Program-made: the position numbers and the translations under genes | In this document: positions 1-64,000 of the stretch, piece after piece | Layout of the letters: every line of letters starts with the position of its first letter | Numbering within the stretch: the first letter of the stretch is position 1 | Notes under the pieces: model-generated | Told to the model about the DNA's origin: nothing | Seen by the model: the letters and a program-made list of their open reading frames with translations, nothing else | Database searches by the model: none | DNA from: Amycolatopsis thermophila | Lineage (GTDB): Bacteria; Actinomycetota; Actinomycetes; Mycobacteriales; Pseudonocardiaceae | DNA length: 64,000 nucleotides | Direction of reading: 5' to 3' | Assembly (NCBI RefSeq): GCF_030814215.1 | Contig: NZ_JAUSUT010000001.1 | Coordinates: 1,054,001-1,118,000 of the forward strand

Positions 1-1123
1 GTGCCAGTGCCGTGATGTCGGTCAGCGGGTCGCCGTCCACGAGCAGCAGGTCGGCATCGAAGCCGGGGCGGATGCGGCCCTTGCGCTCGCCCAGTTCGGT
101 GACGTCCGCGGCCACGGAGGTCGCCGATGCCAGTGCCGCTTCGGTGCTGATGCCGCCGTCGACGAGCCATTCGACGGAACTGGCGACCATGCCGTGCGGC
201 TTGCCCGGTGAGATCCCCGAGTCGGCGCCGGAAACGATCGTGACCCCCGCCCGCGCGAGCCGCGCCACCTGACCGATCCGGTGTCGGATCGTCGAGCCCG
301 TCCGTTCCAGGAACTCCTGGATCGCCGGTGGCGGCGTCATCTCGCCGATCGCGCCGAGCGTCGGGCACACCGTGATCCCGCGGTCCGCGATCTCGGCGGC
401 CAGTTCGTCGCTCATCCGGATGCCGTCGGGCGTGAGGCAGCTGCAGTGCTCGATGCCGTCCACCCCGGCGCGCACGGCCTGCTCGACCGCGGGGAGCCCG
501 TGGGCGTGCGCGGTCACCGGCAGCCCGGCCCGGTGCGACTCGTCGACGATGAGTCGCAGCTCGGCGAGGGTGAACTGGCACCCCATGATGTCGGTGCCGG
601 GTGTCATGCCGCCGCCGCTGGCCATGACCTTCACGACGTCCACGCCGCGCTCGGCCCGCTCCGCGACGGCGGCCCGGATCTCCGCCTCGCCGCGCACCTC
701 GCCGCCCATGTTCCAGCAGTGCCCGCCGGCAGTGGTGATCGGCGGCCCCGCGGCGAGGATCGTGGGCAGACCGGGGCGACCGCGCCAGCGCAGGGTGGCG
801 TAGCGGCGATCGCCGAGGTCGCGGACGGTGGTGACGCCCGCGGCGAGCTGTTTCCGGAGCGCGGTCCCGATGACCCCGTCGAGCTCGTCCTCCGTGTAGC
901 CGGCGAGGCGGTCCAGCGCGCCGAAGGTGCCGTTGCCGCCGAGGTGGGTGTGCATGTCGAACAGCCCGGGCAGCAGCGTGCCGGGGTGCTCCACCACCGG
1001 CCGGCCGGCGGGCACCGGGCCGCCGACCGCTTCGATCCGGCCGTCCCGCACGAGCACCGGTGGGTCGCCGAGCGCGCGCTCGCCGTCGAAGACGCGGGCG
1101 GCGCGAATCGCGAAGCCGTTCAT
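1..1123 (-). CDS. Amidohydrolase family protein, 3' part cut by window edge
   Basis: This reading frame starts at ATG 1123 and runs open to the window start, so about 374 N-terminal residues are seen and the C-terminus lies outside. It looks like a COG1228-type metal-dependent amidohydrolase (imidazolonepropionase or Xaa-Pro dipeptidase-like). The visible marks are an N-terminal composite domain, the metal-binding FDMHTHLGG motif, a VVKVMASGGG segment with the lysine usually carboxylated, HAHG, and a late SGADSG aspartate motif. Members hydrolyse cyclic amides or peptide-like bonds with a one- or two-metal centre; the substrate cannot be told. There is no signal peptide, so it is probably cytoplasmic. 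It is divergent from the lipase gene that starts 79 bases away. Confidence 0.85.
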   Translation of the reverse strand, partial: MNGFAIRAARVFDGERALGDPPVLVRDGRIEAVGGPVPAGRPVVEHPGTLLPGLFDMHTHLGGNGTFGALDRLAGYTEDELDGVIGTALRKQLAAGVTTVRDLGDRRYATLRWRGRPGLPTILAAGPPITTAGGHCWNMGGEVRGEAEIRAAVAERAERGVDVVKVMASGGGMTPGTDIMGCQFTLAELRLIVDESHRAGLPVTAHAHGLPAVEQAVRAGVDGIEHCSCLTPDGIRMSDELAAEIADRGITVCPTLGAIGEMTPPPAIQEFLERTGSTIRHRIGQVARLARAGVTIVSGADSGISPGKPHGMVASSVEWLVDGGISTEAALASATSVAADVTELGERKGRIRPGFDADLLLVDGDPLTDITALA

Positions 1124-1201
1124 TCCCACTGAGTCGCTCCCGGGTCGCGGGGCGTGACAAGATCGTCCGGCAACACGACGAAGTGTGCCGAAAGGACGGT
1201 C

Positions 1202-2167
1202 ATGGCGCGATCACTGTTCGCCCTGCTGGTTCTCGTGGGCTCGATCCTGGTGCCCACCTCCGCCGCCGCCGCGGACGGGCCACCACTGAGCGTGCCCGAG
1301 GCCGCGCTCGAGGCGTCGTTGCACTGTCCGGGTGACCTGGCCGGGGCCGGCCACAACCCGGTCCTGCTGGTGGCCGGCACGACGCTGACGCCGGACGTCT
1401 TCGCCTGGAACTACGAACCCGAGCTGACCGCCCTGGGCCGGCCCTTCTGCACGGTCGCCCTGCCGGACAACGGGATGGCCGACATCCAGGTCGCCGCCGA
1501 GTACGTCGTGCACGCGATCCGCGCGGTCAGCGCCGCGGCCGGGCGGGACGTGGACATCGTCGGGCACAGCCAGGGCGGCATGATCCCGCGCTGGGCGCTC
1601 AAGTACTGGCCGGACACCCGCGCCCGGGTCGGCGACGTGATCGGGCTGGCGCCGTCGAACCACGGGACCGTCGTGGCGCAGGCGGTGTGCCTGCCCGGGT
1701 GCGCGCCCGCGTTCTGGCAGCAGCGCGCGGGATCGGCGTTCCTGACGGCGCTGAACAGCGGCGCGGAGACGTGGGCGGGCATCGACTACACGAACGTCTA
1801 CACCGTCCTGGACGAGGTGGTCGCGCCGAACCTGAACGACCACGGCAGCTCGTCGTTGCACACCGGGCAGGGCCGGATCAGCAACGTCGGCCTGCAGGAG
1901 GTGTGCCCCGCGCACGTCGCCGACCACCTGACCACGGGCACCACCGACGGCGTGGCGTTCGCGCTGGTGGTGGACGCGCTCACGCACGACGGCCCGGCCG
2001 ATCCCGCGCGGCTGCCCGCGGACGTCTGCACGCGCCTGCTGATGCCCGGCGTGGACCCGGTGTTCCTCGCCGTGAACGAAGCTCAGATGGCGAGCGTGGT
2101 GGCCACCCAGGTCGCGCTGTACCCCCATGTGGCGGCGGAGCCTCCGCTGGCGGCATACGCCCGCTAG
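1202..2167 (+). CDS. Secreted lipase, Candida antarctica lipase B-like alpha/beta hydrolase
   Basis: This is a 321-residue exported esterase/lipase. The start at ATG 1202 is preceded by an AAAGGACGG ribosome-binding site. A signal peptide (MARSLFALLV to about residue 24, ending in an alanine run) follows directly, so the upstream in-frame codons from 1154 are not needed. The nucleophile elbow is GHSQGG with Ser123. A later YTVLDEVVAP segment gives Asp204 and the VADH segment gives His242, a spacing that matches the CalB catalytic triad (TWSQGG, DEIVQP, IDH). The pattern NPVLLVAGT near the N-terminus fits the oxyanion region of that family. It probably hydrolyses acylglycerols or other esters outside the cell. 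The substrate is not known from sequence. Confidence 0.85.
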   Translation: MARSLFALLVLVGSILVPTSAAAADGPPLSVPEAALEASLHCPGDLAGAGHNPVLLVAGTTLTPDVFAWNYEPELTALGRPFCTVALPDNGMADIQVAAEYVVHAIRAVSAAAGRDVDIVGHSQGGMIPRWALKYWPDTRARVGDVIGLAPSNHGTVVAQAVCLPGCAPAFWQQRAGSAFLTALNSGAETWAGIDYTNVYTVLDEVVAPNLNDHGSSSLHTGQGRISNVGLQEVCPAHVADHLTTGTTDGVAFALVVDALTHDGPADPARLPADVCTRLLMPGVDPVFLAVNEAQMASVVATQVALYPHVAAEPPLAAYAR

Positions 2168-2565
2168 TGGTGGCGGCCGCCAGCCGGCTCCGCGGTCGCA
2201 GGCCGGGAGTTGCCGCGCGACCGGGAAGCCTCGGGCTGGTGCACCGCGGGCCGCGAGCCTCGGAGCCGACTGCCCCGGACGGACCGGCCGCACCACCGAA
2301 TCCGCCCGCGTTTCCCGAACCCCCACCGGCCATCGCCCCGCTCGGGCGACCGCCATGGCCACCCACGACCCGGCCCCGCGAAACCGCTCCCGCGAGCGCG
2401 GACCTCACGTCCCCAGGACGAGCTCCAGGTAGCGGCAGACCCTCCGCCGGCCGCGGGCTGCGCCCGCTCCTCGAAGCGGGCACCAGCCCGGCGCCCCGTC
2501 GCAGGCCGGGAGTTGCCGCGCCGCCGACGGGCGGGCCGTTCGAACCCGGGGCCCGCGAGCAGGGG
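2168..2565. repeat. Non-coding gap with a 24-bp direct repeat
   Basis: No convincing gene lies in this 398-base interval; the long open frames here are antisense or frame shadows. It holds an exact 24-bp direct repeat, at 2195-2218 and again at 2498-2521, with core GGCCGGGAGTTGCCGCGC. The flanks of the two copies are also loosely alike (AGCC..GC before, a GC-rich run after). The copies lie 303 bases apart. It may be a dispersed intergenic repeat or an old local duplication. Confidence 0.55.
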
Positions 2566-2805
2566 TCAGGCGCCAAGGGTGTCGATCTCGGTCGAGAGGA
2601 TCGCGGCCTGCTCGTCGAGCGCGCGGTCGTCGGGCCGGTCGCCCACCCGCCGGCGCAGCGCATCGCGCTCGATGATCGTCAGCGCGCCCTCGTGGCGGGG
2701 CAGGTCCTCGGCGGCCAGCACCGCGAGGCTGCCCTCCTGCAGCACGAGCTGCGCACCGTCGCCGGCCTGCAGCAGCGCCTCCAGATCCGCCGCGGTCACC
2801 TTCAT
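2566..2805 (-). CDS. Small conserved hypothetical protein
   Basis: This 79-residue protein starts at ATG 2805 behind a GGGAGG ribosome-binding site. It is acidic and leucine/alanine rich (MKVTAADLEALLQAGDGAQL at the N-terminus), with no signal peptide, membrane segment or cysteine. I do not recognise a family. The N-terminal stretch resembles a short helix-loop fold with a hydrophobic beta segment (LVLQEGSLAVL). It lies 46 bases downstream of the PucR regulator on the same strand and could be the last gene of that unit. The good ribosome-binding site and codon use like its neighbours support it being real. Confidence 0.6.
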   Translation of the reverse strand: MKVTAADLEALLQAGDGAQLVLQEGSLAVLAAEDLPRHEGALTIIERDALRRRVGDRPDDRALDEQAAILSTEIDTLGA

Positions 2806-2851
2806 CGGGCCTCCCTTCGTCGGCCCCTCGCATACCCGCTCGGCGACCGGA

Positions 2852-4630
2852 TCAAGCGTGCAGCGAGTGCACCCGCAGCGCGAGCTGGATCTCCAGCGCC
2901 CGCCCCGGCTCGTGCCAGTCGTCCCCCAGCAACGTCGCCACCCGGTCGAGCCGCTGCACCACCGTGTTGACGTGCACGTGCAACGCCTCCTTCGCGCGCG
3001 TCAGGTTGCCGCCCGCCGCGAAGTAGGCCCGTAGCGTGCCCGTCAGGTCCGTGCCGCGCCGCTCGTCGTAGTCCAGCACCGGCCCGAGCGTGCGACGCAC
3101 GAAACCGGGCAGATCATCGCGGTCGCCGAGCAGCACGCCCAGGAACCCCAGCCCCGCCGCGGAGGCGCCCTCACCCGAGCGGCCCAGCGAAAGCAACGCC
3201 CGCAGGCACCGGACCGCCTCGGCGTGCGCCGCGGCGATCCCGGCCGGGCCACGGGCCGGGCCCGCCGCACCGACCGTCACCGGCGTGTCCGTCGCGGCGG
3301 TCAGCGCTTCCGCGATCCGCGGAGCCACCGCATCCGGATCGCCGCGGACCAGCAGCACGACCTCCTCCGCGTGGATCCCGGCCAGCACCGCGTGCCGCGC
3401 CGCCGCTACCGCCAGCCGCGCGCGGGACACCGATTCAGCGTGCGCCACGAGCACCGCGTGCGGCTCGGCCAGGTCCACGCCCAGCCGTTCGGCCCGCGCG
3501 AGCAACGCGCCCGGGTTGCGCTCCGGCGCCGTCAGCAGGTCCGTCAGCAGCTCGCCGCGGACCTCCTCCTCGGCCTTGGCCACCGACCGCCGCAACAACA
3601 GCAACAACGCCGTGACCACCGCCGCCCGCTCGAACAGCCGGCGGTCGGCGTCGAGCAACTCGGCCTGCCCGGCCAGGACGATGCTGCCGAGCAGCTCCGG
3701 CCCGGCCTGCACCGCGCACACCAGCGACCCGCGGCTGGCCACGGACCGGCCGGTGCCGCGCGACACCGCGACCACCTCGGGGTCCGGGGCGGGCGGTGCC
3801 GTGCCGGCGTGCGCCAGCTCCTCGCCCGCCGCGTCGAACACCCCGATCGAGCCGTGCAGGACGTCGGCCACCGCGGCGGCCACCTCCGGCACGTCCCCGC
3901 CGCGCAGCACGAGGTCCATGAGCCGGTCATGCGCCTCCTCGGCGCGGTGCATCGCCTCGGAGTGCGAGCTGATCTCGTCGAGCAGGCGGGCGTTGTCGAG
4001 CGCGATGACCGCGTGGTCGGCCAGCGACGAGAGCAGCGCGACCTCGTCGGGGGTGAAGTCGCGGGGCGTGCGGTCGGAGGCGTAGAGCACCCCGATCACC
4101 GTGCCGCCCAGGGACAGCGGGACACCGAGGATCGCGGCCAGCCCCTCGTCGCGCACCGCGTCGTCGATCGGCCCGGTGTGCAGGAACCGCTCGTCGCGGA
4201 AGTAGTCCGGGGTCGCGTACGGGCGCGCGCTCTGCGCCACCAGCCCGCCGAGCCCCTCGCCCATGCCCAGGATGACCTCCTTGAACAGGGCGGACACGCA
4301 ACCGTCGGTGACGCGCATGTAGGTGCGGCCGGCGGATGCGTCGTTGAGGCTCAGGTAGGACACGTCCGCGCCGAGCAGCGTGCGGGCCCGCCGCACGATC
4401 GACCGCAGCACGGCGTCCGGACCGCGCAGGCGGGCCAGGTCGCTGGCCGTGTCGAACAAGGCCGTCAGCTCGGCCTCACGGCGCCGGCGCGCGGTCAGGG
4501 TGGCGTGGATGCGCAGCGCCAGCTCGGTGGCCTTGGGGTGCGCGGCGCCGGCGTGCGCCAGCTGCTCGCTGCTCGCCCCGCCGGCGAGCAGGTCGAGCAG
4601 CCGGAGCACGTCGTCGTCCACGCCGATCAT
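2852..4630 (-). CDS. GAF domain-containing PucR/CdaR-type transcriptional regulator
   Basis: This 592-residue regulator has three parts. Residues about 60-220 form a GAF domain (GADVSYLSLND, then ILGVPLSLGGTVIGVLYASD). The middle is CdaR-like. The C-terminus (about 530-590) is a PucR-type helix-turn-helix, LRAYFAAGGNLTRAKEALHV followed by HVNTVVQRLDRV. Such proteins activate catabolic genes when the GAF domain binds a small effector. It starts 4 bases after the stop of the MHS transporter gene on the same strand, so it is probably cotranscribed with it and with the hydroxybutyrate dehydrogenase, and is likely their regulator. That regulatory target is inferred from position only. Confidence 0.88.
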   Translation of the reverse strand: MIGVDDDVLRLLDLLAGGASSEQLAHAGAAHPKATELALRIHATLTARRRREAELTALFDTASDLARLRGPDAVLRSIVRRARTLLGADVSYLSLNDASAGRTYMRVTDGCVSALFKEVILGMGEGLGGLVAQSARPYATPDYFRDERFLHTGPIDDAVRDEGLAAILGVPLSLGGTVIGVLYASDRTPRDFTPDEVALLSSLADHAVIALDNARLLDEISSHSEAMHRAEEAHDRLMDLVLRGGDVPEVAAAVADVLHGSIGVFDAAGEELAHAGTAPPAPDPEVVAVSRGTGRSVASRGSLVCAVQAGPELLGSIVLAGQAELLDADRRLFERAAVVTALLLLLRRSVAKAEEEVRGELLTDLLTAPERNPGALLARAERLGVDLAEPHAVLVAHAESVSRARLAVAAARHAVLAGIHAEEVVLLVRGDPDAVAPRIAEALTAATDTPVTVGAAGPARGPAGIAAAHAEAVRCLRALLSLGRSGEGASAAGLGFLGVLLGDRDDLPGFVRRTLGPVLDYDERRGTDLTGTLRAYFAAGGNLTRAKEALHVHVNTVVQRLDRVATLLGDDWHEPGRALEIQLALRVHSLHA

Positions 4631-4634
4631 CGTC

Positions 4635-5966
4635 TCATCGCGTGGCCGGTTCCGCGGCGGCCGCGGGCTCCTCGTCGCGCAGCGAGGTGCCCGCGGTCTC
4701 CTTCGCGCTGCTCACGGCGATCAGCGTGATCACGCACATCGCCACGACGTAGAGCGACACCGCCGACGTCCCGCCGAACTCCTTGAACAGCGCGACCGCG
4801 ACGATCGGCGCCAGCGCACCGGCGGCGATCGAGGACAGCTGACCGCCGACCGACAGGCCGGTGTAGCGGACGCGTGTGGGGAACTGCTCGGCGAAGAACG
4901 CCGCCTGCGGCCCGTACATGGCCCCGTGCAGCACGAGGCCGATCGTCGCGGCCAGCACGATCATCGCGGGCGAGCGGGTGTCCATCAGCGCGAAGAACGC
5001 GAACGCCCAGCCGGCCATCGCGACCGTGCCGAACAGGTACACCGGGCGACGGCCGATGCGGTCGGACAGCGCGCCCCACAGCGGGATGGTCACGAAGTGG
5101 ATCGCCGAGCCGATGAGCACCGCGTTCAGGCCGGCCGACTTGCTCAGCCCGAGCGGCCCGGTGACGTAGACCAGGATGAACGCGGTCAGCACGTAGTAGG
5201 ACACGTTCTCGGCCATGCGGGCGCCGATCGTGATCAGCACGCGGCGCCACGCATCGCGGAAGACCTCCAGCGCGGGCGCGCGGTGCTGCTCGCCGCGCTG
5301 CCGGGCCTTCTCCTGCGCCGCCAGGAACACCGGCGACTCGGTCACCGTGAGCCGGATCCACAGACCGATGACCACCAGCACGCCGGAGAGCAGGAACGGG
5401 ATGCGCCAGCCCCACGCGGTGAAGGTGGCGTCGGACTGCACCGCGGCGAGCACCGCGAGGACGGCCGTGGCCAGCAGGTTCCCGCCCGGCGCACCGCACT
5501 GCGGCCAGGACGCCCAGAACCCGCGGCGCCGGTCGTCGCCGTGCTCGGACACGATGAGCACCGCGCCGCCCCACTCTCCGCCGAGCGCGAACCCCTGGAT
5601 CAGGCGCAGCGCGGTGAGCAGCAGCGGAGCCGCCACGCCGACCGTGGCGTAGGTGGGCAGCAGGCCCATCGCGCACGTCGAGCCGCCCATCAGCAGCAGG
5701 CTGAATACCAGCAGCTTCTTGCGCCCGACGCGGTCGCCGAAGTGACCGAACACCAGTCCGCCCAGCGGCCGGGCGAGGAACCCGATCGCATACGTGGCGA
5801 ACGACAGCAGGGTGCCGGTCAGGGGATCGCTGCCGGGGAAGAACAGCTTGTTGAAGACCAGTGCCGCGGCCGAGCCGTAGAGGAAGAAGTCGTACCACTC
5901 GATGGTCGTGCCGACGAGACTCGCGCCGACCACTTTCGCGATCGAGCGCTTTTCGCTGCGGGGCAT
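4635..5966 (-). CDS. MFS transporter, metabolite:H+ symporter (MHS) family
   Basis: This is a 443-residue, 12-helix membrane symporter. The start chosen is ATG 5966, which has AGGAGTG 8-12 bases upstream; an in-frame ATG 12 codons earlier lacks such a site. The signatures of the MHS branch (ShiA, ProP, KgtP relatives) are clear: GTTIEWYDFFLYG at the start of helix 1, RPLGGLVFGHFGDRVGRKK in loop 2-3, and RLIQGFALGGEWGGA in helix 4. These proteins import organic acids or compatible solutes with protons. It sits 33 bases downstream of a 3-hydroxybutyrate dehydrogenase gene, so uptake of 3-hydroxybutyrate or a similar acid is a fair guess but not shown. Confidence 0.9.
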   Translation of the reverse strand: MPRSEKRSIAKVVGASLVGTTIEWYDFFLYGSAAALVFNKLFFPGSDPLTGTLLSFATYAIGFLARPLGGLVFGHFGDRVGRKKLLVFSLLLMGGSTCAMGLLPTYATVGVAAPLLLTALRLIQGFALGGEWGGAVLIVSEHGDDRRRGFWASWPQCGAPGGNLLATAVLAVLAAVQSDATFTAWGWRIPFLLSGVLVVIGLWIRLTVTESPVFLAAQEKARQRGEQHRAPALEVFRDAWRRVLITIGARMAENVSYYVLTAFILVYVTGPLGLSKSAGLNAVLIGSAIHFVTIPLWGALSDRIGRRPVYLFGTVAMAGWAFAFFALMDTRSPAMIVLAATIGLVLHGAMYGPQAAFFAEQFPTRVRYTGLSVGGQLSSIAAGALAPIVAVALFKEFGGTSAVSLYVVAMCVITLIAVSSAKETAGTSLRDEEPAAAAEPATR

Positions 5967-5998
5967 GGGCAACACTCCTTTGTGCCGAGGTGGGACGC

Positions 5999-6748
5999 TC
6001 ACGCGGCGGTCCAGCCGCCGTCGAGGGGCAGGGAAATCCCGGTGACGTGGCCGGAGCCGGGGCCGCAGAGCCAGCGGACCGCGCCGGCGACCTCGCCCGG
6101 GTCGATGAGCCGTTTGATCGCCGCGCGCCGCAGCAGGACCTCGCCGAGGATCTCGTCCTCGGGACGGCCGTGCGCGGCGGCCTGGTCGGCGATCTGGCCG
6201 CGGACGAGCGGGGTGTCGACGTAACCCGGGCTGACGCAGTTGCTGGTCACCCCGTGCGGCGCGCCCTCCAGCGCGACCACTTTGGACAGTCCTTCGAGCG
6301 CGTGCTTCGCCGACACGTAGGCCGCTTTGAAAGCGCTTGCGCGCAGGCCGTGGACGCTGGAGACGTTGACCACGCGGCCCCAGTTCCGCGCGTACATGTG
6401 CGGCAGGACCCGGCGGATCAGCAGGAACGGCGCGGTGACCATCACCTGGTGCATCCGGGCGAAGACCTCGGGCGGGAAGTCCGGGATCGGGGCGACGTGC
6501 TGGAAGCCGGCGTTGTTGACGAGGATGTCGACGTCGGCGGGCAACGCGTCGAGGGCTGTGGCGTCGGCGAGGTCGGCGGTGTGCGCCCAGCCTCCGGTCT
6601 CGGCGGCGACGCGTTCGGCGGCCGCGCCGTCGATGTCCACCGCGTGCACATTCGCCCCGGCCTCGGCCAGCGCCAGCGCACAGGCCCGCCCGATCCCGCT
6701 GCCCGCGCCGGTCACCAGCGCGACGCGGCCGTCCCAGTACCTGCTCAT
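5999..6748 (-). CDS. bdhA: 3-hydroxybutyrate dehydrogenase (SDR family)
   Basis: This 249-residue classical short-chain dehydrogenase oxidises (R)-3-hydroxybutyrate to acetoacetate with NAD. It has the TGAGSGIG cofactor motif at 13-20, VDID at the end of beta 2 (favouring NAD), NNAG at 78-81, and the catalytic Ser130/131, Tyr144 and Lys148 in VSSVHG and YVSAKHAL. The segment GFQHVAPI after NNAG and the VHGLRAS and SPGYVDTPLV stretches are typical of bacterial 3-hydroxybutyrate dehydrogenases rather than of fatty-acid reductases. It leads an apparent operon with the MHS transporter and PucR regulator. It may allow use of polyhydroxybutyrate breakdown products. Confidence 0.87.
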   Translation of the reverse strand: MSRYWDGRVALVTGAGSGIGRACALALAEAGANVHAVDIDGAAAERVAAETGGWAHTADLADATALDALPADVDILVNNAGFQHVAPIPDFPPEVFARMHQVMVTAPFLLIRRVLPHMYARNWGRVVNVSSVHGLRASAFKAAYVSAKHALEGLSKVVALEGAPHGVTSNCVSPGYVDTPLVRGQIADQAAAHGRPEDEILGEVLLRRAAIKRLIDPGEVAGAVRWLCGPGSGHVTGISLPLDGGWTAA

Positions 6749-6803
6749 GGCGACCGAAGGTAAGTGGCCGGCAGCGGTAAGCCTATGTGCGCAGCCACCA
6801 CAA

Positions 6804-6817
6804 GTCCTGGACAGGAC
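6804..6817. promoter_or_regulatory. Perfect palindrome between bdhA and trxA
   Basis: The 14-base sequence GTCCTGGACAGGAC is a perfect inverted repeat (6-bp arms, 2-bp centre). It lies 56 bases before the bdhA start and 81 bases before the trxA start in the divergent intergenic region. Its place suits an operator for the bdhA unit. The binding protein is unknown; the PucR regulator encoded in the same unit is a candidate. Confidence 0.45.
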
Positions 6818-6897
6818 ATGGTGACCTCTCCCATCCGGAATAGGCCGTCGACCGGGCTTGTTGCCCCGGACGAGGGGTTATTCGAGGAGGCGCACGT

Positions 6898-7263
6898 ATG
6901 GCGACGGTCACCCTGACCAAGGACAACTTCGAAGAGGTCGTCAACTCCGACGGCATGGTGCTCGTCGACTTCTGGGCGGCCTGGTGCGGGCCGTGCCGGA
7001 TGTTCGCGCCCGTGTTCGAAGGGGCGGCCGGCCGGCACGAGGACATCGTGTTCGGCAAGGTCGACACCGAGGACCAGACCGAGCTCGCGCAGGCGTTCGG
7101 CATCCAGTCCATCCCGACCCTGATGGCCGTGCGCGACGGCGTCGTCCTGTACGCGCAGCCCGGCGCGCTGCCGGAGCAGAGCCTGGAAGAGCTGATCGGC
7201 AAGCTGCGCGAGGTCGACATGGACCAGGTGCGCGCGGAGATCGCGAAGCAGCAGGCCGAATGA
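6898..7263 (+). CDS. trxA: Thioredoxin
   Basis: This 121-residue cytoplasmic disulfide reductase has the active site WCGPC with Cys30 and Cys33 after VDFWAAW, and the cis-proline loop IPTLMA. The length is slightly above the usual 105-110 because of a charged helical tail (residues about 100-121). The start ATG 6898 follows a strong GAGGAGG site. Thioredoxin keeps ribonucleotide reductase, peroxiredoxins and methionine sulfoxide reductases reduced. Its reductase is not encoded nearby, so this may be a secondary thioredoxin rather than the main trxA next to trxB. Confidence 0.92.
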   Translation: MATVTLTKDNFEEVVNSDGMVLVDFWAAWCGPCRMFAPVFEGAAGRHEDIVFGKVDTEDQTELAQAFGIQSIPTLMAVRDGVVLYAQPGALPEQSLEELIGKLREVDMDQVRAEIAKQQAE

Positions 7264-7302
7264 CGGTTTGCCGGTGATCGCCGTCGAGCCGATGATGGTG
7301 TC

Positions 7303-8187
7303 ATGCCCTCCCGGTTCGACGAGGTCGCCGACGAGCTGTACGCCCTGCCCCGGGACGAGTTCACCGCCGCGCGCACCGAACGCGCGAAGGCCGCCAAGGC
7401 CCGCCGGCCGGATCTCGCGAAGCAGATCGGCGGCCTGCGCAAGCCGACCGTGGCCGCGTGGCTGGTGAACCAGGTCAGCCGGCGGCACGCCGACGACGTC
7501 GGGCAACTCGCCGACCTCGGCGAGCAGTTGCGGTCGGCGCACCAGAAGCTCGCCGGGAACGACCTGCGCACGCTGTCCCGGCAGCGCAACGAACTGATCC
7601 GCAAGCTGAGCGGGTTCGCGAGCACGATCGCCGCCGAGGCCGGCGTGGCCTACAGCGACGCCGCGGAACGCCAGGTCGAGGCCACCTTCGAAGCCGCGGT
7701 GTCCACACCGGACGCGGCCGCGGAAGTGCTGGCGGGACGGCTGTCCACGGCGCTCACACCGTCCTCTTCGGAGGATTGGCTGGCGGCCGCGCTCGCCGCG
7801 TCTCCACGCACGAAGACGTCCGGGCCGCCACCGAAGAAGCCCGCGCCGAAGAAGCCGCCGGAGAAGCCCGCGGCGACGAAACCGCGTAAGGATCCCGACG
7901 CCGAACGCCGCCGCGCCGCGCTCGACGAAGCCCGCGAAAAGCTCGCATCCGCGCGGAACGACCGCGATGAGGCCCGCCAGGCGATGCAGGAGCTCTCCGA
8001 CCGCGCGGAAAAGGCCGCCGCGGTGGTGACCGACCTGCGGGAGCGCCTGGACGAGGCGGTGAAGGAGGAACGGGCCCTGCGCAAGGAGGCGTTCGGCGCC
8101 CGCAAGGCACTCACCGCCGCCGAGAAGGCCGCCGACGAGGCCGGACGACGGCTCGAGGAGATGGAGTCCTTCGGCCGGCGGCGCTAG
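7303..8187 (+). CDS. Hypothetical coiled-coil protein, stop codon at an IS insertion point
   Basis: This 294-residue protein has no family I can name. Residues 1-165 are helical with an N-terminal MPSRFDEVADELYALPRDEF and a KPTVAAWLVNQVSR segment. Residues about 170-195 are a low-complexity linker rich in Lys-Pro. Residues 195-294 form a long charged coiled coil. There is no signal peptide or membrane segment. Similar proteins are common in actinobacteria as uncharacterised short genes. The terminal TAG (8185-8187) is shared with the IS630 element: the TA is the target dinucleotide and the G is the first base of the element. The native frame would also have ended with TAG, so the product is unaltered. 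Confidence 0.8.
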   Translation: MPSRFDEVADELYALPRDEFTAARTERAKAAKARRPDLAKQIGGLRKPTVAAWLVNQVSRRHADDVGQLADLGEQLRSAHQKLAGNDLRTLSRQRNELIRKLSGFASTIAAEAGVAYSDAAERQVEATFEAAVSTPDAAAEVLAGRLSTALTPSSSEDWLAAALAASPRTKTSGPPPKKPAPKKPPEKPAATKPRKDPDAERRRAALDEAREKLASARNDRDEARQAMQELSDRAEKAAAVVTDLRERLDEAVKEERALRKEAFGARKALTAAEKAADEAGRRLEEMESFGRRR

Positions 8188-9387
8188 TGCCTCGTCAGGC
8201 AACGTTCGGTAGGTAATCAGGCCTGCGGATCTTGGATTCGGGGGCGAAGCGTCGTTTCGGTCGGGCGTGGCGATTGGCCCAGCGGATGTAGCCGGCGATA
8301 GCGGTCTCCTGCGCGGTGTGGGAGGGGTAGTCGCTGCCGTCGAGGGTGAAGTAGCGCAGCGCGGTGAACTCCGACTCGATCCAGTTCAGCCAGGAGGCGT
8401 GGGTCGGGGTGAACACCAGCTCGACATCGTGGTTGGTGCACCAGGTGGCGATCTCGGCCTTGCGGTGCGGGGAGAAGTTGTCGCAGACGATGTAGAGCCA
8501 CCCGGTCGGGAACCGGCGTCGGAGCTGGCGCAGGAAGGCGAGGAACTCCTGCCAGCGCTTGCGGTCGCGCAGTCGGTAGAACAGCTGACCTGAGGCCAAG
8601 TCGAGTCCGGCGAGCATGTGCCGGACCCCGCCGTAGCGGTTGTAGGTCGCCCGTAGCCGGGCCGGGCTCCCGGTGGGGAACCAGCCGCGGCCGGGGCGGG
8701 GTTGCAGGTTCAGCGGCCCGAACTCGTCCACGCAGATCACCCGGCCGCCATCGGGGATCTGTCCGGTGGCAGAGCGGTCGTAGAGGTCGAGGATGCGGTG
8801 CATCTTCTCGCTGAACTGCGGGTCTGGACTGGCCTTCCAGGTCTTGGTGGCCTGCCAGCGCACCCCGGCCGCCCGCAGGATCTGCCGGACCGTCTCGGCG
8901 CTGGCTATGATCCGATGCCGGTCGTGGAGATGCTCGGCCAGCTTCGACAGGCTCCACGTGGTGAACGGCAGCCCGGCGTGCTGTGGTGGGGTCCGGGCGA
9001 CCCGGCAGATCAGTTCGCGGGCGTGGGGGCCGAACTTAGGAGGTCGGCCCCCGCTCCATTTTGGGTCTAGCGCCGCGAACCCCTGGGTGTTGAACGCGTG
9101 GATCACCTCCCGCGCGTACTGCGGCTTGGCCGCGAACATCGCCGCCGCCTCGGCCGCGCTGCGGCCCTGCACCGACGCAAGCACGATCCCCGCCCGCCGC
9201 AGCCGGACCCGGTCCCGCGCCGTCCTGGTGATCTTGACCAAACGCTCGGCCTCATCCGGAGTGAGCGCCCGAACGAAGACCTCGGGCTGTCGCGGCACGT
9301 CCACCACCTCCGGCAGACAGCTTTCAGCACCTGACCGGAACCGATCAAACCGGCCCGTTACGTCCCCGACCTTCCTGGACGAGGCAC
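8187..9387 (-). mobile_element. IS630-family insertion sequence
   Basis: The element spans 1201 bases. Its ends are GTGCCTCGTCAGG on the left and, read inward from the right, GTGCCTCGTCCAGG, an imperfect terminal inverted repeat with a 10-base identical tip. It is flanked by TA at 8185-8186 and TA at 9388-9389, the dinucleotide target duplication typical of IS630/Tc1/mariner elements. It carries one intact transposase gene on the minus strand. Ends and gene are complete, so it may still be active. Confidence 0.88.
8195..9298 (-). CDS. IS630 family transposase
   Basis: This 367-residue DDE transposase cuts and pastes the element. I place the start at GTG 9298, which has GGAGG eight bases upstream and gives the family-typical N-terminus MPRQPEVFVRALTPDEAERL; the frame stays open far upstream but that part lies outside the element. 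An N-terminal helix-turn-helix (residues about 15-150) is followed by the catalytic core. Asp191 is in VICVDEFGPLNL, Asp273 in YIVCDNFSPH, and Glu308 in HASWLNWIESEF, giving the 34-residue D-E spacing of the family. No frameshift or internal stop is seen. Confidence 0.93.
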   Translation of the reverse strand: MPRQPEVFVRALTPDEAERLVKITRTARDRVRLRRAGIVLASVQGRSAAEAAAMFAAKPQYAREVIHAFNTQGFAALDPKWSGGRPPKFGPHARELICRVARTPPQHAGLPFTTWSLSKLAEHLHDRHRIIASAETVRQILRAAGVRWQATKTWKASPDPQFSEKMHRILDLYDRSATGQIPDGGRVICVDEFGPLNLQPRPGRGWFPTGSPARLRATYNRYGGVRHMLAGLDLASGQLFYRLRDRKRWQEFLAFLRQLRRRFPTGWLYIVCDNFSPHRKAEIATWCTNHDVELVFTPTHASWLNWIESEFTALRYFTLDGSDYPSHTAQETAIAGYIRWANRHARPKRRFAPESKIRRPDYLPNVA

Positions 9388-9801
9388 TAGCTCGCGGCCA
9401 CCAGCGAGCGCGGTCGCGGTGAGCACTCGGCTCCTCGCCGGCTCGCGCGACGCGGTGTGCCTGCAGGGCGATCTGCGTGAGCCCGACAGCGTCCTGGACC
9501 CGGCCGCGCTGCTCGGTTTCCGCGCGGCCACCGGCCACACCCGGACTGCCAGGCGAGCGCAGTGCGGGTCCGCGCGGTGGACGGGTCTCAGAACGCCGGC
9601 TCGCGCGACGCAGTGTGCCTGCAGGGCGATCGGCGTGAGCCGGACAGCGTCCCGGACCGGGCCGCGCTGCTCGATTTCGGCGCGCCCGTCGCCACCCCGC
9701 CCGACGACGAGCACGCCACGCACTGGCAGCCGTCGCGCGGCCACCGGCCACACCCGGACTGCCAGGCGAGCGCAATGCGGGTCGGCGCGGTGGGACGGCT
9801 C
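9388..9801. repeat. Duplicated non-coding segments upstream of the IS and downstream of an ABC gene
   Basis: This 414-base gap holds no credible gene. Two pairs of near-identical direct repeats fill it. The first pair is 9440-9515 and 9598-9673 (about 76 bp, beginning GGCTCGCGCGACGC). The second pair is 9521-9602 and 9734-9816 (about 82 bp, beginning CGCGCGGCCACCGGCCACAC). The copies differ at a few bases. The rightmost copy runs into the last codons of the ABC ATPase gene (to 9816), so the 3' end of that gene and its trailer have been copied at least once. Confidence 0.8.
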
Positions 9802-10590
9802 TCAGAACGCCGGCTCCGCGCGGGCCGTCCATCGGCCGTCGGTCCGGGTGATGCGCACCGGGTGGTCGAAGCACTTGCTGATGTGGTCCGTGGTCACCAC
9901 CTCGTCCGCCGCCCCGGCCGCCAGGCATTGGCCTTCCCGCAGGAGCAGCGCGTGCGTGGTGCTCGCGGGCAGCTCCTCGAGGTGGTGCGTCACCAGCACG
10001 GTCGCCAGCTCCGGGTGTTCCCGCCGCAGCGCGTCCACGCTGGACAGCAGCTGCTCGCGCGCCGCCACGTCCAGGCCGGTCGCCGGCTCGTCGAGCAGCA
10101 GCAACCGCGGCGCGGGCATCAGCGCGCGGGCGATCAGCGCCCGCCCGCGCTCGCCCTGCGACAACGTCGGCCAGCGGGCCTCGCGCTTGCCGTCCAGCCC
10201 CAGCATCCCGATCAGCCGCTCGGCGCGCGCCCGCGCGGCCGCCGTCGGCTGCCACCGCGGCACCAGCTCCGTCGTGTTGGTCAGCCCGGTCAGCACGACC
10301 TCGAACACCGACAGCGGCGAACGCAACGGGTGGCGCGGGTTGATGTGCCCGAGGAACGACCGCAGCTTCCGCATGTCGACCCGACCCAGCCGGTGCCCCA
10401 GTACGTCCACCGTCCCCCGCGTGGGATGTGTGACCGCCCCGAGCAGCCCCAGCAGCGTGCTCTTGCCGGCCCCGTTCGCTCCCAGCAGCGCCCAGTGCTC
10501 GCCCTCCCGCACGGTCAGCGAGATCGACCGGAGCAGGTACCGGCCGTCCCGGACGAGATCGACGTCGGACACCTGCAGCACGGTCGTCAT
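9802..10590 (-). CDS. ABC transporter ATP-binding protein
   Basis: This 262-residue ATPase has Walker A GANGAGKST near residue 40, a Q-loop region around HINPRHPLRSPLS, the signature LSQGE, Walker B LLLLDEPATGLD and the switch VTHHLEEL. The layout is like single-ATPase importers or YlmA/ModF-type proteins, with a His where many have Gln in the Q loop. No permease or binding protein is adjacent, so it is an orphan and its substrate is unknown. The start is taken at ATG 10590; ATG 10599 in the same frame is possible. The 3' end lies within a duplicated segment. Confidence 0.85.
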   Translation of the reverse strand: MTTVLQVSDVDLVRDGRYLLRSISLTVREGEHWALLGANGAGKSTLLGLLGAVTHPTRGTVDVLGHRLGRVDMRKLRSFLGHINPRHPLRSPLSVFEVVLTGLTNTTELVPRWQPTAAARARAERLIGMLGLDGKREARWPTLSQGERGRALIARALMPAPRLLLLDEPATGLDVAAREQLLSSVDALRREHPELATVLVTHHLEELPASTTHALLLREGQCLAAGAADEVVTTDHISKCFDHPVRITRTDGRWTARAEPAF

Positions 10591-10652
10591 GCGCCGCACG
10601 CTACCAAGTCCTCAGACGTCCGATGAAAAAGCCCTTCCGATAACCTCCCGGA

Positions 10653-11555
10653 ATGGATCGGGTCGAGACGCGCGAACTCGCCTACTTCGTGGCCGTCGCG
10701 GAAACCCTGCACTTCGGGCGCGCGGCGGAAGGGCTGGGGCTGGCCCAGCCCGCCCTCTCGAAGGCCGTCCGCTCTCTGGAGCGGCGGCTGGAAGTGACCC
10801 TGTTCGACCGCACCAGCAGGCGCGTCGAGCTCACCCCGGCCGGCGAGGTGCTGCTCGACGAGGCCCGGCGCGCCCTGGCGGCGGTCGCCGCGGCCGCCCG
10901 GCGGACCCAGCGCGCCGGGCGCGGCGTGCCCTACCTCGCGCTGGCCGCCAAGCCCGGCGGCGACGCGGGCCTGCTGCCGCGCATCCTGCAGCGCTACGAA
11001 GCCGATCCGGCCGCGGTGCCGGTCGAACTGGTCTCCAGCCACGAGGACCGGGTCTCGCTCCTGCACGACGGCCGCGCGGACGTGGCACTGCTGCACACCC
11101 CCTTCGACGACGCGGGCGGCCTGGAGACCGCGGAACTGCGCGCCGAACCGCGGGCGGCCCTGCTCCCGCGCGACCACCGCCTCGCGGGACGGTCGATCCT
11201 GCAGCTGGCCGACCTGCGCGGGGAGCCCGTCGGCCGCTGGGCGGGGTACCCCGACGACGGTGGCGTCGAGATCACCGACCTCGCCAAGCTGCTCCGCGTC
11301 ACCTCGCGCGGCCGGGCCACCGCCGTGCTGCCGCAGTCGGTGCTCGACACGCTGGACCACGACCTCGTCACCGTGCCGGTCGTGGACGCCGCACCGGCGC
11401 GGCTCCTGCTCGCCTGGCCGCAGGGCACCACCTCACCCGCGGTCGCCGCGCTGGTCCGGGCCGCGCGGGAGGTGGCCGCCGCCTACCGCTCGCTGAACAG
11501 CTCCGACAGCTCCTTGCGGCCGGTGGGGATCGCCGAGCGCCCGCGCGGGCGCTGA
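10653..11555 (+). CDS. LysR family transcriptional regulator
   Basis: This 300-residue regulator has an N-terminal winged helix (residues 1-65: ELAYFVAVAETLHFGRAAEG, then LAQPALSKAVRSLE). A LysR substrate-binding domain covers about 90-285. It is divergent from the ABC ATPase gene with 62 bases between starts. Its 3' end overlaps the convergent nitroreductase gene by 73 bases, so the last 24 or so residues (SLNSSDSSLRPVGIAERPRG) are an odd hydrophilic tail and may be a late extension. The target gene and inducer are not known; LysR proteins usually act on a divergent neighbour. Confidence 0.88.
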   Translation: MDRVETRELAYFVAVAETLHFGRAAEGLGLAQPALSKAVRSLERRLEVTLFDRTSRRVELTPAGEVLLDEARRALAAVAAAARRTQRAGRGVPYLALAAKPGGDAGLLPRILQRYEADPAAVPVELVSSHEDRVSLLHDGRADVALLHTPFDDAGGLETAELRAEPRAALLPRDHRLAGRSILQLADLRGEPVGRWAGYPDDGGVEITDLAKLLRVTSRGRATAVLPQSVLDTLDHDLVTVPVVDAAPARLLLAWPQGTTSPAVAALVRAAREVAAAYRSLNSSDSSLRPVGIAERPRGR

Positions 11556-11998
11556 CCCGGCCAGCCCAGGGCCAGGGCGTGGTGCGCCCGCCACGGGTGG
11601 CCGTAGCCGGTGAGCGCGGCGGCTTCGACGGCGTTCGCCTCCGGGTACAGCGACACCGGACAGCTGCCCAGGCCCGCGAAGTGCGCGGCGAGGACCAGGG
11701 TCTGGCAGACCCGGCCGAGGTCGAACTCGGTGTCGCGGCCGGCTTCGGAGTCGGACAGCAGGACCAGCGCGACCGGCGCGGACGCGAGCGGCGTCGCGTA
11801 CTGCCCGAGGCGCGCGAGCGCGCGACGAACCCGCGGATCGACGACGGAGACGAACCGCCAGGGCTGGCGGTTGCGAGCCGAACCGGTCCAGCGCGCGGCC
11901 TCGACGAGCGACTCGACGAGCCGCCGCGGCACCGGCTGGTCGGTGAAGACGCGAGTGGCCCGGACGGCAGCCAGCTCGCGCACGGGATCGGTGACCAT
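11483..11998 (-). CDS. Nitroreductase family protein
   Basis: This 171-residue FMN-dependent oxidoreductase of the nitroreductase superfamily carries the FMN-binding RATRVFTDQPVP and ARWTGSARNRQPWRF motifs near the N-terminus and the later GLGSCPVSLYP segment. At about 170 residues it is a short single-domain member. These enzymes reduce nitro groups, quinones or flavins with NAD(P)H. The gene converges on and overlaps the LysR gene by 73 bases, which may create antisense interference between the two transcripts. No operon partner is seen. Confidence 0.85.
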   Translation of the reverse strand: MVTDPVRELAAVRATRVFTDQPVPRRLVESLVEAARWTGSARNRQPWRFVSVVDPRVRRALARLGQYATPLASAPVALVLLSDSEAGRDTEFDLGRVCQTLVLAAHFAGLGSCPVSLYPEANAVEAAALTGYGHPWRAHHALALGWPGQRPRGRSAIPTGRKELSELFSER

Positions 11999-12218
11999 AC
12001 CTCACCCTGTCACGTGAAAAGGGACCTTCGGCCCTGGACCCGGGCGGACGCATCCGGCACCGTGGGGACAGACCCCGGGGTGCCCGGGCACTACGAGGTC
12101 GAGGCCCTACGGTCCCGCCAGCGGCGTCTCCGAAGGCCGCACTCGCCGAATTGGCAAGCCCGGTCCTGGTTCACCTCCCCGTCGGCGAACCAGTCCGGCA
12201 CCTGTTGTGCACACGCAG

Positions 12219-12254
12219 TGAAGGGCCCTTCGCGACACCGCGAAGGGCCCTTCA
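12219..12254. terminator. Perfect 16-bp stem hairpin, likely bidirectional terminator
   Basis: A 36-base perfect inverted repeat has 16-bp arms (TGAAGGGCCCTTCGCG) and an ACAC loop. It begins 15 bases past the stop of the dehydrogenase gene on the minus strand. There is no clear T run, as is usual in high-GC actinobacteria. Nothing else recognisable fills 12000-12268. Confidence 0.65.
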
Positions 12255-12268
12255 GCGTTCCCGGGTGA

Positions 12269-13486
12269 TCAGGGGATCGCGAGCGCGACGTCCCCGGCGG
12301 CGAGCCGGGCCGCGCGGTTGGTCGCCGCCAGCTCCTCGGCCGTCGTCCGCGGCGGGACGCCGTCGGCCAGCCAGGCCGCCAGCAGCAACGCCACCTTCGA
12401 CCGCATCTCCGTCCGCAGCCGGTGGAACGAGTCGACCGGGTCGGCACCCACCTGGCCCAGCAGCAGCCACCAAGCCCACGCCGCGGCACCGGCGTTCGCC
12501 ACGAAGTCCGGGACCACCGCGATCCCGCGGGCGGCGAGCAGCGCCTCGGCCTCCGGGGTCGTCGCCGCGTTCGCCGCCTCCACCACGACCTTCGCCGCGA
12601 CGTCGGCCACGTTGTCCGGCGTCAGCGCGTACGAGATCGCCGCCGGCACGAAGATGTCCGCCTCGATCCCGACCACCGCACCGCGGGGCAGCTGCTGAAC
12701 GCCCGCGGGCAGCCGCGACCGGTCGACCTCGCCGAACCCGTCGCGCAGGTCCAGCAGCGCGGGGACGTCCAGCCCGGCCGGGTCGTACAGCGTCCCGGCC
12801 GCGTCGGCGACCGCGACCACGCGCATCCCGGCCTCGTGCAGGTACCAGGCCGCGCCGCCGCCCATGGTGCCGATGCCCTGGATCGCCACGGTCGTCCCGG
12901 CCGGCTCCCAGCCCCACGCGCTCGCCGCGCCCAGACACGCCTGCGCGACGCCGTACCCGCCGACGACGTCGCCGAGCAGCAGCCCGCCCGGCACCGGTGC
13001 GTTGAGCCCGGCGTGCACCCGGCGCAGGGTCCGCTCCGGATCGGGCGACCGGCGGATGGCCGCGTGGTAGGACTGCTCCAGGCCCAGCCGCGCGAAGACG
13101 TCGTCGATGAGGTGCTGCGGCACCCCGAGGTCCTCGGCGGTCACCCAGTGCGCGTCCAGCCACGGGCGCATCGCCTGGCAGAACCGCTCCAGCACCCCGA
13201 CCGCCCCCGGGTCCTTCGGGTCGAAGTCGATCCCGCCCTTCGCCCCGCCCACGGGCAGGTCGAACGTCGCGGTCTTGGCGGCCATCCCCCGCGCCAGGTC
13301 CTCGACCTCCGACAGCGTGCAGCCGGCGCGCATCCGCGTCCCCCCGGTAGCCAGGCCCGAGACCAGCGTGTGCACCACGAGGTAGCCGTGGGTGCCGGTG
13401 ACCGGGTCGGTCCACGTCAGCCGCAGCATCGGCTCCTGCGCACGCGGCCGGGCCCGCTCTCCGATGGCCCCGGCCGGGTTCTGCAT
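12269..13486 (-). CDS. Glu/Leu/Phe/Val dehydrogenase
   Basis: This 405-residue NAD(P)-dependent amino acid dehydrogenase starts at ATG 13486, preceded by GGAGGGGAC; the frame is open for 56 codons upstream but without a start of similar quality. The substrate-side domain has LPVGGAKGGIDFDPKD with the catalytic lysine, then TAEDLG. The Rossmann domain has VAIQGIGTMGG, with the third glycine of the usual GxGNVG fingerprint followed by Thr-Met. The C-terminal part has PDFVANAGAA. It reversibly deaminates glutamate or a branched amino acid. The divergent LysR gene 224 bases away is a likely regulator. Confidence 0.87.
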   Translation of the reverse strand: MQNPAGAIGERARPRAQEPMLRLTWTDPVTGTHGYLVVHTLVSGLATGGTRMRAGCTLSEVEDLARGMAAKTATFDLPVGGAKGGIDFDPKDPGAVGVLERFCQAMRPWLDAHWVTAEDLGVPQHLIDDVFARLGLEQSYHAAIRRSPDPERTLRRVHAGLNAPVPGGLLLGDVVGGYGVAQACLGAASAWGWEPAGTTVAIQGIGTMGGGAAWYLHEAGMRVVAVADAAGTLYDPAGLDVPALLDLRDGFGEVDRSRLPAGVQQLPRGAVVGIEADIFVPAAISYALTPDNVADVAAKVVVEAANAATTPEAEALLAARGIAVVPDFVANAGAAAWAWWLLLGQVGADPVDSFHRLRTEMRSKVALLLAAWLADGVPPRTTAEELAATNRAARLAAGDVALAIP

Positions 13487-13710
13487 CGTGGTCAACTGTC
13501 CCCTCCAAGCCTGTCGCCGTTTTCCGCGCACAACAGCACCCGCCTCCGCCACGCGAGGTGGCTTCGGCCGAGTCGGTGTGTGGAATCCGGGAGATCCATT
13601 CCCGCTGACACCAGGGTGCGGCAGGACCGGCGCAGACGTCCAGTTAGGGATCATGCACGGTTCCGTTCACGTTCCCTGCACAGCGGAAGATCCGCCCCTA
13701 CCCTGACCAC

Positions 13711-14631
13711 ATGGAGCTTTCGCTGCACCGGTTGCGGATGCTTCGGGAGCTGCACCGCCGCGGCACCGTCACCGCGGCCGCGGCTTCCCTGCACTACACG
13801 GCTTCGGCGGTCTCGCAGCAGCTCGCGCAGCTGGAACGCGACGTGGGCGCCAAGCTGTTCGAACGGCTCGGCAGGCGGGTGCAGCTGACCGAACTGGGAA
13901 TGGTGCTGACCGAGCACGCCGAGGAGATCCTCAGGTCGGTCGAACGGGCGACCATGGCGCTCGAGGAGGCGCAGGAGGGCGTCACCGCGCGGTTGACGGC
14001 CGGGGTGTGGGCGTCCGTCGCGTCCGGGCTGCTGCCGTTCGCCCTCACCGCGCTGGCGAAGGAACACCCCGGCATCGAGGTCCGGACCAAGGAGCTGGCC
14101 CCGGAGGAGACCGCGGGAGCGGTGCGGGACGGCGCGCTCGACTTCTCGTTCGTCATCGACTACTCCGACTACCCGATGCCGTGGGACCCGGCGCTCACGC
14201 GCGTCGTGATCGCGGTGGAGCGGCTGCACGCCGCGGTGCCGCGCGGCGCGGTCCCGGCGAGCACGGTGGGGTTGCCGGACCTGGCCGAGCATCCCTGGAT
14301 CCTCGCCGGGCCGCGGTCGCACTTCGGCCGGGCCGTGCGGCTGGCCTGCCAGCGCTACGGGTTCGAGCCCAAGATCAACCACGAGGTCGGCGAGCAGGCG
14401 ACGGCGCTGGCGATGGTCGCCGCCGGGCTGGGCGTCACGCTGGTGTCGGACCTGGGCCTGTCGCTGCGGCCACCGGGCGTGGACATCGTGGCACTGACCG
14501 AACCGCCGATGCGCACGGTGTCGATCGCCCACCGCACCGCCTCGGCCCGGCCGTCACTGCAGCTGGTGATCGACGCGGTGCGCGCGGCCGCGGCGGAACA
14601 GGGCCTGGGCGCGGCGGCCCCGCTGCCGTGA
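13711..14631 (+). CDS. LysR family transcriptional regulator
   Basis: This 306-residue regulator starts at ATG 13711. Its N-terminal helix-turn-helix reads LSLHRLRMLRELHRRGTVTA, then HYTASAVSQQLAQLER. The substrate-binding domain covers about 90-290. The pattern matches the actinobacterial LysR subgroup of ArgP/IciA-like proteins with a short HYTxSAVSQQLAxLE recognition helix. It is divergent from the amino acid dehydrogenase gene and so is the best candidate for its control. The shared region 13487-13710 contains GGAAT and ATTCC half-sites (13582-13602) that could be part of an operator; this is weak. Confidence 0.88.
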   Translation: MELSLHRLRMLRELHRRGTVTAAAASLHYTASAVSQQLAQLERDVGAKLFERLGRRVQLTELGMVLTEHAEEILRSVERATMALEEAQEGVTARLTAGVWASVASGLLPFALTALAKEHPGIEVRTKELAPEETAGAVRDGALDFSFVIDYSDYPMPWDPALTRVVIAVERLHAAVPRGAVPASTVGLPDLAEHPWILAGPRSHFGRAVRLACQRYGFEPKINHEVGEQATALAMVAAGLGVTLVSDLGLSLRPPGVDIVALTEPPMRTVSIAHRTASARPSLQLVIDAVRAAAAEQGLGAAAPLP

Positions 14632-14651
14632 AAGGGCTTTCCGGGCCGGCT

Positions 14652-15035
14652 TCACCCGCTCAGCGCTTCGGCGCACGTGGGGTACGTCGGGAACTCCTGG
14701 TCGAGCCCCACGACCTCCATCGCACGCACCACCACCGGGTCCGCGGCCGCCAGCCGGATCTGCACGTCGTCACCCGCGGCCTGCCGCACCGCGACCAGCG
14801 ACGCCATGCCGGCCGAACCCAGGAACGTCACGCCCGTCAGGTCGAGCACCAGCAGCGGCGGGTGCTGCCGCAACGCCTCGCCGGCCGCGCTGTCCAGCTT
14901 GGGCGTCGTCAGGAGATCGAGTTCGCCGCTGACCTGGACCACGACGGCGTCGCCGTGGCGCTCGACGGCGACCGCCAACCCGTTGACGGGGTCGTCGGCG
15001 GGGTGCCGCGGGTTCGATGGCTCGGGTGCCTGCAC
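14652..15035 (-). CDS. STAS domain protein, anti-sigma factor antagonist-like
   Basis: This 127-residue protein has one STAS domain (residues about 18-122). VVQVSGELDLLTTPKL forms the first strands, and the phosphorylation-site region is LDLTGVTFLGSAGMASLVAV, with the Ser of LGSAG at the usual SpoIIAA/RsbV site. In the partner-switch scheme the unphosphorylated antagonist binds an anti-sigma kinase and frees a sigma factor. It lies 83 bases downstream of the giant hybrid kinase on the same strand, and a SpoIIE-type phosphatase is divergent from that kinase, so the three probably act together. Confidence 0.88.
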   Translation of the reverse strand: MQAPEPSNPRHPADDPVNGLAVAVERHGDAVVVQVSGELDLLTTPKLDSAAGEALRQHPPLLVLDLTGVTFLGSAGMASLVAVRQAAGDDVQIRLAAADPVVVRAMEVVGLDQEFPTYPTCAEALSG

Positions 15036-15118
15036 ACGCCCATCTTGCTATCCCGCGTCCCCGGGCGGAACTCCTCCTTCGCGGATCCCGCTCACCACGC
15101 CGATCGCACCCGACCGGG

Positions 15119-19627
<4,509 letters not shown>

Positions 19628-19764
19628 CAGTGCACTCCGATTTCGTGAGGCCTCGCCGATCGCCCTTGCGAACAATCGCTGCAGAAGAGGAATCTACTGG
19701 TAGCGCGGGGCCGATCCCAGCGCCACTTCACCAGGATTGTCCGTCCGACGACCGAGGGGCACCC

Positions 19765-22029
19765 GTGCCGGCCCAGCACCCGCCGCAGACCAGTGGCCTC
19801 GACCCTCGGGTCGCCCGGCTCGCCGCGGTCGTCGAACGCCAGCAGCAGGAGATCGAACGGCTGCGGGCCGAACGGGACGGCGGGCTGCTGGTCCCGGTCG
19901 CGGAAGGGATTCTGGTCGAACGGCTTGGCTACTCCCCCGCCGAGGCCGCCGCCCACCTGACCGAACTGGCGGGCAAAACCGGCGTCACGGTGCCGGAACT
20001 GGCCGCCGACCTGATCGGCGGCGCGGTGCGGCCACCGCGGTCGTTCCCCGCCCGGTCCGACGAGATGCCGGATTTCGCGCGGCTGCCCGGCCGCGACGCG
20101 GAGGATGCGGCTCTGCTGGAGGAAGTCCGCCGCACCGCCGGAGCCGCTGCCGTCGCGCTGTGGCAGGTGCAGCCGGACGGCGCGCTCGGGCTCGCCGGGC
20201 ACACCGGTCTCGACCTCCTGGAGGCCAGCCGGTGGCGGCACCTGCCGGTGCTGATGGACTGCCTGCCGCAGCGGGCCGCCCGCGAACGGCGCCCGCACTG
20301 GGTACCGGACGCGGAAACCACACCCGGCCTGCCGCTGCTCGCGGACGATCTGGGCGGGGCCCGCGCGGTCGTCCCGGTGACCACCTCCCGCAGCATCGCC
20401 GGGGTGGTCGAGTTCGTCTGGCCCGCCCCGCTGCCCGGCTTCCCGCCGGAACGACGGCGGCAGCTCACCGCGCTCGCGGCCCTGTGCGGGCGGGAGATCG
20501 TGCTCAGCGCCCAGCCGGCCGGCACCCTGCCGTCGGTCGTGGGACTGCTGGACGCGGGCCTGTTCGCCCGGCCGCGCACCGACGAGTCCGGCCACGTGGT
20601 GGACTTCGAGATCGCCCAGGTCGGCGAGGACTTCGAGGACCCCGGCGGCCGCTCACCGCGGGAACTGGTCGGGCGCGGGATGACCCGGGTGTACCCGCTG
20701 CTGTGCGCCTACGGCCTCGGCGAGCGCGCGGTGGAGGTGCTGACCAGCGGCGCGTCCCGGCAGCTCGGCCCCATCCCGATGGTGACGCGCCGGGGCGACG
20801 CGGCCACACCGGCGATGGTGGACGTGCGGATCACGCGGTTCCTCGACGGCGTGCGGATCGGACTCACCATCGGGCACGACGAGCACCGGCTCGCGCAGCT
20901 GCTGCACAACCTGCAGCACATCGGGCGGCTGGGCAGCTGGGAGCACAGCGTCCTCACCGGCGAGATGACGTGGACCGAGCAGACCTTCGAGCTGTTCGGG
21001 CTGCCGCCGTCGGCGGGCCCGGTGTCGTGGGACGAGCTGTGCACCTACGTCCACCCCGACGACCTGCCGATCGTGCGCGCATTCCAGAACGCGCTGACGA
21101 CCCAGGAGGCCGCGACCGTGTTCCGGCTGATCCGGCCCGACGGCACGCTGCGCCAGATCCGCGCCCACGGCGAGCCGGTCACGTCCGAGACCGGCGAACT
21201 GGTCGCGGTGCGCGGGATCTACCAGGACCTGTCCGCCCAGTACCAGAGCCAGGTCGCGCTCACGGCGACGCGCGACCGGCTGGCCGACAGCGAACACGAG
21301 GCGCGGCAGCAGAACCGGATCGCGCGCGAGCTGCAGCAGGCGATCCTGCCGTCGTCGCGGCCGGTCGACATGAACGGCCTGTGCGTCGCGGTCCGTTACC
21401 GGCCGGCGGCGCAGGAACACAAGGTCGGCGGCGACTGGTACGACGCGACCGTGCTGCCGGACGGGCGGATCCTGCTGGTGATCGGCGACGTGGCCGGGCA
21501 CGGCATCGAAGCCGCGACCGGGATGGTCGCGTTGCGCAACGCGCTGCGCGGGCTGGCCGTCACCGGCGCCGGGCCCGGGCAGCTGCTGGAATGGCTCAAC
21601 ACCACCACGTTCACGGTGAACCGGGGCGTCACCGGCACCGCGTTGTGCGGTCTGTACGAGCCGGCCGACCGGACGTTGACGTGGGCCCGCGCCGGGCACC
21701 TGCCGCCGATGCTGGTGCGCGACGGCGTGGCCGAACAGCTGCCCCTGCCGCGCGGCATCCTGCTCGGAGCGCGGGCGGGCGTCCGGTTCGAGGAGTCGGT
21801 GCTGCGGCTGCGGCCGCGGGACACGCTGGTGCTGTTCACCGACGGGCTGATCGAACGGCGCGGGGTCCTGCTGGACGACAGCCTGGACCGGCTGGCCGCG
21901 GCCGCCTGCCGGTCGGGGACGGACGTCGAGGGGATCAGCGACAAGCTCCTGGCCGAGGCGACGTCCGACACCGAGGACGATTCGTGCCTGATCGTGATCC
22001 GCGTGCCGGATCCCGTCACATCCGCGTGA
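19765..22029 (+). CDS. ANTAR-GAF-PAS-SpoIIE serine phosphatase
   Basis: This 754-residue PP2C-type phosphatase is predicted to start at GTG 19765, which has GAGGGG seven bases upstream; earlier in-frame codons would run back over the start of the divergent kinase. Residues about 15-95 resemble an ANTAR RNA-binding domain (AEGILVERLGYSPAEAAAHL). A GAF-like domain (about 105-270) follows. A PAS domain (about 395-510) contains WTEQTFELFGLP and YVHPDDL. The SpoIIE domain (about 545-750) has GGDWYDA, VIGDVAGHGIEAA and LFTDGLIERR. Such enzymes dephosphorylate STAS antagonists to release sigma factors. The adjacent STAS protein is the natural substrate candidate. Confidence 0.9.
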   Translation: MPAQHPPQTSGLDPRVARLAAVVERQQQEIERLRAERDGGLLVPVAEGILVERLGYSPAEAAAHLTELAGKTGVTVPELAADLIGGAVRPPRSFPARSDEMPDFARLPGRDAEDAALLEEVRRTAGAAAVALWQVQPDGALGLAGHTGLDLLEASRWRHLPVLMDCLPQRAARERRPHWVPDAETTPGLPLLADDLGGARAVVPVTTSRSIAGVVEFVWPAPLPGFPPERRRQLTALAALCGREIVLSAQPAGTLPSVVGLLDAGLFARPRTDESGHVVDFEIAQVGEDFEDPGGRSPRELVGRGMTRVYPLLCAYGLGERAVEVLTSGASRQLGPIPMVTRRGDAATPAMVDVRITRFLDGVRIGLTIGHDEHRLAQLLHNLQHIGRLGSWEHSVLTGEMTWTEQTFELFGLPPSAGPVSWDELCTYVHPDDLPIVRAFQNALTTQEAATVFRLIRPDGTLRQIRAHGEPVTSETGELVAVRGIYQDLSAQYQSQVALTATRDRLADSEHEARQQNRIARELQQAILPSSRPVDMNGLCVAVRYRPAAQEHKVGGDWYDATVLPDGRILLVIGDVAGHGIEAATGMVALRNALRGLAVTGAGPGQLLEWLNTTTFTVNRGVTGTALCGLYEPADRTLTWARAGHLPPMLVRDGVAEQLPLPRGILLGARAGVRFEESVLRLRPRDTLVLFTDGLIERRGVLLDDSLDRLAAAACRSGTDVEGISDKLLAEATSDTEDDSCLIVIRVPDPVTSA

Positions 22030-22048
22030 CGGGATGCGTCAGAGCGGT

Positions 22049-22918
22049 ATGAACGACAACGAGTGGCTGGCCGGGCAGTTCGACGCACACCGGGGGCACC
22101 TGCGTGCGGTGGCGTACCGGATGCTGGGTTCCCTCGCCGAGGCCGACGACGCCGTGCAGGAGGCGTGGCTGAAGCTGAGCCGCGCCGACGCCGGTGACGT
22201 GCGGAACCTGGGCGGGTGGCTGACGACCGTGGTGGGCCGGGTGTGCCTGGACATGCTGCGGTCGCGCACGTCGCGGCGCGAGGAGTTCCCGGAGCGGATG
22301 CCGGACCCGATCATCGACGACGGGAGCGGTTCGCACCCCGAGCACCAGGCCCTGATCGCCGACTCGGTCGGGCTCGCGCTGCTCGTCGTGCTCGACACGC
22401 TGGACCCCGCCGAGCGGCTGGCGCTCGTGCTGCACGACATGTTCGCCCTGCCGTTCGACGAGATCGCGCCGATCGTGGACCGGACCCCGGCGGCGGCCCG
22501 TCAGCTGGCGAGCCGGGCACGGCGCCGGGTGCAGGGCGCGCCGACGGTGCCGGACAGCGACGTGAGCCGTCAGCGGGAGGTCGTGAACGCGTTCTTCGCG
22601 GCGGCGCGGGACGGCGATTTCGCGGCGCTGGTGGCGGTGCTCGACCCGGACGTCGTGCTGCGGTCCGAGTCGCCAACCCTGCCGGCCGGAGCAGCGCGAG
22701 TGGTGCGCGGCGCGGAGGCCGTGGCCGGTCAGGCGCTCCTGTTCCGCGGGACGGGCGCGGGCGGCGTGCCGGTCCCGGTGCTGGTGAACGGCGTCGCCGG
22801 ACAACTCGTGACACGCGACGGCAAGCCCCAGACGCTGTTCGCGTTCACGGTCGTGGACAACCGCATCGCGGCGATCGACATCATCTCCGCCCCGGACCGG
22901 CTGGCCGACCTGTGGTGA
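22049..22918 (+). CDS. sigJ: ECF sigma factor, SigJ-like (ECF41 type) with SnoaL-like tail
   Basis: This 289-residue sigma factor has region 2 at about 8-75 (HLRAVAYRMLGSLAEADDAV, then QEAWLKL), region 4 at about 105-165 (LDTLDPAERLALVLHDMF, then LPFDEIAPIVDRTPAAARQL), and a C-terminal NTF2/SnoaL-like domain at about 175-289. That extra domain, with VVNAFFAAARDGDFAALVAV, is the mark of SigJ/ECF41 proteins, in which it takes the place of an anti-sigma factor. ATG 22049 is preferred over 22034 because it has a GAGCGG upstream. It follows the SpoIIE phosphatase by 19 bases and may share its transcript. Confidence 0.9.
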   Translation: MNDNEWLAGQFDAHRGHLRAVAYRMLGSLAEADDAVQEAWLKLSRADAGDVRNLGGWLTTVVGRVCLDMLRSRTSRREEFPERMPDPIIDDGSGSHPEHQALIADSVGLALLVVLDTLDPAERLALVLHDMFALPFDEIAPIVDRTPAAARQLASRARRRVQGAPTVPDSDVSRQREVVNAFFAAARDGDFAALVAVLDPDVVLRSESPTLPAGAARVVRGAEAVAGQALLFRGTGAGGVPVPVLVNGVAGQLVTRDGKPQTLFAFTVVDNRIAAIDIISAPDRLADLW

Positions 22919-22924
22919 ATGCGC

Positions 22925-23569
22925 CTACGGCGCCGAACGGTCACCTCGGGTGGTTCCGACCAGCGCGGCGACCTCCGCCGCCGTCCAGAATCCCGCCACT
23001 CCGCGCAGCCCGGCCAGGTACCGCACCACCTCCCGGGCCGCCCACCCGTGCGCCTCCCGCAAGCCCTCGGCCAGCATCCGCAAGTACACCGCCGCCGGGG
23101 GGTTCCACCGCACCTCGTCCGCCGACCAGGGCGCGGTGAACGTCAGCACCGGGAAACCGTCCCGGTCCCCGACGTGCAGCAGCGTCTCGTACCGTCCCGG
23201 CCCCAGCTGGTCGCGCCCGGTTTCCAGCACCTTCGTCAGGTCCAGGTCCCCTCGGGGATCGCGGTACATCTCCTGCGCCGCCAGGTCGGAGAACTGCCCC
23301 GCGGTCATCAGGTACGCCCGCCCGGCCGTGGTCCCCGGCAGCGCCGGGTCGTAGAACGCTCGTCCGCCGCCCCACGTCGCCGATTCCGTCGCGAAGTACA
23401 CCGCGCCAGGCATGCAGTGGGGCGCGATCTTCAGCGGTGGACTCGCATCCCGGCAGCCGGGGCACGCGCGCTGCCCACCTGGTGGCGTGCCGCCCTCCAG
23501 GTAGTACCGCAGGCGTTCCGCGTGCAGGTTGGAGCCGTACCCGACGTACCAAACCGACCCGACCACCAC
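22925..23569 (-). CDS. Gamma-glutamylcyclotransferase-like protein
   Basis: This 214-residue protein opens with VWYVGYGSNLHAERL, the glycine-loop motif YGSN of the GGCT-like fold that binds gamma-glutamyl substrates. Homologues in actinobacteria are sometimes misnamed histone deacetylase. The rest contains a CPGC pair (residues about 37-40), RAYLMTAGQF and a C-terminal helical part (YLRMLAEGLREAHG). A general acid Glu is expected mid-domain, and several candidates exist (for example in TESATWGG). The start is one of two adjacent GTG codons (23569 or 23566). The role is unknown. It converges with the sigJ gene with only 6 bases between the stops. Confidence 0.7.
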   Translation of the reverse strand: MVVGSVWYVGYGSNLHAERLRYYLEGGTPPGGQRACPGCRDASPPLKIAPHCMPGAVYFATESATWGGGRAFYDPALPGTTAGRAYLMTAGQFSDLAAQEMYRDPRGDLDLTKVLETGRDQLGPGRYETLLHVGDRDGFPVLTFTAPWSADEVRWNPPAAVYLRMLAEGLREAHGWAAREVVRYLAGLRGVAGFWTAAEVAALVGTTRGDRSAP

Positions 23570-23667
23570 CCGATTTTGTCGAAGTTTTTCCTACCCCGCA
23601 GGGTGTTGTAGCGCCCAGAACCGTCTGCGAGGATTGACCGCCTTCGCGAACGGAGGGAGATCGGAAA

Positions 23668-24075
23668 ATGGCTTCGCGACTCAACCCGTACATCAGTTTC
23701 GCGGGCAACGCACGGCAGGCGATCGAGTTCTACCAGCAGGTCTTCGGCGGCCAGATGAACGTCAACAGCTACGGCGACTTCGGCGGCGGCGAAGGCGTGG
23801 ACCCCAACAAGGTCATGCACGGTCAGCTGGAAACCGACCGCGGTTTCACGCTCATGGTCTCCGACGTCCCACCCGGCATGGACCACCAGCCCGGCAACAC
23901 CATGTCGGTCAGCCTGTCCGGCGACGACGCCGCCGAACTGCGCGGCTACTGGGACAAGCTGTCCGAGGGCGGCACCGTCACCGTTCCGCTGGAGAAGCAG
24001 ATGTGGGGCGACGAGTTCGGCGCGTGCCTGGACCGGTTCGGCGTCTCGTGGATGGTCAACATCTCACAGAGCTGA
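23668..24075 (+). CDS. VOC family protein, PhnB/glyoxalase-like
   Basis: This 135-residue vicinal-oxygen-chelate protein has a good GGAGGGAG ribosome-binding site. It has the typical PhnB-like layout: RLNPYISFAGNARQAIEFYQ, then QVFGGQMNVNSYGDFG, and a C-terminal WGDEFGACLDRFGVSWMVN strand pair. PhnB-like proteins bind a metal or have lost it; the second-half Glu/Asp are partly kept, while the HLxV/HxxL metal motif is not obvious. Its substrate is unknown. It precedes the thiolase-crotonase fusion by 34 bases on the same strand and may be cotranscribed. Confidence 0.85.
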   Translation: MASRLNPYISFAGNARQAIEFYQQVFGGQMNVNSYGDFGGGEGVDPNKVMHGQLETDRGFTLMVSDVPPGMDHQPGNTMSVSLSGDDAAELRGYWDKLSEGGTVTVPLEKQMWGDEFGACLDRFGVSWMVNISQS

Positions 24076-24109
24076 TGATCGGGAGCACGCCGCCGGGTTA
24101 CCGTTCGGT

Positions 24110-26458
24110 ATGACCTCTCTCGATCACCGGACACCGGTCCTCGTCGGTGTCGGGCAGGCGTCCGAGCGCATCGACGAGCCCGGCTATCGCGGGCTGTCCG
24201 CGGTCGACCTCGCGGCCGCGGCGGCCCGCGACGCGCTGGCCGACACGGGTGCCGACCCGGCCCGCACCGCGCAGGCCGTGGACACCGTCGCCGCCACCCG
24301 CCAGTTCGAGATCTCCACCCCGATCTCGCACTCCCCGCTGGGCCGCTCCGACAACTTCCCCCGCTCCGTCGCGAACCGCCTCGGCGCCGCGCCCGCCCGC
24401 GCGATCCTCGAGGTCACCGGTGGCCAGTCGCCCCAGCACCTGGTCACCGAGCTGGCCGCCACGATCGCCGGCGGCGGCGCCGAGGTCGCGCTCGTCTTCG
24501 GCGCCGAGGCCATCTCCACCGCCCGCCACCTCGCGCAGGCCGACGACAAGCCGGACTTCACCGAGCACGTCGACGGCGACCTCGAGGACCGCGGGTTCGG
24601 ACTGCAGGGCCTGGCCAACCGCCAGATGCTGGCCCACGGCCTGATCGAGCCGACCAGCCAGTACGCGCTGTTCGACAACGCCCGCCGCGCCCGCCTCGGC
24701 CTGTCCCGCGACGAGTACGCCCTGGCCATGGGTGAGCTGTTCGCGCCGTTCACGAAGGTCGCCGCCGCGAACCCGCACGCCGCCGCGCCGGTCGAGCGGG
24801 ACGCGCGCGAGCTGGCGACCCCGTCCGAGCGCAACCGCCCGATCGCCGACCCGTACACCCGCTTCCTGGTGGCCCGGGAGCAGGTCAACCAGGGTGCCGC
24901 GGTGCTGCTCATGTCGGTCGGCAAGGCCCGCGAGCTGGGCGTGCCCGAAGAGAAGTGGGTGTTCCTGCACGGCCACTGCGACCTGCAGGAACAGCCGCTG
25001 CTGGAGCGGACGGACCTCAGCTCCTGTCCCGCCGCGGTGCTGGCCGTCCGGCACGCGCTGGACACCGCCGGCATCGGCGTCGCCGACCTGGCCACCCTCG
25101 ACCTCTACAGCTGCTTCCCGATCGCCGTCTTCGCAGTGTGCGACGGCCTGGGCCTGGCGCCCGACGACCCGCGCGGCCTCACCGTCACCGGCGGCCTGCC
25201 GTTCTTCGGCGGCCCGGGCAACAACTACTCGATGCACGCGATCGCCGAGACCGTCGTGCGGCTGCGCGCCCGGCCGGGCGCGTTCGGCCTGGTCGGCGCC
25301 AACGGCGGCACGTTGTCCAAGTACTCCGCCGGGGTCTACTCGACCACTCCCGCCGAGTGGCGAACGAGCCGCGACGCCGAGCTGCAGTCCGAGCTGGACG
25401 CCCGCCCGACGGTGCCGAACGCACTGCACCCGGATGGCTGGGCGACCGTGGAGACGTACACGGTGCAGCACGCGGCCGGTACCGGTGTCGTGGTCGGCAG
25501 GCTGGACGACGGCCGCCGGTTCCTCGCGTCCACGCAGGACGAGGAGATGCTCGACCGGTTGCTCGAGGGCGAACCGATCGGCGGCAAGGTGTACGTGCGC
25601 TCGTTCGGTTTCGGCAACCGGGTCACGGCGACCGCCGAGCGGATGGACGAGCTGTTCCCGCCGCGCGCGCCCGGGTTCCGCGAGGACTACGAGCACGTGC
25701 GCGTCCGCCGGGACGGGCACCTGCTGGAGGTCACCATCGACCGCCCGGAGAGCCGCAACAGCCTGCACCCGCCGGCCAACGCCGAGCTCGACGAGATCTT
25801 CGACGCCTACTTCGCCGACCCCGACCTGTGGGTCGCGATCATCACCGGCGCCGGGGACAAGGCGTTCTCCGCGGGCAACGACCTGGTGTACTCGGCGAGC
25901 GGGAAACCGGTGTGGGTGCCCAAGAACGGGTTCGCCGGGCTCACCAGCCGCGAGTCGCTGCCCAAACCGGTGATCGCCGCGGTGAACGGGTTCGCGCTCG
26001 GCGGTGGCTGCGAGATCGCGCTGGCCTGCCACCTCGTGGTCGCCGACGAGACCGCGCAGTTCGGCCTGCCCGAGGTGCGGGTCGGCCTGGTGGCTGCCGC
26101 CGGCGGCCTGGTCCGGCTGCCGCGCACGGTGCCGCCGAAGGTCGCCAACGACATGGTCCTCACCGGCCGCAGGCTGAGCGCGGCCGAGGCCGAGTCCTAC
26201 GGCCTGGTCAGCCGCGTCGTCCCGGCCGGTCAGGCGCTGACGGCCGCGCGCGAGGTGGCGGCCGCGATCCTGGAGGGCTCGCCCACCTCGGTGCGCACGT
26301 CCCTGCGGATGATGGCGGAGGCGGACGCGATCGCGGACACCGTCGAGGCCGCCCGGTACCCCTCCCCCGCGCTGGACGACCTCCTCGTCAGCCAGGACGC
26401 GTTCGAAGGACCGGCCGCGTTCGCCCAGAAACGGAAACCGGTGTGGCGAAACCGCTGA
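24110..26458 (+). CDS. Thiolase-like / enoyl-CoA hydratase fusion protein
   Basis: This 782-residue protein joins two acyl-CoA enzymes. Residues about 8-400 are thiolase-fold, of the SCP2-thiolase-like acetyl-CoA acetyltransferase subgroup; where classical thiolases have the nucleophilic Cys this one reads EVTGGQSPQH (residues 101-110), and FFGGPGNNYSMHA replaces the GHP motif. Residues about 420-520 look like an OB-fold. From about 535 there is a full crotonase domain with both oxyanion loops, GDKAFSAGNDL and FALGGGCEIALACHL, and PEVRVGLVAAAGG. In many genomes the two parts are separate neighbouring genes. Likely role: a hydratase step coupled to a non-decarboxylating C-C lyase or an inactive scaffold, in beta-oxidation. 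No frameshift separates the halves. Confidence 0.82.
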   Translation: MTSLDHRTPVLVGVGQASERIDEPGYRGLSAVDLAAAAARDALADTGADPARTAQAVDTVAATRQFEISTPISHSPLGRSDNFPRSVANRLGAAPARAILEVTGGQSPQHLVTELAATIAGGGAEVALVFGAEAISTARHLAQADDKPDFTEHVDGDLEDRGFGLQGLANRQMLAHGLIEPTSQYALFDNARRARLGLSRDEYALAMGELFAPFTKVAAANPHAAAPVERDARELATPSERNRPIADPYTRFLVAREQVNQGAAVLLMSVGKARELGVPEEKWVFLHGHCDLQEQPLLERTDLSSCPAAVLAVRHALDTAGIGVADLATLDLYSCFPIAVFAVCDGLGLAPDDPRGLTVTGGLPFFGGPGNNYSMHAIAETVVRLRARPGAFGLVGANGGTLSKYSAGVYSTTPAEWRTSRDAELQSELDARPTVPNALHPDGWATVETYTVQHAAGTGVVVGRLDDGRRFLASTQDEEMLDRLLEGEPIGGKVYVRSFGFGNRVTATAERMDELFPPRAPGFREDYEHVRVRRDGHLLEVTIDRPESRNSLHPPANAELDEIFDAYFADPDLWVAIITGAGDKAFSAGNDLVYSASGKPVWVPKNGFAGLTSRESLPKPVIAAVNGFALGGGCEIALACHLVVADETAQFGLPEVRVGLVAAAGGLVRLPRTVPPKVANDMVLTGRRLSAAEAESYGLVSRVVPAGQALTAAREVAAAILEGSPTSVRTSLRMMAEADAIADTVEAARYPSPALDDLLVSQDAFEGPAAFAQKRKPVWRNR

Positions 26459-26599
26459 CTCCGGCGCTCCCGCCCCGGACGTGGTGAGCCGCCGCGTTCC
26501 GCCGCCGTGACCGGGTGTCCGGCGGCGGGCGCGGCCGGGCACCACGTTCAGGGGTCGTTCGTCCCGGGGAAATGCCCTTCCCGCCCTTTCCGGCCGCCG

Positions 26600-26672
26600 C
26601 GCCCCGGCTCAGAATCGAACACGGCTTTTCCTTTTCCGGAAACCGTTTCGAGAATTCCTTTCGGGAGGCGAG
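26600..26672 (+). promoter_or_regulatory. AT-richer promoter region with TTTCCGGAAA palindrome
   Basis: The stretch just before the 33-residue peptide gene is clearly lower in GC than its surroundings and is free of long frames. It contains the perfect 10-base palindrome TTTCCGGAAA at 26633-26642 and ends in a strong TCGGGAGGCGAG ribosome-binding site immediately before ATG 26673. It most likely holds the promoter of the peptide/LanB unit. No exact -35/-10 pair is asserted. Confidence 0.5.
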
Positions 26673-26774
26673 ATGGCGGTGCCGTCGACCGTGCGCCCGC
26701 GGGAGGGGACCGCGCCGATGCGGGATTTCGCGTCCGGCTGCCACGGCGTGGTGCGCGGAGGGGGTGGGTTGTGA
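26673..26774 (+). CDS. 33-residue peptide, candidate RiPP precursor or scaffold peptide
   Basis: This short gene encodes 33 residues from ATG 26673 with a strong GGGAGG site five bases upstream. Its TGA (26772-26774) shares the A with the ATG of the LanB-like gene (TGATG), the classic sign of translational coupling. The N-terminal half is a possible leader (prolines, arginines, Ser5, Thr6, Thr13). The C-terminal half reads MRDFASGCHGVVRGGGGL, with Ser21, Cys23, His24 and a glycine tail. An internal ATG at 26718, with GGAGGGG upstream, could make an 18-residue form. Peptides beside stand-alone LanB proteins serve as modification substrates. I do not recognise the core; the function is inferred from position only. 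Confidence 0.55.
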   Translation: MAVPSTVRPREGTAPMRDFASGCHGVVRGGGGL

Positions 26775-29101
26775 TGTCCGAGCCCGCGCTCGTCCGGATC
26801 GCCGGCCTGCCGGCTGCCCTGGCCGCCGCGCTCGGCACGCCCGACCTGACCGAGCGGCTGCGTCACCTGATCCGCGCCGAGACCGCCTACCGCGCCTGCG
26901 CCGCGACCGTGGCGGAGCAGATCGGCGAGGAGCTCGTCCCGCTGCTGCCCCGCGACCTCCGGCGCCACGCCCTCGACGTGCGGCGCCGGTTGCACCGCGG
27001 CGAGCTGGTGCAAGCGTCCGAACTGGACTTCCGGCCGCTGGGGCGGATCACCGAGTGGGCCGCCGCGCTGGCCGCCGACACGGCCGCGCTGCAGGAGGCC
27101 GTGCTGGACACCGAAGGCATGCACCACGGCCTCGTGTGGGACCTGATCAGCCGGGACGCGGCGGCCGGTCGGATCGTCGCGGCCACCGCGCCGGACGTCG
27201 CCGAGGACATCCGCGCCCGATTGGCCGCGGGCGAGCCGTGGACGAGCAAACCCCTGCGCGAACGCGCCGACCACCTGCTGCGCCTGCTGTTCCGGTCCGC
27301 GCTGACGACCGCCCCGCAAGGCTGGCTCACGCACGTCGTCCCCGCCCGCACCGGGCCGGGTCCGCTGCGGATCGGCGACCACGCGGCGCACCGCCGGGTA
27401 CCGGCCTCCGCACCGGTCCCGCCGGACGCCTGGCTCAACCTCACGCCGTTGCGCTGGACCGAGGACGACCGGCTGTGCTGGCAGGCGGCCGGCCACGACG
27501 GCCCCGGGGCGGTGCGTCGCGGGGCCGTCCGCCGGACACCGGTCGTGGACGCGCTCTGCCGGGTGCTGGGTTCGCGGGCGATGCGCACCCGGGACGTGGT
27601 GACGCTGCTCGCGCCCGACGCGCACCGCAAGCCCCTGCTGCGCGAGTTCCTGCGCCATCTGGCGGAACTCGGGCTCGTGCAGGTCTCGTCCGCGCCGTCC
27701 GGGCGCCTGCACCGGTGGCGGGCCACCGCCGCGACCGGGCCGGGGTCCAGCGACGTCCAGCGCAACGCCGGCGTCCCGGTGCCGGCGCGGCTGCCCGAGC
27801 TGATCGACCAGGCGGGCCGTCTCGCCGCGGTGATCGCGGACCGGCGAACGCAGCCGGCGCTCGAGCTGGTCGGCCCCGAACCGCGGCCGCTGCCGGAGAT
27901 CGTCGCGGAGGCACTGGACTCCCCCGAGCCGCGCCGGCCCGCGATGCCCGCCTCGGCCTGGCCCGAACCGCGGCCGCGCACGATCTACCAGCGGCTGTGC
28001 GAGTGGCTGGCCCGGCACGCCGACGAGTCCGAGATCGACGTCGGCCCGGCCGTGCTGGACTACCTCGGCGCGCCCCCGGCGAAGCCGTCGCCGTGGCCGG
28101 TCGACTGCCTGCTCCGCCCGCTGCCGGAGGGACGGGCCGTGCTGGAGGCGGTCACCCCGGCCGGCGAAGCCGACGCCCGCTTCGCCGCGGCGTTGCAATG
28201 CCGGCACGGTGAGGTGCCGCAGGTCAGCGCCCACCGCGCGTTCCTGGTCGAGACCGCGGCCCGGTGCGGCGCGGAGCTCGTCGAGATCCTGGTACCGCAG
28301 GGCGCCGACGCCGTGCCCTGCCCGCGTTACACCCGCACCTGGACCGGCGACGCCGATCCAGCGACCGGTGTGGACGATCCGGCCGGCATGCGCCGGTACC
28401 TGCCGCCGGCGGAGATCACGCTGCGCCGCGACGCACGCGGGGTCATCGCCGAGGACAGCGCCGGGCACGTGCTGTGGCCGGTCTACCACGGGACCCGGCG
28501 CCCGCCCCCGCCGTGGGATCTGGTGGTCTCGCTGCTCACCGCCGCCTCCCCGGCCCGGCGCCTGGCCGTGGAGCGGACGTTCGGCGATCCCCGGCTCGCC
28601 TTCCCCGGCCGGGTCCGCACGCCGCGCCTGCTGCTCGACGGGGACCTGGTGATCGCCCCGGCGACCGTGTTCGCCGGCCGGGATCTGCTCCCCGAGCCGG
28701 GCGGCGACAGGTTCGCGCGGGTGCGGGCGCTGGCGAACCTGCGCCTGGCGACCGGCGCTCCGCGCTGGGTGTTCGCCCGCTGCGGTCACCGGTCGCGGCC
28801 GGTGGACCTGGACAGCGTCGCCACGCTGCGGGTGTTCGACCGGATGCTGGCCGACCCCGCGGTGCCCGGGCTGGTCCTGGAGGAGATGCTGCCCGCGCCC
28901 GACGATCTGGTCGTGTCCGATGTGGACGGCGCGGCGCACGCGGCGCAGGTCCTGGTACGGCTGCCGTTCGCGACCCCGCCGTCCCAGCTGGCCGAGCAGG
29001 TCACCGCGGCCTGGCAGCAGGTCACCACACGACGCGCCCGGCAGCTCGCACACCACGGAGCCGGAGAACCCCTCCCGGCGGGTGTGCCGCGGACCTGGTG
29101 A
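26774..29101 (+). CDS. Stand-alone LanB-type N-terminal domain protein (small LanB / PEARL-like)
   Basis: This 775-residue protein resembles the tRNA-dependent N-terminal (glutamylation) domain of LanB lantibiotic dehydratases. Early parts include VRIAGLPAALAAAL, RRLHRGEL, and an SKPLRERADHLLRLLFRSAL segment at the place of the LanB RYLxR motif. A winged-helix segment (about 260-305) follows. The most telling match is near the C-terminus: a DGDLVIAPATVFAGRDLLP segment, then PVDLDSV and LVLEEMLPAPDDLVVSDVDG. No SpaB_C elimination domain follows. LanB proteins of this form either work with a separate eliminase or, as PEARLs, add an amino acid from aminoacyl-tRNA to a peptide C-terminus. No such eliminase is adjacent. 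Start ATG 26774 overlaps the peptide gene stop. Confidence 0.72.
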   Translation: MSEPALVRIAGLPAALAAALGTPDLTERLRHLIRAETAYRACAATVAEQIGEELVPLLPRDLRRHALDVRRRLHRGELVQASELDFRPLGRITEWAAALAADTAALQEAVLDTEGMHHGLVWDLISRDAAAGRIVAATAPDVAEDIRARLAAGEPWTSKPLRERADHLLRLLFRSALTTAPQGWLTHVVPARTGPGPLRIGDHAAHRRVPASAPVPPDAWLNLTPLRWTEDDRLCWQAAGHDGPGAVRRGAVRRTPVVDALCRVLGSRAMRTRDVVTLLAPDAHRKPLLREFLRHLAELGLVQVSSAPSGRLHRWRATAATGPGSSDVQRNAGVPVPARLPELIDQAGRLAAVIADRRTQPALELVGPEPRPLPEIVAEALDSPEPRRPAMPASAWPEPRPRTIYQRLCEWLARHADESEIDVGPAVLDYLGAPPAKPSPWPVDCLLRPLPEGRAVLEAVTPAGEADARFAAALQCRHGEVPQVSAHRAFLVETAARCGAELVEILVPQGADAVPCPRYTRTWTGDADPATGVDDPAGMRRYLPPAEITLRRDARGVIAEDSAGHVLWPVYHGTRRPPPPWDLVVSLLTAASPARRLAVERTFGDPRLAFPGRVRTPRLLLDGDLVIAPATVFAGRDLLPEPGGDRFARVRALANLRLATGAPRWVFARCGHRSRPVDLDSVATLRVFDRMLADPAVPGLVLEEMLPAPDDLVVSDVDGAAHAAQVLVRLPFATPPSQLAEQVTAAWQQVTTRRARQLAHHGAGEPLPAGVPRTW

Positions 29102-29155
29102 CGACGTCCGCACGGACGACCGGCCGGCGACGCGGCGGTGTCCATCTGCACCCGT

Positions 29156-30151
29156 TCACCCCCGGGTTCGACGGTTGTTCACGTGGACGTCAGGCACCAC
29201 GACCAGCTTTCCGGTGGCCCGGTCCTCCTCCATGTACCGGTGGGCGGCCGCGATGTCCTCCAGCCCGAAGACGCGATGCAGGTTGGGCCGGTGGACACCG
29301 GCCTCGACCTCGTCGACGATCCGCTGCAACAGGGCGGCGTCACCTTTGACGGTGTCGCTGTGGAAGGCCGTCAGCCGGGTGCCGGACGGGATCATCGCGA
29401 TCGGTTCGAGGTCCGGGATCACCCAACCGCTGAGCGATCCCGCCACGCACACCGTCCCGCCACGACGGACCAGCCGCAGCGAGTCCACGGCCGTGCTCGC
29501 CCCGACGAGATCCAGCACGTGGTCCGGCCCGTCCGGCCAGATCGCGTGCACGTCGGCCGCCAGCGAACCGGCGTCGACGAGGACGTGATCGGCGGTCAGC
29601 GCGCCGGCCTTGGCCGGCCGGCGGGTCGTGGCGGCGGTCCGGACACCGTGGCCGGAGGCGATCGACGCCGCCGCCATCCCCACGGACGAGGTCCCGCCGC
29701 GGATCAGCAACCGGCTGCCCGGCGTGACCCCCAGCGCGTCCAGTGCGCCCTGCGCGGTCAGGTAGGTCTCGGGCAACGCGGCGAGGACCTCCCACGGCAA
29801 GGTCGTCGTCACCGGCATCAGCAGCGAGTTCGGCAACAACGCGTACTCGGCATAGCCGCCGTCGAACTGCCGTCCCATCTCACCCATCACCGCCGCGACG
29901 GTGGTCCCCTCGGGCAGCGCGGGGTCGGTCGAGGCGGTCACCTCGCCGACGCATTCGATCCCCAGCACGCGCGGGAACACCACGCCCGGCGAATGCCCCT
30001 GCCGGGTCCGCAGCTCCGACCGGTTCAGTCCCGCGCCCCGCACCCGGACGAGGCTCCAGCCCGGCCGGACGGCCGGCACCGGCACCTCACGGATCTCCAG
30101 GACCTCCGGGCCACCGGCCCGAACGCACACCGCCGCTCGCATCGTCGTCAT
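29156..30151 (-). CDS. Zinc-independent MDR alcohol dehydrogenase / quinone oxidoreductase
   Basis: This is a 331-residue medium-chain dehydrogenase/reductase. It has the N-terminal GroES-like domain (GAGLNRSELRTRQG, then VLGIECVGEV) and a Rossmann part with LLIRGGTSSVGMAAASIAS and a DLVGAS segment. It lacks the structural zinc cysteines and the catalytic zinc ligands, as in quinone oxidoreductases (QOR/YhdH types). It probably reduces quinones or enones with NADPH. Two starts are possible, ATG 30151 or 30142. It is divergent from an AraC-type regulator with 54 bases between starts and converges with the LanB-like gene. Confidence 0.88.
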   Translation of the reverse strand: MTTMRAAVCVRAGGPEVLEIREVPVPAVRPGWSLVRVRGAGLNRSELRTRQGHSPGVVFPRVLGIECVGEVTASTDPALPEGTTVAAVMGEMGRQFDGGYAEYALLPNSLLMPVTTTLPWEVLAALPETYLTAQGALDALGVTPGSRLLIRGGTSSVGMAAASIASGHGVRTAATTRRPAKAGALTADHVLVDAGSLAADVHAIWPDGPDHVLDLVGASTAVDSLRLVRRGGTVCVAGSLSGWVIPDLEPIAMIPSGTRLTAFHSDTVKGDAALLQRIVDEVEAGVHRPNLHRVFGLEDIAAAHRYMEEDRATGKLVVVPDVHVNNRRTRG

Positions 30152-30160
30152 GGGTCCACT

Positions 30161-30185
30161 GTCGGCCGGACCGGAGGTGGCCGAC
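30161..30185. promoter_or_regulatory. Inverted repeat between MDR and AraC genes
   Basis: GTCGGCC at 30161-30167 and GGCCGAC at 30179-30185 form perfect 7-bp arms around an 11-base centre. The site sits in the 54-base gap between the divergent MDR and AraC genes and overlaps both presumed promoters. It is a likely operator for the AraC-type regulator; direct evidence is lacking. Confidence 0.5.
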
Positions 30186-30205
30186 TACCGGTAAACTGCC
30201 ATTTC

Positions 30206-30961
30206 ATGCTCGTTGGCCGCCAACCTTCGTCGTCGCGCATCTGGCCGTCCGGTGGTGCGCACGTGTGGCCACCGGGCGGCACGAGTTCGGTGCAGTCGCA
30301 TCAGCGTGGACACCTGGTGTACGCGGCCCGCGGGGTGCTGTCGGTGCACACCGAGGGCGGCACGTCGATCGTTCCCGCCAATCGCGTCGCCTGGACGCCT
30401 GCCGGGTTCACGCACCAGCACCGCGCGCACGGCCACACCGACATGCGGATCGTCTTCCTGCCGGCGTCGCTGGCCCGCCTCGTGCCGGAGCGTCCCGCGG
30501 TGTTCCTGGCCTCCGGCCTCGCCCGCGAAGTTCTGCTCGCCCTCACCGGCCCGCGGCGGCGCGACCGCGCGGCGAGCGCCCGCCTTCGCCGGGTGCTCGT
30601 CGACGAACTGCGGGAAGCGGACGAGCAGCCGCTCCAACTCCCGGAACCGCGCGACGACCGGTTGCAAGCGATCGCGCGGATCCTGTACGAGCGGCCCGCC
30701 GACAACACACCGCTGGCCGAACTCGGGCGCACGATCGGCGCCAGTGCGCGCACCCTGAGCCGGCTGTTCCACGACGAGCTCGGGATGACCTTCCACGAAT
30801 GGCGCACGCAACTGCGGATCTACCACGCGCTGGTTCTCCTGGCCGACGGCCACACGACGACGCACGTGGCGAACGCCTGCGGCTGGGCGAACCCGAGCAG
30901 CTTCATCGCCGCCTTCTCGGCCCTCATCGGCACGACTCCGGGCCGCTACCGGACCGGTTGA
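30206..30961 (+). CDS. AraC family transcriptional regulator with cupin sensor
   Basis: This 251-residue regulator has an AraC-type cupin sensor domain (residues about 15-140, with HQRGHLVYAARGVLSVHTEG and PANRVAWTPAGFTHQ) and a C-terminal pair of helix-turn-helices (about 155-250, LAELGRTIGASARTLSRLF, then FHEWRTQLRIYHAL and ACGWANPSSFIAAFSALIG). ATG 30206 is the first start that does not run back over the MDR promoter region. It is likely to regulate the divergent MDR gene; cupin AraC proteins of this type often answer to aldehydes, phenolics or antibiotics. Confidence 0.9.
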   Translation: MLVGRQPSSSRIWPSGGAHVWPPGGTSSVQSHQRGHLVYAARGVLSVHTEGGTSIVPANRVAWTPAGFTHQHRAHGHTDMRIVFLPASLARLVPERPAVFLASGLAREVLLALTGPRRRDRAASARLRRVLVDELREADEQPLQLPEPRDDRLQAIARILYERPADNTPLAELGRTIGASARTLSRLFHDELGMTFHEWRTQLRIYHALVLLADGHTTTHVANACGWANPSSFIAAFSALIGTTPGRYRTG

Positions 30962-31059
30962 CACCTCGGCGACGGTGCATTCAGCGCCGCACTCCGCGGC
31001 TGGCGGCGCGAAGCACACACCGCCCGATGATGGTCTCGGCCGTGTCAGCTGCCGGTGAC

Positions 31060-31575
31060 TCACGGGTGCCAGGTGGGCATCGCGGGGATGCGGGGCACCA
31101 GTGAGCTGGGCGGCGGACCGACCTTGCCGGAGACGAGGCGGAGCACCGCGGTGCCGTCACGCAGCTCGGCGACCTGCATCGCCAGCACCCCGTCGACCGG
31201 TTGGGGCTTTTCCGGTTCGCCGCTGCTGCACCGGGAACCGCTGCCGTTCTCGTAGAACGTGGACACGCAGCCTCGCGTCAGGCTGCCGGTCCCGCCGCCG
31301 CCGGTGGTGAAGTCGATCCCGTCCGCGGTGACCGCCGCGACGGAAATCCCCGTGAGACCGCCCTGCCCGGTCAGCGGGATGTCGACCGGGCCGCTCACCA
31401 GCACCTCGCAGGTGCCGTCGGAGCAAGCCGCGTAGTCGCGCCCGTCGGCAGCCAGGAGAGCCGGCGGCGACACGGACGGGGCCGGCGGCGGATGACCGGC
31501 GGTTCGCTCCTCACCCGTGCACGCCGACAGCGACAGGAACAGCACAACAGGAACAAAACCGACCACTCGCCTCAC
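31060..31575 (-). CDS. Putative lipoprotein
   Basis: This 171-residue predicted lipoprotein is read from GTG 31575. The N-terminus MRRVVGFVPVVLFLSLSAC is a lipoprotein signal peptide with lipobox LSAC and Cys19 as the acylated residue. It is followed by a Pro/Ser-rich spacer (about 25-40) and a small beta-rich domain with a C-x(4)-C pair (CSDGTC) and two further cysteines (RGCVSTF, SRCSSG) that could form disulfides outside the membrane. I do not recognise a family. An earlier start at 31638 is possible but places the signal peptide internally. Confidence 0.72.
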   Translation of the reverse strand: MRRVVGFVPVVLFLSLSACTGEERTAGHPPPAPSVSPPALLAADGRDYAACSDGTCEVLVSGPVDIPLTGQGGLTGISVAAVTADGIDFTTGGGGTGSLTRGCVSTFYENGSGSRCSSGEPEKPQPVDGVLAMQVAELRDGTAVLRLVSGKVGPPPSSLVPRIPAMPTWHP

Positions 31576-31654
31576 GTCGATCACGGTAGCGCCCGGACGC
31601 GCGCCGCGGGGCGAAAACAGCGGGTCACGCTGGCCCACCTCCGCCAGGCACCGC

Positions 31655-31906
31655 TCAGGCGGACGGTTCGTCGCGGATGGCGAGCCCGGCGTCGGCGAGG
31701 TGCTCCATCACCCGGATGGTGTCGTCGACGTCTTGCCCGGCCAGCGCGGCCAGGTCCTCGACGGAGTACGGCCCGCCGCCGTGGCGGACGACGACCGCGA
31801 GGATGGCCCCGACGACCTCCAGGTCGCGGGCCTGCTCGGCGTCCGGCGCGGGCCGAGACCTCGGCGGCGAGGCGGCGCCGTCCCGATTCGTGGTCCACGG
31901 GTCCAG
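31655..31906 (-). CDS. Small winged-helix-like protein, start unclear
   Basis: This is an 83-residue frame ending at 31655. The conserved part (about residues 25-83) contains QARDLEVVGAILAVVVRHGG, VEDLAALAGQDVDDTIRVME and HLADAGLAIRDEPSA, which looks like a compact winged helix (helix, helix-turn-helix, wing). No ATG or GTG exists in frame near the expected start. The only codon next to a purine-rich site is CTG 31906, which follows GGGGGAGG with no spacer. It could be a real gene with an unusual start or a decayed one. It is divergent from the amidotransferase gene 90 bases away. Confidence 0.45.
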   Translation of the reverse strand: MDPWTTNRDGAASPPRSRPAPDAEQARDLEVVGAILAVVVRHGGGPYSVEDLAALAGQDVDDTIRVMEHLADAGLAIRDEPSA

Positions 31907-31995
31907 CCTCCCCCGGGCGCGGCGATCCGACCACGGCCGTTGGACCCGGTGTGTGCCGCGCCCGAACGCGGGTAGCCGGTACGCCGGGAGGGCGT

Positions 31996-32865
31996 ATGTG
32001 TCGCTTGTTCGGGCTGTCCGCGGCGCCGCACCGCGTCCACGCGACGTTCTGGCTGCTCGAGGCGCCGGACAGCCTCGCCGAGCAGAGCCGCCGCGAGCCC
32101 GACGGCACCGGGTTGGGCACGTTCGACGCCGAGGGCACACCCCACGTGCGCAAACAGCCGCTGGCCGCCTACGCCGACGAGGAGTTCGCGCGGGAGGCGA
32201 AGGCGTGCGAGTCCACCACGTTCCTGGCGCACATCCGCTACGCCTCCACGGGCGGGCTCGATCTGGCGAACACGCACCCGTTCGAGCAGCGCGGCCGGCT
32301 GTTCGCCCACAACGGGGTGATCACCGGGCTGGACCGCCTGGACCGCGAGCTGGGTGACTACCGCAACCTCGTCGCCGGGGACACCGACTCGGAACGGTTC
32401 TTCGCGCTGATCACGAAGGAGGTGGCGGCGCACGGTGGCGATGTCGGCGCCGGGATCACCGCCGCCGCCCGGTGGGTGGCCGCGAACCTGCCGCTGTTCG
32501 CGATCAACCTGGTCCTCACCACGCCCGGCGAGCTGTGGGCGCTGCGCTACCCGGAGACGCACGAGTTGTTCGTGCTGGAACGCGCCGCGGGCGGTCCGCA
32601 CGGCGGGCGGCACCTGGAGCACGCCAGCGCGGCGGGCCGGATCCGCGCGCGATCCGGCCCCCTGGCCGAGCACCGGTCGGTGGTGGTGGCCAGCGAGCGC
32701 ATGGACGAGGACACCGGGTGGCGCGCTCTTGAACCGGGCCAGCTGGTGCACGTGGGGCCCGATCTGTCCGTCGACTGCCACGTGGTTCTCGACGGACCGC
32801 CCCGGCACCAGCTGACCCTGGCCGACCTGGGCGCCCAGGCCGCGCGGTCCCAGGCCCACCACTAG
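31996..32865 (+). CDS. Class II glutamine amidotransferase (YafJ/EgtC-like)
   Basis: This 289-residue Ntn-hydrolase starts MCRLFGLSA, so Cys2 becomes the N-terminal nucleophile after methionine removal. ATG 31996 follows GGGAGGG. The glutaminase pocket shows PDGTGLGTF, ACESTTFLAHIRYAST, NTHPFEQRGRLFAHNG and GDTDSERFFAL. The domain is stand-alone, as in YafJ and in EgtC. No other ergothioneine gene (egtA, egtB, egtD, egtE) is adjacent, so a role as EgtC is not supported and it is better called a YafJ-type amidase. Substrate: probably a gamma-glutamyl compound. Confidence 0.9.
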   Translation: MCRLFGLSAAPHRVHATFWLLEAPDSLAEQSRREPDGTGLGTFDAEGTPHVRKQPLAAYADEEFAREAKACESTTFLAHIRYASTGGLDLANTHPFEQRGRLFAHNGVITGLDRLDRELGDYRNLVAGDTDSERFFALITKEVAAHGGDVGAGITAAARWVAANLPLFAINLVLTTPGELWALRYPETHELFVLERAAGGPHGGRHLEHASAAGRIRARSGPLAEHRSVVVASERMDEDTGWRALEPGQLVHVGPDLSVDCHVVLDGPPRHQLTLADLGAQAARSQAHH

Positions 32866-32869
32866 CCGT

Positions 32870-33312
32870 GCGGCCCTGGCGTACGTCGCCGAGCACTGCG
32901 CGAACGTCCCGGCCGCGTTCGCCGTGACGCCCACCAGCAGGCGCGCGACCGCGTCCCGGCCGTACACCGGCCGCGGCCTGGTGGCGGCGCCCTTCCCGCC
33001 CCCCGTCCGTCCACAGTGTCACGTCCGGAGCCGGCACCTGGAGCAGCGCTTCGAGGTCACCGCCCATGGCCGCCTCGACGAACCGTTCGTTGACCTCCTG
33101 CCGCGCGCCTCGACGCGGTAGCGCGGCCTTGCTCGCGGGCGAGCCGGCGCACCGCTTCGGGGCTGCGACCGAGGATGTCCGCGATCTCCCCGTCCCAGTA
33201 GCCGAACACGCCGTACCGCACGCTCGGCCGAGCTGAGGGTTTCCAGCACCACCAGCAACGCCATCGACGACGACTCGGCACGCAGCACGGGATCGGGCGG
33301 ATCGGTCACGTG
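32870..33312 (-). pseudogene. Remnant of a SigJ-like sigma factor gene
   Basis: Pieces of a sigma-70 gene of the SigJ type appear in different minus-strand frames. MALLVVLETLSSAERAV (about 33230-33275) and GYWDGEIADILGRSPEAVRR (about 33150-33210) are region 4. RQEVNERFVEAAMGGDLEAL and VPAPDVTLWTDGG (about 33020-33120) start the SnoaL-like tail. YGRDAVARLLVGVTANAAGTF (about 32905-32970) is further into that tail. Region 2 is missing and at least two frameshifts separate the pieces. It resembles the intact sigJ gene at 22 kb in type. It is a decayed gene with no function expected. Confidence 0.75.
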
Positions 33313-33421
33313 CCCAGGCTGCGGGGTCCTCGTCCGGGCATCCCGCGAACTCGGCGTGCACCCCGGTTCACCGTCCCGACGGAGATCGACGCTGAGGTGT
33401 CCGCCGCGGTACGGACAGCAG

Positions 33422-33452
33422 AAAGGCCCTCCCCAGCTTCCTGGGAAGGGCC
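33422..33452 (-). terminator. Hairpin terminator downstream of tRNA-Ala
   Basis: Read on the minus strand, AGGCCCTTCCCAG pairs with CTGGGGAGGGCCT across a GAAG loop and is followed by TTCTG. The hairpin lies 10 bases past the 3' end of the tRNA-Ala gene, as expected of an intrinsic terminator. Confidence 0.75.
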
Positions 33453-33462
33453 TCTGCGACTG

Positions 33463-33535
33463 TGGAGCTAAGGGGACTCGAACCCCTGACCCCCACACTG
33501 CCAGTGTGGTGCGCTACCAGCTGCGCCATAGCCCC
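33463..33535 (-). tRNA. tRNA-Ala(GGC)
   Basis: This 73-base tRNA folds on the minus strand from 33535. The acceptor is GGGGCTA/TAGCTCC. The D arm contains GCAGCTGGTAGCGC. The anticodon loop is CTGGCAG, giving anticodon GGC. The T arm contains GGTTCGAGTCC. The discriminator is A and the CCA end is not encoded. It reads GCC and GCU alanine codons, the former very common in this genome. Confidence 0.95.
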
Positions 33536-33640
33536 GGAGCGAAGGTGAACTCCGCATCTCGTCTGCGACTACAGTACATGACCCCGAAATGGCCCGTGCA
33601 CCGGGGGGTCGGCTCTCGCGGCCGGCCCCCCGGTCGCGCG

Positions 33641-34420
33641 TCAGCCGGCCTGGGAGATCAGCTTGTCCAGCCAGCCGTCCTGCGTCCAGTTGACCATCTG
33701 GCCGTTGTGCAGCACTGTCGGGGTGCCCTGGAAGGACGGGTCCTTCCTGACGCCGGCCAGTGCGGCGTTCAGCTGGTCGTCGTAGGTGCCCGCGTTGACG
33801 CACGCGGCGAACTCCGGGGCGGTGATGCCCAGGTCCTGGCCCAGTTTGATCAGCTGCGCCTTGTCGTAGCCGCGCTTGCCCTCTTCGGGCTGGGACGCGA
33901 ACAGGCTGTCGTGGAAGGGCGTGAACTTGCCCTGGTCGGCCGCGCACAGGGCGGCGTTCGCCGAGTCCAGCGAGTAGCCCGGCGGGTCCGACTTGTCGTT
34001 CAGCAGCGGGATCATGTGGTAGGTGACCTGCACGTTCCCGGCCTGGATCTGCTGCTCGATCTGCTGGCCGGACCGCTGCTGGAGCTGCCCGCAGTAGGGG
34101 CACAGGAAGTCGGCCCAGATGTCGAGCTTCACCTTGGCGTCGGCCTTGCCCGAGACCACCACCGCGCCCTGGCGCTCGTCGGCGGTGTCCAGCGCGGCGG
34201 ACGACGTCTGGGGCGCGATGGTCGTGCCCTCGGTCTTGTTCTTCGACGCGTTCGTCCAGATCACACCGCCGATGACCACGGCGGCGAGCACCACCACGGC
34301 GATCACCGACACGATCGTCTTCCGGCTGGGGCCACCACCGCCGCGGGCCTGGGTCACCGCCCGGGACGCCGCGGACTGCTGCTGGCGGCGCTTGCGCGCG
34401 GTCCGTTCCGCTCCACCCAC
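33641..34420 (-). CDS. DsbA family thioredoxin-fold protein, membrane anchored
   Basis: This 259-residue protein has a cytoplasmic basic N-terminus, one membrane helix (about residues 34-56) and an extracytoplasmic DsbA/DSBA-like thioredoxin domain. The active site is FLCPYCG with Cys107 and Cys110, and the cis-proline loop is QGTPTVLHNG. It should make or shuffle disulfides in exported proteins. It starts at GTG 34420 with AGAGGA upstream, 5 bases after the stop of the MauE gene, so the two are coexpressed; MauE-like proteins may recycle it, as VKOR does in mycobacteria. That pairing is inferred from the operon. Confidence 0.9.
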   Translation of the reverse strand: MGGAERTARKRRQQQSAASRAVTQARGGGGPSRKTIVSVIAVVVLAAVVIGGVIWTNASKNKTEGTTIAPQTSSAALDTADERQGAVVVSGKADAKVKLDIWADFLCPYCGQLQQRSGQQIEQQIQAGNVQVTYHMIPLLNDKSDPPGYSLDSANAALCAADQGKFTPFHDSLFASQPEEGKRGYDKAQLIKLGQDLGITAPEFAACVNAGTYDDQLNAALAGVRKDPSFQGTPTVLHNGQMVNWTQDGWLDKLISQAG

Positions 34421-34425
34421 GTTCT

Positions 34426-34932
34426 TCAGATCCTCTCTTTCTCCGTCTCGACCTGCGGCGCCCCGCCGCGCAGCCAGCCGTCCAGCGCGGCCCGGGTCGC
34501 CGGGCGCACGATCAGCCAGCAGGCCAGGACCAGGAAGCCCACGTCACGGGCGATTTCCTGGGGGTACTGGGTCTGCCCCGCCGCGACCTGGCCACCGCCG
34601 CCGAAACACCCGCAGTCGATGGTCAGTCCCCGCGCCCAGGACTGGGCGACCCCGGCGATGAACACCACGAGCAGCGCGGCCGAGACCACCGCCACCCACC
34701 GCGTGGCCAGGCCGAGCAGCAGGAAGGCGCCGAGGGCCAGCTCGAGCAGCGGCAGCCCGGTCGCGACCGGGTGCAGGAGCGCGTCGGGCAGGACGTCGTA
34801 GGCCTTGACCGCCAGGTACGTCTGCCCGGAGTCGCCGAGCTTCGCGACGCCGGAGACCAGCCACACCGCGGCCAGGCCGAGCCGCACCAGGGTGCCGACG
34901 GCGTCGAGCACGGAAGGGGACGGGCGGAACAC
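34426..34932 (-). CDS. MauE/DoxX family redox-associated membrane protein
   Basis: This 168-residue protein has four predicted membrane helices (about 11-32, 55-78, 80-100 and 128-146). Between helices 3 and 4 lies the conserved LTIDCGCFGGGG motif with Cys107 and Cys109, the redox pair of MauE-like proteins. MauE is needed for disulfide formation in methylamine dehydrogenase; actinobacterial homologues sit next to DsbA-type genes, as here. No methylamine genes are present. The likely role is to pass electrons from the adjacent DsbA to the quinone pool. Confidence 0.88.
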   Translation of the reverse strand: MFRPSPSVLDAVGTLVRLGLAAVWLVSGVAKLGDSGQTYLAVKAYDVLPDALLHPVATGLPLLELALGAFLLLGLATRWVAVVSAALLVVFIAGVAQSWARGLTIDCGCFGGGGQVAAGQTQYPQEIARDVGFLVLACWLIVRPATRAALDGWLRGGAPQVETEKERI

Positions 34933-35039
34933 GGCACCAGGCTAGCGGCCCGCCCTGAGAAACCTGTGAGTTCCGGACGTCGCGGACGAATGCCATTCGA
35001 CCGGGTGACCAGGCCCTCGGCGACGGCGGACGGGCTACC

Positions 35040-38000
35040 GTGACGTCTGCCATGAACCTGCCCGATCTCCCCGTCCGCGCGGTCCTCGGCGAGCTCGCCG
35101 CCGCCCTGGACGGTCACGGCGCCGCGGTGCTGGTCGCACCGCCCGGCACCGGTAAGACGACGATCGTCCCGCTGGACCTGATGACCCGCACCGAGGGCCG
35201 CATCGTGGTCGCCGAGCCGCGTCGGCTCGCCGCTCGCGCGGCGGCCGCCCGCATGGCGGCGCTGCTGGGGGAACCGGTCGGTGAGACCGTCGGATACGCC
35301 GTCCGCGGTGATCGGAAGGTGTCCAAGCGCACGCGGGTGGAGGTGGTCACGTCCGGCCTGCTGGTGCGGCGGGTGCAGAACGACCCCGAGCTGCCCGGGG
35401 TCTCGACCGTGTTGCTGGACGAGTGCCACGAACGGCACCTGGACGCCGACCTGCTGCTCGCGCTGCTGCTCGACGTCCGCGGCGGCCTGCGGGACGACCT
35501 CCGGTTGCTGGCGACCTCGGCCACGGTCGCGTCCGGGCGCCTGGCGGAGCTGCTCGGCGGAGCGCCGGTGGTGACCGCGCGGGCGCGGACCTATCCGGTC
35601 GAGGTGACCTACGTCCCGCCGGCGCGCGGCGAGCGGGTCGAGGCGTGTGTGGCGCGGGCGGTGCGCACGGCACTCGCGGACGGTGATGGTGACGTGCTCG
35701 CGTTCCTGCCGGGTGCGGGCGAGATCGCCCGGGTCGGCGGCATGCTCGATCTGCCGGGTGTGGATGTCGTGCCCCTGCACGGCCGGCTCGCGCCCGGACG
35801 GCAGGACGCGGCGCTGCGGCCGGGCGACCGGCGGCGGGTGGTGCTGGCGACAGCGGTCGCCGAGTCGAGCCTGACGGTGCCGGGCGTGCGGGCGGTGGTC
35901 GATTCGGGGCAGGCGCGGGTGCCGCGGGTGGACCACCGGCGCGGCTTGCCCGGGCTGGCCACGGTCCGGGTGTCGGCCGCCGTGGCCGAGCAGCGGGCGG
36001 GCCGGGCCGGGCGGGAGGCGCCGGGGCGGGCTTACCGGTGCTGGCCGCAGCACGAGCAGGCGGGCCTGACCGCCTATCCCGAGCCCGAGATCCGCACCGC
36101 CGAGCTGGCCCGTCTCGCGCTGGAACTGGCCTGCTGGTCGACGCCGGACGGGGCCGGGTTGTCGTGGTGGGATCCGCCGCCGGCGGGCCCGCTCGCGGCG
36201 GGCCAGGACCTGCTCCGGGCGCTGGGCGCCCTGGACGGCGACAGGATCACCGACCGCGGCCGGCGCATGGCCGAGCTCGGCCTGCATCCGCGGCTGGCGC
36301 GGGCATTGCTCGACGGAGCGGCCGCGGTCGGCGCACATCACGCGGCCGAGGTGGTGGCGCTGATGGACGCGGGCGCCACCCTGACCGACGTGGACGCCGA
36401 GCTGCGCCGCCTCCGCAGTGACCGGAGCTCCCGCTGGCACGCGGACGTACGCCGCCTGGAACGCCTCGTGCCACGCCGCGCGGACCACTCCGACACAGCA
36501 TGGTCCGACCTCGACCGGCCCGGACCGGCAGCTCGAGGTCTCCCCCACTGGGCCGCTGCCACCACCGACCCGGTGCACCTGTCGCGCTCCGATGCGCCGC
36601 CACGCAGCTCCGGACACCCCGCGACGACACCCACAACCGACGCCACCGCCGACCACCCCAACACAGCGCCGTCCAACGTCAACCGGCCCGCGTCAGCAGC
36701 CCGGAACCTCCCTCAGCGGACGACCGCCACCACCGACCCGGGACAGCAGTCGCACTCGCCAGCATCCAGCTCAGGGCAGACCGCGACCGGGCGCGCATCC
36801 GACGCCACCGCGCACCACTCCGCCACAGCACCGTCCGACCTCAGCCAGCCCGGACCGGCAGCGCGAGACCTCCCTCACGGGGCCGCTGCCACCACCGACC
36901 CGCGACAGCAGTCGCACTCCGATTCACCAGCGCACAGGTCAGGACAGGACTCGACCACCCCCACAACCGACGCGACCGCCGATCACTTCGAAACAGCGCA
37001 GTCCGACCTCAGCCGGCCCGCGTCAGCAGCCCGGAACCTCCCTCAGCGGACGACCGCCACCACCGGCCCGCGACAACAGTCGCACGCGCCAGCACCCACC
37101 TCAGGACAGGCCGAGACTGCGCGCGCATCCGACGTGACCGCGCCCGGAGGCTCGGATGCCGAGGATCCGGCGCTCGTCGTCGCGTTGGCGTACCCGGAGC
37201 GGCTGGCTCGCCGACGGGCGCCGGACCAGCCGGTGTATCTCATGGCCGGCGGGACCGCGGCCGAGTTGCCCGCCGGGAGCGGGCTCGGTGACGCCGAGTG
37301 GCTCGCCGTCGCCGAGGCGACCCGTGATCCCGGCCGCGCCCACGGCGTCATCCGGCTGGCCGCGCGCGCGGACGAGGACCTTGCTGTGCGCGCCGCGCCG
37401 AACCTCGTCACCGAGCGGGACGAGGTCACGTGGTCGGGCGATGTCGTCGCCCGGCGGGTGCGCCGGCTGGGCGCGATCGTCCTGCGGGACCGGCCCCTCC
37501 GCGACCCCGACCCCGCTCTCGTGCGCGCGGCCCTGCTCACCGGGCTCCGGGACGGCGACGTCCTGACCTGGACCACGGACGCGGACCGCCTTCGGTCGCG
37601 GATCGCGTTCCTGCACGACGTCCTCGGCGATCCGTGGCCCGCGGTCGACGACGAGACCCTGCTGTCCAGAGTGGACGATTGGCTCGAGCCGGAACTGTCC
37701 CGCGCCCGCCGCCGCGCGGACCTCGCCCGCATCGACACCGCGTCCGCCCTGCGCCGGCTGCTGCCCTGGCCCGAGGCGGGCCGCCTGGACGAACTCGCCC
37801 CGGACCGCATCCAGGTCCCGTCCGGGGCCCGGTTCCGCGTCGACTACACCACCGGGCGGCCGGTGCTGGCGGTGAAGCTGCAGCTGGCCTTCGGCTGGCG
37901 GGACACCCCGAAGATCGCCGGCGGGCGCGTGCCCGTCGTGCTGCACCTGCTCTCCCCCGCCGGACGGCCGGCGGCCGTCACCAGCGACCTGGAGTCGTTC

Positions 38001-38087
38001 TGGGCGAACGGGTACCAGTCGGTGCGGGCCGAGCTGCGCGGCCGTTACCCCAAGCACGCCTGGCCCGCGGACCCTCACGCACCGTAG
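35040..38087 (+). CDS. hrpB: ATP-dependent helicase HrpB with a repeat insertion
   Basis: This 1015-residue DEAH-box helicase has Walker A APPGTGKTTIVPLDL, VAEPRRLAARAAA (motif Ia), DECHERHLDADL (motif II, DECH), SATV (motif III) and [12 protein letters not shown] (motif VI). A C-terminal HrpB domain is present from about residue 705 (EDPALVVALAYPERLARRRA, and LPWPEAGRLDELAPDRIQVP). Normal HrpB is about 800-850 residues. The excess is a low-complexity, Ala/Pro/Thr/Ser/His-rich insertion at about 482-701, made of repeats, between the HA2-like region and the C-terminal domain. The start is GTG 35040 or ATG 35052. The cellular role of HrpB in actinobacteria is not settled. It overlaps the convergent channel-like gene by 13 bases. 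Confidence 0.92.
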   Translation: MTSAMNLPDLPVRAVLGELAAALDGHGAAVLVAPPGTGKTTIVPLDLMTRTEGRIVVAEPRRLAARAAAARMAALLGEPVGETVGYAVRGDRKVSKRTRVEVVTSGLLVRRVQNDPELPGVSTVLLDECHERHLDADLLLALLLDVRGGLRDDLRLLATSATVASGRLAELLGGAPVVTARARTYPVEVTYVPPARGERVEACVARAVRTALADGDGDVLAFLPGAGEIARVGGMLDLPGVDVVPLHGRLAPGRQDAALRPGDRRRVVLATAVAESSLTVPGVRAVVDSGQARVPRVDHRRGLPGLATVRVSAAVAEQRAGRAGREAPGRAYRCWPQHEQAGLTAYPEPEIRTAELARLALELACWSTPDGAGLSWWDPPPAGPLAAGQDLLRALGALDGDRITDRGRRMAELGLHPRLARALLDGAAAVGAHHAAEVVALMDAGATLTDVDAELRRLRSDRSSRWHADVRRLERLVPRRADHSDTAWSDLDRPGPAARGLPHWAAATTDPVHLSRSDAPPRSSGHPATTPTTDATADHPNTAPSNVNRPASAARNLPQRTTATTDPGQQSHSPASSSGQTATGRASDATAHHSATAPSDLSQPGPAARDLPHGAAATTDPRQQSHSDSPAHRSGQDSTTPTTDATADHFETAQSDLSRPASAARNLPQRTTATTGPRQQSHAPAPTSGQAETARASDVTAPGGSDAEDPALVVALAYPERLARRRAPDQPVYLMAGGTAAELPAGSGLGDAEWLAVAEATRDPGRAHGVIRLAARADEDLAVRAAPNLVTERDEVTWSGDVVARRVRRLGAIVLRDRPLRDPDPALVRAALLTGLRDGDVLTWTTDADRLRSRIAFLHDVLGDPWPAVDDETLLSRVDDWLEPELSRARRRADLARIDTASALRRLLPWPEAGRLDELAPDRIQVPSGARFRVDYTTGRPVLAVKLQLAFGWRDTPKIAGGRVPVVLHLLSPAGRPAAVTSDLESFWANGYQSVRAELRGRYPKHAWPADPHAP
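36484..37143 (+). repeat. 330-bp tandem duplication inside hrpB
   Basis: The insertion in hrpB is made of two 330-bp copies (36484-36813 and 36814-37143), each encoding 110 residues. Each copy has two related sub-units, A (PGPAARGLPHWAAATTDP type) and B (RPASAARNLPQRTTATTDP type), so the order is A-B-A-B. The frame is kept throughout. The encoded segment is hydrophilic, without predicted fold, and poor in the charged residues typical of the flanking domains. Confidence 0.88.
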
Positions 38088-38863
38088 GACCGCTCCGGCC
38101 GCACCGGCAGGCTCCGCTCGAGGTCCTCGTCCTCCACCTCGTGCAGGCCGAGGACGACCGCCTGGCGGATCTGCTCCCGGTTCTCCCGCACCACCTGCGC
38201 GAAGAACGCCTCCGTGCGCGGATCCACCAGCACCTCGAGCATCACGCGCATCGTGGTGTCCACAAGGGACCGGAGGACCTCGTCGTGGAACGGCAGCCGG
38301 GACAGCCGGCCCGCCTGCCGGTCGCTCTTGATCTTCTCGGTGACGATGGCGCGCAGCACGTCCCGGTTCTCCCCGAGGGAGCGGGCCAGGTTCTCCGGGT
38401 AGTTGCCGGTCTCGATGACCTTGACGACCTCGTCGAGCACCGCGATGGTGATCGGCTTCTTGATGGCCAGCACGATCGGCCGGGACATGCGTTCCACCAG
38501 GCGCTGGGTGAACAGCTCGCCGAACGCGCGGTCGGCGGTCCGGGCCAGCCGCACGACCACCATGACGATCCGCAGCAGGCGGAAGCTGCGCAGCGCCGGG
38601 TGCGCGATCGGGATCATGCCGAGGATCTCGTACCAGTTGCGCAGCGGGAACCGTTTTTCCCAGCCCGCGCGCGACCACCGCCACAGGAACTCGACCAGGA
38701 ACACCCCGCAGATCGAGGTGTCGATGACGAAGATGCGGTGCGCCGTCCCGGGGGAGTGCGGGAAGAACGTCACGAAGACGACCAGGCCGACGGAGACCAC
38801 GGCCAGCACCAGCATGGCCACATCGAGCGCGCTCACTCTCCGCCGAGAAGTCATGCGCCGCAT
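38075..38863 (-). CDS. Ion transport protein-like membrane protein
   Basis: This 262-residue protein has voltage-gated-channel-like N-terminal helices: about 15-33, 45-65 (IFVIDTSICGVFLVEFLWRW), a NWYEILGMIPI segment, and an S4-like helix RSFRLLRIVMVVVRLARTAD with regularly spaced arginines. No pore loop or S6 helix follows; the rest is a long amphipathic cytoplasmic part (about 115-262) rich in Glu, Arg and Lys. It thus resembles a voltage-sensor-like module without pore. Function unknown. ATG 38863 is used; ATG 38854 is also possible. It overlaps the 3' end of hrpB by 13 bases. Confidence 0.78.
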   Translation of the reverse strand: MRRMTSRRRVSALDVAMLVLAVVSVGLVVFVTFFPHSPGTAHRIFVIDTSICGVFLVEFLWRWSRAGWEKRFPLRNWYEILGMIPIAHPALRSFRLLRIVMVVVRLARTADRAFGELFTQRLVERMSRPIVLAIKKPITIAVLDEVVKVIETGNYPENLARSLGENRDVLRAIVTEKIKSDRQAGRLSRLPFHDEVLRSLVDTTMRVMLEVLVDPRTEAFFAQVVRENREQIRQAVVLGLHEVEDEDLERSLPVRPERSYGA

Positions 38864-38944
38864 TCTGCCCTGCCGAATGTGCAGGTGACCCGACCCCCTT
38901 CGGCCGATGTGTCCGCGCGTGTCCGGATCGGGGGTTCGGGCGCA

Positions 38945-39710
38945 TGATCCCGGTACGAGCGCTGACCAAGCGCTTCGGCGCGTGCGCGGTCAGGACTTTG
39001 TGGACGGGGGCGGTGGGGGCGGCGTCTTCGCGGAGGACGTCGATGATCTCGCGCAGGCGGTCGGTCGCGGTGGCTGCTGCTTCGCGCCGGGATGCGACTT
39101 CCGAGTGGCCCTTGACCTCCAGCGCGGCGGCTCCGGGAGGGCAATCAGACTCAGCGAATCGTGCACGTCGCCCGCGATGCGAGCCCGCTCTCGGAGCCCG
39201 GCCTCCTCCGCCACGATCCGCTGCCGCAGCTCCTCCGCCCACTGCCACCCGGCCTCCACCAGGTCCCGCCGCGCGCGCATGTACCGCCCCAGCCACCAGG
39301 GCAGCACCCCGGCGAACCGCATCACCCCGGCCGCCGCACCCCAGCCGGCCAGCGCGCAGCGGCCGATCGCCGGCAATATCGGCACGGCGAACCCCGCGAC
39401 CGCCAGGAACGTGACCAGTGCCGGCCGCACGGAGTCCATGTGCCGCACGGCGAGGCGGGCGAACGGCACCATCACCAACACCGGCCACACCGGGACCCGG
39501 CTGCCGAAGCTGACCAGCATCGCCACGCCGCACCCCACCGCGGCGGTCCGCGACAGCCACGGACCGCGCCGCGCGGCGGCGCCCGTGACCACGGTCGCCA
39601 CCAACCCGCCGATCAGCTCCTACGGCGTTGCCACGCCTTTCGCAGACCAGCAACGCGAGCACCAGCACGCTCGTCAGCAGCTCAACGGCTCTCCCCCATG
39701 GTTTCCCCAT
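38945..39710 (-). pseudogene. Decayed two-component sensor kinase gene
   Basis: Minus-strand pieces of a NarL/DesK-type histidine kinase lie in changing frames. MGKPWGRAVELLTSVLVLAL (start at 39710) is the first membrane helix. The frame 38990-39604 gives the remaining membrane part and LRERARIAGDVHDSLSLIAL, which contains the phospho-acceptor His. A further piece, ATATDRLREIIDVLREDAAP (about 39010-39075), is in another frame. The HATPase domain is gone. Two frameshifts and a 3' deletion are needed to explain it. At the lost end, on the plus strand from 38944, lies MIPVRALTKRFG, which looks like the first residues of an ABC ATPase. Confidence 0.75.
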
Positions 39711-39757
39711 GGGGAGGACGCTACCGACCGATGTGGACGGCGGGTATCTGTCGAAAG

Positions 39758-40474
39758 TCAGATTTCGGTGGTGACCCGGACGAACTCCAGCACCTGCGGC
39801 CAGGACAACGCGAACGCCTCGGCGTTGACCGGCGTGCCGTGCCGCGTCTTGTTGCTGAAGCCGTGCTCGGCGTCCGGGTAGACGTGGATCAGGCTGGCCC
39901 CGGCGCTCCGCCCCTGCAACGCCGCCTGCAGCTCGTCGAACCGCGAGCGCGGCACCAGTTCGTCCGCCGTCGGGTACAGCATCATCACCGGCGCCTTGAT
40001 GAGCCCGGCGTGCGCGACGGCGTCCATGGTGTGGTTCGGCGGCGTCTCACCGGGAACCGTCGGGTGGTAGGCGACCACGCCGGACAGACGGTGATCTCGG
40101 CCACCCAGGATGAGCGCGAACCGGCCGCCCAGGCACCACCCGATCACGCCCGCGCGGGTGCAGCCGAGCTCGCCGAAGAGGTGGTCCAGCAGCTGCGTCT
40201 GCTCGTCCATCGCGACCGCGTCGTCGAGTTCGGGCATCTTCGCCAGCAGGTCGGGCATCGAGGTGTCGTCGCTGCTCGGACCGTGCCACGGGTCCCACAC
40301 CAGCGCCGTGACACCGGTCGCGGCGATCGCGCCGGCCCACTCGCGGACCTGCTCGCCGATGCCGGTGACCATGGGCAGCAACAGCATGCCGGATCGGCTG
40401 CCGCCGGCGGGCTGCGCGAGGTAGGCGCCGAGACCGTTGACGGTGAGCCGGGACGTTTCGATGTCCTGTGTCAT
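39758..40474 (-). CDS. Dienelactone hydrolase family protein
   Basis: This 238-residue alpha/beta hydrolase has the nucleophile elbow GWCLGG with Cys114, the hallmark of dienelactone hydrolase, and the acid and base in YPTADELVP and PDAEHGF. It may cleave lactones or other esters in aromatic breakdown, but no such pathway is nearby. It starts at ATG 40474 and is divergent from a coupled pair of unknown genes with only 27 bases between starts, so the promoters must overlap. Confidence 0.9.
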   Translation of the reverse strand: MTQDIETSRLTVNGLGAYLAQPAGGSRSGMLLLPMVTGIGEQVREWAGAIAATGVTALVWDPWHGPSSDDTSMPDLLAKMPELDDAVAMDEQTQLLDHLFGELGCTRAGVIGWCLGGRFALILGGRDHRLSGVVAYHPTVPGETPPNHTMDAVAHAGLIKAPVMMLYPTADELVPRSRFDELQAALQGRSAGASLIHVYPDAEHGFSNKTRHGTPVNAEAFALSWPQVLEFVRVTTEI

Positions 40475-40501
40475 GCCGCGACATTAGGCATGATGATCGG
40501 C

Positions 40502-40711
40502 ATGGCCGAACGCACCCTGGCCGAGCAGCTCGGCGCCGAACCGCCCACGGGCGTCGCCGCGCTGGACCCGGCACACCAGCAGGACCTGGCGGATGCCCTG
40601 CGCGCCGCCCGGCGACGTCAGGCGGCGGCCCTGGCCAAGGCGGGCAACGACGCGCTGAAGTTCGTGCCCGCGCTGTTGCGGCCCGCCGTCCGGAAGGCCG
40701 TCGGGCTGTGA
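40502..40711 (+). CDS. Small helical hypothetical protein
   Basis: This 69-residue basic protein reads MAERTLAEQLGAEPPTGVAA at its start and ends in a helix rich in Ala, Arg and Lys (DALKFVPALLRPAVRKAVGL). There is no signal peptide or membrane segment. Its stop overlaps the start of the next gene by four bases (GTGA), so they are coupled. Family not recognised. In-frame ATG codons at 40490 and 40493 are alternative starts but overlap the divergent promoter region. Confidence 0.65.
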   Translation: MAERTLAEQLGAEPPTGVAALDPAHQQDLADALRAARRRQAAALAKAGNDALKFVPALLRPAVRKAVGL

Positions 40712-41313
40712 CGCCCGCGGAGGCCGAGATCCGCAAGCTGGCCCGCGTGCTGGGCGTGGCGCCCGGACGACTGGCCTACCTCGCGGAGGTCCCCGTCGAA
40801 GACCTGCGTGAGCTGCGGGAACGGACGACGACCGTGCTCTTCGACGCGCACCTGGGCGTGCTGGAGCGGATGGCCGGGGCGAGCAAGCTGCTGCCCACGC
40901 CGGTGCTCGCCAAGATGGCCGAGCGCGTGTTCGGGCCGCTGCTCGCCGCGCGCATCGCCGGGCTGGTCGAGGCCTCCCGGGGCGCGGAGATCGCCGGCCG
41001 CCTGTCGCCGGTGTTCCTCGCCGACGTCGCAGCCGAGCTGGACCCGCGGCGGGCCCGCGGCATCATCGCGAAGCTGCCGGCGCCGGTGGTGGTGGCCGTG
41101 GCGCGGGAGCTGGCCCGGCGCGAGGACTGGATCACGATCGCCCGGTTCGTCGACCACCTGCCGGACTCGACGATCGTGACCAGCCTGGAGTTCATCCCGG
41201 ACGAAGCGCTGCCCGAGGTCGCCGCACTGCTCGACGACCCGTCGAAGATCACGAAGGTGCGGGACCTGCTGCCGCCCGAACGGCTCGCCCGGCTGCCGGA
41301 ACACCTCCGCTGA
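40708..41313 (+). CDS. Hypothetical helical-repeat protein, MgtE-N-like
   Basis: This 201-residue protein starts at GTG 40708 within a GTGA overlap. Much of it (about 70-195) is made of paired short helices with the pattern LDPRRARGIIAKLPAPVVVA, FVDHLPDSTIVTSLEFIPDE and ALPEVAALLDDPSKITKVRD. This recalls the superhelical intracellular N-domain of MgtE and flagellar FliG-like proteins, without the CBS or membrane parts. It has no cysteine and is probably cytosolic. It forms a two-gene unit with the preceding 69-residue protein. Function unknown; the pair looks conserved in layout but I cannot check that. Confidence 0.68.
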   Translation: MTPAEAEIRKLARVLGVAPGRLAYLAEVPVEDLRELRERTTTVLFDAHLGVLERMAGASKLLPTPVLAKMAERVFGPLLAARIAGLVEASRGAEIAGRLSPVFLADVAAELDPRRARGIIAKLPAPVVVAVARELARREDWITIARFVDHLPDSTIVTSLEFIPDEALPEVAALLDDPSKITKVRDLLPPERLARLPEHLR

Positions 41314-41369
41314 GCCGGAGTTCCCGTTTCTCCAAGCCGGCGGCCGCCGGGCCGCGGGACCATCGGCTG

Positions 41370-41738
41370 GTGATCAGACGAATCGTTCCCTACGCCGACG
41401 GCACCGAGCTCGCCCGGTCCCGGGCCTTCTACGTCGAGGTCCTCGGGCTCGAGGTGGCGATGGAAGACCCCGTCCTCGGCCTGCGCTCCCCCGGCAACCC
41501 GACCGCGCAGATCGTCATCCCGTCACCCGGCGCGGACGAACCCGCGCCACGGTTCGGGATCGACGTCGGTGAACCGGAGGCGGTCGACGCGGCGCACGAA
41601 GAGGTCCTGCGCCGCGGGTTGCGAGTCGTCTACCCGTTGCGGGACGAGCCGTGGGGCGTGCGCCGCTTCTTCCTGGAAGACCCCGGCGGCACGGTGGTCA
41701 ACGTCCTCGCGCACCTGCCGCTCAGGCCGCCACGATGA
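41370..41738 (+). CDS. VOC family (glyoxalase-like) protein
   Basis: This 122-residue single VOC domain starts at GTG 41370. The N-terminal strand is RRIVPYADGTELARSRAFYV, then EVLGLEVAMEDPVLGLRSPG; the C-terminal half has GLRVVYPLRDEPWGVRRFFL and EDPGGTVVNVLAHL. The Glu of FLEDPGG is the usual second metal ligand; the first-half His is not obvious. Relatives bind bleomycin-like drugs or act as dioxygenases or lyases. Substrate unknown. Its last 17 bases overlap the convergent small membrane protein gene. Confidence 0.86.
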   Translation: MIRRIVPYADGTELARSRAFYVEVLGLEVAMEDPVLGLRSPGNPTAQIVIPSPGADEPAPRFGIDVGEPEAVDAAHEEVLRRGLRVVYPLRDEPWGVRRFFLEDPGGTVVNVLAHLPLRPPR

Positions 41739-41946
41739 GGTAGATGCCGTACAGGACGACGGCGGCGCACGCCGCGAAGCACACGCCCGCGGTGACAGCG
41801 CCCGCCGTGCCCGTGCCGCCGCTCTCCCGCGCGTCGGCGCGGGCGGCGACCCCGCGCACGCCGACCGCGAACAGCCCGGTCACGACGGCCACAGCGGCGA
41901 GGGCGACCACGAACACGGTGCCCAGTGCGGTCCAGTCGATGTGCAT
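41722..41946 (-). CDS. Small membrane protein next to the phosphate transporter
   Basis: This 74-residue protein has two clear membrane helices (about 8-29, ALGTVFVVALAAVAVVTGLF, and 48-72, GAVTAGVCFAACAAVVLYGI) joined by a short basic/glycine loop. ATG 41946 lies 11 bases after the stop of the PiT gene on the same strand, so they form an operon. Small proteins of this kind commonly follow actinobacterial pit genes. The role is unknown; a regulatory or stabilising partner of the transporter is a guess. Confidence 0.78.
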   Translation of the reverse strand: MHIDWTALGTVFVVALAAVAVVTGLFAVGVRGVAARADARESGGTGTAGAVTAGVCFAACAAVVLYGIYLIVAA

Positions 41947-41957
41947 GCGGTGCCTCC

Positions 41958-43082
41958 TCAGGCCGCCACGGGAACGGGTTGCTCGGCTTCGGGCGCCACC
42001 GAGTGGGGCGTGACCGGGTTGCGCCGCGACCACAGCCAGATGCCCAGTGCCGCGGCGATCAGCACCAGGCCGACTACGACCGTGCCGACGGTGCCCAGGG
42101 TCGCGACCTTCGCCGCGACCGCGCCCACCGCGGCGGCCGCGGGCAGGGTCAGCAGCCAGGCCAGCGCCATGCGGCCGGCGACGCTCCACCGGACCTCGGC
42201 CAGCCGCCGCCCGACGCCGGAGCCGATCACGCCGCCCGAGCAGACGTGCGTGGTGGACAGCGCGAACCCGAGATGCGAGGACGCCAGGATCGTGGCGGCC
42301 GCGCTGGCCTCGGCGGCGAAACCCTGCGGTGTCTGCACGTCGGTGATCTTGCGGCCCATCGTGTGGATGATCCGCCAGCCGCCCATGTAGGTGCCGAAGG
42401 CGATGGCCAGGCCCGCGCTGAGCACGACCCACAGGGGTGGCCCGGAGCCGGCGGCGAGCGTGCCGGACGAGATGAGGACCAGCGTGATCACACCCATGGT
42501 CTTCTGCGCGTCGTTGGTCCCGTGCGCGAGCGAGACCAGCGACGCGGACAGCACCTGCGCGCGCTTGAACGACTTGCCCACCACGTCCTGGCGCACCTTC
42601 GCGGTGATCCGGTAGACGAGGAAGGTGCCGACCACGGCGACCAGCCCGGCCACGAGCGGCGAGGCGACGGCGGGGATCAGGACCTTCCGCACGACCTGCG
42701 CGAAGTGCACCGCGTCGGACCCGGAGGCGACCCAGGTGGCGCCGATCAGGCCGCCGAACAGGGCGTGCGAGGAGCTGGACGGCAGGCCGACCAGCCAGGT
42801 CACGAGGTTCCACAGGATCGCCCCGACCAGTCCGGCGAAGACGACGACCGGGGTGACCTTCGTGTCGTCGACGATCCCGCCGGAGATGGTCTTGGCCACC
42901 TCGACGGACAGGAACGCGCCGACGAGGTTCAGCACGGCGGAGATCGCGACGGCGACCTTCGGTCTGAGGGCGCCGGTGGCGATGGAGGTGGCCATGGCGT
43001 TGGCGGTGTCGTGGAAACCGTTGGTGAAGTCGAAGGCCAGCGCGGCGATGATCACCACGAGGACGATCAGGGAGAGGTCCAC
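41958..43082 (-). CDS. pitA: Inorganic phosphate transporter, PiT family
   Basis: This 374-residue low-affinity phosphate:cation symporter has the duplicated PiT signature. The first half has FDFTNGFHDTANAMATSIAT and the second SLAHGTNDAQKTMGVITLVL. About ten membrane helices are seen. GLPSSSSHALFGGLIGA is another conserved loop. It imports metal-phosphate with protons. It heads a two-gene unit with the 74-residue membrane protein. No phoU-like pit accessory gene (PF01865) is adjacent. Confidence 0.93.
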   Translation of the reverse strand: MDLSLIVLVVIIAALAFDFTNGFHDTANAMATSIATGALRPKVAVAISAVLNLVGAFLSVEVAKTISGGIVDDTKVTPVVVFAGLVGAILWNLVTWLVGLPSSSSHALFGGLIGATWVASGSDAVHFAQVVRKVLIPAVASPLVAGLVAVVGTFLVYRITAKVRQDVVGKSFKRAQVLSASLVSLAHGTNDAQKTMGVITLVLISSGTLAAGSGPPLWVVLSAGLAIAFGTYMGGWRIIHTMGRKITDVQTPQGFAAEASAAATILASSHLGFALSTTHVCSGGVIGSGVGRRLAEVRWSVAGRMALAWLLTLPAAAAVGAVAAKVATLGTVGTVVVGLVLIAAALGIWLWSRRNPVTPHSVAPEAEQPVPVAA

Positions 43083-43154
43083 ACCTCCAACGGTACCTTT
43101 CGGGTGACGGCACGGGGACCGGAACCGGTGAACTGTCGGTGAATGCGGCCTTCC

Positions 43155-44300
43155 TCACGCCACCGGTGTGCCCGCGCGCCACACCCGCCACGTCAGGGGC
43201 ACCCCCGGCCGGTAGGCGAGGTGGGTCCGGGAGGGCGCGTCGAGCACGTGCAGGTCGGCTCGGGCGCCCGGCCGGAGCACGCCGACGTCCTCGCGGCGCA
43301 GGGCCCGCGCCCCGCCGAGGGTCGCCGCCCGCACCGCCTCCTCGACGGACAGGCCCATCTGCAGCACGGCCGTCGCGACGCAGAAGCTCATCGACGTGGT
43401 GTAGGAGCTGCCGGGGTTGGCGTTGGTGGCCAGCGCCACGGTCGCGCCCGCGTCGAGCAGGCGGCGCGCCGGGGCCAGCGGTTGCCGCGTGGACAGGTCG
43501 CAGGCCGGGAGCAGGGTCGCCACGGTGTTCGAGCCGGCCAGCGCCTCGACGTCGGCGTCGGACAGGTGGGAGCAGTGGTCGACGCTCGCCGCGCCCACCC
43601 GGACCGCGAGCCGGACCCCGGGGCCCGGTCCGAGCTGGTTGCCGTGCACCCGCAGACCGAGGCCGTGACGCGCGGCCGCGCGCAGGACCCGCTCCGACTG
43701 GGCCTCGTCGAACGCGCCGGTCTCGCAGAACACGTCCGCCCACCGCACCGATCCGGCGACCGCGTCGAGCATGCCGCCGCACACGAGATCCACATAGGAC
43801 TCGGCGTCGGCGCCGGGCGGCACCAGGTGGGCGCCCAGGAAGGTGACCTCGTCGGCCACTTCGGCGGCGATCCGCGCGGAGCGGACCTCGTCGGCGACCG
43901 TCAGCCCGTAGCCGGTCTTGGTCTCCAGGCACGTCGTCCCCTGGCGAGCCGCCTCGGCCACGTGCCGGCGCAGGTTCGCGGTCAGCTCCGCGTCGCCGGC
44001 CGCGCGGGTCGCCGCCACGGTGACGGCGATGCCGCCCGCGGAGTAGGGCTGCCCGGCCATCCTGGCCTCGAACTCGGCGGTGCGGTCGCCGGCGAACACC
44101 AGGTGCGTGTGGCTGTCCACCCAGCCGGGCAGGGCGGCGCGGCCCTCCACGTCCACCCGTTCGTCGGCGTCCGGCGCGGCCGCCGCGGGGCCGACCCAGG
44201 CGACCTCGGGGCCCTCGACGACGATCGCCGCGTCGTGCAGGGTGCCCAGCGCGTCGTCGTTCGTGGTCAGCTCGCCGATGCCGGTGATCAGGACCGCCAC
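43155..44300 (-). CDS. hutI: Imidazolonepropionase
   Basis: This 381-residue zinc amidohydrolase converts 4-imidazolone-5-propanoate to N-formimino-L-glutamate, the third step of histidine breakdown. It has [15 protein letters not shown] (metal HxH), [26 protein letters not shown], and [17 protein letters not shown] with the late Asn-Pro-Gly motif. The start is GTG 44300, which overlaps the hutF stop by 13 bases. It is the last gene of the hut operon and is followed by a 72-base gap to pitA. Confidence 0.92.
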
Positions 44301-45565
44301 AGCGCCTCCACCTCGTCCGCCAGCGCCGCCGCCGGACGGTCCACCAGCCGGTGCTCCCGGTCCCGCACGATCCACCGGCCGCCGACCAGCACGTCCGTGA
44401 CGTCGGCAGCGGAGGCGGCGAACACCGCCCCACCGGGTTCGGTGCCCGCCGTCCGGACCGAATCGAGGGCGACCACGACCAGGTCCGCGGGCGCGCCGGG
44501 GGTCAGGCGCCCGGCCGGTTGCCCGATCGCCGCGTGGTCGGTCGCCGCGGCCACCAGTTCGCCGGCGGTGAAGCACCCGCGTTGCCCGGCCGCGAGCCGT
44601 TCGTGCAGTTCGAGGGCCTGCAGTTCGGCGAACGGGTCGATCACGGCGTGACTGTCGCTGCCCAGGCACAGAGCGGCGCCGGAGCGGGACAGCCGCCGCG
44701 CCTCCCCGATGCCGTCGCCGAGGTCGCGTTCGGTCGTCGGGCAGAAACAGACCCGCGACAGCAAGCGGATGTCCGAATCCGTGAGGTGCGTGCCGTGCAC
44801 GGCCACGGTGCGCGGGCCGAGGACACCGGCGTCGTGCAGCAGCTCGGCGGGCGTGCACCCCCGGTGGGCCCGGCAGTCGTCGTTCTCGGCCCGCTGCTCG
44901 GACAGGTGGACGTGCAGCGGGCCGTCCCACCCGGCGAAGAACGGCAGCTGGTCGGCGGGCACCGCGCGGACCGAGTGCACGGCCGCGCCGACCACCGCCG
45001 CGCCGGGCTCGAGCCGGGCGACGCGCGCGGCCCAGCCGTCGACGTCCCCGTCACCGAAGCGGAGTTGCGCACCGGACAGCTCGCGGCCGAAACCGCCGGT
45101 CAGGTAGCACGTGTCGAGCAGGGTCAGCCGGATGCCGGCGTCCTCGGCGGCCTGGGCGAGGGCGTGGCCCATCGCGTTCGGGTCGGCGTAGGGCCGTCCG
45201 CCCGGCGCGCGGTGCAGGTAGTGGAACTCGCCGACGGCGGTGTACCCCGCCAGCACCATTTCGGCGTACACGCCGCGGGCCAGGCGGTGGTAGGAGTCGG
45301 GGTCGAGCTTCGCGGCCACCTCGTACATCCGCTCGCGCCAGGTCCAGAACGTGCCGCGGTCGTGGTGGGTGCGGCCGCGCAGCGCGCGGTGGAAGGCGTG
45401 CGAATGCCCGTTGGCGAAGCCGGGCAGCACGAGCCCGCGCAACACCGTGCCGTCCCGCGGCGCGTCCGGGTTGACGACCGTGAACACGCCGTCCGTCACC
45501 TCGATCCGCACCCCGGACGCGACTCCGCCCGGCAGCCACGCGTGCTCCGCCCAGAAGATCGTCAT
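44288..45565 (-). CDS. hutF: Formimidoylglutamate deiminase
   Basis: This 425-residue amidohydrolase deaminates N-formimino-L-glutamate to N-formyl-L-glutamate and ammonia. It shows [19 protein letters not shown] (metal HxH), a [13 protein letters not shown] segment, [20 protein letters not shown] (catalytic Asp) and [12 protein letters not shown]. The start ATG 45565 overlaps the stop of the preceding M20 hydrolase gene by four bases (ATGA). Presence of hutF shows that this organism uses the five-step pathway via formylglutamate rather than direct HutG hydrolysis. Confidence 0.92.
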
Positions 45566-46722
45566 GTCGACAACGACTCCAGGGCACGGGCGAGCGCCAC
45601 CACGCCCTCCTCGACGTCGACGTCCTCGGCGAACTCCTCCGGAGCGTGGCTGATGCCGGTCGGATTGCGCACGTAGAGCATCGCCGCCGGGGCGTGCGCG
45701 GCCAGGATCGCGGCGTCGTGGCCGGCGCCGGTCGCCAGCTCGGGTGCGTCCAGCAGGCCGGTGAGGCGCTCGCGCAGCGCGGGGTCGAAGGTGACCGTGC
45801 CGCCGTAGGACTCCTGGGTGACGGTGACCGTGCAGCCCTCGGCCGCCGCGGCCCGTTCGGCGGCTGCGGTCACCTCCGCCACGACGTCACGGCTCCGCCC
45901 GCGCGCGTCCAGCCACAGGTCGACGCCGGAGGGGATGACGTTCGTGCCGCCGGGCCGCGGCACCAGCCGGCCCACCGTGGCCCGAGAGTCCACAGTAGAC
46001 GCGACGCGGCGGGCGGCGAGGACCGTTCCGGCGGCGGGCACCATCGGGTCCCGGCGATCGCGCAGGATTGTCGTACCCGCGTGGTTCCCTTGGCCGGTGA
46101 AGGAAAACCGCCACCGTCCGTGTTCGAGCACCGTGCTGCCGACCGCGACCGGCACGTCCAGCCCCCGCCCCTGCTCGATGTGCAGCTCGACGAACGTCCC
46201 GATCCGATCGAGCGCGACGTCGTCCCGGCCGAAGCGCGCCGGATCCACCCCGGCCCGCTCGGCGGCCTCGGCGAGCGTCACGCCGTCCGGATCGCGCAGG
46301 GCCCGCGCCCGGTCCGCGTCGAGCGCGCCGGTGAGCAGCCGGGATCCCAGGCACGGCACGCCGAACCGCCCGCCCTCCTCCTCGGCGAACACGACCACCG
46401 CGAACGGTCGCGCGGGAGTGAACCCCCGTCCCCGCAGCCGGGACACCGCCGCCAGCGCGCCGGCGACACCGAGCGGCCCGTCGAACGCGCCGCCGCCGGG
46501 CACCGAGTCGAGGTGGCTGCCGGTCACCAGCGCGTCCCGGCCGGGCTCGCCCCACCACGCCCACAGGTTCCCGTTGCGGTCGGTCTCCACGTCCAGACCG
46601 CTTCGTCCGGCCTGCTCGCGGAACCACTCGCGCAGCTCGGCTTCGGCCCGGTCGAAACCGTGGCGCGCGTATCCACCGCCCGCGGCGCGGCCGACGTCGG
46701 CGAGGTCGTCGAGCAGGCTCAC
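45562..46722 (-). CDS. M20-family hydrolase, allantoate amidohydrolase-like
   Basis: This is a 386-residue two-metal amidohydrolase of the hydantoinase/carbamoylase M20 branch. Metal and catalytic motifs are [19 protein letters not shown] (His and Asp ligands, catalytic Asp), [10 protein letters not shown] (Glu-Glu), and ELHIEQG, with the distal GAGHDA and TGISHAPEE segments. GTG 46722 overlaps the hutU stop by four bases (GTGA), and its stop overlaps hutF, so it is fully part of the hut operon. Members hydrolyse allantoate, ureidoglycolate or N-carbamoyl amino acids; here hydrolysis of N-formylglutamate is the natural guess since no hutG is seen. Confidence 0.87.
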
Positions 46723-48359
46723 CTCGGCACCCGCAGGCCGTGCCCGGCTGCCACCTCGGCGGCGCGTTCGTACCCGGCGTCCACGTGGCGGAGCACGCCC
46801 ATCGCCGGGTCGTTGGTCAGGACCCGTTCCAGCTTCTGCGCGGCGAGCGGTGTCCCGTCCGCGACACACACCTGCCCGGCGTGGATCGACCGGCCCATGC
46901 CGACGCCCCCGCCGTGGTGCAGCGACACCCAGCTCGCCCCGGACGCGGTGTTGACCAGTGCGTTGAGCAGCGGCCAGTCCGCGATCGCGTCGGAGCCGTC
47001 GGCCATCGCCTCGGTCTCCCGGTAGGGCGAGGCGACGCTGCCCGCGTCCAGGTGGTCGCGGCCGATCACCACCGGCGCGCTGAGCTCGCCAGTGGCGACC
47101 ATCTCGTTGAACCGCAGCCCGGCCAGATGCCGTTCGCCGTACCCGAGCCAGCAGATGCGCGCGGGAAGGCCCTGGAACGCCACGCGTTCGCCGGCGAGCC
47201 GGATCCACCGGGTGAGGGTCTCGTTGTCCTCGAACAGATCGAGGATGGCGCGGTCGGTCGCGGCGATGTCGGCGGGATCGCCGGAGAGTGCGGCCCAGCG
47301 GAACGGTCCCTTGCCCTCGCAGAACAGCGGGCGGATGTAGGCGGGCACGAAACCGGGGTAGTCGAAGGCGCGCTCGCAGCCGCCGAGCTTCGCCTCGCCG
47401 CGCAGCGAGTTGCCGTAGTCGAACACCTCGGCACCGGCGTCCAGGAAGCCGAGCATCGCGCCGACGTGCTCGGCCATCGACGCGCGCGAGCGGTCGGTGA
47501 ACTCGTCCGGCTTCGCGGCCGCGTAGTCGTGCCAGTCGCCGATCCCGACGCCGATCGGCAGGTAGGCGAGCGGGTCGTGGGCGGAGGTCTGGTCGGTGAC
47601 GACGTCCGCCTCGAGCCCGCGGCGCAACAGCTCCGGCAGCACCTCGGCGGCGTTGCCGATCAGGCCGACCGACACCGCCTCCCCGGCCTTCTTCGCCGCG
47701 GTGACCCGGCGGATCGCGGAGTCCACATCGGACGCCAGCTCGTCGAGGTAGCGGGTCTCGAGCCGGCGACGGGCCCGTGCCGGATCGCACTCGACGACGA
47801 GCGCGGTGCCACCGTTCATGGTGATCGCGAGCGGCTGCGCACCACCCATCCCACCCAGTCCGGCGGTCACCGTGAGCGTCCCCTTCAGCGATCCCCCGAA
47901 CCGCTTCTCCGCGACGGCGGCGAACGTCTCGTAGGTGCCCTGCAGGATGCCCTGGGTGCCGATGTAGATCCAGGACCCGGCGGTCATCTGCCCGTACATC
48001 GTGAGGCCGAGCTTCTCCAGCCGCCGGAACTCCGGCCAGGTCGCCCAGTCGCCGACGAGGTTGGAGTTGGCGATCAGCACCCGCGGCGCCCACTCGTGCG
48101 TGCGCAGGACGCCCACCGGTTTGCCCGACTGCACCAGCAGCGTCTCGTCCTCGCGCAGGTAGGTGAGACAGCGGGTGATGGCGTCGAAGCTGGCCCAGTC
48201 GCGGGCGGCCTTGCCGGTGCCGCCGTAGACGACCAGGTCCTGCGGCCGCTCGGCGACCTCGGGGTCGAGGTTGTTGTGCAGCATCCGCAACGCGGCTTCG
48301 GTCTGCCAGGTCTTCGCCGTCAGCGTGGTTCCACGGGCGGCCCGGACGGTGCGGCTCAT
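46719..48359 (-). CDS. hutU: Urocanate hydratase
   Basis: This 546-residue NAD-dependent enzyme converts urocanate to imidazolone propionate. Strongly conserved blocks are visible: [114 protein letters not shown], and [20 protein letters not shown]. Length matches the family. It starts at ATG 48359 overlapping the hutH stop (ATGA). Confidence 0.96.
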
Positions 48360-49864
48360 GCTTCCTCCAGGGCGGTCAGGACGGCTCCCGAACGGACGAG
48401 CTCCTCGGCGGCCGCGATCTCCGGCGCGAGGTGGCGGTCCGGGCCTGGCGCGGCGACGCGTTCCCGCAGCAGGTCGCGCACCGCGGCGGTGACGGGCGCG
48501 GGCCGCAGCGGCGCGCGGAAGTCCAGCGCACGGGCGGCGGTCAGCAGCTCGATCGCCAGCACCGACGTCAGCCCGTCGATGGCGCGACGCAGTTTGCGCG
48601 CCGCCGACCAGCCCATCGACACGTGGTCCTCCTGCATCGCGCTGCTGGGGATCGAGTCGACCGAGGCGGGCACGGCCAGCCGCTTGAGGTCGCTGACGAT
48701 CGCCGCCTGCGTGTACTGGGCGATCATGTGCCCGGAGTCGACGCCGGGGTCGTCGGCGAGGAACGCGGGCAGCCCGTGCGAGCGGGACACGTCGAGCATC
48801 CGGTCGGTGCGGCGTTCGGCGATGCTCGCCACGTCGGCGAGCGGGATGGCCAGGAAGTCCAGCACGTAGGCCAGCGGCGCGCCGTGGAAGTTGCCGTTCG
48901 ACTCGACCCGCCCGTCGCCGAGGACGACGGGGTTGTCGATGGCCGCGGCGAGTTCCCGGTCGGCGACCAGCTCGGCGTGGGCGACCGTGTCGCGGGCCGC
49001 GCCGTGCACCTGGGGCGCGCACCGCAGCGAGTAGGCGTCCTGGACGCGTGTGCACTCCGGGCCGCGGTGGCTCGCGACGATCTCGGAACCGGCGAGCGCG
49101 GCGAACATCCGGCGCGCCGATACGGCCTGACCGGGGTGCGGCCGCAGCGCCTGCAGGTCCGCGGCGAACACCCGGTCGGTGCCGAGCAGGGCCTCCACGC
49201 TCATGGCCGCGGTCAGGTCGGCGGTGTCGAGGAGGCGGCGGAGGTCGTCCAGGGCGAGGACGAGCATGCCGAGCATCCCGTCGGTGCCGTTGGTCAGCGC
49301 CAGCCCCTCCTTCTCGGCGAGGGTCACCGGTTCGAGCCCGGCCTCGGCGAGGGCTTCGGCGGCGGGACGCCCGTCGAGCACCTCGCCCTCGCCCATCAGC
49401 GCGAGCGCGACCGCCGCGAGCGGCGCGAGATCCCCGGAGCAGCCGAGCGAGCCGTACTCGTGGACCACCGGCACGATGCCCGCGTTGAGCATCCCGGCCA
49501 GCGCTTCGGCCGTCGCCGGGCGCACGCCGGTGTGCCCGGAGGCGAGCGTGCGCAGCCGCAGCAGCATCAGGGCGCGCACGACCTCCGCCTCGACGGCCGG
49601 GCCGGTGCCCGCGGCGTGGGAGCGGATGAGGGAGCGCTGCAGGGCGGTGCGGCGGTCGGCGGGGATGTGCCGGATCGCGAGCGCGCCGAAGCCGGTCGAG
49701 ATGCCGTAGGTGGGCTGGCCGGCCCCGGCGAGCGCGTCGATGTGGCGGCGGTTCTCGGCGAGGGTCTTGCGCACCTCGTCGGTCAGTTCCACCTGCGCGC
49801 CGCCGCGCGCGACCGCGACGACCTGCTGCCGATCGAGGGGCCCCGCGCCCAACCGCACTGTCAT
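48356..49864 (-). CDS. hutH: Histidine ammonia-lyase
   Basis: This 502-residue enzyme converts histidine to urocanate, the first hut step. The MIO-forming triplet sits at residues 142-144 in [14 protein letters not shown], so it is Cys-Ser-Gly rather than the commoner Ala-Ser-Gly; the central Ser143 is kept. Other family marks are [10 protein letters not shown] with the catalytic Tyr53, GTDGMLGM, and [15 protein letters not shown]. It is the first gene of the operon, with the start at ATG 49864. The divergent IclR gene begins 73 bases away with a palindromic operator in between. Confidence 0.95.
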
Positions 49865-49915
49865 GTGCCCATTGGAACCCCGCCCGCGCGCCGGAGGAGG
49901 TCCCCGGCGGGTGGT

Positions 49916-49937
49916 TGTGTCTGGTATCCCAGACACA
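49916..49937. promoter_or_regulatory. Perfect 22-bp palindrome, likely IclR-type operator of the hut operon
   Basis: TGTGTCTGG and CCAGACACA form 9-bp perfect arms around a TATC centre. The site ends at the first base of the iclR start codon and lies 52 bases upstream of the hutH start. The position would let the regulator block its own expression and affect the hut promoter. Symmetric sites of this size and an intergenic position are usual for IclR-family regulators. It also covers the place where an iclR ribosome-binding site would be. Confidence 0.7.
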
Positions 49938-50710
49938 TGAGCGACGTGCCCGCCCTTCGCCGTGGACTGGCGGTGCTGCGCGTGCTGGCGACGCGTCCGG
50001 GGCCGATCTCGGCCGCGGCGATCGCCCGCGAGCTCGAGCTCCCCCGCTCGACGACCTACCACCTGCTGGCGGAGCTGGAGGCGGCCGGTTTCGTCGTGCA
50101 CCTGGAAGCCGAGCGCCGGTACGGGCTGGGCATCGCCGCGTTCGAGCTGGGCTCGGCCTACCTGCGGCACGACCCGCTGGAACGGCTGGCCGCGCCGTTG
50201 CTGCGCAAGCTCGCCGACCGGGTCGGGCACACCGCGCAGCTGGGGGTCCTGCACGGCAACGAGCTGATGTACCTGCTCAAGGAACGGCCGCCCGCCCCGG
50301 AGACGCTGGTGACCGACGTCGGGGTCCGGCTGCCCGCGCACCTCCCGGCCAGCGGGCAGGCGCTGCTGGCGCACCTGCCGCACCCGCACGTGCGAGCACT
50401 GTTCCCCCGCTCGTTCGTGACCCGCACCGGCCGGGGGCCGTCCAACCTGGCGTCGTTGCGGCGTGCGCTCGCCGAGGTGCGGACGCGGGGCTGGGCGGTC
50501 GAGGACGGGCACGTGACGCCGGACTTCGCCTCGGTGGCGCTGGCGGTGTTCGACCACAACGGCAGCCCGCTGGCGTCGGTGAGCGTCACGTTCCGCCACG
50601 TGTGCCCGTCGGGGTGCGGCGAAACGTGGCCCGGGCTGGCCCGGGATGTGCGCACCACCGCGGCTTCCCTCACCCGCCAGATCGGCGGCCGGGCGCCCGG
50701 CCGGGCTTGA
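49937..50710 (+). CDS. IclR family transcriptional regulator, probable hut regulator
   Basis: This 257-residue regulator has an N-terminal winged helix (residues 5-65: [40 protein letters not shown]). A C-terminal IclR effector domain follows (about 80-245: [54 protein letters not shown]). ATG 49937 abuts the palindromic site and no ribosome-binding site is seen before it, so the transcript may be leaderless. It is divergent from hutH and most likely senses histidine or urocanate to control the hut operon. Confidence 0.9.
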
Positions 50711-50894
50711 CCATCGCGGGCACGACCGTGCGGACCGGGGACCCCGGACGGAGTCCGGCCCGGGGAGACCCAAAAGACCGGAGCCGACCTAACGTGGCAC
50801 AACCCGAACTCTCAAGCCGAAGCAACCACAGCCGGGGGTCCGGGGGCGGAGCCCGCCGGGCGGGTCTGGGGGTCGCACCCCCAGAAAACACGAC
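50711..50894. repeat. G-rich hairpin element in intergenic space
   Basis: Between the iclR stop and the tmRNA terminator there is no gene. The segment 50833-50890 is a G/C-block repeat typical of actinobacterial intergenic space and ends in a compact hairpin at 50866-50884, CTGGGGGT-CGC-ACCCCCAG. An almost identical hairpin (loop TCG) lies at 61775-61793 in the initiator-tRNA spacer. Confidence 0.65.
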
Positions 50895-50935
50895 GGGCGA
50901 GGTGTGTTCGCGCCTTCCGCGAACACACCTCGCCC
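50895..50935 (-). terminator. Strong intrinsic terminator of ssrA
   Basis: An 18-bp perfect stem (arms GGGCGAGGTGTGTTCGCG and its complement, 5-base loop) starts 9 bases past the tmRNA 3' end on the minus strand. It is followed by GTCGTGTTTTC, so a short T tract is present. Confidence 0.85.
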
Positions 50936-50944
50936 GCTCGCGAG

Positions 50945-51313
50945 TGGAGGTGCCGGGAATTGAACCCGGGTCCTCTGGCGTCTTGCCCAGGCTTCTCCGT
51001 GCGCAGTCCGCTCTGCCTCTACTCGGCCCCACCGGTCACGCGAACAAGCCGGTGTGACGGGCCCAGCCGCTGTGGGTTTCCCATCCGGACCCCGCGGCCA
51101 GGTCCGGACGGTGAGCCTCCTAGCTGATGCCGGCTACCGGGACGGAGGCGCTCCCGGGCCGACAGACTCGCACTCGCTCAGGCGGCGAGGGCGAAGTCGC
51201 GCTGACTATTAGTCTTGGCGCTTAATTGGTTACGACGACGCTTACGGTGGTCTCTCGCCTGCACCGGCACGCTTCCCTTGACTCAACGTCCAGAGTCGAA
51301 ACCGTTCACCCCC
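50945..51313 (-). ncRNA. ssrA: Transfer-messenger RNA (tmRNA)
   Basis: This is a 369-base tmRNA on the minus strand. The 5' end GGGGGTGAACGGTTTCGAC (from 51313) pairs with the 3' end CACCTCC plus A; the T arm near the 3' end contains GGGTTCAATTCCCGG. The tag reading frame at 51178-51219 encodes AKTNSQRDFALAA and a TGA stop, with GCC as resume codon. The CCA end is not encoded. It rescues stalled ribosomes with SmpB, whose gene lies 6 kb away on the same strand. Boundaries are good to within a few bases. Confidence 0.95.
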
Positions 51314-51470
51314 TTGTCGATGTTCTGCAATCAGCATAACGCCTGCGGCAACCCGGTTTGTTCCTCACCGGGGTGGGGCTGTCCCCACCAGCGTGACGCC
51401 CGCGCGCCCCATGTTCCACCAGCGCGAACCCGGCGATGCTGGTCCCGTGCTGCCGAGAGAGGAACAGATC

Positions 51471-52154
51471 ATGGGGCCGACCTTCGCCGAGGTGGACGGC
51501 ACCCGCCCGCGCCCGGGGGTACTCGGGTCGCTCGGGTACCTGCTCACCAACCTGCCGCTGGGCGTCGCCGGGTTCAGCGCGATGGTGACGCTGTTCACCG
51601 CCGGGCTGAGCACCGCGATCGTGTGGGTGGGCCTGCCGGTCCTCGCCGCCGCGGTGCTGATCGCGCGCGCCGCGGGCCGGTTCGAGCGCGACCGCGTGCA
51701 CCGCCTGCTGGGCACCTACGTCGCGACGCCGTACAAGCCGCTCCCGCCGGGCGGGCTCAAGGGCCGCTGGAAGGCCCGGATCAGCGACGGCGCGACCTGG
51801 CGGGACGCCCTCTACCTGGTCCTGCTGCTGCCGATCGGGATCGCCGAGTTCGTCACCGTGGTCACGTTCTGGTCGGTCGGGCTCGCGCTGGTCACGCTGC
51901 CGTTCTACTGCACCTACCTGCCCGGCGGTGCCTACTTCTTCCCCGGGTACGACCTGCGCTGGATCGTGGTGGACTCGCCGGTCGACGCCCTGCCGTGGGC
52001 CGCGCTGGGCCTGCTCGTCCTGGCGCTGGCCGTCACCGTGACCCGCGCACTCGGCTCGGCGCACGCCCGCTTCGTCCGCGCGATGCTCGGCCCCGGCCCG
52101 CGTGCCCGCCGCCTCGCCGAAGCGCCCACCGAGCACCCCGGTCTGGTGGCATGA
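51471..52154 (+). CDS. Sensor domain-containing membrane protein
   Basis: This 227-residue protein starts at ATG 51471 behind AGAGAGGAA. It is an actinobacterial sensor domain with four membrane helices (about 18-40, 42-62, 107-150, and 170-195) and intervening GRFERDRVHRLLG and WKARISDGATWRDALYLVLL segments. The same domain forms the N-terminal half of the following kinase, so this is a stand-alone paralogue. Its stop overlaps the kinase start (ATGA), so the two are coupled and probably form a complex at the membrane. Confidence 0.85.
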   Translation: MGPTFAEVDGTRPRPGVLGSLGYLLTNLPLGVAGFSAMVTLFTAGLSTAIVWVGLPVLAAAVLIARAAGRFERDRVHRLLGTYVATPYKPLPPGGLKGRWKARISDGATWRDALYLVLLLPIGIAEFVTVVTFWSVGLALVTLPFYCTYLPGGAYFFPGYDLRWIVVDSPVDALPWAALGLLVLALAVTVTRALGSAHARFVRAMLGPGPRARRLAEAPTEHPGLVA

Positions 52155-53293
52155 TGAGCGCCGTGGCCGGTGAGCAGGGGCCGATCGAACAGGCCCGCCC
52201 GGGGGCCGCGAAGACGATCACCTTCATGGTTTCCTCCTTCGCGCTGCGCCTGGTCCAGTTCGTGCTGGTGGTCGTGCTCTCGCTGGTCGGGATCGCGACG
52301 ACGGTGATCTGGGTGGGCATCCCGATCCTGCTGTGGACGACGAGCATGGTCCGCGGCTTCGGGAACCTGGAGCGCCGGTGGGTGCGCAGGATGCTCGGCA
52401 CTCCCCTGCCGGCCGCCGACCGCGCCCCGGTCGACGGCGGGGTGCTGCGGCGGTGGCGGATGCGCCTGGTGGACGGCACGACCTGGCGGGACCTGGCCTA
52501 CCTGCTGGTGGCGTTCCCGCTGGGCATCGTCGAGTTCGCGGTCGGTCTCGCGTCGATCCTGCTGGTGCCGATGGCGATCTGGGTAGCCCCGTGGATCGGC
52601 TGGATGCACGGTTCGCTGGCGATCGCGCTGCTCGGCCCGAACCGGACCGAGCGGCTGCGGGTCAAGGCGCAGCAGCTGCAGGCGTCGCGGGCCCGCGGCG
52701 TGGACGCGGCCGAGGCCGAGCGGCGCCGCATCGAGCGGGACCTGCACGACGGCGCGCAACAGCGGCTGGTGGCCGTCGCCCTGAACCTGGGCCGGGTGAA
52801 GAACAAGCTGGACGCGGGACCGGAGGCGGTCCGCGCCCTCATCGACGAGGCCCACACCGACGCGAAGCTCGCGGTGTCGGAACTGCGGGACCTCGCCCGC
52901 GGCATCTACCCGGCGGTGCTCGGTGACCGCGGCCTGGACGCGGCCCTGTCCGCGCTGGCGGCGAAGACGCCGATCCCGGTCGAGGTCACGGTGGACATCG
53001 AACCGCGCCCGCCGGCGGCCGTGGAGACCACCGCCTACTTCATCGCCGGTGAGACGCTGACCAACGTCGCCAAGCACTCCGGCGCGACGGAAGCGCAGGT
53101 CAAGGCGTGGCGCACGGACGACAAGGTGGTCATCGAGATCACCGACAACGGGCACGGCGGGGCCGAGGTCCGGCCCGGGGGCGGGCTGGCCGGCCTGGCC
53201 GACCGCGCGGCGACGATCGACGGCGTGATGACCGTGGTGAGCCCGCAGGGCGGCCCGACCGTGGTGCGGGCCGACCTGCCGTGTACGTGGTGA
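52151..53293 (+). CDS. Two-component sensor histidine kinase (NarL/DesK type)
   Basis: This 380-residue kinase has an N-terminal four-helix sensor domain (about 25-165) similar to the preceding protein. A HisKA_3 dimerisation domain follows with ERDLHDGAQQRLVAVALNLG, His199 being the phospho-acceptor. The HATPase ends in VIEITDNGHGGAEV and GGGLAGLADRAATIDG. The cytoplasmic half is complete. The signal is likely a membrane or cell-envelope condition. The response regulator gene follows after a 52-base gap holding a hairpin. Confidence 0.92.
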   Translation: MMSAVAGEQGPIEQARPGAAKTITFMVSSFALRLVQFVLVVVLSLVGIATTVIWVGIPILLWTTSMVRGFGNLERRWVRRMLGTPLPAADRAPVDGGVLRRWRMRLVDGTTWRDLAYLLVAFPLGIVEFAVGLASILLVPMAIWVAPWIGWMHGSLAIALLGPNRTERLRVKAQQLQASRARGVDAAEAERRRIERDLHDGAQQRLVAVALNLGRVKNKLDAGPEAVRALIDEAHTDAKLAVSELRDLARGIYPAVLGDRGLDAALSALAAKTPIPVEVTVDIEPRPPAAVETTAYFIAGETLTNVAKHSGATEAQVKAWRTDDKVVIEITDNGHGGAEVRPGGGLAGLADRAATIDGVMTVVSPQGGPTVVRADLPCTW

Positions 53294-53300
53294 CCCGGTT

Positions 53301-53329
53301 CGTGAGTGAATAGGGCGGATTCACTCACG
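53301..53329 (+). promoter_or_regulatory. Hairpin between kinase and response regulator
   Basis: An 11-bp perfect stem (arms CGTGAGTGAAT and its complement) with a 7-base loop AGGGCGG lies eight bases after the kinase stop and 17 bases before the regulator start. It could lower read-through or stabilise the upstream mRNA, so the two proteins need not be made in equal amount. Confidence 0.6.
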
Positions 53330-53345
53330 GACTGGGGGTTGCGGG

Positions 53346-53990
53346 ATGCGGGTGGTGATCGCGGAGGACGCGGTCCTGTTGCGGGCCGGGGTCGAGCGGC
53401 TGCTCGCCGACGAGGGCATCGAGACGGTCGCCGCGGTGGACAACGGCGACGCGCTCGTCGGCGCGGTCACCGAGCACAAGCCGGACCTGGCGATCGTCGA
53501 CGTTCGGATGCCGCCGACGTTCACCGACGAGGGCCTGCGGGCCGCGCTGGCCGCCCGCGAGGCGGTGCCGGGCCTGCCGGTGCTGGTCCTGTCGCAGTAC
53601 GTGGAGGAGAGCTACGCGGTCGAACTGCTGTCCGGCGGGGCCGGCGGGGTCGGCTACCTGCTGAAGGAACGCGTGGCCGACGTCGCCGACTTCCTCGACG
53701 CGGTCCGCCGTGTCGCGCGGGGCGGGACGGCCATCGATCCGGAGGTGATCGCGCAGGTCATGGCCAGGGGACGGAAGAACCCGCTGGACGCGCTGACCGC
53801 GCGCGAATCGGAGGTGCTCGGGCTGATGGCGCAGGGCCTGTCGAACTCGGCGATCGCCGCGCGGCTGGTCGTCTCGCACGGCGCCGTCGAGAAGCACATC
53901 GGCAACATCTTCGCCAAGCTCGGGCTGGAAACCAGCGCCGAGGAGCACCGCCGGGTCCGTGCCGTGCTCACCTACCTCGGCCGCCCCTAG
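53346..53990 (+). CDS. Response regulator, NarL/LuxR type
   Basis: This 214-residue regulator has a receiver domain (residues 1-120; IAEDAVLLR acidic pair, phospho-acceptor Asp52 in AIVDVRMPP, and the LKERV lysine). A LuxR-type helix-turn-helix covers about 148-205 (LTARESEVLGLMAQGLSNSA, then VVSHGAVEKHIGNIFAKLGL). It is the cognate partner of the upstream kinase. The target genes are unknown and may include the operon itself. Confidence 0.93.
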   Translation: MRVVIAEDAVLLRAGVERLLADEGIETVAAVDNGDALVGAVTEHKPDLAIVDVRMPPTFTDEGLRAALAAREAVPGLPVLVLSQYVEESYAVELLSGGAGGVGYLLKERVADVADFLDAVRRVARGGTAIDPEVIAQVMARGRKNPLDALTARESEVLGLMAQGLSNSAIAARLVVSHGAVEKHIGNIFAKLGLETSAEEHRRVRAVLTYLGRP

Positions 53991-53999
53991 ACGAGTAGT

Positions 54000-54077
54000 C
54001 TGCGGGCCGCGTTGCCGCTGGTCAAGCACGCCATCTCGCACGACCGCACCACCGGCCAGCCGCCACCCGATCCCTGA
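54000..54077 (+). pseudogene. C-terminal scrap of an unknown gene
   Basis: A short frame reads LRAALPLVKHAISHDRTTGQ and then PPPDP before TGA 54075. It has no upstream continuation in the same frame and no start. It looks like the end of a lost gene left at the edge of the rearranged patch 54.0-55.2 kb. No family assigned. Confidence 0.35.
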
Positions 54078-54104
54078 CTAATAACCGAGTTACGCCTTGC
54101 TCAT

Positions 54105-54425
54105 CTAGCGGGTCCACGGCGGCACGATCGTGGCGCCACCCACGGTGCCGACCATCCCGGCCGACGTGCACACCGTCGCGCGCGCCGGTTCCGCGCCCGG
54201 GTTGTCCAGCCGGAACGGGGTGTCCGGCGGGACGATCATGGCGTCTCCGGAGGTGAGCCGGTACACCTCACCGCCGAGAGTCAGTTCGAGCACGCCCGAC
54301 TGGAGCACGAACACCTCCTCGCGGCTCACCGAGTGCTCCTCGCCGACCAGTCCCGGCTCGAGTTCCAGCAGCCAGACGGCCAGCTCCGCCGATCCGCGGC
54401 TGGGTACGGCGAGCGGGCGGAACAC
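54105..54425 (-). CDS. Small cupin-domain protein, N-terminus probably truncated
   Basis: This 106-residue protein is one cupin barrel: VFRPLAVPSRGSAELAVWLL, GLVGEEHSVSREEVFVLQSG, VLELTLGGEVYRLTSGDAMI and VPPDTPFRLDN. Metal ligands of a usual cupin (His, Glu) are partly kept: EEHSVSREEVFVL has His and Glu in the first motif; the second motif has no His. The start is GTG 54425, which overlaps a GGAGG. Relatives are a little longer at the N-terminus, and the DNA just upstream is a piece of a MarR gene in the opposite direction, so the original N-terminus was probably lost. Confidence 0.65.
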   Translation of the reverse strand: MFRPLAVPSRGSAELAVWLLELEPGLVGEEHSVSREEVFVLQSGVLELTLGGEVYRLTSGDAMIVPPDTPFRLDNPGAEPARATVCTSAGMVGTVGGATIVPPWTR

Positions 54426-54426
54426 C

Positions 54427-54552
54427 CTCCACGCACGCCTCGCCGAGGAGGGGTTCGGCGACGTCCGCCCCGCGCACGGCTTCGCCTTCCACCTGCTGTC
54501 CCACCGCGCCGCCACGGCCGTCGAACTCGGCGAGCACCTCGGCATCACCAAT
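54427..54552 (+). pseudogene. N-terminal part of a MarR regulator gene, broken
   Basis: The plus-strand frame reads LHARLAEEGFGDVRPAHGFA, then a helix-turn-helix start ATAVELGEHLGIT. This is the first half of a MarR-family DNA-binding domain. The sequence breaks directly after LGIT, in the middle of the recognition region. The missing second half is found in the reverse direction at 54867-55135. Its own N-terminus is replaced by the cupin gene. Confidence 0.7.
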
Positions 54553-54553
54553 C

Positions 54554-54772
54554 CTAGAGCTCGCGGGCCTCGTCGACCTCGGTGGCGGGCAAGCCGCACA
54601 GCCGGTACTCCCAGCCGGCCTCCGGGGTGAAACCCAGCTGGTAGAAGGTCTCGATCTTGGGACCCTCGTGCAGGTGAACGTGGCGCATGACCGTGCCCGA
54701 CACCGGGTCGTCCAGCGTCTGGACCCGGCCGTCGAGGGGGCCGCCGAAGAACCGGACGTTCTCTTCGGTCAT
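54554..54772 (-). CDS. Small hypothetical protein
   Basis: This 72-residue acidic protein starts at ATG 54772 behind GAGGAGGG. It reads MTEENVRFFGGPLDGRVQTL at the start and contains HLHEGPKIETFYQLGFTPEA, ending WEYRLCGLPATEVDEAREL-like. The FFGGPLDG pattern is common in small actinobacterial and phage-borne proteins of unknown role. It appears whole and lies inside the segment that seems to be inverted relative to the MarR gene. Confidence 0.72.
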   Translation of the reverse strand: MTEENVRFFGGPLDGRVQTLDDPVSGTVMRHVHLHEGPKIETFYQLGFTPEAGWEYRLCGLPATEVDEAREL

Positions 54773-54866
54773 GGAGCCCTCCTCGGGTCGGGGAACGATA
54801 TCGACGTCCGCCCATGGTAGGTGAGTGGCAGACCGGGCGCCGCCGTCAGAACGGGTGAGGAGCGGT

Positions 54867-55154
54867 TCACCACACCGGGCGCACGGTCACCCTCCGGTGT
54901 CGCGCCATATCGGCGGCGAACGCCGACAACCCGTGGTGCATCCGGGCGAAATCCTCGGTACCGATCAGCTCCACCCACCGCGCCTCCGCCTCCTGGGAGA
55001 TCGCCACCACCCGGTCGACGCACTGCCGGCCGCGCGCGGTCAGGACGACCAGCCTGCTGCGCCGGTCGGTCGGGTGCGGGCGGCGTTCCACGTAACCGCG
55101 AGCGGCCAGTTCGTCGACGAGCTGCACGGCCGCCTGTAGGGCCTGCCCCACCAC
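54867..55154 (-). pseudogene. C-terminal part of a MarR regulator gene, broken
   Basis: The minus-strand frame ends at 54867. From about 55135 it gives QAAVQLVDELAARGYVERRP, HPTDRRSRLVVLTARGRQCV and the dimerisation helix. This is the second half of a MarR wing domain. The preceding residues (VVGQAL) do not match MarR, so the true start is missing. Together with the plus-strand piece ending LGIT at 54552 it would restore one complete MarR domain. A 95-residue product from a GTG could still be made but would lack half of the DNA-binding domain. Confidence 0.72.
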
Positions 55155-55232
55155 GGTCCTGCACCTGGCCCCCGCGCGAAGACGGCGGTCTGCCTCGCTG
55201 TGCCGGAAACCCGTTCCGACCAGGCTTCACCC

Positions 55233-56516
55233 ATGCGACAAAGCCTGCGGCCGGCCCCGGCGGGAGCCCGCGACACCTTCCTCGACGTGGTCCGCGCGAT
55301 CGCGATCCTCGCGGTCATCGGACAGCACTGGCTGATGCCGGTGCTCAGCTACGACCACGGCACCCTGGCGACCGGCAACGCCCTGACCACGCCGGGCTGG
55401 TGGGCGCTGACCTGGCTGTCCCAGGTCATGCCGATGGTCTTCTTCGCCGGTGGTGCGGCGAACCTGCTGTCCCTGCGGCGCGCGGCCTCGACCCGCGACT
55501 GGCTGTCCACGCGGCTCAAGCGGCTGCTGATCCCGGTCCTGCCGCTGTTCGCGGTGTGGCTGCTGGCGCCCGACCTGCTGCGCGACCTGGGCGCGCCGGA
55601 GCAGCCGGTGCAGATCGCCGGCGCGATCGCCGGCCAGCTGCTGTGGTTCCTCGCCGTGTACCTGCTCACCGTCGCCGTGACACCGCTGATGCTGGCCGCG
55701 CACCGGCGTTGGGGTCTGGGCGTTCCGCTGGTGCTCACCGGGCTGGCCGTGGTGGTCGACGTCGGCCGGTTCGAGGTGTTCGGCCCGCTCGGGTACGTCA
55801 ACGCCGTGTTCGTGTGGCTCGCGGTGCACCAGCTCGGCTTCCACTACGTCGAGGGCCGTCTCGCGACGCTGAGCCGGCGTGGCGCAGCGGGCCTGGCGAT
55901 GGCCGGGTTCGGGGTGACCGCGCTGGCCGTCGCCTTCGGTCCGTACCCGGCGAGCATGATCGGCATGCCGGGCGCGCCCGTGTCGAACATGAGCCCGCCG
56001 ACCGCCGTGCTGATGAGCCTCGCCGTCGGGCAGGCCGGCTTCTGGCTGGCGCTCAAGCCCGCTCTGGCCACGCTCGCGGAACGTCCCGCCGTCGCCGCCG
56101 TCCTGCGCTGGAGCGGACCGCGCTTCATGAGCCTGTACCTGTGGCACATGCCGGCTCTGGTCGTCGTCGCGGGCGTCGCGGTGCTGGGCTTCGGCTACGC
56201 GACGCCGGAGCCGGGCAGTGCGGACTGGTTCGCCGTGGCACCGATGTGGGCCGGCGCCGCCGCGGTGGTGCTCGCCGGGCTGCTGCGGGCGTTCGGCCGG
56301 TTCGAGACGCGGCCGGGCACGGGCAGTGCGGTCCCGGCGCGACAGCTGGCCCTGGCGACCGTGCTGGCCTCGGGCGGCCTGCTCGGTCTGGCCGCACACG
56401 GGTTCACCACGCCGCCGCACGGCGGCCCGTTCTCCGGTCCGCTGCCCTGGGTCGCGCTGGTGCTGACCGCGCTGGTGCTGGTGACGAAGCCGGTGCGGGT
56501 GGCCGTCAGAGGTTGA
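55233..56516 (+). CDS. Acyltransferase 3 family membrane protein
   Basis: This 427-residue protein has about ten membrane helices. The family start is RDTFLDVVRAIAILAVIGQH, with the catalytic His in the IGQHW segment, then MPMVFFAGGAANLLSLRR and LWFLAVYLLTVAVTPLMLAA. MSLYLWHMPALVVVA matches the late conserved block. Acyltransferase 3 enzymes put acetyl or other acyl groups on sugars, antibiotics or cell-wall parts. ATG 55233 is used; GTG 55200 in frame is possible. Its 3' end overlaps the amidohydrolase gene by 11 bases. Confidence 0.88.
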   Translation: MRQSLRPAPAGARDTFLDVVRAIAILAVIGQHWLMPVLSYDHGTLATGNALTTPGWWALTWLSQVMPMVFFAGGAANLLSLRRAASTRDWLSTRLKRLLIPVLPLFAVWLLAPDLLRDLGAPEQPVQIAGAIAGQLLWFLAVYLLTVAVTPLMLAAHRRWGLGVPLVLTGLAVVVDVGRFEVFGPLGYVNAVFVWLAVHQLGFHYVEGRLATLSRRGAAGLAMAGFGVTALAVAFGPYPASMIGMPGAPVSNMSPPTAVLMSLAVGQAGFWLALKPALATLAERPAVAAVLRWSGPRFMSLYLWHMPALVVVAGVAVLGFGYATPEPGSADWFAVAPMWAGAAAVVLAGLLRAFGRFETRPGTGSAVPARQLALATVLASGGLLGLAAHGFTTPPHGGPFSGPLPWVALVLTALVLVTKPVRVAVRG

Positions 56517-57396
56517 GCAGCTTCGCGGGGGTGTCGTGCAGGACGGCGCGCAGGAAGTCGTCCCCGAGCCGGTCGTCGGCGGCCCAGCCGGCGACCGCCC
56601 GCAGCTGGGTGGCGTAGGAGTACGGGATGTTCGGGAAGTCGGTGCCGAGCACGACCCGGTCGGCGATGCCGGCCAGCCGGTCCGTCCAGTTCGGCGGCAG
56701 CGGCATCAGGGCCTCGGTGAAGGGGACCCCGACCATCGTCGTGTCCAGGTGCACCCGCGGGTACCGCTCGACCAGCGCGATCGCCTCGTCGTACTCGGGC
56801 ATCCCGGCGTGCGCGAGCACCGCGGTCAGCCGCGGGTGCTTCTTGAGCACTTCGCCGAACACGTCGAGCCCGGTGTGCGGACCCCGCTCCGGGCCGTGCC
56901 CGGCGTGCACGACGACCGGCACCCCGGCCTCCGCGAGCGCGCCCCACGCCGGGTCGAGCAGCTCGTCGCGCGGGTCGTACGCGCCGACCTGGACGTGTGC
57001 CTTGAAGCAGCGGGCACCGGCCTGCAGGGCCCGCACGACGTAGGTGGCGGCCGAGGGCTCGGGGTACAGCGTGGCGGTGGGCACCGCGGCCGGCACGCGC
57101 TCGGCGAACTCGCGCAGCCAGCCGTTGAGCCATTCGGCCATCCCGGGCTTGTGCGGGTAGGCCAGCGGCGCGTACCGCAGCACGCCGAACGACTCCAGCA
57201 ACGCGACCCGCTCGTCCTCGGGCACGCGGTACTGGATGGGCCAGTCGTAACCGGTGCGTTCGCCGATCCGGTCGAAGTAGGCCCAGACCTTGACCAGCAT
57301 CCGCTCCGGCAGGAAGTGCAGGTGCAGGTCCACCAAGCCGTCGAGGCCCAGGCTCCGCACCCAGGCCGCGATGTCCTCGTCGCGCTCCGGGCCCAC
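56506..57396 (-). CDS. Amidohydrolase 2 family protein
   Basis: This 296-residue metal-dependent hydrolase of the amidohydrolase_2 (ACMSD-like) family has DGLVDLHLHFLP (metal HxH), VQVGAYDPRDELLDP, VVHAGHG (metal His), LAHAGMPEYDEAIAL, and VLGTDFPNIPY with the catalytic Asp. Such enzymes decarboxylate or hydrolyse small aromatic acids or lactones. The GTG start 57396 directly follows the smpB stop with no gap, so it is the last gene of that unit. Its link to trans-translation is probably just positional. Confidence 0.86.
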   Translation of the reverse strand: MGPERDEDIAAWVRSLGLDGLVDLHLHFLPERMLVKVWAYFDRIGERTGYDWPIQYRVPEDERVALLESFGVLRYAPLAYPHKPGMAEWLNGWLREFAERVPAAVPTATLYPEPSAATYVVRALQAGARCFKAHVQVGAYDPRDELLDPAWGALAEAGVPVVVHAGHGPERGPHTGLDVFGEVLKKHPRLTAVLAHAGMPEYDEAIALVERYPRVHLDTTMVGVPFTEALMPLPPNWTDRLAGIADRVVLGTDFPNIPYSYATQLRAVAGWAADDRLGDDFLRAVLHDTPAKLLNL

Positions 57397-57873
57397 TTAG
57401 CGGCGGCCCTTCAACGCCCTGCCGAACGCCCTGCTCATCTCGCGCTGGGCGTCGCGCTTGGCGAGGTCCTGGCGCTTGTCGTAGGCCTTCTTGCCCTTGG
57501 CGAGCGCGAGTTCGACCTTGACCTTGCCGTCCTTGAAGTACAGCGACAGCGGGACGAGCGACAGCCCGCCCTCCTTGGTCTTGCCGATCAGCTTCTCGAT
57601 CTCGCCCTTGTGCAGCAGCAGCTTCCGCTTGCGGCGCGACTCGTGGTTGGTCCACGTGCCGTGCTCGTACTCGGGGATGTGGACGTTGCGCAGCCACACC
57701 TCACCGTCGTCGACGGTCGCGAACGCGTCGACCAGCGAGGCGCGGCCCGCGCGCAGGCTCTTCACCTCGGTGCCCACCAGCGCGATACCGGCCTCGTAGG
57801 TGTCCAGCACGGCGTAGTCGTGCCGCGCGCGGCGGTTCGACGCGATCACCTTGGAGCCTCGTTCCTTGGGCAT
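57397..57873 (-). CDS. smpB: SsrA-binding protein SmpB
   Basis: This 158-residue protein binds tmRNA and brings it to stalled ribosomes. It has the SmpB marks: [71 protein letters not shown] and the [20 protein letters not shown] strand-tail, with a basic C-terminal tail. It lies 40 bases after ftsX on the same strand, an arrangement common in actinobacteria. Its RNA partner ssrA lies about 6 kb away. Confidence 0.96.
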
Positions 57874-57913
57874 AAGTCCAGGTTATCCCACACGTCCCGG
57901 CTGGAGCACGGCG

Positions 57914-58810
57914 TTAATGCCGCACGTAGAGCCGCAGCGTCGCATACCCGGTCGAGGCCGAGATGATGATCGACGCCAGCAGCAGCCACGGCGCCACGAC
58001 GACCACGTCGAGCACCTGGATGTTCGGGATGATCCCGCCGGTGACGGACAGGATGCGGTCGACGAAGGCGAACTTGGCCCCGATCAGGCCGGCGACCGCG
58101 ATCGCCCAGCCGACGACACCGGTGACCACCGCCTCGAGGAGGAACGGCAGCTGCGTGTACCAGCGCGTGGCGCCGACCAGCCGCATGATGCCGACCTCCT
58201 TGCGTCGCGTGAACGCCGAGATCTGCACCGTGTTGGAGATCAGCAGCAGGGCCGCGAGCGCCTGGATCAGCGCGATGACGAACACGCCGTCGCGGACCCC
58301 GCCGAGCACGCCGAAGAAGCGGTCGAGGAACTGCTTCTGGTCGTCCACCCGGGACACGCCGGGACGGGTGCCGTACTCCTGGGTGATCACGTCGCTGCGG
58401 CTCGGGTCCTTCAGCTTGACCTGCAGCGACGCCGGCAGCGCCTCGGGGCGGGCGGACTGGACCAGGATCGGGTTGTCCTGGAAGAGCTTCTTGAACCGCT
58501 CGTAGGCCTGGTCGCGGTTCTCGAACACGACGGTGTCGACGGCCGGGTTGCTGTTCAGGTCGGCCAGCAGTCCGCGGCACGGGTCCTGGACGCAGGTCTT
58601 GTCGTTGGCGCTGACGTCCTGCGTGAGGTACAGGGATACCTCGACGTCGGCCATGTAGTTGACCTGCATCTTGTCGATGGTCCGCACGATCAGCAACCCG
58701 CCGCCGAGCATGCCGAGCGAGATGGCCGTGGTGATGATCATCGCGATGGTCATCGTGATGTTGCGGCGCAGGCCGGTGAAGACCTCGCTGAACACGAAAC
58801 TGGCGCGCAT
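57914..58810 (-). CDS. ftsX: Cell division protein FtsX
   Basis: This 298-residue permease-like protein has a short cytoplasmic start (MRASFVFSEVFTGLRRNITM), a first helix, an extracellular domain (about 45-165, with a Cys pair KTCVQDPC), and three further helices at the C-terminus, including RLVGATRWYTQLPFLLEAVV. With FtsE it forms an ABC-like complex at the septum that activates peptidoglycan hydrolases such as RipC in mycobacteria. It follows ftsE by 47 bases. Confidence 0.95.
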   Translation of the reverse strand: MRASFVFSEVFTGLRRNITMTIAMIITTAISLGMLGGGLLIVRTIDKMQVNYMADVEVSLYLTQDVSANDKTCVQDPCRGLLADLNSNPAVDTVVFENRDQAYERFKKLFQDNPILVQSARPEALPASLQVKLKDPSRSDVITQEYGTRPGVSRVDDQKQFLDRFFGVLGGVRDGVFVIALIQALAALLLISNTVQISAFTRRKEVGIMRLVGATRWYTQLPFLLEAVVTGVVGWAIAVAGLIGAKFAFVDRILSVTGGIIPNIQVLDVVVVAPWLLLASIIISASTGYATLRLYVRH

Positions 58811-58857
58811 CGGGGGGTTGGTTCCTCAGGTCGGGGGCAGGCGGGGGGTTGGGGTGA

Positions 58858-59547
58858 CTAGCGGCCGACGCCGTACACGCCCCGGGCGTCGTCGCGGATC
58901 ACCTTGCCGAGCTGGAGCTCGACGACGCGGCGCCGCATGGAGTCCACGATGGAGTGGTCGTGGGTGGCCATCAGGACGGTGGTGCCGGTGCGGTTGATCC
59001 GCTCCAGCAGCAGCATGATGTCCTGGCTGGTGTCGGGGTCGAGGTTCCCGGTGGGCTCGTCGGCGAGCAGCACGAGCGGGCGGTTGACGAACGCGCGGGC
59101 GATCGCCACCCGCTGCTGCTCACCACCGGACAGCTCGTTCGGCATCCGGTCGGCCTTCCCTTCCAGCCCGACCAGCTCGAGGACCTCCGGCACCACCTTC
59201 TTGATGGTGTGCTTCGGCTTGCCGATGACCTCGAGCGCGAACGCGACGTTCTCCGCCACGGTCTTGTTGCCGAGCAGCCGGAAGTCCTGGAAGACGCACC
59301 CGATGGTCTGCCGCAGGCGGGGGATCCGGCGGCGGGCCATCTTGGCCACGTCGAAGTTGGACACGAAGACCCGGCCCTTGGTGGGGACCTCCTCGCGCAG
59401 CAACAGGCGCAGGAACGTCGACTTGCCGGACCCGGAGGGTCCGATCAGGAAGACGAACTCGCCCTTGTCCACGTCGACCGACACGTTCTCGAGTGCGGGA
59501 CGCGTCGACGTCTTGTAGACCTTGGAGACACTGTCGAGCCGAATCAC
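58858..59547 (-). CDS. ftsE: Cell division ATP-binding protein FtsE
   Basis: This 229-residue ATPase has Walker [10 protein letters not shown] (36-44), Q-loop region VFQDFRLL, signature LSGGEQQRV, Walker [16 protein letters not shown] and the H-loop THDH. The start reads [20 protein letters not shown], typical of FtsE. It pairs with FtsX to control septal cell-wall cleavage. It lies 64 bases downstream of prfB. Confidence 0.96.
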
Positions 59548-59611
59548 GGTGGGCCATCCTACCGATGGCCCTCGTTAAGCCCGGGTTGGCCTATTGCCTG
59601 GGCCACCCTGG

Positions 59612-60724
59612 TTACGCAGCGTTGACCTGTTTGCGCCAGCGAATGCCGGCTTCGAGGAAGTCGTCGATCTCGCCGTCGAGCACGGAGCTGGGGTTACCCA
59701 CCTCGTGATCGGTGCGCAGGTCCTTCACCATCTGGTACGGGTGCAGAACGTAGTTGCGCATCTGGTTGCCCCAGCTCGAGCCGGAGTCCTTGAGGGCGTC
59801 GAGCTCGGCGCGCTCCTCCTCCTTCTTCTTCAGGAGGAGTTTGGCCTGGAGGACCTTGAGCGCGGCCGCCTTGTTCTGCAGCTGCGACTTCTCGTTCTGG
59901 CAGGAGACGACGATGCCGGTGGGCAGGTGCGTGATGCGCACCGCGGAGTCGGTGGTGTTGACGCTCTGCCCGCCGGGGCCGGAGGAGCGGAACACGTCGA
60001 CCCGGATGTCCTTCTCCGGGATCTCGACGTGGTCGACCTCCTCGACCTCGGGCAGCACCTCGACGTGGGCGAACGACGTCTGGCGGCGGCCCTGGTTGTC
60101 GAACGGCGAGATCCGGACGAGCCGGTGGGTGCCCTGCTCGACGGAGAGGGTGCCGTAGATGTAGGGGGCGGAGACCTTGAAGGTGGCCGACTTGATGCCG
60201 GCCTCTTCGGCGTAGGAGATGTCGTACACCTCGGTCGGGTAGCCGTGGCGCTCGGCCCAGCGCAGGTACATGCGCAGGAGCATCTCCGCCCAGTCGGCCG
60301 CGTCCACGCCGCCCGCTTCCGCGCGAATGGTGACCACCGCGTTGCGGTCGTCGTACTCGCCGGAGAGCAGGGTGCGCACCTCGAGGGCGTCCACCTCGCG
60401 GCCCAGGCGGGTCAACTCGGACTCGGCTTCGGCCTTGCTGGCGCTGTCACCCTCGGCCTCGGCGAGCTCGTGGAGCACCTCGAGGTCGTCGAGGCGCTGG
60501 CGCAGGTCGGTGACGCGGCGCAGCTCGGCCTGCCGGTGGGACAGCTGGCTGGTGACCTTCTGCGCGGCCTCCGGGTCGTCCCACAGGTTGGGGTTGGACG
60601 CCTGCTGTTCCAGGTCAGCCACCTGCGCGCGCAGGCCGTCGAGGTCCATGACGGACTCGACCTGCGTCAGCTTGCCGGCGAGGTCCTTCAGGTCGGCTGC
60701 GAAGTCACCACTCACAACCTTCAA
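59612..60724 (-). CDS. prfB: Peptide chain release factor 2
   Basis: This 370-residue release factor ends translation at UGA and UAA. The stop-codon recognition tripeptide SPF is at 206-208 ([18 protein letters not shown]), and the catalytic GGQ at 251-253 ([10 protein letters not shown]). The N-terminal part is one unbroken frame: the programmed +1 frameshift near codon 26 known in Escherichia coli is absent, as in most actinobacteria. It leads a minus-strand series with ftsE, ftsX and smpB. Confidence 0.96.
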
Positions 60725-60795
60725 GGTTACGGCACGAGGTGCGGCCGGTTACGGGAACCGGCCGCTAGCGACCTCGCAGCCGTGCCCGGGGCCCC

Positions 60796-61296
60796 TCAGG
60801 CCTGCGGGATCGCGTCGATCAGCTTCAGCGCCGCGCGAGCGTGCGCCTGGCCGAACTCGGCGATGGCCTTGCTGTAGGGGTCCCCGGCTGCCTTGACGGC
60901 GGCCCTGGCCTCGTCCAGGTCCTCCTGGTAGCTGCCCCGGGCGGCCTCGATGAGGGCGGCGCGCTGTTTCGCGGTGAGCGAACCGGCGTGCACGAGGCGC
61001 AGGATGAGGGGGCTGCGGAGGTGGTCGGGGCCGGCGTCGGAGGTCAGCCAGGCCTTGAAGGCCTTCTTCCCGGCCGCGGTGATCACGTACTGCTGGCTGG
61101 AGCGCGGGCCTTGCTTGCCGAGCCGGACGAGCCCTTCCTTGGCGAGGGCGGGCAGTTCACGGTAAACCTGGCTGCGGGTGACGCTGAAGAACGTCCCGAA
61201 CCGCTCCTCCGCCGCCGCAACCAGCTGCCCCCCGGTGGCCGGGCCGTCCTGGAGCAGGCCGAGCAATGCCGCTGCTGTTGCATTGAGTTCAGACAC
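60796..61296 (-). CDS. PadR family transcriptional regulator
   Basis: This 166-residue regulator is read from GTG 61296, with a GTAGGG directly upstream; the frame is open to 61356 but those codons overlap the upstream region. The N-terminal winged helix includes ELNATAAALLGLLQDGPATG, FFSVTRSQVYRELPALAKEG and LVRLGKQGPRSSQQYVITAA; the C-terminal helical part (about 95-166) is of the Vir_C dimerisation type. It probably represses a transporter or catabolic gene; none is adjacent. Confidence 0.88.
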   Translation of the reverse strand: MSELNATAAALLGLLQDGPATGGQLVAAAEERFGTFFSVTRSQVYRELPALAKEGLVRLGKQGPRSSQQYVITAAGKKAFKAWLTSDAGPDHLRSPLILRLVHAGSLTAKQRAALIEAARGSYQEDLDEARAAVKAAGDPYSKAIAEFGQAHARAALKLIDAIPQA

Positions 61297-61405
61297 CCCT
61301 ACACCGTGCCACTTTTCCGGGGATCTGTCCACTGTGGTCACGCTCATTGTCCACAAAGGTCATTACCTTCCCCCGTCCGGCCCAATCGGGGGTGCACCAT
61401 GCGCA

Positions 61406-61440
61406 CGAAAAAGGCCCGGTTCTGATCGAACCGGGCCTTC
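61406..61440 (-). terminator. Intrinsic terminator of tRNA-fMet
   Basis: On the minus strand, AAGGCCCGGTTC and its complement form a 12-bp stem with a 5-base loop, followed by a run of five T. It starts 8 bases beyond the CCA end of the first initiator tRNA. Confidence 0.88.
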
Positions 61441-61446
61441 TCCCTG

Positions 61447-61523
61447 TGGTAGCGGGGACAGGATTTGAACCTGCGACCTCTGGGTTATGAGCCCAGCGAG
61501 CTACCGAGCTGCTCCACCCCGCG
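61447..61523 (-). tRNA. tRNA-fMet(CAT), copy 1, CCA encoded
   Basis: This 77-base initiator tRNA folds on the minus strand from 61523. The anticodon stem has the three G-C pairs of initiators (CTGGG/CCCAG) around CTCATAA, anticodon CAT. The first acceptor position is unpaired (C1 against T72), another initiator mark. The T arm contains GGTTCAAATCC. The CCA end is encoded. Confidence 0.95.
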
Positions 61524-61854
61524 TTGTAACCACCACTATACACACCCGAGACGTACCGCGTTCCCGCCCCCCTCGTGGGCCCGGTCCCGTGTGGACACGC
61601 CGCCCCAGCGGCCGGCACGGCGCGAACGGCGCAGGCAGTCCCACCCCCACGACTTCCATTGCCCCAGCGCCCGCCAGGGCGCGAAGGGCACAACCAACCC
61701 CACCCCACCAACCGCACCCACGCACCCCACCCGCACCGGGCGGGGGTGCAGGGGGCCCGCCCCCTGCCGGGGGCCTGGGGGTTCGACCCCCAGAACAACG
61801 CGAAAGAGACCCCCACGTCCGCGCTTTCGGCGGACATGAGGGCCCCTGACTCTG
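61524..61854. other. Spacer between the two initiator tRNAs, hairpin rich
   Basis: No gene is seen in this 331-base interval. One half is C/A-rich on the plus strand (61600-61740). The other half holds three hairpins: a GCAGGGGGC/GCCCCCTGC type element (about 61747-61767), CTGGGGGT-TCG-ACCCCCAG (61775-61793), and GTCCGC/GCGGAC (about 61817-61835). The last one is right behind the 3' end of tRNA copy 2 and may act as its terminator. Confidence 0.6.
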
Positions 61855-61928
61855 TAGCGGGGACAGGATTTGAACCTGCGACCTCTGGGTTATGAGCCCA
61901 GCGAGCTACCGAGCTGCTCCACCCCGCG
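61855..61928 (-). tRNA. tRNA-fMet(CAT), copy 2, CCA not encoded
   Basis: This is a second initiator tRNA on the minus strand from 61928, identical in its body to the first copy through the discriminator A. The bases that follow are CAG, so the CCA end must be added by the nucleotidyltransferase. The 405-base repeat distance and body identity suggest a tandem duplication. Confidence 0.94.
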
Positions 61929-62006
61929 TTGCGAGTACTACCTTACGCCTCGGTTGCGGGGGCGTGCACACCGGGTGCCGGATGGCCCGGCACCCGGTGG
62001 TGCGCG

Positions 62007-64000
62007 TCATCCGCCCGGCTGGGGCGGCGCCGACGTCGTCGTCTGGGCCTTGGCGTTCTCGTAGGCCTGGGCGGCCTGCTGGAGCGCGGCGAGCGCCTGG
62101 CCCTGTGCGGCGAAGTCGCCGCTCTGCTGGGCCTGCCGGAGCTGGTCGAGCGCCGTCTGGATGGCGGCGACGGCCTGGTCGAGGGCCGGGCTGCTGCCGG
62201 TGCCGCCCGGTGCCGGGGTGTTCGTGGCCGGCGATGTCGGTGTGGTGGGCGGGGCCGGTGTGGTGGTGGGTTGTTGCTGGGTCGGCGAGGTCGCCGCCTG
62301 GCCCGCCTGGTCGCCGAAGACCTGTTTCAGCGCGTCGGAGAGGGTGGAGGCGAACCCGACCTTGGACCCGTACGACACGAGCACGCGGGCCAGCTGGGGG
62401 TAGCTGTTCTGGTTGCGTTGCTGGATGTAGACGGGTTCGACGTAGAGGAACCCGCCGCCCAGCGGGAGGGTGATCAGGTTGCCGAAGATCACCGTGACGC
62501 TCTGGTTGCTGAACAGCGTCCGTTCCTGGGCGAACCGGGAGTCGCTCTGGAACCGGTTCTGGACCTGGACGGGGCCGTCCACCTGGCTGTTGCCGGCGGC
62601 GGTGGTCGGTAGCCGCAGGACCTTGATCGCGCCGTAGTCCTTCGGATCCGACGACACCGTCATCCAGGCCGCCAGGTACTGCCGTTGCAGCGCCGTGAGC
62701 GGGCTGGTCAGCTGGAACGTGGTGCCGCTCTGCCCCGGCGCCTCGGCCAGGACGTAGTAGCCGGGCTGGTTGGCCAGACCGGAGGCGTCCAGGTTGGTGC
62801 CGCCCTCCTGGGTCGGGTCCTGCGGGACGTTCCAGAAGGTGTTGGTCGTGTAGAACTCCTGCGGGTCGGTGACGTGGTACCTGGTCAGGAGTTCGCGCTG
62901 GACCTTGAACAGGTCCTCGGGGTACCGGAAGTGCGACCTGAGCTCGGGCGTGACCGCGCTGCTCGGCTTCACCAGCCCGGGGAAGACCTGTTCCCAGGCC
63001 TTGAGGACCGGGTCCTTGTCGTCGACCGAGTAGAGGGTGACGGTGCCGTTGAACGCGTCGACGGTCGCCTTCACCGAGTTGCGGATGTAGTTGATGTTGT
63101 TGTTGGCCTGCCGGGCGACGCCGGCGAGCGTGTCCTCGGTGGCCGCGCCGAGCTGTGTCTGCTCCGAGTACGGGTAGTTGTTGAGCGTGGTGTAGCCGTC
63201 GACGATCCAGACGATCTTGCCGTCCACGACCGCGGGGTACGGGTCACCGTCGACGGTGAGCCACGGCGCGACCTTGCTGACGCGCTGACGCGGGTCGCGG
63301 TTGTACATGATCTTCGAACCGTCGCTGATGGCGTCGGAGAAGAGGATGTTGCGCTCGCCGTACTTGGCCGCGAACGCCAGGCGGTTGAACCAGTTGCCGA
63401 GGTTCACGCCGCCGGTGCCGTCGTAGCGGTAGTCGCTGCTGCTGGCGCTGTCGTACTCGCCGGGCGCCCGGCCCGCCTGGCCGCCGACGATGGCGTAGTC
63501 GTTGGTCAGCTCGCCGTAGTAGATCCGCGGCTCCTGCACCGCGATGCCCGGCGCGGACGGGTTGGCCGGGTTGATGCCCGCACCGGTCGGGTTCTGCGTG
63601 TCGCTGGTGACCGCGATCGGGTAACCGCCATCACTGTTGGCGCTGCTCACCGCGCGGTCGATCGTGTTGGCCGGAGCCGCCACGAACCCGTTGCCGTGCG
63701 TGTAGACCATGTGCTTGTTGATCCAGTTGGTCTGGTTGCCGGTGAGGTTGGCGGTGTTGATCTCACGCGCGGCGACCACGTAGTCCTGGGTCTTGCCGTC
63801 GATGTCGTAGCGGTCGATGTCGAGCTTCTGCGGGAAGCCGTAGAAGTTCTCCCTGCCGACGCGCTGGGTGAAGGTCGGGGCCAGCACGTTGGGGTCGAGC
63901 AGGCGGATGTTCGGCACGGTGGTGCTGTCCGTGCTGACCTGGGCCGCGGTCGCCTGCCCGGTGCCCGTGTAGTCCTCGTACTGGACGTTGCCGAGCCCGA
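62007..64000 (-). CDS. UPF0182 family membrane protein, N-terminal part beyond window
   Basis: The frame is open to the right window edge, so about 664 C-terminal residues are seen. It matches the COG1615/UPF0182 family of large actinobacterial membrane proteins with seven N-terminal helices (not in the window) and a long extracytoplasmic part. Visible blocks include NIRLLDPNVLAPTFTQR, NKHMVYTHGNGFVAAPANTI, EPRIYYGELTNDYAIVG, WIVDGYTTLNNYPYSE, and YVEPVYIQQRNQNSYPQLAR. The C-terminal tail (last 95 residues) is a Thr/Pro-rich linker and an Ala/Gln-rich coiled coil, ending TSAPPQPGG. Function unknown. Confidence 0.93.
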   Translation of the reverse strand, partial: GLGNVQYEDYTGTGQATAAQVSTDSTTVPNIRLLDPNVLAPTFTQRVGRENFYGFPQKLDIDRYDIDGKTQDYVVAAREINTANLTGNQTNWINKHMVYTHGNGFVAAPANTIDRAVSSANSDGGYPIAVTSDTQNPTGAGINPANPSAPGIAVQEPRIYYGELTNDYAIVGGQAGRAPGEYDSASSSDYRYDGTGGVNLGNWFNRLAFAAKYGERNILFSDAISDGSKIMYNRDPRQRVSKVAPWLTVDGDPYPAVVDGKIVWIVDGYTTLNNYPYSEQTQLGAATEDTLAGVARQANNNINYIRNSVKATVDAFNGTVTLYSVDDKDPVLKAWEQVFPGLVKPSSAVTPELRSHFRYPEDLFKVQRELLTRYHVTDPQEFYTTNTFWNVPQDPTQEGGTNLDASGLANQPGYYVLAEAPGQSGTTFQLTSPLTALQRQYLAAWMTVSSDPKDYGAIKVLRLPTTAAGNSQVDGPVQVQNRFQSDSRFAQERTLFSNQSVTVIFGNLITLPLGGGFLYVEPVYIQQRNQNSYPQLARVLVSYGSKVGFASTLSDALKQVFGDQAGQAATSPTQQQPTTTPAPPTTPTSPATNTPAPGGTGSSPALDQAVAAIQTALDQLRQAQQSGDFAAQGQALAALQQAAQAYENAKAQTTTSAPPQPGG

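Follow-up and report, generated by a model that had tools for sequence, protein, structure and literature searches.

An orphan LanB gene in Amycolatopsis thermophila as a probable remnant of a SapT-type split-LanB lanthipeptide operon

Introduction

The SapT (spt) operon of Streptomyces lavenduligriseus is described as consisting of SptA, SptBa, SptBb, and SptC (PMC9011353, PMC9890492, PMC9486935), and its LanB is reported to consist of two separate proteins, the glutamyl transferase SptBa and the lyase SptBb (PMC9011353, PMC9890492). In a complete operon of this type, LanB should move glutamate from glutamyl-tRNA onto serine or threonine residues of the LanA peptide, the SpaB_C protein should remove the glutamate to leave a dehydro amino acid, and LanC should close the thioether rings. 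This chemistry is published for SapT and is assigned by homology to the Amycolatopsis operons considered here.

The genome of A. thermophila (G000) is a single contig of 7.3 Mb, and the window, the whole stretch of 64,000 nucleotides that was analysed, corresponds to G000:C1:1054001-1118000. A first-pass annotation of the window proposed that a 33-codon frame and the stand-alone LanB-type gene behind it form an undescribed two-gene peptide-modification system. Comparison with related genomes indicates that the locus very probably arose by reduction of a class I lanthipeptide operon with a split LanB, as in SapT, and is probably an impaired relic of a known system. One misleading candidate is thereby eliminated; a short frame coupled to a modification-enzyme gene readily passes for a precursor peptide.

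Results

Both reading frames are present at the positions given by the first-pass annotation, and base 26774 is common to both through the sequence TGATG (Table 1). The motifs that it quoted, including PVDLDSV, are found in the 775-residue translation. It was also correct in finding no gene for a SpaB_C protein, cyclase, transporter, or protease next to them; the neighbours encode a thiolase fusion and an alcohol dehydrogenase. Elsewhere in the window (15119-19675, reverse strand), a 1518-residue frame resembles a hybrid histidine kinase and contains about seven 276-base repeats at 17569-19449, judged by eye to be of HAMP type. A repeat region similar to these seemingly lies at the start of locus L033.

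Table 1 Features of the locus, in positions of the window
Feature	Position	Strand	Remarks
Thiolase/enoyl-CoA hydratase fusion gene	24110-26458	+	Neighbour gene, upstream of the 33-codon frame
Inherited 5' region of the former operon, from the thiolase gene to the SpaB_C start	26461..26672	+	Ribosome-binding site GGGAGG; blastn to relatives
33-codon frame	26673-26774	+	33 aa, MAVPSTVRPREGTAPMRDFASGCHGVVRGGGGL; preceded by TTTCGGGAGGCGAG; stop overlaps LanB start (TGATG)
LanB (SptBa-like) glutamyl-transferase homologue	26774-29101	+	775 aa; without elimination domain
Predicted RRE-like (leader-binding) part of LanB	27410..27691	+	Residues about 213-306
Site of LanA and LanC in complete relatives	29102..29155		Neither detected here
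Zinc-type alcohol dehydrogenase gene	29156-30151	opposite	Neighbour gene, downstream of LanB

The 775-residue protein alone matches no Pfam or NCBIfam family at E ≤ 1, a single-protein sequence search of the PDB returned nothing useful, and tblastn of LanB against plasmids gave no match. PF04738 is matched at E ≤ 0.01 by 19 of the 27 members of alignment A2, the protein of the window not being among the 19. This alignment was made without L018 and L019 (near copies of L016), L036 (cut by the contig), L097, and L101; L026 and L033 denote a single locus. A profile search reaches TbtB (6ec7) with an E-value of 1.7e-13, and the predicted model of the protein matches TbtB, MibB, and NisB far above all else. 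The fold-match lists contained no PEARL structure, which carries no weight either way. Because its homologues hit PF04738 and its predicted fold matches TbtB, MibB, and NisB, the protein is assigned to the LanB glutamylation type without an elimination domain. The profile search that the first-pass annotation had suggested for LanB was negative for the protein alone and positive through its homologues, and its claim of a LanB protein without SpaB_C is borne out.

The LanB gene is present in nine of the 19 Amycolatopsis genomes searched, including that of A. thermophila, and the other eight copies are 71-81% identical to it. All nine are positioned behind the same thiolase/enoyl-CoA hydratase gene, and a thiolase identity of at least 85% selects the same nine genomes. 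In G002, G009, G013, and G017, a gene for 307-308 residues lies between the thiolase gene and LanB and overlaps the LanB start. Its product is a SpaB_C lyase (PF14028 with E-values of 8e-14 and 1e-16 for the two tested, TIGR03891 with 4e-22 for the one tested). Downstream of LanB follow a precursor of about 52 residues and LanC (PF05147 in the two tested), and the order of the complete operon in these four genomes is SpaB_C glutamyl lyase, LanB, LanA, LanC. The LanA precursors are located at L017:10035-10190, at L016:9703-9858, and at the same place in L018 and L019; the one tested has no Pfam or NCBIfam match. Their cores, read by eye, include PFSLLLCSGDCDGHGHSWHWC, PPSLLLCSGYCGDEDASWFVC, and ..GDEESSWFVC, with few Ser/Thr and three Cys. 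In G013 (L019, reversed 4564-6823), the complete operon stands next to a thiolase/enoyl-CoA hydratase gene that is broken up into several frames, either through mutation or through an assembly error.

A genome scan with two short patterns gave nine loci. Fifteen loci from other genera were picked among the stronger LanB matches, leaving out same-genus extras and short weak matches. The gene order is shared by the wider family, where SpaB_C adjoins LanB in 14 of the 16 loci examined and LanC does so in 12, and it matches the arrangement published for SapT (PMC9011353, PMC9890492). The layout of the Streptomyces loci L032, L034, L035, and L037 is similar by eye. Partly reduced operons are seen at L094 (G255), where LanA and LanC were not found, and at L089 (G072), where LanC is present as fragments only. 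No account of the Amycolatopsis operons was recognised in a search of the open-licence literature by means other than peptide letters.

The 33-residue frame matches the N-terminus of SpaB_C. In tblastn, its residues 1-23 or 1-30 align with the four intact SpaB_C genes with E-values of 5e-7 to 3e-6, and the range extends to 6e-5 when the partly deleted SpaB_C of G010 is included; nothing beyond these five was found at E ≤ 0.1 among the relatives' loci searched. The blastp match to SpaB_C of G002 scores 34.7 bits over residues 1-30, and in a shuffle control, in which 483 of 500 shuffles gave a hit, the best reached 19.2 bits. The upstream DNA is 80-82% identical to that of the five relatives (four with intact SpaB_C, and G010), and the identity continues into the first codons. 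In blastn, the DNA before the frame is 81% identical to L017 over 292 aligned columns, continuing to position 26741 within the first codons, and 80-85% identical to L016, L018, L019, L020, and L021 over 145-254 columns. The N-terminal match and the shared upstream DNA identify the 33-codon frame as a stump, the first 23-30 or so codons of a SpaB_C gene (for an SptBb-like glutamyl lyase) that was otherwise deleted. Within 23 codons it differs from the five relatives by 8-10 amino-acid and 1-3 silent changes, small numbers whose pattern is as expected without coding constraint. Since the stump ends in TGATG, its one remaining role may be to deliver ribosomes to LanB.

Upstream of LanB, the eight other Amycolatopsis genomes have a whole SpaB_C gene of 307-308 codons (four genomes), a 122-residue fragment (one), or neither (three), and no short peptide of this kind lies ahead of LanB in any of them. 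The first-pass annotation regarded the small frame as a substrate or scaffold peptide and expected a conserved short frame before homologous genes; the outcome in the eight genomes is contrary to that idea. As the frame is identified as the 5' stump of a deleted elimination-protein gene, the proposed two-gene system dissolves. A scaffold or precursor function of the frame was rejected on the SpaB_C match, the shared upstream DNA, and its absence as a peptide in relatives.

Queries with LanA and LanC against positions 18000-36000 of the window gave no match at E ≤ 0.1. Used as a query, the LanA of G009 finds its counterpart in each of the four complete genomes (E ≤ 2e-17); E-values are 0.58 or worse, or there is no hit, in the other five, and in the A. 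thermophila genome nothing matches at E ≤ 10, a query that a very different LanA would escape. In G010, 46 and 80 SpaB_C codons are joined in frame (122 aa), LanA is retained with a start that by eye is ACG, and 18 residues still match the LanC end (E 0.027). In G004, the start of SpaB_C passes directly into LanB; the contig ends 353 bases past LanB, and the downstream side of this locus rests on genome-wide searches. G012 and G001 have no SpaB_C and a 125-base gap that is alike in both, so the loss predates their split. Measured against a SapT-type operon, the locus retains LanB and, of SpaB_C, the stump; LanA and LanC were not detected. Shared synteny, upstream DNA, and the stump show that the locus derives from such an operon. 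Assuming no regain, at least three losses are indicated on both trees (window, G010/G004, and G012/G001), although the two trees disagree on the joining point of G012/G001.

Genome-wide searches of A. thermophila, G010, G004, G012, and G001 turned up no additional lyase or cyclase copy; the weaker hits fall in other long frames. In A. thermophila these frames are a full-length LanB and the LanC paired with it, which account for the single SpaB_C domain and the single LanC found in this genome. This second lanthipeptide-type pair, with a LanB frame of 968 residues, is located at G000:C1:1673148-1677061, about 0.59 Mb away. An intact distant partner set was rejected on the genome-wide searches for lyase, cyclase, and LanA. 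The suggestion of a dehydratase relying on distant partners is accordingly weakened, as these searches revealed no second lyase, precursor, or cyclase of this operon.

The SpaB_C profile matches at least 149 of 390 genomes of the family. Strong hits occur in G147, G064, G065, and G273, all without a match in the LanB search. At L102 (G147, about 7700-9960, reversed strand), SpaB_C and LanC are kept and LanB and LanA were not found; L105 has a SpaB_C relative alone, and by eye a different, long LanB is present at L103 and L104. LanB as an invariable survivor was rejected on L102 and L105. More distant loci with LanB only are L026/L033 (Gandjariella thermophila) and L099 (G132).

Among 18 operon-complete LanB sequences, 77 alignment columns are invariant; L034 and L100 were counted as complete for their SpaB_C and LanC, LanA not being clearly seen in either. 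The LanB of the window departs at nine of the 77 (T180A, R182Q, L477R, a P missing after 508, N512D, R515P, R516C, Y532G, and L545P), whereas its operon-complete sister departs at none. The other LanB-only sequences depart at 2 (G010), 2 (G004), 17 (G012), 13 (G001), 16 (L099), and 28 (L026) columns, and those of the partial operons at 2 (L089) and 3 (L094). When each complete member was left out in turn, 15 of the 18 showed 0-3 departures and the other three 5, 10, and 11. The block KTTPRGWL has become TTAPQGWL in the window, and VPPxxxxANxVRRPRYT has become VP----QGADAVPCPRYT; several of the departed columns are also altered in other LanB-only lineages. In the full-length LanB of the same genome, the counterpart of KTTPRGWL in the alignment is the RxTPFG region, which we take to be the region of NisB R83, R87, and T89. 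The substitutions R83A, R87A, and T89A are described as reducing dehydration by NisB, T89A only slightly (PMC4341554). The family-invariant residues considered to mark an active glutamyl transferase are thus incomplete in the LanB of the window, and its transferase activity is probably impaired.

LanB frames are open in all nine genomes. A codon model with branch classes, run on two topologies, gives omega of 0.084-0.086 in complete lineages, 0.12 on the branch of the window, which combines time before and after the loss, 0.13 for G010/G004, 0.18 for the tips of G012/G001, and 0.20-0.21 for their stem. An omega of 1 is rejected by 38-83 log-likelihood units in each of the LanB-only branch classes. 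Two omegas (0.158 for LanB-only, 0.085 for the rest) are better than a single one by 12.2 log units. In the thiolase control, from which the broken frame of G013 was left out, omega is 0.05-0.07 in all classes. By NG86, the value is 0.44 for the G012/G001 pair and close to 0.20 for the near complete-operon pairs; set against the 0.18 of the codon model, the former value means that the strength of the constraint depends on the method.

The first and second codon positions of G012 and G001 differ by 5.6 and 5.0%, compared with 14.7 and 18.7% in a neutral simulation that assumed a transition/transversion ratio of 3 and took base frequencies from four-fold sites. The simulation produced 1.7 stops per pair, and none in 15% of 60 runs; stop counts alone prove no selection. 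The intergenic stretch of G012/G001 differs at 12 of 124 sites (9.7%). In the complete pair L018/L019, the intergenic difference (6 of 220 sites, 2.7%) is similar to those of the first and second positions of its own LanB (3.1 and 2.2%), and intergenic DNA is therefore an unsafe neutral standard. We conclude that the orphan LanB is still under purifying selection, with the constraint relaxed relative to complete operons.

Discussion

The window shares its locus with complete operons, carries the stump, has lost the partner genes, and keeps an open and still constrained LanB frame. In its lineage, deletion took out almost the whole of SpaB_C. What was spared is the start codon, the ribosome-binding site, and some 23-30 codons, whose reading frame runs on to a stop that overlaps the start of LanB. 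LanA and LanC disappeared from the other flank of LanB. LanB would then no longer make a product, and the stump would have no role beyond carrying ribosomes to it.

A PEARL acting on the 33-residue frame as its scaffold was one reading offered by the first-pass annotation. The fold of LanB glutamylation type without SpaB_C and the short coupled frame agree with it, but the missing domain is its one positive point, since the frame is a SpaB_C stump that ends in GGGGL, has no peptide counterpart in the eight other genomes of the genus, and precedes a LanB whose homologues lie mostly within SpaB_C-LanB-LanA-LanC operons. We consider a PEARL extremely improbable. It is also very unlikely that the LanB of the window is an active glutamyl transferase serving the other lanthipeptide cluster of the genome (G000:C1, 1673-1677 kb): although that cluster is present with a full-length LanB and LanC, both the N- and the C-terminal domain are already part of its LanB, so that a further transferase should be superfluous, and the LanB of the window departs at invariant columns.

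It is possible, though we think it unlikely, that the orphan LanB is kept for a new, perhaps non-catalytic job, such as binding a leader or tRNA, or protection against the lanthipeptides of relatives. The LanB half would have survived the disappearance of its lyase, its precursor, and its cyclase on at least three separate occasions and, in an equally tentative scenario, have been repurposed under selection, its catalytic residues released and its fold and RRE-like part kept. All LanB-only branch classes are under purifying selection, and four different junctions (window, G010, G004, and G012/G001) each retain a ribosome-binding-type site and the whole LanB frame. LanB is kept in all nine genomes with the thiolase locus and each partner is intact in four, which suggests a use for LanB, and loci with LanB only also occur in Gandjariella and G132. 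However, those loci outside the genus were located via LanB, the constraint is weaker than in complete operons, and departures at invariant columns number 2, 2, 9, 13, and 17 in the clade's five, 16 in L099, and 28 in L026. The reverse loss exists at L102 and L105, and the genes that follow LanB are not the same in the window, G010, and G012/G001. Because omega = 1 is rejected and the codon positions of G012/G001 differ less than in the neutral simulation, the LanB frame is not decaying freely and LanB may still do something. Decay with residual constraint is nevertheless the likelier course, on account of the departures, the relaxed constraint, and loci such as L102 where the LanB part was lost. 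One clade supplies complete, partly deleted, and LanB-only stages, which lets a LanB half without its lyase and substrate be tested for function.

PEARLs (BhaBC and TglB), as described in PMC11962472, resemble the locus in having a LanB glutamylation-type protein without an elimination domain. They differ from it in that the window has no co-encoded conserved scaffold peptide and the relatives of its LanB are lanthipeptide dehydratase halves. TbtB (the thiomuracin glutamylation protein; 6ec7 and 6ec8) and GodF (9jhq) have a stand-alone LanB glutamylation fold like that of the window, TbtB being the best structural match, but they are 15-19% identical to it and belong to thiopeptide and goadsporin pathways. 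The lysine of the motif HKPPGLRxR, carried by seven aligned lyases, resembles by eye the conserved lysine described for syn-lyases, in an alignment that does not include SptBb itself. The Amycolatopsis LanA cores, such as PPSLLLCSGYCGDEESSWFVC and PFSLLLCSGDCDGHGHSWHWC, are unlike SapT; the Streptomyces LanA of L037 ends in ..CSGVCTIVICTAIVC, presumably close to the SapT sequence. Of the SapT parts, only the SptBa-like one is whole in the window; the SptBb-like one is a stump, and SptA- and SptC-like ones were not found. All four SapT parts, namely a separate transferase and lyase, LanA, and LanC, recur in the complete Amycolatopsis operons and in several Streptomyces relatives.
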